Part shown: piece by piece, positions 1-39,995 of the stretch | Numbering within the stretch: position 1 is the stretch's first letter | How the letters are laid out: every line of letters starts with the position of its first letter | Origin: Methanobacteriota archaeon | GTDB taxonomy: Archaea > Thermoplasmatota > Poseidoniia > Poseidoniales > Poseidoniaceae | Length of the DNA: 39,995 nucleotides | Reading direction: 5' to 3' | NCBI GenBank assembly: GCA_002689345.1 | Contig: NZFU01000016.1 | Span: forward strand, 1-39,995 | Notes under the pieces: model-generated | Database searches by the model: none | The model's input: only the letters and a program-made list of their open reading frames with translations | What the model was told of the DNA's origin: nothing | Position numbers and translations under genes: made by a program

Positions 1-36
1 ATCATTTCTGAACATTTCAAGGATTCCAAATAACAT
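1..36 (-). CDS. Start of a further gene after tadC-like, cut by window edge
   Basis: On the minus strand an ATG at 36-34 opens a reading frame (M-L-F-G-I-L-E-M-F-R-N-D) that runs off the window. It starts only four bases after the stop of the TadC-like gene, so it is probably the next member of the same operon. In archaeal pilus loci two TadC/FlaJ-like membrane proteins often follow one another, so a second TadC-type half is the natural guess. Twelve codons are too few to identify it. Confidence 0.35.
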   Translation of the reverse strand, partial: MLFGILEMFRND

Positions 37-40
37 AATG

Positions 41-616
41 TCACAACCCCGGATCCTTTGTATGAGCCTTCAGCCCAATCATTGCCATTCCTAGTAAAGT
101 AATGAATAAACCTAGATTTACGATAAGCATCGCAGTATCTTGCTCTAACCCTCCAACAAGGTCGGCCATATCGCCTGTAATCAATTGTGGAATGATACCT
201 AAAATCGATAAAATGATCGGGCCAATCATTCCAATAGATAGTAATGTTTCAGGAACTCCACCTAATTCTTCGATGTAATCCTTAACCTTCTCAGTCCTAG
301 ATTCTTCCATCCTTTCGCCTTGTTTGCGTAAGGTCTCGATAATGTCAGTGTTTTGAGTCACGTTGTTTAGCATGGTATTGACTACTCTCTTGTAGCCATC
401 AGTTTCTGCTTTCTTGAGAAGCGCTCTAAGTTCTCTTTCCATCGGTTTACCTTTGTTGATATTTTCCATCAATGTCGCAAAATCCTTGGAAATAATTCCA
501 TATCCGCCTTGAGAGATGGAATGAATCGCTGCTTCAAGACCTACGCCTGAGCCCATTAGAACATCTAGAGTCCTGATTACATAGAGAATCTCACGGGACT
601 CATCTAATGAACGCAC
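41..616 (-). CDS. TadC/FlaJ-like type II secretion F-domain membrane protein
   Basis: Probable inner-membrane platform protein of an archaeal type IV pilus or Tad-like secretion machine, which works with an ATPase to assemble pilins. Residues 8-120 form the helical cytoplasmic F-domain, with the usual pattern of a short 'GSGVGLEAAI' turn and a later 'INKGKPMERELRALL' helix. Two membrane segments follow at about 125-146 and 160-182. At 191 residues it carries only one F-domain, so it is one half of the usual two-domain FlaJ. The start is GTG at 616, preceded by GAGGTG with six bases spacing. It begins 10 bases after the stop of the 117-aa gene, so the two are probably co-transcribed. No ATPase or pilin gene lies inside the window. 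Family assignment is firm at fold level; the machine it serves is inferred. Confidence 0.75.
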   Translation of the reverse strand: MRSLDESREILYVIRTLDVLMGSGVGLEAAIHSISQGGYGIISKDFATLMENINKGKPMERELRALLKKAETDGYKRVVNTMLNNVTQNTDIIETLRKQGERMEESRTEKVKDYIEELGGVPETLLSIGMIGPIILSILGIIPQLITGDMADLVGGLEQDTAMLIVNLGLFITLLGMAMIGLKAHTKDPGL

Positions 617-626
617 TTAATTCACC

Positions 627-980
627 TCAACGTATATCTTCGATGAACTCGAATGTGTATAATTTCTCTGCGCCATCGTATTCCATCTTACCGAATACTG
701 CTTTTACATCTCTTTCTTCGAAAGGATCGTGAATGTAAGGCTGGCCACTTCTGAACATTTGTAATATCTTCTTGTATTCATCAAAATCCATCTCGCCACG
801 GACAGTGTAAACAGCGGACTCGGCACCCTCATCCACCAAGTCGTCACCTTCTCCTCCATGGAGAACAGTACGTGTAATTCTTCGAGTGATTACCACACTA
901 ATATCTGCATTTGGAAGCCTTAACCAATCAGAACTGGAGGTTCCACTTGCTGGGCGAATAAAAAAATCAGTTCCTGCCAT
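627..980 (-). CDS. Unknown 117-aa protein, possibly with a phage-tail-tip-like fold
   Basis: I do not recognise this family. The protein is soluble, acidic, and has no signal peptide or membrane segment. Its second half (from about residue 50) is a run of predicted beta strands flanking a helix, with 'GEMDFDEYKKILQMFRSGQP' followed by 'HDPFEERD' and a closing strand 'KLYTFEFIEDIR'. This layout (strand, helix, 'G-x-P' turn, strand, final F-x-F-x-E strand) loosely recalls small tail-tip or baseplate proteins such as P2 GpU, but that is a resemblance in pattern only. The ATG at 980 is preferred over GTG at 986 because AGGTG lies five bases before it. It sits between the RPA-associated gene and the TadC-like gene, in the same direction. 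Confidence 0.6.
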   Translation of the reverse strand: MAGTDFFIRPASGTSSSDWLRLPNADISVVITRRITRTVLHGGEGDDLVDEGAESAVYTVRGEMDFDEYKKILQMFRSGQPYIHDPFEERDVKAVFGKMEYDGAEKLYTFEFIEDIR

Positions 981-1040
981 AGTCACACCTGTAAACCGAT
1001 GAGAACGCGAATGGGCCTTGAACCTGTTGGAGTAATAAGC

Positions 1041-1991
1041 TCAAACTGTGACCTTAAACCAACCAAATCTAGGTTCATGAATCGACCCATCTTCGGATAA
1101 ATCATCGAGACAAGATTCGGCTGCGTCTCTGTCGTGGCCTCTAGCTGCAGCATTTGACAATAATGTGTCAAAGTCAACACCTTCGCCCTGATCCAGACGA
1201 TTGATTAGGTCAAGTACAACTTGCTTTAGGTCAACATCTCCGCCATCGGAACCTGTTGATTCTTCAGATTTTTGCATCGATTCAACTTCGAGACTTGTTT
1301 GTGATTCAGGAACGCTTGGTGCTACTGCAGTTGGCATCTTATCTTCGGCGATATCTAAAGTCTGCATGATATTCAATCGGTATGTCTCCAGATCAATTTC
1401 CCCGTAGTGCTCGTTTGCGAGCAATAACCCTTCACGCATATGTTCAGGTATTCCACCTGCAGTAAAGGACTCAACACTCTTTTCGAGGCCAGATGCCTTA
1501 GCATGTAAATCAATACGGTTTAGCAAACCATCAGCAGCTTTTACAAGCCATTCACGATAGGTTGAGCGTGAAATGACCGCTGCTTCTTCGGGTCTCAAAC
1601 TGGTATAGACTGCACCTTCCTCATTTTGGAAATATCTTGCCTTAGCAGTCATGATTAGCATTATTGCTTCCCCATCATCAAGTCGAGATGATAACTGAAC
1701 TGTCAATTCACGCATTGATTCGGGAGCATAATCTCCTACAGAGAAATAATGTTGTCCGGATGGATCTCTTAGTTGGCCTTGCCATAGTGTAGAGCCGTTG
1801 GCTGTTTCTCTTGGCTCCAGGCGTTCTAGTAGGCCTGCTACAATCAAGCGATTCACTTTAGCGCCTAATTTACTGATTACGAATAGTGGGTCGAATTCTC
1901 CAGAGCCTTGCTGATTCAAAGTAGAATCACTAAACTCGGAAGCTAGCATGTGCCATGCAGGCTGTCTTTTTGCTCTCCTTGCAGGTTGCAT
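1041..1991 (-). CDS. RPA-associated protein (COG3390 type)
   Basis: Partner of archaeal replication protein A in single-stranded DNA binding, acting in replication and repair. The N-terminal part (residues about 15-125) looks like an OB fold, with 'WQGQLRDPSGQHYFSVGDYAP' where RPA-associated proteins carry their conserved core. A Ser/Glu-rich linker (about 220-250) leads to a C-terminal winged-helix-like domain (about 252-316). The start is ATG at 1991, overlapping the RPA stop as TGATG and preceded by GGTG five bases away. The longer frame from 2006 would begin inside rpa and is rejected. The tight overlap indicates translational coupling, matching the rpa1-rpap pair seen in Euryarchaeota. 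Confidence 0.8.
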   Translation of the reverse strand: MQPARRAKRQPAWHMLASEFSDSTLNQQGSGEFDPLFVISKLGAKVNRLIVAGLLERLEPRETANGSTLWQGQLRDPSGQHYFSVGDYAPESMRELTVQLSSRLDDGEAIMLIMTAKARYFQNEEGAVYTSLRPEEAAVISRSTYREWLVKAADGLLNRIDLHAKASGLEKSVESFTAGGIPEHMREGLLLANEHYGEIDLETYRLNIMQTLDIAEDKMPTAVAPSVPESQTSLEVESMQKSEESTGSDGGDVDLKQVVLDLINRLDQGEGVDFDTLLSNAAARGHDRDAAESCLDDLSEDGSIHEPRFGWFKVTV

Positions 1992-3688
1992 CAGACCACC
2001 CCCCACTTTGCTCTTAATTCAGCGGCAACTAACACCGAATCAACTTCAACCAATTCGGCATGATCTGAAAGAAGCATTGCTCCTTGCTCGTCTACAATTG
2101 TTCTTCCAGAGGCTTTTAGTTGCCTTCCTAAAAGACGCTCTCGTAAATCTTGAACAAATGACATAGTACCATTTTCTGAAATTTCTGAAGATATTGAATC
2201 ATGATTCATTCCAATCAAGGATTCTGATGCATCCTTATTCACAATCAATGAGATTGTTGAATTTCCATCATCTAGTACCATTCTTAGTCGAACATCGCTT
2301 TGACCCTCCTGCGAGCCATGAGTAGCACATTCACCATCTCTGAGAACGCGTCTACAGACATTACATCTAGAGATTATTCCAGAATCTTCTCTAATCGAGA
2401 TTACATGCCCTACAGTTGAGATTCCGACGCGACTTGCACCAGAGGTAAGGTCGCTCAGTGGAACTTCAACGACATTATTTGTCAAATCAATATCATCACC
2501 CCAAGGTGCTGCAGCTAATACTTCGATTTGTGAAATATCATCTATGGTAATATCTGGAATGCCTTGCCAGGCTCTTACTCTAACTCCACGTAATCTTACA
2601 ATCACAGGAGTTGATTCAAAGTCAAATGGTGGTTCAGACCAAATTGAACAACGGCATTTTCCTGTTGGGTCGGCTACATCACCAGACCATACACTCTTCT
2701 TATCGCCATCTTTACCCTCGAAATCTCTCTTTATCATCTTCTGAATCTCAACGATAATTTCAACATCTCTTGAACCATCTCTCAGGTCCTCTATTCGACT
2801 TACTGAAAGCGCAACTAAATCATCTGCTGAAGCAAAGTTTGAATCGTGGAATATCTCTATTTTTGCCGAAGAACCGATATTGATTTCAGGTGTATCTCTG
2901 AATACTTTCACTTGAGCATTTTCAATCTTCAATAAAGAGCCAACTTCGTGGTCGAATGATTCCCAAGATAGGAAACCTATCGCTCCAGAATCATCTGCAA
3001 TTCTGCCTCTAACTATGTCTATAGAACCGGAGCCATCTTTACGGTGGATTACATCCTTTCGACTTGCTAATAATCTTCCAACAATAGTAACTGACCCTTC
3101 TGATTTAACTGTATTAATTTCAACTGGTTCACCGGGGGTTGTAACTGTCCTAACCCCCTCTCGCAATACTACTACTCGGCTAGATTGATTGATATTGATG
3201 CTCATTCGTCCTTGGTATTCGTTTACTGAAACTCCTTCCAACCTGACTACTGCGCCTGGAGCAATGTTCGGGTGGTTGCCCCAATCTTTGAACTCCCATC
3301 GAGTTCTATCTCCGCCTTCTGACCATGGTTGGTCTTCAAGTAGGCCATATGGCACGATCTTTTCTTCACCTCGAACCATTGTAGTTCGTGGATTGTGGGT
3401 TACGATTTCAACTTCGATCTCGACATTGCGGTCATCCGCAGATAAATCGGATAGTTTCTCCGCCTTCTTAATTGGCAAAGACTGCCTTTGAGAAGAGGAT
3501 GATTGGGTATTAGCAGGAGTTGGCGCCCCTGTATCTGATTGAAATCGCCTTAGAACAGACCTCATCGCATCTTCAGGAGGGATAAGGAAATCCTTCTCAT
3601 ATCTTGCAAAGGCTTCTGCGACCTTCTCTGCATCTGCTTCAGGCACTTGTTTTAGCACCTCAGCAACATGTGCATCATAATCAGACAT
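1991..3688 (-). CDS. rpa: Replication protein A, single-stranded DNA-binding, multi-OB-fold
   Basis: Binds and protects single-stranded DNA during replication, recombination and repair. The 565-residue protein has a helical N-terminal segment (1-45), then three OB-fold regions (roughly 85-180, 195-290 and 305-405), each with the alternating strand pattern and 'G-x-I-x-D-x-x-G/P' turns. A zinc-finger OB domain follows with C442-x2-C and C-x2-H near 454-457, as in euryarchaeal RPA. The ATG at 3688 (MSDYDAH) is chosen because GAGGTG stands six bases upstream. The upstream in-frame extension to 3805 is Arg/Thr-rich and not family-like. The mRNA leader holds a small GC hairpin (3724-3739). The gene overlaps the RPA-associated gene by one base. 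Confidence 0.9.
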   Translation of the reverse strand: MSDYDAHVAEVLKQVPEADAEKVAEAFARYEKDFLIPPEDAMRSVLRRFQSDTGAPTPANTQSSSSQRQSLPIKKAEKLSDLSADDRNVEIEVEIVTHNPRTTMVRGEEKIVPYGLLEDQPWSEGGDRTRWEFKDWGNHPNIAPGAVVRLEGVSVNEYQGRMSININQSSRVVVLREGVRTVTTPGEPVEINTVKSEGSVTIVGRLLASRKDVIHRKDGSGSIDIVRGRIADDSGAIGFLSWESFDHEVGSLLKIENAQVKVFRDTPEINIGSSAKIEIFHDSNFASADDLVALSVSRIEDLRDGSRDVEIIVEIQKMIKRDFEGKDGDKKSVWSGDVADPTGKCRCSIWSEPPFDFESTPVIVRLRGVRVRAWQGIPDITIDDISQIEVLAAAPWGDDIDLTNNVVEVPLSDLTSGASRVGISTVGHVISIREDSGIISRCNVCRRVLRDGECATHGSQEGQSDVRLRMVLDDGNSTISLIVNKDASESLIGMNHDSISSEISENGTMSFVQDLRERLLGRQLKASGRTIVDEQGAMLLSDHAELVEVDSVLVAAELRAKWGVV

Positions 3689-3723
3689 CAAGAACACCTC
3701 GACGGTCCAAATTCGTTTTCTGG

Positions 3724-3739
3724 CCCGTCGTAGGACGGG
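3724..3739 (-). promoter_or_regulatory. 6-bp GC hairpin in the rpa leader
   Basis: CCCGTC (3724-3729) and GACGGG (3734-3739) form a perfect 6-bp stem with a 4-base loop, 36-51 bases upstream of the rpa ATG. If transcription starts downstream of the TATA-like run at 3768-3777, the hairpin would be near the middle of a leader of about 60 bases. It could influence translation or mRNA stability, or be chance in a GC-rich patch. No T-run follows, so a terminator is unlikely. Confidence 0.3.
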
Positions 3740-3767
3740 TGTTCGGGCTTTCGTGCTGGTTGGTTGA

Positions 3768-3777
3768 GTTTTATTGA
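3768..3777 (-). promoter_or_regulatory. Candidate TATA element for the rpa operon
   Basis: On the minus strand the sequence TCAATAAAAC stands about 80-90 bases before the rpa start. It is the most TATA-like run between the tldD-pmbA terminator and rpa. An archaeal promoter here would start transcription near 3745-3750 and give a leader of about 60 bases containing the Shine-Dalgarno GAGGTG. No clear BRE was recognised, so this is tentative. Confidence 0.25.
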
Positions 3778-3842
3778 CACTCCCTTTCACCTCCGTGGAG
3801 TTCAATGTTCATTGGAGACGGTACATGAAGATGTCTGCCACT

Positions 3843-3869
3843 ATTGCTAAAAAATGAAAGTATAGCAAT
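3843..3869 (-). terminator. Probable terminator after pmbA
   Basis: ATTGCTA (3843-3849) and TAGCAAT (3863-3869) form a perfect 7-bp inverted repeat, and the minus strand carries a run of six T at 3854-3849 directly after it. The structure begins at the pmbA stop codon. Archaeal transcription ends mainly at T-runs, so this is a reasonable end for the tldD-pmbA transcript and separates it from rpa. Confidence 0.45.
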
Positions 3870-5275
3870 CAAGCAGGATTAATTCTCATTCCATCCATCA
3901 ATAGAACATCTGGTACATGCATTGAGCCAGTACTGTATGAACCCTTGCGTTTTGATGAATCTCCCAATACAACTCTACCGGCCAAGGCCTTAGCCATATT
4001 TCCCGAGAATCCTGCTTGTGAAAGTGCTCCGATTACCTCTCCTGCTTCAACTCTAAGAATTGTTGAGGTCGTAACCGAAAAATCTCCACTTGTAGGATTT
4101 GCAGTGTGCGCCCCCATAACACTGTGGATTACATATCCCTCGTCCATTTCTTCAATTAATCTGTCACGAGATAATGTCTTGGCTGAAGAACTCAATATCA
4201 GATCATTGCATCCACACATAGGAGGTGAAGTATGGCCACCCCTAGATGCTGAACCTGTACTCTGGGCTGTTGAGGCCTTGCCTTCAGCAACCATCTTGGC
4301 TGCATCTCGTGTCGACCACAACTCACCGGTTAGGCGTCCTGAATCAACAATTGTCTGAGTACGGCTAGGAACTCCTTCACCATCTCTTGAACCAGAAGAC
4401 ATCCCGCCTTCCATTAGTCCATCATCTACCAATGACAAATGGTCTGCTAACACAAGTTCGTTCATCTTACCTGACCAGAAAGATTCGCCACGAGCTAATC
4501 TCTCACCCTTAATCGCGGAGGGAACAACTACAGAAAACAGGGGTGAGAAACCATCGGTTGTCATCAATACTGGACAATCTTCAGTATTTCCACCTGAGAT
4601 TTTCTCCCTTGTCACTTGAGACCAGTGTACTGCTTTGTCCACACAAGAAGTTAGATCTTTTAGCAAAGCCCGAGATGATTCACCCTCGTATGAAGAAGTT
4701 AGATGCTCGTCTTCGTCAATCGATACATGAATACCAACTCCATGCGATGTGTAAACGCCTCCATCTTCGATACCAGAACTGGTAACAATCGCTCCAGCAC
4801 CTGCTCCAATTCCAATACCTCCGCCTACTGCAACAGCACGTGAATCAAGTTCAGAGACTCTAGTAAGTACTTCGTCACCTTGTTCTAACAAGTCTTCAGG
4901 ACTCAGGTCTAATATGGCTTTATCTTTCATACCCCCAACTTTAGATGAAGATTGATTTGCAGGTAATTCAAAGCCTTTGATAGAAGGGGATTTTTTGGCA
5001 ATGTTAAGGGCTTGTTGAATCGCCCTATCCGCAGAATTAATATCCACCAAATGTGCATATCCATAGCGACCATCTTCCACAACTCTAATTCCGAAACCAC
5101 CATCTCCTCCGCCAGAGGCCATCGAGATTCGACCAGCCTCTATATCCAATGAATGGCCATAACCCTGTGAAGCAAAAACCTCCCATTGCTGCAAGCCTGC
5201 GGCATCACAAGATTTGCCGATTGATTGTGCTGATTCCATCAAACGCTCAACTGCATCATCCGGTATCATAATCAT
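3869..5275 (-). CDS. pmbA: TldE/PmbA-family metalloprotease subunit
   Basis: Second subunit of the TldD/TldE proteolytic complex, which in bacteria cleaves extended peptides such as microcin precursors and the antitoxin CcdA. The 468-residue protein matches the PmbA/TldE length and layout: an N-terminal alpha/beta domain (residues 1-200, including the glycine-rich 'SGGGDGGFGIRVV') and a C-terminal beta-barrel domain. As in other TldE proteins, the zinc-binding HExxxH helix is absent, so catalysis depends on the TldD partner. Start ATG 5275 overlaps the tldD stop as ATGA. A second in-frame ATG at 5269 is better placed after GGTGG. The coupling with tldD supports equimolar expression. The substrate in archaea is unknown. 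Confidence 0.88.
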   Translation of the reverse strand: MIMIPDDAVERLMESAQSIGKSCDAAGLQQWEVFASQGYGHSLDIEAGRISMASGGGDGGFGIRVVEDGRYGYAHLVDINSADRAIQQALNIAKKSPSIKGFELPANQSSSKVGGMKDKAILDLSPEDLLEQGDEVLTRVSELDSRAVAVGGGIGIGAGAGAIVTSSGIEDGGVYTSHGVGIHVSIDEDEHLTSSYEGESSRALLKDLTSCVDKAVHWSQVTREKISGGNTEDCPVLMTTDGFSPLFSVVVPSAIKGERLARGESFWSGKMNELVLADHLSLVDDGLMEGGMSSGSRDGEGVPSRTQTIVDSGRLTGELWSTRDAAKMVAEGKASTAQSTGSASRGGHTSPPMCGCNDLILSSSAKTLSRDRLIEEMDEGYVIHSVMGAHTANPTSGDFSVTTSTILRVEAGEVIGALSQAGFSGNMAKALAGRVVLGDSSKRKGSYSTGSMHVPDVLLMDGMRINPA

Positions 5276-6711
5276 CCCACCAATGCTTCTCTAATACGCA
5301 TTAGAGGACCACCATCGCCTACTGGAACGGTTTGCCCTTTACCACAGAAACCTGGTGCTGCTAAATGTGAATCTCGAGTCAATCCATCCACATCTTTGAG
5401 AATTTGAAGTGTCATGCCAGATACACTTACGTCTTTTACAGGCCTTGACAGTGAACCATTTTCAATGATCCAGGCCTCTTGTGCTGCGAATTGGAAAGAA
5501 CCTCTACCAGTATCAACCTGCCCGCCTCTACTTCCACAAGCATAGATTCCAAAGTCGATATCTTCGATTAATTCATCTAAATCGTGATGGGACCCTCCTT
5601 GAATTACAGTATTTGACATTCGAACTAATGGGTGATGAAGGCCATCTTGTGCCCTAGCGCCTCCATTTGGCTCTAGATCGAAACGATGGGCAGTTTCTCT
5701 ATGATTCAGATATTCGGTCAATACGCCGTTAACGATGAGATTCTTTTGCCTAGTATCTACTCCTTCATCATCGATAGGGTAGCAGCCATAACCTCCTCTT
5801 AGAGTTGGGTCATCTATAACAGTACAAATCTCTGAGCCGATTGTTTGGCCCAATCTTCCTTCTAAGCAAGAGTCTCCTGCTGCAACTAAATCTGCTTCAC
5901 ATGGATGTCCTAATGCTTCGTGAATGTATACTCCGGTTAAATCTCTATCAGCAACCAATGGCATTCTACCAGATGGTGCTCTTTCTGCCGAAAGTAACCT
6001 TAGAGCTGAAATTCTAGCATTTCGGCCCATTTCTCCAAGGTCACAAGCCTCTATTACCTCTAAGCCACCTTCGCCCCCATGCCTCATTCTATAGGACACT
6101 ACTTCGTCTCCATCTCTTGCGGTAACCATTCCATTGATCAGACTTCTTTGGAAAGACCAAACACGGTTCATTCCTTCACTTGTCATCAATTCGGTGTGAA
6201 TATGTTCATCAGACCAACCGGTGGCTGTAGAAACGATCTTCTCGTCATCCTTAGCCTCATTATCAATAGCTAGCATCAACTCGATTCTCTTATCCAAATC
6301 AGTATCTCTAACATCCTTGGCACTTTTCCAATGAATTTCATCTTGGATGATTGGTACTTCGGCTAATCCAACTGCTGTTTGATTCGGGGAACGGCGTGCT
6401 GCAACGGCTCTAGCCAATCTGAAAGTAGGCTCAACCTGTTCAACAATAGATGCTATGTCACTGGTAGAATGTACCCCCCAAGCGCCATCAGCAAGTATTC
6501 TCATAGTCACTCCAACTTCTTGACCAGGAATTGCTCTTTCGAGTTTACCGTCTTTGAGAGAAGCCGAATTTGTGGTTTCGCTAACCAATCTAATTTCAGC
6601 ATATTCTGCACCTAAACTTGTAGCACTGTTTAGGGCTCTAGTGATTTTCTCTTCGTCCAACAACCTTCCGCTAGAAAAGTTGGAATCATTCTGCCGTGTA
6701 GCAACCACCAT
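5272..6711 (-). CDS. tldD: TldD metalloprotease
   Basis: Catalytic zinc subunit of the TldD/TldE protease. Residues 264-269 are the HExxxH motif (H264, E265, H269), and a C-terminal Cys in 'PGFCGKGQTVPVGDGGP' supplies the family's further zinc ligand. The length of 479 residues is normal. Glycine-rich 'GGYGCYPIDDEG' and 'RGGQVDTGRGSFQF' stretches are typical of the beta-barrel domain. It is followed directly by pmbA with a 4-base overlap. Upstream, a perfect 9-bp inverted repeat spans the end of cgi121, 28-55 bases before this start, so the pair may have its own promoter. The ATG at 6711 gives a standard N-terminus. Confidence 0.92.
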   Translation of the reverse strand: MVVATRQNDSNFSSGRLLDEEKITRALNSATSLGAEYAEIRLVSETTNSASLKDGKLERAIPGQEVGVTMRILADGAWGVHSTSDIASIVEQVEPTFRLARAVAARRSPNQTAVGLAEVPIIQDEIHWKSAKDVRDTDLDKRIELMLAIDNEAKDDEKIVSTATGWSDEHIHTELMTSEGMNRVWSFQRSLINGMVTARDGDEVVSYRMRHGGEGGLEVIEACDLGEMGRNARISALRLLSAERAPSGRMPLVADRDLTGVYIHEALGHPCEADLVAAGDSCLEGRLGQTIGSEICTVIDDPTLRGGYGCYPIDDEGVDTRQKNLIVNGVLTEYLNHRETAHRFDLEPNGGARAQDGLHHPLVRMSNTVIQGGSHHDLDELIEDIDFGIYACGSRGGQVDTGRGSFQFAAQEAWIIENGSLSRPVKDVSVSGMTLQILKDVDGLTRDSHLAAPGFCGKGQTVPVGDGGPLMRIREALVG

Positions 6712-6738
6712 ATTGCGATGCTAGCGGTGGGACTCTTT

Positions 6739-6766
6739 CAGATTTACTAAAATTAGCGTAAATCTG
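6739..6766. repeat. Perfect 9-bp inverted repeat at the cgi121/tldD boundary
   Basis: CAGATTTAC (6739-6747) and GTAAATCTG (6758-6766) are exact reverse complements with a 10-base AT-rich loop that contains the cgi121 stop codon. The arms lie 28-55 bases upstream of the tldD ATG, where an archaeal TATA box or an operator would be expected. It may be an operator, a promoter with dyad symmetry, or a terminator for hel308-cgi121 (the minus strand of the loop reads GCTAATTTTA, only a short T-run). Confidence 0.5.
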
Positions 6767-7241
6767 CAAGATGAATGTGGGCGATGGCGCCATTTTCATC
6801 ATTCTCACCTTCAATTCCCATTCTCTGTGAATTGAATATTTCTAAATTAGGCCTGTGGTCAAGCATTTTGAAACCCATTTTATCTGCATGAGCAACGTAC
6901 ATTTCTTCATCAGCATTACAAGATAAATCAATCATCCAAGCAGTTGTATCCCCCTTGCATAAACCCGCTCGATTAAAACTGGTAGCAATGTGGTGAGTTC
7001 CCGATAATAGGCGAATAAATTCGCCATCCAATGAATTTGATTTCATGACGCCTCTTTCTCGATTCCTCAAAAGTACACTATGTGCGACCCAACCGTGGAT
7101 GTCACTCGCTAAGCAAACGCCACTAACTAGGGCCCAGTCCTTTGATTCACGCTTTGAAATCCATGACATAGCAAGAGCCTTCGGGTCTTCGCATGCCTCA
7201 TTCAAGGCAACTCGTCTGCAGGGGAAAATAGGTGCGGCCAC
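6753..7241 (-). CDS. cgi121: Cgi121-like KEOPS subunit
   Basis: Probable small subunit of the KEOPS complex, which makes the t6A modification at position 37 of ANN-decoding tRNAs; Cgi121 binds tRNA and the Bud32 kinase. The central part 'DGEFIRLLSGTHHIATSFNRAG' matches the Cgi121 core (a helix, then 'L-x-SGxxQI-x-x-A-x-x-x-G'), preceded by a 'A-x-x-S-x-L-L-R-N-R' segment. The length of 162 residues is normal. The called start is GTG at 7241, after GAGGT; a later Met at residue 25 is possible. It lies in the same reading frame as hel308, separated by the TGA at 7268-7266 and eight sense codons. Cgi121 beside Hel308 is a recurrent euryarchaeal arrangement. Confidence 0.72.
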   Translation of the reverse strand: MAAPIFPCRRVALNEACEDPKALAMSWISKRESKDWALVSGVCLASDIHGWVAHSVLLRNRERGVMKSNSLDGEFIRLLSGTHHIATSFNRAGLCKGDTTAWMIDLSCNADEEMYVAHADKMGFKMLDHRPNLEIFNSQRMGIEGENDENGAIAHIHLADLR

Positions 7242-7265
7242 ATACCTCGCAGACGATTTACGATT

Positions 7266-9776
7266 TCAACCCTGACGCTCACCAGGTAGTGGTTCATCAT
7301 CACTACGTGGCTTTTTTGGAGATTCATTAGTGGTAAGTGCCCTTACCGAATCTAGTATTCTTCCAACCAAAACAGGACCCCAGCCTCGTTTTGATTTGAG
7401 TTCATCCAATTGCTTGTTATCCAATTGTAATAGATCTGCAGGAGTTCTAACTCCCATTTTGGAAAGTGTTCTTGCACGATTTCTTCCAACATTCCTAACT
7501 TGAACTAATTGTAGTAAATCTTCCTTGCAGCCAGCCCTTACTCGAGAACGAGTTAAATCGACCATTCCGGCTAATTCCGCTACATATCCTAAATGCTCCT
7601 CAGCAAATACATCATCTCGTAGTAATACCTCTCTTGCTGCCAGTAAGAGCCATCCCATCAAATCGGTACGAGAATGGACATCACCCGGGGTAACGCCTAA
7701 TTCCTTCTCGATATTTCGAAGTTCATCTTCTTCATACCACATTTCGGTGCACCAAGCACTCTTTACCAATCCCATAGCCCTTTCATCAATAGGGCTTTCA
7801 ATCAATAATTCATCTTCAACCAATGCTGCTTTTTGTCTGAGTGTACTTCCAAATTCTAATTCACTAGATTTTGGCCATAATGAGAGGAAGTCGGGTGTTG
7901 CTGCAACCAGATGACAAAGACTGAATTCTGTAACTGGTAGACTTTTGCGAACGATTCTTCTAACCGCTCTCCTTAATCCATCGATTAGAATATCTGCAGA
8001 TAAGGGATCGATGTATAACTGGGCAACTCTTTCGCCCATAGGTGTTGCTTCGTACTCGGAATCTAGAGCTTCTACATTGAACGATGTTGGAGTTGAAATA
8101 CTAATTTTAGATGCTCTTTGGAAGCCAAATGTAGCCTCTATTGGCTCTTTGGATTTGTTAGAAGACAAACTTACTCCAGATGCTGATTGGGCTGCATCAA
8201 CCCAAGAAGGAGTGTCGTCATCCCAAGTTTCGTTTACCACTCCTGCGTTGGTTCTTCGAACAAATCTCTTTTCGACCAGCCATCTAAGCATAGTGTCAAT
8301 ATTTTCTTGTAGAAATGAATTGGTTTGAGAATGTCCAAGATATGTACTGGAAAAGAAATCGCCAATATTTTTTCTTGTATTCAAACCACCGGTGGCGATA
8401 GAAGAAAGCAAATGGAATCTCATAGCAGGTTCCGCAGAAAGTTTCGAGGTGATATCTTCCACAGGACCGTGTATGTAGCGGTCTGCTATCTCGTCAGCCG
8501 CCTGCCTAGGGTCTCCACCTTTACAGACAAGCCAAGCCTCCCCTAAGGGGTCATATCTTGGACGGCCTGCCCTTCCAAGCATTTGTCTAACCTCCATCAC
8601 AGGTAGTAATCTGCTCATTCCATCTTCATATCTTTTCAAATCTCTAACTAAAACTCTTCTAGCGGGCAGATTTACTCCTGCTGCAAGAGTAGGAGTTGCA
8701 CAAAGGCAATGTAAAATTCTCTCTTTGAACGCTTTTTCAATTAAGCTTCTTTGAGAATGCCTTAACCCCGCATGATGAAATGCAACCCCTCCTTTGACAC
8801 ATTCCGCTAGGTTATCACCCATCGCTGAATTTGATGCGCGAGATAATTTATCGGACAATTCCTTGAGCGGAGGCAGGGATTCGGGATCATTTTTTGTGAG
8901 ATATTTATGCATTCTTTGACCTAATTTTTTGGCCTCTGATTGGGCTGAACGCCTTGTAGCAACAAATACCAGCAGTTGACCACTTTGTTGATGCACATCA
9001 TTCAATGCAGCCCAAGCTATGTGGCTCTTAGGTCCAGTTAGAGTACGAGGGGGGTTTAGATCGCCTGTTGTGGTTAATTCTCTCTGTTGAATCGCTCTTG
9101 GCTCTAAATCTAATTCTGCAAGAGTTGCATATTCAAGGCTCACTGGCCTCCATTGTGATACCACGAGGTCGCTATCCAACCAATCAGCAAGGTCCTGAGA
9201 GTTACCTACGGTAGCAGAGAGAGTAATTATCTGAGCATCTGGTAATAGATGTCTAATTCTAGCCAGATTAATTTCCATTGTAGGGCCCCTATGGCTATCA
9301 TTTACTAGATGAAATTCATCTGCAACAACAACTGAAACACGGCGCAATACTTCAGGCTTGGACCTCATTAGAGAGTCTAATTTTTCACTAGTACAAACTA
9401 GAATATCACAATCATCAATTTGTCTAGCCTCATTTGGAGCATCCCCAATCCCCAGCCCAATTTTCAGACCAAGATTTTCTCCCAATTGCTTGAGTTCTTC
9501 GAGTTTCTCACTTGCTAATGCCTTTAATGGAACGATGTAAATCCCGCGTGAACCTACATCTTTTGTCATAATTTGATTTACAATTCCCATAAAAGCCACT
9601 AGACTTTTCCCACTAGCCGTAGGGATACACACCATAGTATTGCGGCCATCTAAAATCGAAGGCATCGCTTCTGCTTGAGGAGGGTGTAGAGTTGAAATTC
9701 CCCATTCGTTTTCAATAAAAGACACTAATCTAGGGGGTAAACCTAGTCGCGAAACTGCGCGTTCGGGCTCACCCAT
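7266..9776 (-). CDS. hel308: Hel308 (Ski2-like) DNA helicase
   Basis: ATP-dependent 3'-to-5' DNA helicase that acts on stalled or forked DNA in archaea. The 836-residue protein has the Q-motif region (HPPQAEAM), Walker A PTASGKS (52-58), motif II DEFH (153-156), motif III SATVGN (187-192) and motif VI 'QMLGRAGRP' near 400, then a winged-helix and ratchet region. A C-terminal helix-hairpin-helix domain (about 755-815) contains 'VRNVGRNRARTLSKMG'. Motif II reads DEFH where DEVH or DEIH is commoner. An acidic, Pro-rich tail ends the protein. It heads the minus transcript hel308-cgi121 and is divergent from the TerB-like gene across 84 bases. Confidence 0.92.
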   Translation of the reverse strand: MGEPERAVSRLGLPPRLVSFIENEWGISTLHPPQAEAMPSILDGRNTMVCIPTASGKSLVAFMGIVNQIMTKDVGSRGIYIVPLKALASEKLEELKQLGENLGLKIGLGIGDAPNEARQIDDCDILVCTSEKLDSLMRSKPEVLRRVSVVVADEFHLVNDSHRGPTMEINLARIRHLLPDAQIITLSATVGNSQDLADWLDSDLVVSQWRPVSLEYATLAELDLEPRAIQQRELTTTGDLNPPRTLTGPKSHIAWAALNDVHQQSGQLLVFVATRRSAQSEAKKLGQRMHKYLTKNDPESLPPLKELSDKLSRASNSAMGDNLAECVKGGVAFHHAGLRHSQRSLIEKAFKERILHCLCATPTLAAGVNLPARRVLVRDLKRYEDGMSRLLPVMEVRQMLGRAGRPRYDPLGEAWLVCKGGDPRQAADEIADRYIHGPVEDITSKLSAEPAMRFHLLSSIATGGLNTRKNIGDFFSSTYLGHSQTNSFLQENIDTMLRWLVEKRFVRRTNAGVVNETWDDDTPSWVDAAQSASGVSLSSNKSKEPIEATFGFQRASKISISTPTSFNVEALDSEYEATPMGERVAQLYIDPLSADILIDGLRRAVRRIVRKSLPVTEFSLCHLVAATPDFLSLWPKSSELEFGSTLRQKAALVEDELLIESPIDERAMGLVKSAWCTEMWYEEDELRNIEKELGVTPGDVHSRTDLMGWLLLAAREVLLRDDVFAEEHLGYVAELAGMVDLTRSRVRAGCKEDLLQLVQVRNVGRNRARTLSKMGVRTPADLLQLDNKQLDELKSKRGWGPVLVGRILDSVRALTTNESPKKPRSDDEPLPGERQG

Positions 9777-9860
9777 AGTGACTAGTGGAGGTCAATAGTC
9801 CAAAAGGTAAGCGATTGTTTCGCCGACACCCTCAAGGTCTATCGGGCATGTGGCCATGAC

Positions 9861-10502
9861 ATGAGCACCGACGATACCATGGTCGATGAGAGACTTTCAA
9901 TCTTCGAAGATGAGCCTGATTTGAATGACTGGTTCGAAGTCATATGTGGGTCACTGATGGCAGTTATTGGAATTTTCCAACTGATTTCTCCAGGGAATTT
10001 AGTTGACCCAGATGTCATGAGATGGTTCGCCGCTGCAATTTCGGTTTCTGGAATTCTTTGGGCTGCACATGGATTGAAGGATATGGCGATCAAGGAAGTT
10101 CGAAAATCAATCGTCCTCCTAGAGATGGGGTCCAAACAAGGTTCCGTGGATTATGGACTAATCCGTGACGTAATTCTAAATCCAGAAACCTATGCTGAAT
10201 TCTTGGTTAAAGAATACGAAAATGCATACGCAGATGGAGTAATAACCGACAAAGAACTCGATGAATTAAAAACTATTCAAAAGGCACTTGGAATAAGTGA
10301 CGAAGATGCTGCAAAGATGGCAGTAAGAAGCGCTGTAAAGTCTGCACTTGCAGATGGAAAGGTTAGCGATGAGGAAAGAGAAATGATCGACAATGCTGCA
10401 AAGAGTTTGTCAAAAACTAAGAGAGGAAAACTCTCAAAGGCACTCGATAGCGGTAAGATTACTGAAGAAGTAGAAAAGATTCTACAATCTTTAGAAGATT
10501 AA
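9861..10502 (+). CDS. Membrane-anchored TerB-like protein
   Basis: The 213-residue protein has two membrane segments (about 27-47 and 52-75), followed by a cytoplasmic all-helical domain (about 105-205). That domain carries two repeats, 'AYADGVITDKELDELKTI' and 'ALADGKVSDEEREMIDNA'. The D-G-x-x-x-x-x-E-x-x-x-(I/L) pattern is that of TerB/DjlA-type domains, which bind metal or sense stress at membranes in bacteria; the D-x-D-G loop also resembles an EF-hand. The exact role is unknown. ATG at 9861 is called; a second Met at 9879 is possible. Its TAA overlaps the stop of the minus gene in the palindrome TTAA. Confidence 0.7.
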   Translation: MSTDDTMVDERLSIFEDEPDLNDWFEVICGSLMAVIGIFQLISPGNLVDPDVMRWFAAAISVSGILWAAHGLKDMAIKEVRKSIVLLEMGSKQGSVDYGLIRDVILNPETYAEFLVKEYENAYADGVITDKELDELKTIQKALGISDEDAAKMAVRSAVKSALADGKVSDEEREMIDNAAKSLSKTKRGKLSKALDSGKITEEVEKILQSLED

Positions 10503-12517
10503 TTCCACATATTTTCAGCAACTAATTGCTTGAGAATTTGTTTTGCCTTATTTCGTCTACGATTCTCAATCCCGATTCCAATTACTACCAAAAATACCCC
10601 TGCTATAACCCAGAGGTACTGAGATTCTAGTAATGGCTCTGAGGGCTGTACTGAATCGGTAGAATACATCAAATTATGATCCATTACATTGTTTATTTGC
10701 ACTCTAAACTCTAAATCGTCCTTTGCTCCATCAAGCATAGTGATAGAAATTAAATTTGGATACAGGTTATCTTGCATCAATCTCCAACGTCCTTCCGGTA
10801 TATCGATTGGACGTGTACCCCAAGTCGGGTCTTGAATCAATCCTAAGCTACCTGATTGCTTCATTTCTGTCTTGAAATGAATGACATTCGAATCTGGAAC
10901 TTCATCTACAACTAATAATGCTTCAAGCATCAAAATATCGAGCATCAAAGTCCTTGCTGCCAATAAAATGAATGTACGTGAATGTGAATCAAGCATATCG
11001 TCCACGGGCCTATTAGTGCCTTTTTCAGCAACCTTAGCGAAAATAATTGCTTCGAAATCTAACTCATAGAGCGCTGGAATATGTAATTGCCATCTTCCAT
11101 CATCAAGCGGCCAAGCAGCATCAGACTCTAAGCGAACAGAGAGTGTTTCTCCATCTAGCATTCCAAAGGTTGCACCGACATGTAGTGATCTGGATGATGC
11201 GGGAGTACTAGGGTGTGATGCATGCCATAATTGGTCCAATCTTTTATCGATTAAATCATCTAAACTATCCTCGTCTGAAGATTGCACTTCGCCACTAATG
11301 GCCCATAATGGAGAGATAATACCGCCTAAAATCAACACCAAAACCCCAGGTACAAATATTCCAAATCTAATCGCTTTAGATGTCGTATCTTCTCTGACTT
11401 CGATAAATAATCCTACCAGAACTGCAAGTGACAGAATTAGAACCATCAATCCTGATGCTGCATTCAATTCTTTGGCTCCTGCTTCTTCGGCTTTCATACC
11501 AAACCCTTCCCACTGCCATGATGAATAATCGAATTGTTCAGGAGAGGTAGGACCTATTCCTTCGAATGCAATTAATCCTGCCCATTGGTAAGGCTGGAAG
11601 GCGTTTAAACGACCTCCGATGCACAAATCATATTCTCCTGTAGGTAGAGCACGCCACTGCCAAGTCATCCTTGTTTCACCATTGGTGACTTCTGTTTCTA
11701 ATTCAGGAGTAGGGGCCAATCTTCTATCCGGTAGTATTAGATCTGGTTGGCCATGAGATTGCTCGATTTCTGAAGGCACTTCCTCCCAAACAAATGTGAT
11801 TCTTAGCAATTCATGGTCTTCTACTTCAAACGTCCAACAATCTCTGTCATCTTCGACCAATGCGCCATAATGATTGGTATCTAATTGAGTCATTCTTGGA
11901 GAGCCATCCGAAGATGGTTCATCCACATTCCTCGATTCTACATCCTCTGACCAAATAATATCAAGAAGCATAAACGATGCTCCACGCAAATTCAACTCCC
12001 AAGTACCCGGTCTTTCGATTTCAAACTGAAGCAATATTCGTATTTCCTCACCCGGCCAAAACAATCTGTTACCATCATTATTCAATGGCTCATCTTCAAC
12101 AAAATAAGGGCTTGAAAGACCACCGGTGGGATTAGGGTCATCTTCAAATTCAATTACAGTAGTAGATTCTGCTATAATTATTGTAACTTGTAAATCAGGA
12201 CGAGATAGCCCTATCAAGTCATCTTGAAATCTCAAATCAACCTGTAACTCGTCGATTAAATCAGGGATCAATGCGATTTGACTTTGTTCTGGATGCATAG
12301 GTAATTCGATGAAAACAGTTTCAGGAGAAAGAGGAGATGCAGAATTTACTGTCCCTGTGATGCTTTGTTCACCAATATGGAATTCGGTAAGAGAACAATC
12401 GTTGATATCTTCACAGGAAAACCAAAGTTCTCCTCCACCCTCTTCAGAATCGATAGCAGCCATCGCCATCGGGCTTGAAAGCAAGCAGAGGAAAAGGATT
12501 GCGATAAACCTCCGCAT
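10499..12517 (-). CDS. Secreted/membrane protein with signal peptide, unknown function
   Basis: A Sec-type signal peptide (residues 1-21, ending AMA-A) starts this 672-residue acidic protein. Residues 25-200 and 210-330 look like beta-rich extracytoplasmic domains; the second, with 'DRDCWTFEVEDHELLRITFVW', resembles pre-peptidase C-terminal-type domains. Membrane segments lie at about 354-372 and 384-406, a second soluble region follows, and a final membrane segment at about 632-650 ends in a basic tail. It is probably a cell-surface sensor or scaffold, but I do not recognise the family. It is the last gene of the thioesterase-SprT operon, starting 26 bases after SprT. GAGGT abuts the ATG directly, an unusually short spacing. 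Confidence 0.75.
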   Translation of the reverse strand: MRRFIAILFLCLLSSPMAMAAIDSEEGGGELWFSCEDINDCSLTEFHIGEQSITGTVNSASPLSPETVFIELPMHPEQSQIALIPDLIDELQVDLRFQDDLIGLSRPDLQVTIIIAESTTVIEFEDDPNPTGGLSSPYFVEDEPLNNDGNRLFWPGEEIRILLQFEIERPGTWELNLRGASFMLLDIIWSEDVESRNVDEPSSDGSPRMTQLDTNHYGALVEDDRDCWTFEVEDHELLRITFVWEEVPSEIEQSHGQPDLILPDRRLAPTPELETEVTNGETRMTWQWRALPTGEYDLCIGGRLNAFQPYQWAGLIAFEGIGPTSPEQFDYSSWQWEGFGMKAEEAGAKELNAASGLMVLILSLAVLVGLFIEVREDTTSKAIRFGIFVPGVLVLILGGIISPLWAISGEVQSSDEDSLDDLIDKRLDQLWHASHPSTPASSRSLHVGATFGMLDGETLSVRLESDAAWPLDDGRWQLHIPALYELDFEAIIFAKVAEKGTNRPVDDMLDSHSRTFILLAARTLMLDILMLEALLVVDEVPDSNVIHFKTEMKQSGSLGLIQDPTWGTRPIDIPEGRWRLMQDNLYPNLISITMLDGAKDDLEFRVQINNVMDHNLMYSTDSVQPSEPLLESQYLWVIAGVFLVVIGIGIENRRRNKAKQILKQLVAENMWN

Positions 12518-12543
12518 ACCTCGCTGTCAATAACTGGCACTAA

Positions 12544-13083
12544 TCACTGTGACGCTTTATTGGGTACATCGATTAACACAGTTCGACAAAATCGACAAAG
12601 ATATCTGCCCTTTCCTGGCTTTTGTCTGGGATATTCTTTCTCACACTTTTTGCAAACCCATAACCAAGTTGCTTTTTCTTTACGAAGCATTTCAGTAAAT
12701 GATGAACCCATAGTTCCCGATTCTTGACTTGGCCACAATCTCTCTAGGGCCCTAAATGTAGAATCATGAGCTGTATAACCCAATGCATGGACATATTCGT
12801 GGTGTAATACCCAAGCAGCATAAGCCATCCATTCATTACAGAGTAATCTTGGATGAAGGTCGATAACTTCAACCTGTTCTGGATGGCTTGGGTTTGTTAC
12901 GCCTTTTTTCCATCTAGTAACGCCATGTCTTTGAGTTGCATTTCTTTTTAGAACACCTAATTTGATTTCAGTGACTTTAGTCAGTTCCTGCTCACTCCAT
13001 TGATCCATAGCGCTCATGACTTCGATTACAAAATCACGAAGAGTGTTTAATTCACCAATTTGAATCTTCGAGGCCTTAGCCAT
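12544..13083 (-). CDS. SprT-like zinc metalloprotease
   Basis: SprT/Spartan-type protein with H95-E96-x-x-H99 and a third ligand H106 ('TAHDSTF'). A C-terminal zinc ribbon has C144, C147, C163 and C166. Eukaryotic Spartan cleaves DNA-protein crosslinks; most archaeal and bacterial SprT proteins are uncharacterised, so a role in DNA-protein crosslink repair is an inference. The length of 179 residues is normal for the family. The ATG follows the thioesterase stop directly (TGAATG), with GGTGG seven or so bases upstream inside the preceding gene, which implies translational coupling. Confidence 0.85.
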   Translation of the reverse strand: MAKASKIQIGELNTLRDFVIEVMSAMDQWSEQELTKVTEIKLGVLKRNATQRHGVTRWKKGVTNPSHPEQVEVIDLHPRLLCNEWMAYAAWVLHHEYVHALGYTAHDSTFRALERLWPSQESGTMGSSFTEMLRKEKATWLWVCKKCEKEYPRQKPGKGRYLCRFCRTVLIDVPNKASQ

Positions 13084-13599
13084 TCAAGACCACCGATGAT
13101 AAGCAGGATGACCTTCTGTTACCGCTACAAATAATCCCTTACCTGTAGCACATACTTTGCCGTTTGCTGTCAAAGTCATTTTGATATTAGCTCTATCATC
13201 CATCAACTCAACAACTTCTGCCAATACATGTAATTCAACACCTGCAGGAGTAGGTCTATGTAACGAAATACTATACTTGGCAGTAACTGTACAAGGGGGT
13301 TCATCGGCATTTGAGGCATCCATCAATGCTATTGCAGCAGCCCAATTGCCATGACAATCCATTAAACTACCAATAATTCCTCCATTTATCATTCCAGGAA
13401 ATGCTTGATGCTCATCTGAAGGCATGAAACTCATTTCCAACCCTTCATCGCATCTATGAGAATCTATTTGCAATCCATTCTCATTTGCAGGGCCGCACCC
13501 AAAGCAAATCGATGACGGGGCATATTGTCGTTGAACTCCGATTCCCATGTTTGGTGGAAGGAAGGAGGGGGTTGATTTGTTTATCCTGACATCAATCAC
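13084..13599 (-). CDS. PaaI/YbgC-like hotdog thioesterase
   Basis: A probable acyl-CoA thioesterase with a hotdog fold. 'CFGCGPANENGL' is a Cys-rich lead-in found in one thioesterase subfamily; 'HQAFPGMINGGIIGSLMD' is the central hotdog helix with the catalytic H/N-G-G region, followed by 'TVTAKYSISLHRPTP' strands. The called start is GTG at 13599; an ATG at 13548 (residue 18) would also leave the whole domain intact and cannot be excluded, as neither has a strong Shine-Dalgarno. It is the first gene of a three-gene minus operon. It is divergent from the M14-type gene with only 29 bases between starts, so the promoters must overlap the coding ends. Confidence 0.8.
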   Translation of the reverse strand: MIDVRINKSTPSFLPPNMGIGVQRQYAPSSICFGCGPANENGLQIDSHRCDEGLEMSFMPSDEHQAFPGMINGGIIGSLMDCHGNWAAAIALMDASNADEPPCTVTAKYSISLHRPTPAGVELHVLAEVVELMDDRANIKMTLTANGKVCATGKGLFVAVTEGHPAYHRWS

Positions 13600-13628
13600 C
13601 TTGAAGTCCCTTCGATTAATGGACCAAC

Positions 13629-14924
13629 ATGGCCGGGAAGAAGCGACGCATTAGAGTCGCTCATGAACTTCCCAAAACTCGACGTATTGCGATTAAAAAA
13701 GCGCTCGAGGAACATGAATCTGAGGCTAGACCAGAATGGGATAGAACTTCGGATTGGAAAGATATTCGATTCTTGCGTAAGCGTATCAAAACCGGTGAGA
13801 TGAGAACGATCCACATGCCACTGTTAGATGTTGACATGGGTGACTCTTGGCCCATTCCAATCACTGTATTCCATGGTGTTAGACCGGGCCCAGTTGTGAC
13901 AATTATTGGTGGAACTCATGGAGATGAGTTAACTGGACCAAGTGCGTGTACAAACTTATTGTCTGCAATTTTCACCGAACCGGGTGGCGCACTAGACCCC
14001 ACTTCAATGGCAGGAACCGTTAGGATTGTTCCTGTACTAAATCTTCCAGGATTCCGTGCTAAATCTCGTTACTTCCCAGATGGAAGAGATTTGAATAGGG
14101 CTTTTCCTGGGTTATCGAAGGGAAGTACAACCTCTAGAGTTGCAAATATTGTCAAGAGGAATCTGATCGATGATTCAGATGTAATAATTGACTTGCATAG
14201 TGCTGCTACCGGACGCTCAAACATGCCTCAGATACGAGGTGATTTGTCTCATCCTGAATCAAATCTACTTGCTAAAGCATTTGGAATTGAAGTGGTGTTG
14301 GACAGTAGACCGCCAAAAGGTAGTCTTCGCAGAATTGCGAACGAATTGGACATTGCTGCTGTGACATATGAGGGTGGAGGCGCTAACAGACTTGACCAAA
14401 CAGCGGTCAAGGTAGCGGTTCATGGTTGCCTAAATGTATTGAGGGCTCTGAAGGTAATTCCAAAGAACCCTAGCAGACCAAGATTTAGATTGAATGCGGG
14501 TGGCTCGACTTGGCTTAGGGCTGGTGAAGGAGGGCTCCTAGACATGTTTGTTGTCCCAGGCAGTGTTGTAATGAAAGGAGACGTAGTTGCCACAATCTCA
14601 GATCCTGGCTCTCCCGGCCTTTCAGTAGATATTGTTGCTCCTGAAAATGGTTTGATGATATGTACTGCAACTAATCCATTCGTAACTGCAGGGACTCCAG
14701 TGGGTCATTTCCTACCTGTAACCAAACATATCGAATTACTCAGAACACAAATTGATGACAGAGATGTGCTAATTGTAAATGGTAGCCAAGGTGATGCGAT
14801 ATGGAGAGATGAGGCCGAGATGGTCGAAATCGATGTCAAAGGAGAATGGTCAGGTGGCTCTGTTGACGCAGAATGGAATCAGATTAACGCTGATGAAACC
14901 GAGCAAGAAGAAGCTGATTCATGA
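13629..14924 (+). CDS. Succinylglutamate desuccinylase/aspartoacylase-family (M14-like) deacylase
   Basis: A zinc-dependent amidohydrolase of the AstE/AspA group. Zinc ligands are H97 and E100 in 'GGTHGDE' and H190 in 'DLHSAATG'; 'DGRDLNRAFPG' (151-161) binds the substrate carboxylate, and E248 in 'VTYEGGG' is the likely general base. The C-terminal 150 residues form the usual beta domain with 'PGSVVMKGDVVATISDP', like a lipoyl/biotinyl-type barrel. The first 55 residues are an unusual basic, helical extension absent from the short bacterial enzymes. The natural substrate is not evident from the sequence. The TGA at 14922-14924 shares the palindrome TCATGA with the stop of the opposing gene. 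Confidence 0.82.
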   Translation: MAGKKRRIRVAHELPKTRRIAIKKALEEHESEARPEWDRTSDWKDIRFLRKRIKTGEMRTIHMPLLDVDMGDSWPIPITVFHGVRPGPVVTIIGGTHGDELTGPSACTNLLSAIFTEPGGALDPTSMAGTVRIVPVLNLPGFRAKSRYFPDGRDLNRAFPGLSKGSTTSRVANIVKRNLIDDSDVIIDLHSAATGRSNMPQIRGDLSHPESNLLAKAFGIEVVLDSRPPKGSLRRIANELDIAAVTYEGGGANRLDQTAVKVAVHGCLNVLRALKVIPKNPSRPRFRLNAGGSTWLRAGEGGLLDMFVVPGSVVMKGDVVATISDPGSPGLSVDIVAPENGLMICTATNPFVTAGTPVGHFLPVTKHIELLRTQIDDRDVLIVNGSQGDAIWRDEAEMVEIDVKGEWSGGSVDAEWNQINADETEQEEADS

Positions 14925-16178
14925 TTGCTTTGTAAATGCTTCAACTGCTGCTACAACTTCATCATCTTCCATATTCCTAGGCTGGCTTTTTGCTACTTCA
15001 AATAGATGAGCAACCAAATCATCTGTTGCTTCAATACCATGGTTTTCCAACCAATGAATGATATTTGAACGACCAGACATATGACCTACTCTGATTACCT
15101 GCTCTAGACCGAAATCTCCCGCTGGCACTCCACTGTATACACGGTCAGCTAGCCACATGTCACCTTTACGAATTGCTTTGATAACCGCACTAGCATGTAC
15201 TCCAGTTCCTGTTTCAAAGGCATCCTGACCAAATACTGGGTAGTTGCGTGGCAGAGGGACTTTGATGTACTCGTTAGCCTTATTCACGTATTCATTTAGT
15301 AAAGACAGATCATTATTGATGACCCCCATCAATGAGAGATTCACTAGAGTTTGGTCCAAAGGAGCATTACCTGCTCTTTCACCAACACCCAAAGCGGTTC
15401 CATGGATTACATCTGCACCTGCTTCAACAGCAGCTAAATTATTGGCTACACCAAGACCTCTATCCTGATGACCATGCCAATTGACTTCTATTTCACGACG
15501 CTGGTAACCTGCGTCTTTGATCACTTCTTCATCGATAAATGAAAGTAATTGCTTCACACCATTTGGTGTCACGTGCCCACATGTATCACAAATACACAAA
15601 CGCCTTACTCCAAGTTCCATTGCTCTTTGATAGATCAACTTAACATCTTCAGGTTTTGAACGAGTTGTATCTTCGGTAACAAACATTACAGGGATGTCAT
15701 TTTCAACAGCAAATGATACTGCTTTCTCCATTGTGGAAACTAGTTTATCCATAGTCCATCCTTCAGTAAATTGACGGATTGGACTTGTACCAAGGAAAGC
15801 GCTCGCCTGAATTTCCATCTCATGTTTTGATTGTAATTCAACCAGGGGCTCAATGTCGTTCATTAGTGTTCTAACCGCTGCACCTGGGCGTATTTGGAAA
15901 TCATTTTCCTTGATGTGCGATAGCATTGCATCGATATGTTTTCGATGGAATGGTCCTGCACCTGGAAGTCCAAGGTCTACCTTTTGAATTCCTAGTTTTT
16001 CCATGTAGGTTAGTAATTCTATTTTCTGCTCAATTGAAGGGTTTAGAGCACTAGGACTCTGTAGGCCATCCCTTAGAGTTTCATCATCAAACCAAACACC
16101 GTGTGGGTGGTTAGAAGGGTTTCTAGAATACTCATAATCAACGACATTCCAATCATATATCAGATTCTGCTCATCCAT
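14919..16178 (-). CDS. LeuA-like 2-isopropylmalate/homocitrate synthase family enzyme
   Basis: A DRE-TIM metallolyase that condenses acetyl-CoA with a 2-oxoacid. 'DETLRDGLQSP' is the metal and substrate-binding start of the barrel, 'NWHGHQDRGLGVANN' holds the H-x-H metal ligands, and 'GTALGVGERAGNAPLDQ' is the conserved synthase signature. The 'TGVHASAVIKA' and 'YSGVPAGDFG' region forms the linker subdomains. At 419 residues it lacks the C-terminal LeuA regulatory domain, so leucine feedback by that route is not expected. 2-isopropylmalate, citramalate or homocitrate synthesis cannot be separated from sequence alone. It follows gyrA by 78 bases; a T-run stands one base before the ATG. Confidence 0.8.
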   Translation of the reverse strand: MDEQNLIYDWNVVDYEYSRNPSNHPHGVWFDDETLRDGLQSPSALNPSIEQKIELLTYMEKLGIQKVDLGLPGAGPFHRKHIDAMLSHIKENDFQIRPGAAVRTLMNDIEPLVELQSKHEMEIQASAFLGTSPIRQFTEGWTMDKLVSTMEKAVSFAVENDIPVMFVTEDTTRSKPEDVKLIYQRAMELGVRRLCICDTCGHVTPNGVKQLLSFIDEEVIKDAGYQRREIEVNWHGHQDRGLGVANNLAAVEAGADVIHGTALGVGERAGNAPLDQTLVNLSLMGVINNDLSLLNEYVNKANEYIKVPLPRNYPVFGQDAFETGTGVHASAVIKAIRKGDMWLADRVYSGVPAGDFGLEQVIRVGHMSGRSNIIHWLENHGIEATDDLVAHLFEVAKSQPRNMEDDEVVAAVEAFTKQS

Positions 16179-16179
16179 G

Positions 16180-16253
16180 AAAAAACAACCCTAGGCGCTC
16201 TCGCTCCCCGCTCCGCAGATGGGCGGTCAGTGTTTGAACCCGTCGGAGAAAAA
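16180..16253 (-). terminator. T-runs between gyrA and the LeuA-like gene
   Basis: After the gyrA stop the minus strand carries five T (16253-16249) and, after a GC-rich stretch with the 5-bp pairing CTCCG/CGGAG (16211-16215 and 16244-16248), six T (16185-16180) right before the next ATG. Archaeal polymerase ends at such T-runs, so partial or full termination of the gyrBA transcript is plausible here. A separate promoter for the LeuA-like gene was not recognised. Confidence 0.35.
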
Positions 16254-16256
16254 GAT

Positions 16257-21281
<5,025 letters not shown>

Positions 21282-22076
21282 ATGGCTGACCCAAAAGTAT
21301 GCGTTGCTCTAGATGGCACTACTGTCGAAGAGATGACAGATGAAGCTGCACGTGCTAATTTGGCAGGCGCAGATATGGTCGAAGTTAGATTCGACAGATT
21401 GTACCTCATAAAGCCAGACCCAACAATATCTGAAGAAGAAGAAGGAGAGAAGGTAGAACTCCCTCCCGAAAATGATTGGGATACAGTCGAGATGTCTTCT
21501 ATCGATGTTGATGCAACCATTTCTGCACTCAAAGAAGGACTACCACTACCCGTTATATTCACAGTTAGGCCCGTATCCGAAGGAGGATTCTTCCCAGGGG
21601 TTGAATCTGAAAGGATTGCAATTTTAGAGAAAGCCATCGAGTCAAAGGTTTCTTGGATCGACCTTGAATTATCGATTGAAGATTCACAGAGAAAGTCACT
21701 TCAAGAGGCTGCTACAAAGCAAGGATGCCAGATTATCGCTTCAAAGCATGACATCAATGGAATTCCAGATGCTGCAACCATTGCATCCTTGGTTCGAGAT
21801 AACCAAGATGCTGGCGATATCGTCAAATTCTGCGGCACCGCTCACAATCATGGTGATGCATTACAAATTATTGAGGCTGCTACTGAATTAACCGGTGAAG
21901 GATTAATGCACAGCCTGATGGCGATTAATGGCGGAGGAGATTGGCCAAGAGTACATGCACCAATGCTTGACCAAAGTCTAGTTTATGCTACCATGAGAAA
22001 TGAATTCCGTATCTCTGACAAGGGCCTGATCAATGTTCGAGACCTTAGGGATGCATGGACTCTTCTAGAGTACTAA
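21282..22076 (+). CDS. aroD: 3-dehydroquinate dehydratase, type I
   Basis: Third enzyme of the shikimate pathway, removing water from 3-dehydroquinate through a Lys Schiff base. Visible class I features, in order, are 'EVRFDRL' (substrate-binding E-x-R), 'FTVRPVSEGG', 'DLEL', 'ASKHD' (catalytic His) and 'DIVKFCGTA' with the Schiff-base Lys; 'GDWPRVHAP' replaces the usual closing S-x-x-x loop. The start is set at ATG 21282 because homologues begin with the 'K-V-C-V-A-L' strand. An in-frame ATG at 21198, 25 bases after a TATA-like run, would add 28 residues not typical of the family. The TAA overlaps the TAG of the opposing gene by four bases (22073-22076). Confidence 0.9.
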   Translation: MADPKVCVALDGTTVEEMTDEAARANLAGADMVEVRFDRLYLIKPDPTISEEEEGEKVELPPENDWDTVEMSSIDVDATISALKEGLPLPVIFTVRPVSEGGFFPGVESERIAILEKAIESKVSWIDLELSIEDSQRKSLQEAATKQGCQIIASKHDINGIPDAATIASLVRDNQDAGDIVKFCGTAHNHGDALQIIEAATELTGEGLMHSLMAINGGGDWPRVHAPMLDQSLVYATMRNEFRISDKGLINVRDLRDAWTLLEY

Positions 22077-23080
22077 TCCGGCTGGTTCTGTTCTAGAGTA
22101 GGAACCAATCCTTTCTCTAATTGCTGATTTTCATTTGTTAGGCTTAATCCAGCATCCATGTATCGTCGATTCATTACAATCGGTATGACTAATGTTCCTA
22201 GCATCAGGCCACAACAAACAAGAGAAACTGTCCAATTTGGTAAGATAGTAGACCTTTCTTCAGAAACCACTGTAACGGATGCTGCGATTGTGGTTTCTGG
22301 TAAAGCATCATTGCGATGTGAATTATTGGTATTATCGATTACAATATTGAAATATTGATTCGAACTTCCCCCAAACAGACTACTGCTAATCTCTGGACCA
22401 TCTAAGGAAATTGCAAATGATACCTCTTTGATATCTTCATATTTATGAGAATCACGATAGGAGTTCCAACCTGTGATATCGAAACTGCGCCATTCGGGAG
22501 AAATATCACTCACATCAGAATCGCCATCATAGCCCCAACTCCAAGCACCATGAGCCAGGTCATATGCAGCAGTATAGCGGTCGTATTGAGTGGTCGTCAT
22601 CAAATAGACATCAGCACTGGGGTCATAGGAATTGTTTGTTGTATCTATAGTAACGCAAATTGTAGTTCTTCTTTGATGGTCTAAATTGACTCTGAGTGTC
22701 CCTACTGCATCATTACCAATCAACATTGTAGTTTGAAAATCATCCCTAAGTAAATTCAAATCGTTATTTGGCTCCCAGGTCATCCAAGATTCTTCAGGGC
22801 CATCATACTCCGTAGGCTCAACAGGATCTTGATTCTCTCCCCGCTGTCCTTTACCTCCTCGTGGTCCATCGTCATCAAGATATTCACTATCGTAATCATA
22901 GACATTCGGAATTTTTGCTAAACGCTCAACTGTTTTGTTCCACTTAGGTGTTACAAAGTCACCATTGTCGCAATTTGAAGCTGCTGAAACTTGTTGAATA
23001 GGAGATATTTCCAGAGGCAATAGCATTGGTATGAAGAATAAAATCAGTACCGCAAATGTAAGCCTCGACCCCAAATTCAC
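22073..23080 (-). CDS. Secreted, membrane-anchored protein of unknown function
   Basis: A signal peptide (hydrophobic residues 7-24), an acidic extracytoplasmic region, and a C-terminal membrane segment (about 283-303) with a cytoplasmic tail define a surface protein of about 335 residues. The 'DNTNNS' motif occurs twice in beta-rich contexts ('VTIDTTNNSYDPSADVYLM' and 'NIVIDNTNNSHRNDALPE'), suggesting a duplicated fold. The called start is GTG at 23080, but TTG at 23074 is better spaced (GGTG five bases before). Both the GGGGGGTG ribosome site and the GTG lie in a hairpin (23080-23098). The gene follows the PKD peptidase on the same strand and is probably co-transcribed. I do not recognise the family. 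Confidence 0.75.
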   Translation of the reverse strand: MNLGSRLTFAVLILFFIPMLLPLEISPIQQVSAASNCDNGDFVTPKWNKTVERLAKIPNVYDYDSEYLDDDGPRGGKGQRGENQDPVEPTEYDGPEESWMTWEPNNDLNLLRDDFQTTMLIGNDAVGTLRVNLDHQRRTTICVTIDTTNNSYDPSADVYLMTTTQYDRYTAAYDLAHGAWSWGYDGDSDVSDISPEWRSFDITGWNSYRDSHKYEDIKEVSFAISLDGPEISSSLFGGSSNQYFNIVIDNTNNSHRNDALPETTIAASVTVVSEERSTILPNWTVSLVCCGLMLGTLVIPIVMNRRYMDAGLSLTNENQQLEKGLVPTLEQNQPD

Positions 23081-23098
23081 ACCCCCCTATGGGGGGTG
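23080..23098 (-). promoter_or_regulatory. GC-rich hairpin covering the ribosome-binding site
   Basis: CACCCCCC and GGGGGGTG pair perfectly over 8 bp (23080-23087 with 23091-23098), with a 3-base loop. On the minus-strand mRNA the 3' arm is the only Shine-Dalgarno-like sequence of the 22073-23080 gene, and its last base is the first base of the GTG start. It lies 32 bases after the PKD peptidase stop. It could hold translation off unless upstream ribosomes or a protein opens it, or it could protect the 3' end of the upstream message. No T-run follows, so it is unlike archaeal terminators. Confidence 0.6.
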
Positions 23099-23130
23099 AG
23101 TCTAGAGTAGGGGGTTAATCGGCTTTCCCT

Positions 23131-26100
23131 TCAACGTCTTCTTCTCAATGGCCTTATGTAACCAGAAGAACCACTTCGACGTTCATCTTTTGATAAGATT
23201 CCTGGAGCTGGAGGAGGAGTATGTTGGTCCATACCTAAAATTCCGCCATATGATTGAACTTCTTCAACCTCATAGGTTGCTGCTGCTTGTTCAGCTTCCT
23301 CCTCAACTTCAGTAGGACTTCGCATAACTGCCCAACCCAGTATCAGAACTGCAACGATGAGAGCAATAACTACCATCGATTCGCCACTCGCATCAATTAA
23401 CCAATCTTGCCAATCCTGTATTGAGAAATCTGAAAGGCTAGGATCTGCTGCTTTTTCTGCTAATATCACTACTTCAGTGTCCTTTTGGATACAGACTCCC
23501 ATGCCATCACAAACAGAGACTCTAAGCGTCTTAATTCCAACAGTATCCCAATTACCAGCGACTCTTATTCCATCTGCACCTGAAGGTGTTATCCAATCAT
23601 CAGCAGGATCACCATTATCGTCACTATCGAATTCAACATCATATTCCCACAATACAACAATGCTTGAAGAGATTCTTTCATCACGATCTGTGTAGGACCC
23701 ATCATTTACATCTAGGTCACGCCAAACAACATATTCCAAATCCTGTTCAAGGTCAGTAATATTTGCATTCAATACAACAGATTCTCCAACATAGATTGTT
23801 TCTATAATATCAAAATCACCAATCACAGGAGGCTCGTTGACAACGATAGTGTATGTGGCCCTAGTAACGTCGCCTGTAAGGTAAGAATCTCTTACTGTTA
23901 GAGACACTTTGTAAGTACCTGGCCTCTCGAATGAGTGCTTTGGATTAGGTTCGTGTGAAATCGGCGTAGCATCTCCGAAATCCCAAGAATACTCAACTAT
24001 TCCATTCCAACCAGAATTATTTGATTCGAGAGGAATAAATCGGCCCTCATAAGTTCGGTCTCCGTCCCTTGTCCCTGTTGAATCAAAGTGTAGCATTTGA
24101 TTTGGAGTTGTTACAACATTTCCATCATCATCAAAAGTGTGGGAATTTCTGAATGTTGCACCTTCAGGAAGTGGTGTTGTAGAAGTCACCAAATCTCCGT
24201 CATACCAAAGGTCGTAGATTTCGACATTGATAATCGGCTTAGGGTTTTGAATTCTAATCGATAAGACTCTTGGCTCACTAGATGTATTATCCGCATCTAT
24301 AACCACCAGAGTTACCTTATGCTCTCCTGGATAAAGGAATGTATGGGTAACTGTTGATTCCGTAGAATTAGTTCCATCTGAAAAACTCCAAACAAATGAT
24401 ACATCGCTAAAATCACCAACTTGCCCATCTGGGTCATAACTATCTCTTCCATCGAAAATATATGGAGCATCTACCTCGCCATCATCGATTCTAAAATCGA
24501 TTAAATTACCAGAATCACTGACTTCAAAATCAGCCACTGGGTGTTGATTTAGAACTTGGACCATTATTTGCGCATTCGCAATTGCTCCGTCGTTATCTGT
24601 AACAGTCAAATTGACATATTTGACACCAGGAGTAGACCATGCAACCATTGGGTTTTGATCTACAGACATAAAGTCAACAAACAAATTTGTTCTATCGACA
24701 ATTCCTCCATCAAGATTTACTCCTTCTTCGAAATCCCAATTCCAACCAACTAATTCTCCATCGTCATCTTCGAATACATCTGGCATCATTGTTGCTGTGA
24801 ATGTTTCAGTGATTATAACATCAGAGAAAATTTGACCCGGGGCCCTATTATTGACAAATATTTGAATCATCTTCATGGCAGAATTGACCCCATCACTAAC
24901 TGTCAATGTCAAATTGTAAGTTGTGTTAGAAGTTAGACCGTCAGCCCATAGATGATATGCACTAGATACGCCTTTGCCGCCCTCAATACTACCGTCTCCC
25001 CAATCCCAAGTGAAATCGAGATGGCTAATTGGAACATTGTCAGTAGTTCTTTCAGCACTGAATTGAATTATTTGTCCTGTGAGTATTGACAGATTAGTCA
25101 TGATAATTTGGTCATTTACTGTAATGATTGGCCCAGGTGCTGATGTGTCTGAGACATTGATGGATTTCATATCCGCTTGTGACCAAGTACCTCCTTGGTC
25201 CAATACTCTTAGTGAAACATTGTATTGACCAACTTCCAAATACGGCCTTACTGGACTCTTCAAAGCAGAGGTGTTGCCATCATCAAAGTCCCAAGCATAA
25301 GCAACAGGGTCATCCAAATATGGAAGAGTATTATTTGCCAAAGAAAGTCCCCATGCATCAAATCCATTGCCTACAAATTGCACATTATCCCAAGTTTGTA
25401 CTTCGACTGGGTCGAGACTTGAATTGGACACTGGGCGCATGTTGTCTAAGAATTGGGCACCGGTTTGCTTGGTATCGATTACATCGCCTAGCATGTCTTT
25501 CATTGTTAGGTGGAATGTGTGAACCTCACTGGATTTAGCGGTATACCAGAATTTGGTAGAAACATCAACGCCTCCACCGGCTTGAACTCTGGTCTCCATA
25601 GTATCCATCACGATTCCTGATGCATTTTTCACTTCAATTTCAACATCTAAATCTTCGAAGAAAGCATTTGACAGCACATTGAACTCTATTTCTGCGGTAT
25701 CGATGTTTGAATCGCCATCTCTATCTGCAAGAACTGTTGAATTCAAACTGATACTAGCAGGAGATGTAATTCTTGCAGCTTCTACATCGATTACACCCTG
25801 TGGATAAGAACTACCACAGGAAGTATAGTCACAATCTCCTTGATTGGCTGCAAACCATGTTATTGCCCAAATTTCATCTGTTAAATTTCCAAATCCAGGA
25901 ACAAGTGCTGTTCCAACAGCACCATTGAAATTGATGTCAGAGCGAGTGTAAATGCCGTCTGCTGAAGCTCTACTCATAATCACTCCATCCATCCCAGGAA
26001 CATCACCAGTAAACCTCATTGTCAGAGGAGCTGGTGACGCTGAACCAGGTGTGAATTTGAATACTTGAACACCCCAACCTTCGACTGTATTTCCAGTCGA

Positions 26101-27297
26101 TGACCAAGGCCCAGCCCAATCGCTGTTACTATCAGCGGGTTGGATTCTACAAAAATCACTAGAACCACATGCAGGGGTCATGTAGAGATTAGACATCCCA
26201 TAAATTCCCTGATCACTATCAAGAGTTGCCGCTATAGTGAAATTTGTGTAAATATCGATGAAATCTCTTCCGATTACTCCCGGAGTCGCCCCTACTGGGC
26301 TCCTAGCTAAATCCTCTATTCCAGATGCGCCAGTGGATGAATCTTGAGCAAGTTTACGAATTGCAGGCCCTCCACCAAGGTGGTCTGCAAGGTATAGCAA
26401 GAAAATGAATCCGCCGCCATAGTCTGCAATTCTTTGATTCCACCATCGTACTGAATGATGACTAGCAGTAGTCCAAGCATTGACGTGACCGTATAGTGTT
26501 GATGAGCCACCAAAACAAAGGAATGCTGCCATATCAGCCGCTCCCTCATCTATCCACAAATTCTCGTAAGGGTCCAGTGCATTGTGCATCAGGTGTTGCA
26601 ATTCATGAGCTAAAATAACCTTGGACCAAGTCAATGGTGCATCATCGATATCGATGAAAATCGCTTCACGGGATGCTGACATACCTGGAGAAAAGTATCC
26701 TCCAATATTGTAAGCGCCATCAATAGCATAAATCACAATTTCAATTTGACAATTATTGTCGACATCCGGAGCAGCTATTCCTCTACCATCAAAATAATCC
26801 TTACCAAAATAGGTCATCAGTGTTGGATAAACCGTAGAATCCCAAGTACTAGCCCAATTGTTGAGGACCGTTGAGGACAAAGTACGACCATTTTGAACCA
26901 TAAATGCGGCCGTAGAAGTTGTCTTCTCAATTGTTACATCTATTGATCCGCCAGATGTTGGCACTGTTGCTGTATCTCCTTCATTGTAAGGAGTACAAGC
27001 TCTACCACTAGTCTTGGCTTGAGGAGAGGTGGCTATTTCAACACCAGGCATCCCTTCGTCAACCCATGAATCTTTCATCATACGTGTTGCGCTGAATAAT
27101 GCCTCATCGCTACCTGGAATCATGTATGGATGCGCATTATCTGAGCTGAAATCATCCAAGTCGGCAAAGACTGGAGTGAATTCAATAATTTCATCTTCAG
27201 GGTTTTCCACTGGGTCTGCAGATGCAAATGGGGTCAATATTGAGACTAGGAAAACAAGTAGAATCGCGTATGCGCGAGTGGTGCATGGTTCAGACAT
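23131..27297 (-). CDS. Large secreted metallopeptidase with PKD repeats and C-terminal anchor
   Basis: A 1388-residue surface protein. Residues 1-27 are a signal peptide. The peptidase domain (about 100-500) has H231-E-L-Q-H235 and a downstream 'WIDEGAADM' glutamate, as in M30/M6-type zinc endopeptidases. A linker then leads to five clear PKD-like beta domains near 635-715, 740-815, 825-917, 935-1015 and 1060-1153, marked by 'WDFDDG', 'WDWGDG', 'WDFEEG', 'WSFSDG' and 'WDFGDA', with a sixth weaker one near 1165-1280. A membrane segment (1308-1325) and an acidic then basic cytoplasmic tail ('RRRR') end it. AGGAGG stands eight bases before the ATG. It probably degrades external protein at the cell surface. 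Confidence 0.85.
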   Translation of the reverse strand: MSEPCTTRAYAILLVFLVSILTPFASADPVENPEDEIIEFTPVFADLDDFSSDNAHPYMIPGSDEALFSATRMMKDSWVDEGMPGVEIATSPQAKTSGRACTPYNEGDTATVPTSGGSIDVTIEKTTSTAAFMVQNGRTLSSTVLNNWASTWDSTVYPTLMTYFGKDYFDGRGIAAPDVDNNCQIEIVIYAIDGAYNIGGYFSPGMSASREAIFIDIDDAPLTWSKVILAHELQHLMHNALDPYENLWIDEGAADMAAFLCFGGSSTLYGHVNAWTTASHHSVRWWNQRIADYGGGFIFLLYLADHLGGGPAIRKLAQDSSTGASGIEDLARSPVGATPGVIGRDFIDIYTNFTIAATLDSDQGIYGMSNLYMTPACGSSDFCRIQPADSNSDWAGPWSSTGNTVEGWGVQVFKFTPGSASPAPLTMRFTGDVPGMDGVIMSRASADGIYTRSDINFNGAVGTALVPGFGNLTDEIWAITWFAANQGDCDYTSCGSSYPQGVIDVEAARITSPASISLNSTVLADRDGDSNIDTAEIEFNVLSNAFFEDLDVEIEVKNASGIVMDTMETRVQAGGGVDVSTKFWYTAKSSEVHTFHLTMKDMLGDVIDTKQTGAQFLDNMRPVSNSSLDPVEVQTWDNVQFVGNGFDAWGLSLANNTLPYLDDPVAYAWDFDDGNTSALKSPVRPYLEVGQYNVSLRVLDQGGTWSQADMKSINVSDTSAPGPIITVNDQIIMTNLSILTGQIIQFSAERTTDNVPISHLDFTWDWGDGSIEGGKGVSSAYHLWADGLTSNTTYNLTLTVSDGVNSAMKMIQIFVNNRAPGQIFSDVIITETFTATMMPDVFEDDDGELVGWNWDFEEGVNLDGGIVDRTNLFVDFMSVDQNPMVAWSTPGVKYVNLTVTDNDGAIANAQIMVQVLNQHPVADFEVSDSGNLIDFRIDDGEVDAPYIFDGRDSYDPDGQVGDFSDVSFVWSFSDGTNSTESTVTHTFLYPGEHKVTLVVIDADNTSSEPRVLSIRIQNPKPIINVEIYDLWYDGDLVTSTTPLPEGATFRNSHTFDDDGNVVTTPNQMLHFDSTGTRDGDRTYEGRFIPLESNNSGWNGIVEYSWDFGDATPISHEPNPKHSFERPGTYKVSLTVRDSYLTGDVTRATYTIVVNEPPVIGDFDIIETIYVGESVVLNANITDLEQDLEYVVWRDLDVNDGSYTDRDERISSSIVVLWEYDVEFDSDDNGDPADDWITPSGADGIRVAGNWDTVGIKTLRVSVCDGMGVCIQKDTEVVILAEKAADPSLSDFSIQDWQDWLIDASGESMVVIALIVAVLILGWAVMRSPTEVEEEAEQAAATYEVEEVQSYGGILGMDQHTPPPAPGILSKDERRSGSSGYIRPLRRRR

Positions 27298-27355
27298 TTA
27301 TCTTGCCTCCTGTGAAACGCAGTACTGCATTCCAAATAACCGACTTCAAATGAGG

Positions 27356-27364
27356 TATTTAATA
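27356..27364. promoter_or_regulatory. TATA-like element, possibly serving both directions
   Basis: TATTTAATA lies 23-31 bases before the plus-strand ATG at 27387, the distance expected for a leaderless archaeal transcript. On the minus strand the same bases read TATTAAATA, 59-67 bases before the PKD peptidase ATG at 27297, which would give a leader of about 35-40 bases holding its AGGAGG. The element is therefore in the right place for both divergent peptidase genes. Confidence 0.45.
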
Positions 27365-27386
27365 GTCGGCGAATGTGGCATCATCA

Positions 27387-28589
27387 ATGCGCATAGGGAT
27401 TGCCGCTATTTTGGCACTTCTAATCATCTTACCATCTGCAACATTTGCCGAAGGTGATGAGGTTGAAGAATTGAGTGCAGATTGTGCATTATTCTTTGAT
27501 GGAAATGTTGCTAACGAGTCTGTTCAATTTCAAACATCATTGGGTCCTAGATTACCAGGTTCTGCTGCAAGTTCAGAATTGCGTGAATCAATAAAGAGTA
27601 ATCTTACTGGATGGGATATCACTGAAAAAACACATCATGTAAATGGAATGACACTTACTAACCTCTTTGCTACCTGGAACCAGGGGGCTGGTTCAAATGT
27701 CATGTTTGCAGCACATTATGATACAAGGCACAAGGGTGATAGAGACTCAAATGTTAGTATGAGGGACAAACCAATTCTTGGCGCTAACGATGGAGCAAGT
27801 GGAGTTGCAGTGCTAATTGAATTAGCAAGACATATTCCTGCGATGAATCTATCTCATGAAGTGACTTTATTCTTCACTGATGGTGAAGATCAGGGCGATG
27901 ATCATTCGACCTATGTGTTAGGGGCGAAGGCATGGGCTGAAAATTTAAGTCAGCAAGATGCAGACAAGATTGAATCATTTATCCTTGTAGATATGATTGG
28001 GGATTCAGATTTAAATTTGAGAAAAACCAAACAAGGTAACGATACTCTTTGGAATCGTACTGAAAATACAATTAGGCACATTGATGAGGTCTGTGATTTG
28101 AATGATTCATCATACTTTAATTTTGAAGATTATGATTTCGTTTACGATGACCATGTGCCCGCACATGAAATGGGAATACCTGCAATTGACATCATAGACA
28201 TACGGTTCGGTGAAGGAGCAGAGGCATGGGGAGGACACTGGCACACTCACAATGATACTGCTGACAAAGTAAGTGCAGAATCTTTGCAGAAGATAGGGTA
28301 TATCCTAGAATCAGGACTGATTTCCGGAGCCTGGTTGGATATCAGAGTACCTGTAGAGAAATGGTTTGAGAAAGATACTGATGAAGACGGTGTTTTCGAT
28401 ATTATAGATGACTGCCCAGATACATTCGGTGAGGGGCAAGACGGTTGTCCAATAGAAGAAAATGTTGAGTCTCAAGATGAACAAGATAGTGATGATCTTG
28501 TGATTGGAATCTTGTTGATGGCCTGCATTTTGCTTGTATGTGGTAACTTAGCATGGATAATTTTCGCGGATAACAGAGGGGAGGGGTGA
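27387..28589 (+). CDS. Secreted M28-family peptidase, membrane anchored
   Basis: A zinc aminopeptidase or glutaminyl-cyclase-like enzyme at the cell surface. A signal peptide covers residues 1-22. The M28 core has H110 ('AAHYDTR'), D135 ('GANDGASG'), E167 ('DGEDQGDD') and a late His in 'HWHTHNDTADKV', which are the metal ligands and base of the family. After the domain a thrombospondin type-3-like calcium loop ('DTDEDGVFDIIDDCPDT') precedes a C-terminal membrane segment and a short basic tail. The ATG at 27387 is preferred to the GTG at 27375, since the TATA-like element is 23-31 bases upstream, pointing to a leaderless mRNA. Divergent from the PKD metallopeptidase, with which it may share a role in peptide degradation. 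Confidence 0.85.
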   Translation: MRIGIAAILALLIILPSATFAEGDEVEELSADCALFFDGNVANESVQFQTSLGPRLPGSAASSELRESIKSNLTGWDITEKTHHVNGMTLTNLFATWNQGAGSNVMFAAHYDTRHKGDRDSNVSMRDKPILGANDGASGVAVLIELARHIPAMNLSHEVTLFFTDGEDQGDDHSTYVLGAKAWAENLSQQDADKIESFILVDMIGDSDLNLRKTKQGNDTLWNRTENTIRHIDEVCDLNDSSYFNFEDYDFVYDDHVPAHEMGIPAIDIIDIRFGEGAEAWGGHWHTHNDTADKVSAESLQKIGYILESGLISGAWLDIRVPVEKWFEKDTDEDGVFDIIDDCPDTFGEGQDGCPIEENVESQDEQDSDDLVIGILLMACILLVCGNLAWIIFADNRGEG

Positions 28590-28613
28590 AATCCGCGCAC
28601 GACCTCGGCTTGT

Positions 28614-29498
28614 ATGCCCGGGGGCTGTATTATTAGCGACAAAAAAGAAAATCGGCTTGCAGCATTGCGCCAAAGGGTGCAATCTAAGTTGATTAAGTCG
28701 CGAATTGCCACTCGACGAAGAGAAAAGAAGGCTGAAGAAGAAATTGTGGTCAAAGCGCCACAGGTTGAAGATGAGATTCTTCTAGATACTGAAGATTTTG
28801 AGCTATCTGATGGTGATAGAAGAAGGAAAATTGCTTCTGCTTTGGTAATGATTGGTGCATTGATGGGGATATTATCTGGAACACTAATCCTACAGGGTAA
28901 CCCTTCTGGATTGCTAAACTCTTCAATTTTCAAGTCAGCAGATGCTCTTGACATCCATGGTTTAGTTCTAGATGAGGCAGGTGACCCTGTGTCAGAAGTA
29001 GTCATCGAATTGGTTGATCCAGACACCGGTTCTGCGATAAAAAGTAATTTTTCTGATGAAAATGGACGATACATCATCGAATCAGTATCTGTAAAGGAAT
29101 ACGAATTACATGTTTCGAAAGCAGGATACCAAACCGTTATTCTCAAATTCATTCCAGAGCCGATTGGCATTTCACCAATAACAATGCTCGAAGATGAAGG
29201 CAAAGGTGACAGAACTAAAGATGAACGCTCTCAAACAGAGGGATGGTCTATGGAGAATGCGGTTGCTTTAGCCACATTTGAAGGATTATTCACCATCGGG
29301 TGTGCCTTGGTTGGAGTTCATGCTTCGTTTGAAATTAAACGTAAGAAGAAATATCGAAGGACTCAAACGTTTTGCTGGATAGCATTATTCAGTCGTGGTA
29401 TGATTATATTCGGACCTGCGTTGATATTACTAGCCATGATATTATTGATGCTTAACAAAGAAGATTTCAATGACCTAAAGGAAATGGAGGTCTTTTGA
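28614..29498 (+). CDS. Membrane protein with carboxypeptidase-regulatory-like domain
   Basis: A 294-residue protein with a basic cytoplasmic N-terminus (residues 8-45, many Arg/Lys), one membrane segment (about 74-95) and an extracytoplasmic beta-sandwich (about 112-170). The sandwich has 'IHGLVLDEAGDPVSEVVIEL', 'DENGRYIIESV' and 'VSKAGYQT', the signature of carboxypeptidase-D regulatory-like (transthyretin-type) domains. Two further membrane segments lie near 211-235 and 250-282. Such domains usually bind ligands or other surface proteins. Its function is not known. It follows the M28 peptidase by 24 bases and is followed by the thymidylate kinase, whose GGAGG ribosome site lies in its last codons. 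Confidence 0.75.
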   Translation: MPGGCIISDKKENRLAALRQRVQSKLIKSRIATRRREKKAEEEIVVKAPQVEDEILLDTEDFELSDGDRRRKIASALVMIGALMGILSGTLILQGNPSGLLNSSIFKSADALDIHGLVLDEAGDPVSEVVIELVDPDTGSAIKSNFSDENGRYIIESVSVKEYELHVSKAGYQTVILKFIPEPIGISPITMLEDEGKGDRTKDERSQTEGWSMENAVALATFEGLFTIGCALVGVHASFEIKRKKKYRRTQTFCWIALFSRGMIIFGPALILLAMILLMLNKEDFNDLKEMEVF

Positions 29499-29500
29499 AA

Positions 29501-30853
29501 ATGTACCTCATTACCGTCGAAGGCGGCGATGGCTCAGGCAAAGGTGAAGCCGTCAGACTATTAGCATCATTAGCCAACCGGATGGCATTCCCTAATGTTC
29601 ATGTAACGCATGAGCCAAGAAGACACAGTGAATTAGGAAAATTAGCACTCAAGGCCGTAAGTAAGGGAGGCTATACTCCGCTTCAAGAAGCTGGATTATT
29701 TGCTGCAGATAGAGTGGACCATTCACACACTTGGATTCGTCCAAGATTATTGAAAGGTGACCTAATTATTTCAGATAGAAATATTCATTCAAGTCTTGTT
29801 TACCAAGGTGTTGTTGGAGATTTAGGTCTCAAGCAAGTTGCAAAAATGAATGCTGCAGCTATGATTCCAGATTTGGTGATTTGGATAGATTGTGACCCCA
29901 ATAAAGCGATGAAGAGAATTAATTCTGGCACATTAAGGATGGCTGGAGAAAAACATGAGTATTTTGAAACCACTGAAATTCAAACAAAAATTCGTGCAGG
30001 ATTTAGTGGAATCCTATCTGGAGAAATTGAAACTCCACCTCCATTCAATCGTTCTTTAGTCATGGGACCAGTCCTGAATGAAAGTGGCCTAGATGAATTA
30101 GAAAAACAACTTTCACAGGTTCTAAGTTCATTCTTTAATCGAAGGCCTGAGCCACTAAATGTTAGTCGTGACGAGGTCGATAGGCACCTATTGAAGAGCC
30201 TTACAACCGGAGTTCAGACCCAGCAAAGACTCCCAGGCGCTCCCTCTCAACATATATCATTACTAGAAGACTGGTTAGATGGAAGATCTCCTGCTCAATG
30301 GATGGAAATAGCTGAGGAAGAATGGGATGAAAATAGAGCGAAAGGCAGCGATGTCCCCGCTAGACCAATCGCCCATTCATCATGGGCTATACTCGGAACT
30401 CTGTCTCTTACCGATACAACAGATGTTCCTAGTTTGCATAAACAATTAGGCCCTGTAAGATCAGTAACAAAAAGGCATACTCAAAGATTGGTTAAGTGGC
30501 TAGAACAAGAAAGGTGGATACATAGGCAACAAAGCCATGTTCCATTTGCTGAAGCTCAAATGTTCAAGTTACGCAATAGTAGACTAGGTTATGGCCGGCT
30601 CTGTTTGGCAATGTGGCCATTAAGGTCTGCATTATCAAGTTGGAGAAGAGCAAATCCCGATTCGAATTGGGAAGAAGCACTGAAAGACATTATTCACGAA
30701 ACTGAAGACAAAAAAGTACCGTTACAGATTAGAAAAGCGGTTCAGTTTGTTATTGAAAGGCTCCGCCTTATCTCTAGTGGACATGCAGAATGTCCAGTAC
30801 CAAAAGACGTAGAAGAATTATTGGTTTGGTGGGCGATACAGCCACCGGAATAA
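29501..30853 (+). CDS. tmk: Thymidylate kinase-like protein with 240-residue C-terminal extension
   Basis: Residues 1-212 match dTMP kinase, which phosphorylates dTMP to dTDP: P-loop 'EGGDGSGKGE' (7-16), 'THEPR', 'ADRVDHS', 'ISDRNIHSSLVYQG' and the LID region 'RMAGEKHEYFE'. The P-loop has Gly15 where Walker A needs Ser/Thr after the Lys, and Asn replaces the usual Tyr/His in DR(Y/H). Residues 213-450 are an extra domain; 308-345 ('VPSLHKQLG...RHTQRLVKWLEQERWI') looks like a winged helix-turn-helix. The start is ATG 29501, with GGAGGT nine bases upstream; TTG at 29495 is too close to it. The kinase may be divergent or regulatory rather than a plain housekeeping enzyme. Confidence 0.75.
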   Translation: MYLITVEGGDGSGKGEAVRLLASLANRMAFPNVHVTHEPRRHSELGKLALKAVSKGGYTPLQEAGLFAADRVDHSHTWIRPRLLKGDLIISDRNIHSSLVYQGVVGDLGLKQVAKMNAAAMIPDLVIWIDCDPNKAMKRINSGTLRMAGEKHEYFETTEIQTKIRAGFSGILSGEIETPPPFNRSLVMGPVLNESGLDELEKQLSQVLSSFFNRRPEPLNVSRDEVDRHLLKSLTTGVQTQQRLPGAPSQHISLLEDWLDGRSPAQWMEIAEEEWDENRAKGSDVPARPIAHSSWAILGTLSLTDTTDVPSLHKQLGPVRSVTKRHTQRLVKWLEQERWIHRQQSHVPFAEAQMFKLRNSRLGYGRLCLAMWPLRSALSSWRRANPDSNWEEALKDIIHETEDKKVPLQIRKAVQFVIERLRLISSGHAECPVPKDVEELLVWWAIQPPE

Positions 30854-31612
30854 TCACTCTTGTTCATCTTCAACTTTCAGGCTAAAACGGCTACCAGAAG
30901 GCAACATTACCTGTGAAGGCTCCCTGTTGAAAAATGCAGGTCGAGCAGATAGGGAAGAGGCCAAAAATGCTCCAATAAAGATTCCAAATGGAGTCCCTGT
31001 AATCAACCTCATAGTGGCTGTGGATTCATATGATGTTAACATTTGAGTAAAACCATCAAGAGCCATGGGCATAACTGCAATCGCTGCGATTGCAAGCAAA
31101 ACTATTGTTCTACGGTTCTTTCTATAGATTCCATCCATCATTCTATCAGGGAATAAAGATAGGAATGAATCTCTTAATGTCCAACGATTCAAGCCCCTTC
31201 TAGAGAAGATGAAACCGCCGATTGCCAATCCCAAAAATATCCCAACATCCCTTACACATACAGGCATTTGATTGCCATTAATTTCCCAGGAACGTTCTGC
31301 TTTGTTGTGACAATTTAAATCTCCAAAACCATAGATGAAAGCAGCATATGGGTCTAAATCACTCCACGAAAATAGTCCATGTTCACTTTGATTATGGCCC
31401 ATCCCTGCTCTTTCCTCAGTCTGTACATTGCCCCAAGAGCTTTCTGAGAAATAATCTATCGAATTAGCCCGGCCAGATAATTCTGGAACACTATCAGTTG
31501 GAAGGTAATAGGGAACAAGGAAGAACGAGATGACGAAAAATGCTGAGACTCCCCCTACCCAATAGCCAACCTTTCTTTCTCGATTGCGGTTCTCAAGACC
31601 GTTCCTCTCCAT
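30854..31612 (-). CDS. DUF2085 membrane protein
   Basis: A small multi-pass membrane protein. 'CHNKAERSWEINGNQMPVCVRD' corresponds to the DUF2085 core in which homologues read C-H-x-x-x-x-R-S-x-x-x-x-x-x-x-x-P-x-C, and 'MALDGFTQML...RLITGTPFG' is its conserved C-terminal part. Membrane segments lie near residues 19-37, 121-140, 165-185 and 203-220. The function is unknown. ATG 31612 (MERNGL) is preferred to the in-frame ATG at 31624, but either is possible. The stop abuts the stop of the thymidylate kinase gene with no spacer. The start is divergent from the next plus gene across about 58 bases. Confidence 0.78.
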   Translation of the reverse strand: MERNGLENRNRERKVGYWVGGVSAFFVISFFLVPYYLPTDSVPELSGRANSIDYFSESSWGNVQTEERAGMGHNQSEHGLFSWSDLDPYAAFIYGFGDLNCHNKAERSWEINGNQMPVCVRDVGIFLGLAIGGFIFSRRGLNRWTLRDSFLSLFPDRMMDGIYRKNRRTIVLLAIAAIAVMPMALDGFTQMLTSYESTATMRLITGTPFGIFIGAFLASSLSARPAFFNREPSQVMLPSGSRFSLKVEDEQE

Positions 31613-31670
31613 GTTTGACGCCAATAGAAGGAAGGGGATATGTTTTCGCCTGAACCGTAGTGGACAAAAT

Positions 31671-32360
31671 ATGGAGGAGAAGGTCGGTTTCAGGAGAGCA
31701 TTGTCTGCTGCAGTTGTTCTAGGCCTCTACTCTGGATTTATGCTCGGTGTTGCAATTGCGATGAGTATGGGTAATGATGGACTCAAATTAGCAGCCCTAC
31801 TTTGGGGGGGTGTTATTGTACTGTGTGCCCTTGTTTTGACGCCTATTTTGGCTAGAGGACGCAAAAGAGGAGTCCCCGAAACAGATCAGTATGTGAAGAG
31901 TTTACGTAATGGATTGGATGAATTCAATGAAGGAGTTGGTGGATGGAGAACTCTTTCCCATGTACGAGGAGAAGGCATGGGGGCGTCGATTTCTCTCTCA
32001 AATGCATCTAATCCTTTGATAATAATCGAAAAAGCATTACTTATTTCAAACCGCTGTAAATTGATTTTTCGTTTTCCCAAAGACGACCCTTCGTTACGAG
32101 AACGAACTCTTCCAATTCTGGAAGAGAAGGTTGGAATTTCAAGAATTCAAAGACGTACAAAGTCATTGACTGTTGTACCAGAAGTAATAATTGATAATTC
32201 AGTAATCATTACTCGCTCGATGATGCTTTGTCCCCCATTGATGGTAGCCGGCTCAATGGGCTTCTATTCTGTAGCTCCAGGCCAGCATTTACTCATGGCA
32301 TTAGGTGCTATTGCTGGAGCGATTTTAGGAATGCTAATTGTAACAAATAAAGGGCGATAA
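31671..32360 (+). CDS. Small membrane protein, unknown function
   Basis: This 229-residue protein has two N-terminal membrane segments (about 9-32 and 38-60), a cytoplasmic alpha/beta-looking middle (65-180) and a C-terminal hydrophobic hairpin (about 185-225). I do not recognise a family. ATG 31671 is chosen; the open frame extends back to 31584, across the start of the divergent DUF2085 gene, but that part is basic and unlike a protein N-terminus. It is the first of five same-strand genes leading to the M61 peptidase, with 41 bases before the HTH_10 gene. Confidence 0.65.
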   Translation: MEEKVGFRRALSAAVVLGLYSGFMLGVAIAMSMGNDGLKLAALLWGGVIVLCALVLTPILARGRKRGVPETDQYVKSLRNGLDEFNEGVGGWRTLSHVRGEGMGASISLSNASNPLIIIEKALLISNRCKLIFRFPKDDPSLRERTLPILEEKVGISRIQRRTKSLTVVPEVIIDNSVIITRSMMLCPPLMVAGSMGFYSVAPGQHLLMALGAIAGAILGMLIVTNKGR

Positions 32361-32401
32361 CTACCGGAGAAGTAAAACCAACTCTTGTCATGTGGTAAGA
32401 T

Positions 32402-33214
32402 ATGCGGGAAATTACCTTATTTTGGGGAAGGGCCCGCTTAACCAAAACAGATATTGCCCCGCTGCTTAATATTGTCTCTAATATGGTATTTCTAGCATAC
32501 ATCAAACGTACACCACGTGATGTCAGAATGCTGATTAAAGCTAAATTCAAAGAAGGCAAAGTACCAGAGGACTTGAATTCTCTTTACTTCTTAGAATTGC
32601 TAGACATACACCATACTCCTGAAAGTGAAGATGAGAGTTTTGTCCTCAACCTCAGATTATCGCATCCGCTTTCTAATTTCAATGCAAGAACGGGCGGTAC
32701 AACTGCGGCACCAGGATGCAAGATTGATGCTGAAGGCATGACATATATTTTGCAAGGCGGAAATGTAAGACTAAGACTGGTTGTTGCAATGGCTAAATTG
32801 ATGGCTAAGCCGGATAGAATCTCTGCAAGGAAACTCGATTTATCTACAAATGCTGATTCGGGACCTCTAAGTGCAAAACAACTGAAAATGGCAAAATTCG
32901 CGTATGATGAAGGATGGTATGACATCAAAAAACGCGTAAGGATTTCGGAAATGGCAGAGCGTTTAAACATCGCAAGGGCGACACTGGCTGAGCATTTATC
33001 TCGGATTGAAAGCATTGTCATGGATGATTTGATGGGGTCATTTACAAACATAAAAATTGATCAAGCCGAATTTGAAATGTTCAAAGACATGGTTGTTTCA
33101 GATTCGACTAATTTAGGATATTCTGATGACGATAATTTTAACAAATTACTAACAAATATGCATAACACTTTCGAAAGTGATTTTTCTTTGATAGATGAGG
33201 ATAACAAAGACTAG
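32402..33214 (+). CDS. HTH_10 (bacterio-opsin-activator type) transcriptional regulator
   Basis: Residues 156-210 match the HTH_10 domain: 'LSAKQLKMAKFAYDEGWYD' is the family's opening (homologues read L-T-x-x-Q-x-x-x-L-x-x-A-x-x-x-G-Y-Y), then 'ISEMAERLNIARATLAEHLSR' is the helix-turn-helix. The first 150 residues are an unrecognised alpha/beta sensor-like region. A 60-residue acidic tail follows the domain. HTH_10 proteins regulate genes in haloarchaea and related groups; the target here is unknown. The same-strand neighbours (degenerate methyltransferase, HEAT protein, M61 peptidase) are candidates. Confidence 0.82.
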   Translation: MREITLFWGRARLTKTDIAPLLNIVSNMVFLAYIKRTPRDVRMLIKAKFKEGKVPEDLNSLYFLELLDIHHTPESEDESFVLNLRLSHPLSNFNARTGGTTAAPGCKIDAEGMTYILQGGNVRLRLVVAMAKLMAKPDRISARKLDLSTNADSGPLSAKQLKMAKFAYDEGWYDIKKRVRISEMAERLNIARATLAEHLSRIESIVMDDLMGSFTNIKIDQAEFEMFKDMVVSDSTNLGYSDDDNFNKLLTNMHNTFESDFSLIDEDNKD

Positions 33215-33250
33215 TAATTGTAAGACTCAGAACATTGGATAAGTGATATC

Positions 33251-34210
33251 ATGGGCGATTTAAACAAGTTACTGAAGAATCTCAAAGATTCTGGTATCAA
33301 TGTGCCCAATTCGGTCGAAGCCGCCATGAATAAGGTCGATGTTGAGGATTTCACAGAACATGATGCTTCGGGTTTTTATCACGATAGGCCTGTGGTATTC
33401 TTAGAAACACCAGAAGGAGGAATGAAGACTATTTCTGCACCACATATGATTATGACACTTCTTGATAATCTCGAATTAGATAGCGGACAGCATATCGTGA
33501 TTTATGGAGCAAAGGGTGGCTACATTAGCGCATTGGTGGCACATATTATCGGTGAGAACGGTAAAGTAACTGTTTTCGACCCATCGGATGAGATAATTGC
33601 ACACATTTCACACAAACTCAGAGGGTATCCTACTGTTGAGTGTCGTAAATCTAATGACCTTACAGAGATCACTCTTCCACCTCTGAACCGAGTTTTAGTA
33701 ACTGGTCAAATTGAAAGTATTCCTGTATGGCTAAATCATGGCTTGGAAGAGGGCGGTTTTGCCATTGCACCGATAGGCAGCCGCCATAATCAACGATTAT
33801 TGAAAATTGAAAAACAAGACGATGAATTGTTTGAAACTGATTTAGGAAGTGTTGTTTTTGGACCCCTAAACATCGCAGATTCGGTAATTGAAACACCATC
33901 TCCCGTAGAGATGGCCGAATTGATTGAGCAGGTCATTGAATTGATGAATGATGCAGGATTGATCGAAAATGAAGATAAAAATAGATTGTATGATCTAGTT
34001 GCTGAGTTGCGTCAATTACCAGATGATTTACCTCCTCCTGAAGAAATGGATGAACCAGGTGAGCATCCTATGATGAAATTAATGCTTCAGAAAGGCGAAT
34101 GGTTCGTACACTTATGGCCAATTATTCAATCGATGATGGAAAATAGAATCGCATCATATGACTCTTCTGAGAATTTTAATGATGAAAATCATTCAGACTT
34201 TGTTCCCTGA
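33251..34210 (+). CDS. Isoaspartyl methyltransferase-like protein, SAM motif degenerate
   Basis: The N-terminal 200 residues align in pattern with protein-L-isoaspartate O-methyltransferase: 'ISAPHMIMTLLDNLELDSGQ' is the family's conserved helix, followed by 'IVIYGAKGGYISALVAHIIG' and 'GKVTVFDPSDE', and 'GLEEGGFAIAPIG' near 165-177. The SAM-binding loop normally reads E-x-G-x-G-x-G; here it is I-Y-G-A-K-G-G, losing the acidic residue and the middle glycine. The enzyme may therefore bind another ligand or be inactive. The C-terminal 110 residues are an acidic, helical extension not found in typical Pcm. ATG 33251. It is followed by the HEAT gene after six bases. Confidence 0.7.
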   Translation: MGDLNKLLKNLKDSGINVPNSVEAAMNKVDVEDFTEHDASGFYHDRPVVFLETPEGGMKTISAPHMIMTLLDNLELDSGQHIVIYGAKGGYISALVAHIIGENGKVTVFDPSDEIIAHISHKLRGYPTVECRKSNDLTEITLPPLNRVLVTGQIESIPVWLNHGLEEGGFAIAPIGSRHNQRLLKIEKQDDELFETDLGSVVFGPLNIADSVIETPSPVEMAELIEQVIELMNDAGLIENEDKNRLYDLVAELRQLPDDLPPPEEMDEPGEHPMMKLMLQKGEWFVHLWPIIQSMMENRIASYDSSENFNDENHSDFVP

Positions 34211-34219
34211 GGTGGTATG

Positions 34220-35176
34220 ATGGCAGGATTGGAAACTGAAATATCTAGACTCTCAAATAAAGATGTAAAAATACGTCGCAAGGCTGTTAGACGCTTGTTT
34301 GAGATGGAAAACCCAATGGCCCTAAGAGGGTTTGTTCCGTTACTAAACGATAGTGATTTTTGGTTCAGAAACAAGTCACTAGAGGCTCATCGGAAATGGG
34401 CTAAGGACGCCGATGATTTACTACCATTGATGAAAGGCCATAAGAGATTAATCGGCGAATTATTACAAAGAATAGATGCACCTGAAATTGCTAAAGAACT
34501 TCTTGAAGAAGAAGATCACATTACACGTTCATTTGCTGCAAAAAACCTAGCTCAAGTAGAAAGTTTGCATTCAAGATTTGCAGCAGACTTGCACCATTCG
34601 GTTAGAATTATCGCTGCAGAAAACTCTAGTGACAAAGATTTAATTTCCTCCTTAATTGAAGACAAACACTCCTCAGTCCGACGTTCAGCAATTGCTAGTG
34701 CTGCAAAAAACCAACTACAATTGGAAGAAAAAACATTGGAAAAAGGTTTGGCTTCCAGTGACCCAGCACTGCGTTCTCTAATCGCATCTCTTGCAGTACA
34801 TTCAGGTGGGTCTGTTTTGGAAAAGGTATGCAGGGACACCAATCCAAAGGTGCGAAAATCCATTGCAGATACATTGAGAAGAGAAGTTATGGAAGTCGAT
34901 GAAAGAATTGATTTGATAGCAAATATTTGTCCTGAGATAATTGTACGTTGGTTACGTTCAAGATATGACCCAAAGGCGTCATCTCTACGATGGACTATGA
35001 TTGAAAATACTACAATAAATTCTCGAACACGCTCAAAGTTAATCGAGCAAATGGATGGAAGAGACGATGTGGATGAGCAGCGTTTGGCTATTGTTTCAGA
35101 AGATGATTCCGTATTAGTTCAATTAGCTGCAAGTAATCTATCCGCTTCAATTACAGAATTGAGAGGCGATGAATAA
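34220..35176 (+). CDS. HEAT-repeat protein
   Basis: An all-helical repeat protein of 318 residues. Repeat units of about 30 residues recur, for example 'DVKIRRKAVRRLFEMENP', 'DHITRSFAAKNLAQVE', 'HSSVRRSAIASAAKN', 'DPALRSLIASLAVHS' and 'NPKVRKSIADTLRRE', each with the D/N-x-x-V-R-x-x-A pattern of PBS-lyase/HEAT repeats. Such proteins are protein-binding scaffolds. ATG 34220 is preferred because GAGGTG stands five bases before it; ATG 34217 is only two bases from it. The TAA overlaps the M61 start as TAATG, so the two proteins are probably made together. Confidence 0.78.
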   Translation: MAGLETEISRLSNKDVKIRRKAVRRLFEMENPMALRGFVPLLNDSDFWFRNKSLEAHRKWAKDADDLLPLMKGHKRLIGELLQRIDAPEIAKELLEEEDHITRSFAAKNLAQVESLHSRFAADLHHSVRIIAAENSSDKDLISSLIEDKHSSVRRSAIASAAKNQLQLEEKTLEKGLASSDPALRSLIASLAVHSGGSVLEKVCRDTNPKVRKSIADTLRREVMEVDERIDLIANICPEIIVRWLRSRYDPKASSLRWTMIENTTINSRTRSKLIEQMDGRDDVDEQRLAIVSEDDSVLVQLAASNLSASITELRGDE

Positions 35177-36924
35177 TGAATTCCGGGCTACATTTTCATG
35201 CAGATGCTAATGATGGATCCAGTAGGAGACTTGGTGTGAAAATTGCGATTACTGGCCCCTTTACTGGAAATATTCTCGAATTAAAATTTCCCAGATGGAT
35301 TCCTGGATCATACTTTGTTCGAGAGCCAATACAACATATGAGTGACCTATCTGCAAAATCTGATAATGAAGTTGTAAAGGTTGAACGTTTTGGCGTAGAT
35401 GGAATTAGAATTAAGGACATTAGTGACTCTAGTGAGGTGGTGATTACTTACAAAGTATTAGCAGCAGAAATGACATGTCGTGCAAACCATCTTGATTCCT
35501 CACACGTCCATATTATGCCGCCTTATACCTGGATGCTTCCCACCAGAGGAATAGATGCAAAAAGAATGCATGAGACTCACAAAGTTACTTTGGACAAACC
35601 TAAGGATTGGCAAACTGCAATCCAATTACCTGGAAAGGAGGGTGAATGGTTTGCAGAAGGCAGAGATGAATTACTAGATGCAATTATGGAATCCAATCCT
35701 AATCCAATGATTTCTTTTGAGATTCAAGGGTGTAAACAACATCTGAAACTTTGGGATTCTGGTAGTCTGCCCATCCCTAAGAAAGGTATTGATCGCTTTG
35801 TTGAGGCCATGAAATTGGTTATCGAGGAACATTTTGCACTATTCGGCGTGCCAGAATGGAAGGAGTATTGGACAGTATTACATCTAACCCAATCTGGAAG
35901 AGGAGGCCTAGAGCATCTGAGGAGTCAAACTTCTATGATGCCTCGAAAGTGTTTGCAGGAAGGAAATGAAGAAGAGTGGAGAGATTTAGTCTCATTATTC
36001 AGTCATGAATTCCTTCATCAATGGAATGTCAAACAATTAAGACCGAAGAATTTCCTAAATTATGAACTTCAGAAAGAAGTTCATTCTGACTTATTGTGGT
36101 GGTTTGAAGGTCTAACCTCATGGCTTGGAGACATCATTTGCTTGAGAAGTGGTGCTTGGACTGAAGAGGACTGGCGTAAAGACTGGACACGGAAGATGAA
36201 GCGTCATACAGACCGTAATGGAATGGAGCATGAATCATTACAAGAAAGCAGTCACGATGCATGGATTCATCTTTACCGACCTAATTCCTACAGTCGAGAG
36301 GTTCAAATCTCATATTATCTAGAAGGTGAGATGGCAATATTCTGCCTAGATGTTGAACTGAGAAGGCGTTCTAAGGGCCAATATGGTATGGATGATGTTA
36401 TGGCAACATTGTATCATCAGTTCAAATTAGATTCAAACAAACCAGGAATTACCCATTCCGATATTAAGAAAGCTCTTGTGAATACTCCAGGAGGTAGAAG
36501 ACTAGGTAGTATGCTAGACAACCTTGTGAGTGAGAGAAAAGCGCCAGATGTGAATTCTGCGATAAATACACTAGGAATGGAGATGGTCCCGGATAAAAAA
36601 ACAAAAGGTGCATGGTTAGGACTGAATCTGGCAAATGTTTCTGATTCGATTAAAGTTAGAACACATCTAGCAGGATCCCCTTGTAGAGAGGAGATACACA
36701 CTGGAGATGAAATTATTGCAATCGATGGACTAAGAGTTAAATCGACTAAGGAATTAACCGCAGCAGTCTATGGAAATCAAGATGTGAAAACCAATGTTAC
36801 AATCGCAAGAGAAGGCGTTCTTAGAGAAGTTGTAGTTGTACCTAAAGCAAACCCTGAACACTTGCTAAAGGTTGAAGGAAAAGGTAACAAGATTTGGAAT
36901 GCAATCAAATCAACAAAGCGTTAA
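35176..36924 (+). CDS. M61-family aminopeptidase with PDZ domain
   Basis: A glycyl-aminopeptidase-like zinc enzyme (COG3975). The N-terminal beta domain (1-170) includes 'PRWIPGSYFVRE'. The catalytic part has 'GGLEHLRS', H277-E-F-L-H281 in 'SHEFLHQWN', and the third ligand E311 in 'WWFEGLTSW'. A C-terminal PDZ domain (about 475-560, 'KGAWLGLNL', 'DEIIAIDGLRV') is standard for the family. The length of 582 residues is normal. There is no signal peptide, so it acts in the cytoplasm, unlike the M28 and PKD peptidases of this window. The start overlaps the HEAT gene by one base. Confidence 0.9.
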   Translation: MNSGLHFHADANDGSSRRLGVKIAITGPFTGNILELKFPRWIPGSYFVREPIQHMSDLSAKSDNEVVKVERFGVDGIRIKDISDSSEVVITYKVLAAEMTCRANHLDSSHVHIMPPYTWMLPTRGIDAKRMHETHKVTLDKPKDWQTAIQLPGKEGEWFAEGRDELLDAIMESNPNPMISFEIQGCKQHLKLWDSGSLPIPKKGIDRFVEAMKLVIEEHFALFGVPEWKEYWTVLHLTQSGRGGLEHLRSQTSMMPRKCLQEGNEEEWRDLVSLFSHEFLHQWNVKQLRPKNFLNYELQKEVHSDLLWWFEGLTSWLGDIICLRSGAWTEEDWRKDWTRKMKRHTDRNGMEHESLQESSHDAWIHLYRPNSYSREVQISYYLEGEMAIFCLDVELRRRSKGQYGMDDVMATLYHQFKLDSNKPGITHSDIKKALVNTPGGRRLGSMLDNLVSERKAPDVNSAINTLGMEMVPDKKTKGAWLGLNLANVSDSIKVRTHLAGSPCREEIHTGDEIIAIDGLRVKSTKELTAAVYGNQDVKTNVTIAREGVLREVVVVPKANPEHLLKVEGKGNKIWNAIKSTKR

Positions 36925-37356
36925 TCATTCGATTCTAGATAATTCTTCTAGCAAAATATGAATCGGCGGCAGGTGATTAGAAATTGTATGCCTACTGGTC
37001 TTCGGGGGATACAGATCTCCACTTAGGCTCATATCAATCACATCCTGTTTGCTAATAGTTTCAAGACCACACCCCGGCCAAGGGTCTACTGAAACATCAT
37101 CGTTTTCCATGTAATCAATTAGAATCACTGGAACTCTCTTTAATCCTAAAGAAACGGCAACTGAATGGCGATGATGACCATCAAGAATCGCTCCTGATTG
37201 TGAATCAACCAGCAATGGTTTGGTAAATCCACCCCATTTTTTGGTCATGTCCAACAACTTATCTCGATTTTTAATTTTGATTTCTTCATGGGGCTTTAGC
37301 CAGTCCAAAGAGACAAGTGTAACATCATCTGCATCCCATGACATGGCACATTCCAA
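36925..37356 (-). CDS. ParB-like domain protein, probable SerK-type serine kinase
   Basis: A 143-residue protein with the ParB/sulfiredoxin nucleotide-binding fold: 'LKPHEEI' (21-27), 'GAILDGHHRHSVAVSLG' (55-71) and 'RVPVILIDYMEND'. The C-terminal part 'SKQDVIDMSLSGDLYPPKTSRH' matches the free L-serine kinase SerK of Thermococcus, in which the glutamate of the 'EE' loop is catalytic. SerK uses ADP to make O-phosphoserine, linking serine and cysteine biosynthesis. A plain ParB DNA-binding role is less likely, since the helix-turn-helix domain is missing. The start is ATG 37356; a second Met at residue 5 is possible. The TGA abuts the M61 stop. Confidence 0.68.
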   Translation of the reverse strand: MECAMSWDADDVTLVSLDWLKPHEEIKIKNRDKLLDMTKKWGGFTKPLLVDSQSGAILDGHHRHSVAVSLGLKRVPVILIDYMENDDVSVDPWPGCGLETISKQDVIDMSLSGDLYPPKTSRHTISNHLPPIHILLEELSRIE

Positions 37357-37377
37357 GGCGATAGATGGGATAATGCT

Positions 37378-38658
37378 TTGGAAAGGGTGAGCGCGACACG
37401 GCGCATGGAGGAGGGGCTACTTGCAGATGTGCGGGGCGAGAATATTCCCTCATTGGTTCCTCAAAACGAGGATTTGACCCATGTTTTGAATGTCCTAAGT
37501 ACCGGCGGTTATGGCGTATGGGTAGTCGGTGGTGCTGTCAGAGATTGCATATTGGGAAAAATACCCAATGAATACGACATATGTACCACTGCAACCCCTG
37601 AACAGGTAATCGAATCATTCGAAGATACGATTCCTACAGGTGAAAGGTTTGGAACAATCACAGTGAAATCTGGCAAATCTATGTTCGAAGTAACCACATT
37701 ACGTACAGAAACAGGTTACGGAGATGGTAGAAGACCCGATGTTGTAGAGTGGGGTTCTAGCCTTGAAACCGATTTATCTCGTAGAGATTTTACAATGAAT
37801 GCTATGGCTTATGATTGTGCAAGAGAGTTATTGCATGACCCATTTGGAGGAAGAAATGACCTCTTGGATGGTAATTTACGTGCAGTGGGTAATGCTAGCC
37901 AGCGTTTATCGGAAGATGGATTGCGAATAATGCGTGCATATCGATTCATGGATCGTCAAGAAAAAGGCATTTGGTTGCCTGATAATGATTTATCAGCTGC
38001 TTTAATTGACAACCGTGCTATGCTAACCTTAGTTTCAATTGAGAGAATTTGGAATGAATTGGAACGGATTATACTAGGTAAAAATGCAGGAATTGTACTT
38101 TCTCGAATGAATAAGGATGGGGTACTACCGGCCATTATAGGATATCCATTGGCAATCAATGCTTTCGAATTAGTTTCTAAATTGTCCGCCGATTTAGAAG
38201 CGAGAATTGCGATATTATTTTCAAATCTAAAGTCAGAAGAAATAACTGAAATCTTGAAGCGATTAAAGGTCTCAGGTAAGACTCTTTCAAGATCTAAACA
38301 CCTACATTTCTTGATTCGTAACACTCCTTCTAAAAACGATTTACGCCTCTATAGAAACACAGTCTCAGATGAAGTAAAGACGCATGCATCATTACTGAAT
38401 GCAATCGGTGAAGATACTTCATTAATCATAAAGTCACTAAAATATCCAACTAGTCTAGAATGTTTGATCGATGGAGAATGGTTGATGAAAAAAACTGGTT
38501 TGAACCCTGGTCCTAAATTGGGTAGACTCAAGGATTGGTTATTCAGAATACAAATCGAGAGGGGTTACAAAGAAGTTGAACAAATGGAAACTGCACTATG
38601 CACCATTCCTTGGAGTCATGGAGACCCTACTCAATGGCCTAAACCAAAATGGCCATGA
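37378..38658 (+). CDS. cca: Class II (bacterial-type) CCA tRNA nucleotidyltransferase
   Basis: Adds CCA to tRNA 3' ends, or acts as a poly(A) polymerase of the same superfamily. Motif A is 'VGGAVRDCILG' (50-60) with the metal pair E65-Y-D67, motif B is 'RRDFTMNAMA', and 'EDGLRIMRAYRF' and 'SIERIWNELERI' are the template-base and body motifs. The first metal ligand is Glu where family members usually have Asp. The C-terminal tail ('PWSHGDPTQWPKPKWP') is unfamiliar. The called start is TTG 37378, but ATG 37405 (residue 10) is also possible. Canonical archaeal CCA enzymes are class I and unrelated in body, so this gene was probably acquired from bacteria. Confidence 0.8.
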   Translation: MERVSATRRMEEGLLADVRGENIPSLVPQNEDLTHVLNVLSTGGYGVWVVGGAVRDCILGKIPNEYDICTTATPEQVIESFEDTIPTGERFGTITVKSGKSMFEVTTLRTETGYGDGRRPDVVEWGSSLETDLSRRDFTMNAMAYDCARELLHDPFGGRNDLLDGNLRAVGNASQRLSEDGLRIMRAYRFMDRQEKGIWLPDNDLSAALIDNRAMLTLVSIERIWNELERIILGKNAGIVLSRMNKDGVLPAIIGYPLAINAFELVSKLSADLEARIAILFSNLKSEEITEILKRLKVSGKTLSRSKHLHFLIRNTPSKNDLRLYRNTVSDEVKTHASLLNAIGEDTSLIIKSLKYPTSLECLIDGEWLMKKTGLNPGPKLGRLKDWLFRIQIERGYKEVEQMETALCTIPWSHGDPTQWPKPKWP

Positions 38659-38697
38659 TGCCCACAAATTATTGAGTGAACCTCTACTCGTCAGTTT

Positions 38698-39995
38698 ATG
38701 CCCGAAGCCAATTCAAAAGGTGGATTCCTATCATACACTGGTGGTATTTTGATGTTAATGGGATTTGTCGCAATGATTTCAGGAGTACCTGGACTTGGTT
38801 TTCCTTGCTGCGTAATAGGGATATTTGCATTGATTGGTTCTGCAATATCCTCTGCTAATTCATCATTTAATTCAGGTGAAGGAAAGATGGTACTCAAACA
38901 AGATTCTACCGGCCAATGGAATTGGATGTCTGAAGGCGCCAATCAAAGCACTCCTCAAAACAATGCTTCGATGTATAATGAGCAATCATCGCAAATAATG
39001 GCCAGAGTTATTCAAGAGGTTAGAGGTGGTAAAACATTAGATCAGTTAGAGCCTTCAGAGTTAGACATCCTCTCTAGTGCTTATGGCATCGATAGTGGTT
39101 CGAAGTCACAAAAGATCGAAGCACTTCATAATTCAGATATGGCGCGCATGGGTCTCAAAATTGGTGCTGTTGCTGCTGCTGGAGGAATTGGAGCAGTCGG
39201 TGCAGCACATATTGTCAAGAAGGGACGAGAAAGAGCAATCCAGAGAGCAGAGGAACTTCGTGAAGAAGGTCGTGCAAAATTGCAAGAGAATATTGAGCAA
39301 GGCAAGAACAAGATAAATTCTAAATTACCTACCAATGAGTCTGGAGAAACTGCTACTGAAGTAGGACAGAACATTGTAATGGAACAGATTTCTAATACGA
39401 TTAGAGAAAAGAATCTAACACCAACTATTCTAATGCAGATTGCAGATGTCGATAAAGATGGAAAATTAGACCCCCTTGAAATTTCAGGGGCACTTTCTAC
39501 TGCAATCGGCTTCGCAGTGCCCGCATTCATAGTCAGTGATGCTATCAAAGATTTTGATTTAAACAAGGATGGAAAATTAGACCATGGAGAACTAAAACTA
39601 CTATGGGCAAAATTAGGATTTGAAGAAGAACAAGAAACTGAATTCAGTGATGATGAAATTGATAACGTCCTAGAAGAGGTTGCCGAAGAAGACCCAGAAG
39701 AAGTAGATATTACTACTGAGGAAACTGAAGTCGAAACCGCTGAAGTGGCTGAAGTTGAAGCGGTAGCAGAAGAGGAATCTACTGCAGAGGATTCACCTGA
39801 ACAAATTGAATCTGAGGTTCCTGAAGAGGTTACTATTACAGAAATTGAAACCCAAAGCGGTGAACTAAGCGATGGAATCGATACTAAATTCGAAGAATTA
39901 ATTCTTGAGATGGAAGGTGCTAGGTTCTCTAGTGAAAGAAAGAAGTTGATGGAGAAGCAGGTTAGCGAGTTCCTAGTTCAGATCCGCATTCAAAA
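38698..39995 (+). CDS. EF-hand membrane protein, truncated by window edge
   Basis: An open frame with no stop runs from ATG 38698 to the window end, more than 432 codons. Two membrane segments lie near residues 11-31 and 36-52. A glycine/alanine-rich hydrophobic stretch (about 150-172) precedes a charged helix. Two EF-hand loops follow: 'DVDKDGKLDPLE' (250-261) and 'DLNKDGKLDHGE' (287-298), both with the D-x-(D/N)-x-D-G-x-(I/L)-x-x-x-E calcium pattern. Then comes a long acidic, Glu/Val-rich region (320-400) and a helical end. It is probably a calcium-binding membrane protein. An AT-rich AAATTATTG at 38666-38674 sits about 24-32 bases before the ATG, so a leaderless mRNA is possible. Confidence 0.72.
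   Translation, partial: MPEANSKGGFLSYTGGILMLMGFVAMISGVPGLGFPCCVIGIFALIGSAISSANSSFNSGEGKMVLKQDSTGQWNWMSEGANQSTPQNNASMYNEQSSQIMARVIQEVRGGKTLDQLEPSELDILSSAYGIDSGSKSQKIEALHNSDMARMGLKIGAVAAAGGIGAVGAAHIVKKGRERAIQRAEELREEGRAKLQENIEQGKNKINSKLPTNESGETATEVGQNIVMEQISNTIREKNLTPTILMQIADVDKDGKLDPLEISGALSTAIGFAVPAFIVSDAIKDFDLNKDGKLDHGELKLLWAKLGFEEEQETEFSDDEIDNVLEEVAEEDPEEVDITTEETEVETAEVAEVEAVAEEESTAEDSPEQIESEVPEEVTITEIETQSGELSDGIDTKFEELILEMEGARFSSERKKLMEKQVSEFLVQIRIQ

Follow-up and report, generated by a model that had tools for sequence, protein, structure and literature searches.

The locus and its products

The window (the whole stretch of 39,995 nucleotides that was analyzed) contains five plus-strand open reading frames in a row (Table 1), with intergenic gaps of 41, 36 and 6 nt followed by a 1-nt overlap, base 35176 being common to the HEAT stop codon and the M61 start codon. 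The unit is bounded by a divergent gene (30854-31624, minus strand) and a convergent gene (36925-37356, minus strand). The named relatives closest to the source, whose own genome is approximately 77% complete, belong to the Poseidoniaceae (MGIIa). A preliminary description of this DNA had reported five genes in one direction with the last two overlapping, an arrangement that the coordinates bear out, and each of its gene identities (HTH_10, Pcm-like, HEAT and M61) is matched by a family score above the respective Pfam cut-off. For gene 1, the Pfam family search gave nothing above cut-off, and divergent versions of this gene are found in other genera. Gene 5 also matches M61_N and PDZ, and HExxHxWN is present in at least 74 of the 76 M61 ORFs longer than 500 aa. 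Since gene 5 contains no hydrophobic segment, the peptidase is probably cytosolic, as had been proposed.

Table 1. Features of the five-gene unit, with positions in the window.
Feature	Positions	Strand	Remarks
Gene 1, membrane protein, 229 aa	31671..32360	+	First of unit; three hydrophobic segments
Gene 2, HTH_10 regulator, 270 aa	32402..33214	+	PF04967, 52.7 bits (cut-off 23.1)
Gene 3, Pcm-like protein, 319 aa	33251..34210	+	PF01135 (PCMT), 88.7 bits (cut-off 20.3)
Gene 3, residues 59-66, K-T-I-S-A-P-H-M	33425..33448	+	IsoAsp contacts Thr60 and Ser62 retained; Lys/Arg in place of canonical Gln59
Gene 3, residues 86-91, G-A-K-G-G-Y	33506..33523	+	SAM motif I with invariant Lys88
Gene 3, residues 208-301, helical C-terminal domain	33872..34153	+	Not in ordinary Pcm
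Gene 3, residues 298-319, low-confidence tail	34142..34207	+	Ends H-S-D-F-V-P; pLDDT < 50
Gene 4, HEAT-repeat protein, 319 aa	34217..35176	+	PF13646 (HEAT_2), 40.9 bits (cut-off 27.7)
Gene 5, M61 peptidase with PDZ, 582 aa	35176..36924	+	PF05299 (Peptidase_M61), 123.9 bits (cut-off 22)
Gene 5, HEFLH zinc-binding motif	36004..36018	+	Read from sequence

The Pcm-like protein

The model of gene 3 (pLDDT 82.9) consists of a PIMT fold (residues 1-206) followed by a helical C-terminal domain and a disordered tail. The fold assignment follows from the match to 2yxe_B (Z 27.4 over 201 residues, 2.0 Å), with further Z scores of 26.3 for 1jg1, 23.8 for 8qby_t and 21.2 for 9oma_A; VIA-align served as a second look, restricted to Foldseek's list. 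The protein nevertheless scores below all NCBIfam PIMT equivalog cut-offs (98.1 vs 282, 85.4 vs 159.05 and 64.5 vs 188). The C-terminal domain alone, a weak model (pLDDT 69.4), had no Foldseek match with E <= 0.001. Both the helical domain and the tail are conserved among Pcm-like proteins, with a tail ending of H-x-D-[LFM]-[VITN]-P in 59 of 115 ORFs from redundant sets. Among the matches listed from 292 genomes of the phylum, proteins with the additional C-terminal domain occur exclusively in this order.

All 177 scorable Pcm-like sequences (from 179 ORFs in overlapping, partly redundant genome sets, two of which lack these positions) have an altered SAM site, with Lys/Arg59, Lys88 and no strand-1 acid at position 84, whereas Q59, E84 and G88 are found in 23/23 rows of ordinary Thermoplasmatota Pcm (every non-Poseidoniales locus among the best 30 matches, the query's own left out). 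Gene 3 retains Gly86 and Gly90, with Lys88 in place of the middle glycine, as well as Asp110, the acid that ends strand 2, so the SAM glycine motif previously described as missing is altered, through Lys88 and the lost strand-1 acid, but not absent. Gly86, Gly90, Tyr91 and Asp/Glu110 are fixed across the scored sequences, and the fixation of Asp/Glu110 makes some nucleotide-like ligand possible. Ordinary enzymes mostly have G-D-G where gene 3 lacks a D-G pair, in a stretch that aligns poorly. Of the isoAsp-contact residues, Ser62 is present in 177/177 and Thr60 in 160/177 scorable sequences. In the available text of PMC11522691, isoAsp binding is reported for Thr60/Ser62 of true PIMTs, and an arginine at position 59 of the complex I PIMT is reported to obstruct the cofactor. 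Because the altered residues do not vary in either family, gene 3 was rejected as a mere wreck of a gene; from this sequence pattern, we infer a PIMT relative with a SAM-free pocket that would have lost SAM binding.

In a phylogenetic tree, the sampled Pcm-like sequences (39/39, support 0.873) cluster into one group, separate from both the ordinary archaeal Pcm and the bacterial-type Pcm, an outcome under which recent gain from bacteria was rejected. The sample comprised 39 of the 179 ORFs (thinned at 72% identity, with gappy rows dropped) and 34 others; one 817-aa PIMT-like protein had been mislabeled with the bacterial-type group, which leaves the rooting arbitrary. Elsewhere in the Thermoplasmatota, genome G185 encodes a 449-aa protein (L218) with Arg59, G-S-K-S-G-Y and a sub-threshold TPR match; used as a query against 292 genomes to look for a wider lysine family, this protein retrieved no close relative except itself. 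Putative descent of gene 3 from a protein-isoaspartate methyltransferase, without the usual use of SAM, is part of the best explanation.

Gene order and distribution

Eighty named loci were compared, 72 of which extend far enough past the 3' end of the Pcm-like gene to show its downstream neighbors. The HEAT gene is next in 62 of these 72 (median distance 9 nt) and is followed by M61 in 46 (median HEAT-M61 distance -4 nt). However, tmk, DUF2085, a ParB-like gene and the CCA gene are also conserved around the unit, and because these flanking genes are equally conserved, adjacency alone proves little. Among the 59 named loci with Poseidoniaceae-type neighbors and room upstream, HTH_10 lies directly upstream of the Pcm-like gene in 46, a membrane gene in 11, and nothing labeled in two. 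HTH_10 was not labeled at any of the 18 sister-family loci examined upstream, nor at the eight g3 and g10 loci (L207-L214), which are without Pcm-like; at the loci examined, it was labeled solely where Pcm-like is present. In some genera, HEAT is absent between Pcm-like and M61, and in others it stays without Pcm-like. At L082, L093, L200 and L206, the Pcm-like and HEAT genes are together even though the ParB-CCA pair is apart and inverted.

At nine sister-family loci, an S51 peptidase (PepE) overlaps the HEAT gene in the place where M61 stands elsewhere, at a distance of -4 in eight and -29 (longest start) in one; two of these loci, L082 and L206, probably represent a single contig. The three of the nine proteins searched scored 236.5, 235.0 and 236.5 against the NCBIfam PepE equivalog cut-off of 156. 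This placement of PepE probably reflects one event in one lineage. The HEAT gene therefore overlaps genes of two unrelated peptidases, depending on lineage. No genome of the 145 contains both M61 and S51, an exclusion that largely follows the division into two families.

Across the 145 genomes of the order Poseidoniales, the Pcm-like gene was found in 114, together with M61 in 47 and alone in 67, while 23 genomes contain M61 alone and eight contain neither. The Pcm-like gene did not turn up in any genome of genus g10. In three Poseidoniaceae genomes, Pcm-like is present without M61 (G051, G005 and G162); in two of the three, a contig end lies beside the Pcm-like gene (L014 and L036), so these absences of M61 are weak. 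This separation of the genes among genomes led to rejection of a fixed five-gene system. The module proposed in the preliminary description is accordingly not upheld, since in several genera the HEAT gene is lacking from the locus or stands there by itself, and no regulator was seen at the 18 sister-family loci examined upstream; the neighborhood comparison it had suggested yielded an order that recurs across the family and parts that separate between genomes.

Ordinary-type Pcm was detected in nine of the 145 genomes, which are incomplete. All nine copies are of the Q-T-I-S-Q-P type, which we take to be associated with bacteria, and are possible contaminants. The Pcm-like gene is also present in all nine genomes and is thus not a plain substitute. 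A PF01112 protein (isoaspartyl peptidase/asparaginase family) was found in 44 of 60 genomes. A further PF01135 match in the genome of the window, barely above cut-off at 21.6 bits, lies in a 408-aa ORF with D-P-A-C-G-S-G, which by eye appears to be some other methyltransferase.

Possible functions of the Pcm-like protein

The Pcm-like pattern and its peptidase neighbors hint at a role in recognizing or removing damaged protein rather than in repairing it. Gene 3 would bind protein or peptide that contains isoAsp (or is rich in Asp) without methylating it, with the basic residues Lys/Arg59 and Lys88 occupying the place of the cofactor while the isoAsp-gripping residues stay. Its helical domain and tail may deliver this cargo to other proteins, with the HEAT protein as the foremost candidate, and the HEAT protein may in turn work with its lineage's peptidase (M61 or PepE) or with a different one. 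A point against this is that PepE and M61 act on short peptides or N-termini rather than on damaged proteins as a whole. The binding of isoAsp, the contact between proteins and the hand-over to a peptidase are all predictions. Taken as a whole, the leading reading, tentative and quite possibly wrong, is an adaptor that binds isoAsp, does not methylate it and is loosely linked to peptidases. Part of the damaged-protein system proposed earlier survives in it (kept isoAsp contacts, a remodeled SAM site and the HEAT-peptidase overlap), without the fixed five-gene set. A stronger version, in which the order gave up isoAsp repair and a PIMT that two basic residues keep free of SAM reads damaged chains and feeds them via HEAT to interchangeable peptidases, as a prokaryotic parallel to PCMTD1, is unlikely.

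There are several potential alternatives to the adaptor reading. It is possible, although somewhat unlikely, that Pcm-like, HEAT and M61 are adjacent by descent and share no task, as would fit the equal conservation of tmk, DUF2085, ParB-like and CCA and the occurrence of all four Pcm-like/M61 combinations; the Pcm-HEAT pair kept at the four loci with a displaced, inverted ParB-CCA pair and the overlap of HEAT with two unrelated peptidase genes argue against this. We also doubt that the gene 3 protein has a purely structural role within a complex and does not bind isoAsp, like the PIMT of Paracoccus complex I. The SAM contacts are altered in both and the helical domain and tail are conserved, but the complex I protein has, according to the portion of PMC11522691 available, lost Thr60/Ser62, the residues so widely kept here.

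Continued methylation with an altered mode of SAM binding would agree with the fixed Gly86, Gly90, Tyr91 and Asp/Glu110, but seems very unlikely given the loss of acid 84, the basic residues at 59 and 88, the missing D-G pair (in a poorly aligned stretch) and scores far under the PIMT equivalog cut-offs. Least credible, and in our judgment highly improbable, is a sensor in which the lysine pocket binds another ligand (phosphate or nucleotide) and Pcm-like informs the HTH_10 regulator: at the loci examined, HTH_10 was labeled nowhere without Pcm-like, but it does not adjoin Pcm-like in 13 of the 59 named Poseidoniaceae-type loci with room upstream or in the 18 sister-family loci.

Enzymes of isoAsp repair are very widespread, and Poseidoniales are abundant ocean archaea in most of whose genomes examined here, which are incomplete, the usual enzyme was not found. 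A rebuilt SAM site together with strictly constrained isoAsp contacts would make it possible to study recognition apart from methylation, and gene 3, if so, would be a further PIMT relative turned to a non-methylating task. There is debate over whether the role of Pcm is protein repair or aspartate salvage, as the accessible part of PMC10857468 describes. Word searches of open-licence literature, which listed one Baltic Sea review, found no paper on the lysine-pocket Pcm-like protein of Poseidoniales.

Comparison with known systems

Compared to PIMT/Pcm (2yxe, 1jg1), gene 3 has the same fold, Thr60/Ser62 isoAsp contacts and overall segment order, but differs in Lys/Arg59, Lys88, the lack of a strand-1 acid, and the extra C-terminal domain and tail. 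The complex I PIMT of Paracoccus denitrificans (8qby_t; PMC11522691, as far as available) is likewise PIMT-derived, with altered SAM contacts and a basic residue 59, whereas of the Thr60 and Ser62 that it has lost, gene 3 keeps both. PCMTD1 (9oma_A) similarly has a PIMT domain inside a longer chain and was solved with a CUL5 ubiquitin-ligase assembly (entry title of 9oma_A); according to a review, in the text available, one study failed to detect its methylation of isoAsp (PMC11514484). However, no sequence or fold match of the extension emerged, and any partners in archaea would be HEAT and the peptidases. The RiPP-associated PIMT homologues described in the available part of PMC13001092 also carry an extra C-terminal domain on the PIMT domain; they differ in that they methylate Asp, and by eye gene 3 lacks the W-x-x-x-G-x-P motif that most of them have. 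Gene 5 has the HExxH of M61 peptidases (4fgm, 8j9c), and the sister-family PepE, above its equivalog cut-off, resembles peptidase E (7c9b, 1fy2); both differ from these known peptidases in being associated here with HEAT and Pcm-like genes.

Organization of the unit and its surroundings

The five same-direction open reading frames are separated by gaps of 41, 36 and 6 nt, with the last two overlapping by one base, and the unit is flanked by a small convergent gene on one side and, on the other, by a DUF2085 membrane gene in divergent orientation. Pfam assigned genes 2-5 to HTH_10, PCMT, HEAT_2 and Peptidase_M61 with PDZ, while gene 1 contains three hydrophobic segments and matched no Pfam family over the cut-off; the gene list of the preliminary description is correct. 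The genome containing the window is 1.68 Mb in size and 77% complete. Other features in the window and in the loci compared (L numbers) are listed in the table; of these, the small gene bounding the unit keeps its place next to CCA in most of the loci that were examined. TldD and TldE are proteases acting on modified peptides.

Features of the window and of compared loci
Feature	Source	Coordinates	Strand	Remarks
Five-gene unit	Window	31671-36924	+	
Pcm-like (gene 3)	Window	33251-34210	+	319 aa
HEAT (gene 4)	Window	34217-35176	+	
M61 peptidase (gene 5)	Window	35176-36924	+	
Small convergent gene	Window	36925-37356	-	Matches archaeal SerK (N-terminal part) at 61 bits, cut-off 380
dTMP kinase	Window	29495-30853	+	C-terminal extension of ~280 residues without match
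Two neighbouring genes	Window	3869-6711	-	TldD- and TldE-like by eye
Insertion of ~6 kb	L052 (same contig as L140)	10864-16971		Separates Pcm-like from HEAT
PIMT-like protein	L108 (also L059)	334-2784	-	817 aa; basic motif I residue, G-A-K-G
PIMT-like protein	L113	4841-6304	-	488 aa; G-P-R-G in motif I; TPR matches below cut-off
PIMT-like protein	L218 (another Thermoplasmatota family)	4374-5720	-	449 aa; Arg59, G-S-K-S-G-Y
No HEAT between Pcm-like and M61	L033, L042, L037, L043, L047, L048, L041			
S51 peptidase after HEAT	L082, L093, L182, L187, L200, L201, L202, L205, L206			

Distribution of the genes in Poseidoniales

In Poseidoniaceae the order tmk, DUF2085, the five genes of the unit, ParB-like and CCA is kept, with gaps. 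Since neither tmk nor CCA is evidently linked with the other genes, this conservation is partly plain descent. Among 80 named loci, 72 had room downstream of Pcm-like, where the next gene was HEAT (62 loci), ParB-like (5), M61 (4) or none with a label (1). HEAT and M61 were closely spaced in 46 loci (-17 to 14 nt, median -4 nt), and no HTH_10 label was found upstream of Pcm-like in the 18 loci with room from the sister family, which we infer to be Thalassarchaeaceae. Poseidoniales-type Pcm-like, ParB-like and CCA genes also occur in a record of Nitrospiraceae bacterium UBA2166 (L198), probably a misplaced contig.

A single set of 145 Poseidoniales genomes was tallied by hand for Pcm-like and M61. 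Both were present in 47 genomes, all Poseidoniaceae; 67 carried Pcm-like without M61 (3 Poseidoniaceae, two of them at contig ends, and 64 of the sister family, 2 with partial genes), 23 carried M61 without Pcm-like (20 Poseidoniaceae of genera g3 and g10 and 3 sister-family genomes of genus g19), and 8 had neither. Single absences are weak evidence in incomplete genomes, but the absences extend over whole genera. HEAT and M61 occur without Pcm-like in g10 (5 loci, L207-L211) and g19 (3 loci, L215-L217), HEAT occurs without either in g12 (5 loci, L219-L223), and loci of g2, g6 and g7, together with one of the two g5 loci, have no HEAT between Pcm-like and M61. In g3 (three loci, L212-L214) the membrane gene and M61 remain. 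No gene pair of the unit is obligate across the genomes and loci examined, which rules out the full five-gene chain as a fixed machine.

Peptidases adjoining HEAT

At nine sister-family loci, HEAT is followed not by M61 but by an S51 peptidase of 241-249 aa, at a distance of -4 nt in eight; in the other one the distance is -29 nt when the longest start is taken. Two of these loci, L082 and L093, come from genus g15, and L206, whose contig equals that of L082 in length, is probably on that same contig. The three S51 proteins given to family searches were all Peptidase_S51 and over the PepE equivalog cut-off, and the remaining six share their sequence start; the PDB relatives of one are alpha-aspartyl dipeptidases (7c9b, 3.4e-47; 1fy2). 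S51 exceeded the cut-off in 51 of the 145 genomes, all of the sister family. It lies about 1 kb past Pcm-like in 7 of 8 g15 genomes (the other, G103, showed neither gene) and on the same contig 17-25 kb away, start to start, in 23 sister-family genomes outside g15; in the remainder it was on a different contig or comparison was impossible. M61 was found in 70 genomes and never together with S51 (0/145), an exclusion that tracks the family split except in g19, which is part of the sister family and has M61 but showed no match to S51.

The preliminary description had proposed that the Pcm-like protein recognises isoaspartyl (isoAsp) protein and that HEAT passes it to the peptidase. The best support for the proposed link between HEAT and a peptidase is that the HEAT gene is overlapped by unrelated peptidase genes in two lineages, support that amounts to approximately two events. 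Joint action of Pcm-like and HEAT has a slightly less than even chance of being correct, and delivery of cargo to a peptidase is unlikely.

The Pcm-like protein

The gene 3 model (pLDDT 82.9, built with 46 sequences) has a PIMT fold in residues 1-210. It aligns with 2yxe_B at Z 27.4 (201 residues, 2.0 Å), and there are further matches to 1jg1 (Z 26.3) and PCMTD1 (9oma_A, Z 21.2). Residues 208-301 are modelled as helical, and the last 22 residues have pLDDT <50. When a profile of 25 sequences was searched against 292 phylum genomes, the matches covering the C-terminal domain were, among those listed, all from the order, and other listed Thermoplasmatota matches stopped near profile position 212. 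In a tree, Pcm-like of the Poseidoniaceae genera g2, g5, g6 and g7 (L033, L035, L036, L037, L045, L047) clusters with the sister family, apart from other Poseidoniaceae; several of these loci have no HEAT label alongside.

Selected alignment positions were compared across 179 Pcm-like ORFs scoring at least 160 bits. The ORFs are not independent, because the set of named genomes overlaps with the unnamed one; two of them lacked these positions. Position 59 is Lys in 173 and Arg in 4, position 88 is always Lys (177/177), and position 84 is never acidic (60 Ile, 60 Val, 56 Leu, 1 Gln). By comparison, 23 ordinary Thermoplasmatota Pcm sequences, the non-Poseidoniales loci among the best 30 of one search, have Gln59, Glu84 and Gly88. 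Gene 3 also has no D-G pair at the usual G-D-G place of ordinary enzymes, in a poorly aligned stretch. Gly86, Gly90, Tyr91 and Ser62 are each invariant (177/177), position 110 is Asp (150) or Glu (27), and position 60 is Thr in 160 (Asn 12, Met 2, Ser 2, Ala 1). According to PMC11522691, Thr60 and Ser62 hydrogen-bond isoAsp in PIMT, and SAM is contacted by Asp134 and Gly135; the complex I PIMT is inactive, and its Arg59 obstructs the cofactor. Judged in this way from its sequence, the Poseidoniales protein joins the obstructing basic residue and an altered SAM motif to retained isoAsp contacts, which the complex I protein has lost, and this combination is unusual. The Pcm-like protein is very probably a SAM-independent PIMT relative; that it binds isoAsp is a tentative prediction from its residues, not quite an even prospect.

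Other PIMT-like frames were also seen: those of L108 and L113, both within the order, have a basic residue in motif I, the genome of L218 carries a second, shorter PIMT match, and several sister-family genomes have PF01135 matches in frames of ~480-500 aa.

Possible isoaspartate disposal and comparison with known systems

Ordinary-type Pcm was found in 9 of the 145 genomes, all of the Q-T-I-S-Q-P type (contamination is possible), and all nine also carry the Pcm-like gene. A PF01112 protein (isoaspartyl peptidase and asparaginase) was present in 44 of 60 genomes, including that of the window. Since PF01112 is common and ordinary-type Pcm infrequent, Poseidoniales could dispose of isoAsp by hydrolysis instead of repair. 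Pcm-dependent aspartate salvage has been studied in E. coli (PMC10857468), and that work suggests a related role in which isoAsp peptides would be captured for aspartate recovery, a role that would suit PepE better than protein quality control does.

Word searches of open-licence PMC papers found no published account of the Poseidoniales Pcm-like protein. It is a PIMT by descent, but without the defining SAM site. It may work similarly to PCMTD1 or to the complex I PIMT; in the latter the isoAsp contacts are lost, whereas Poseidoniales Pcm-like proteins keep them.
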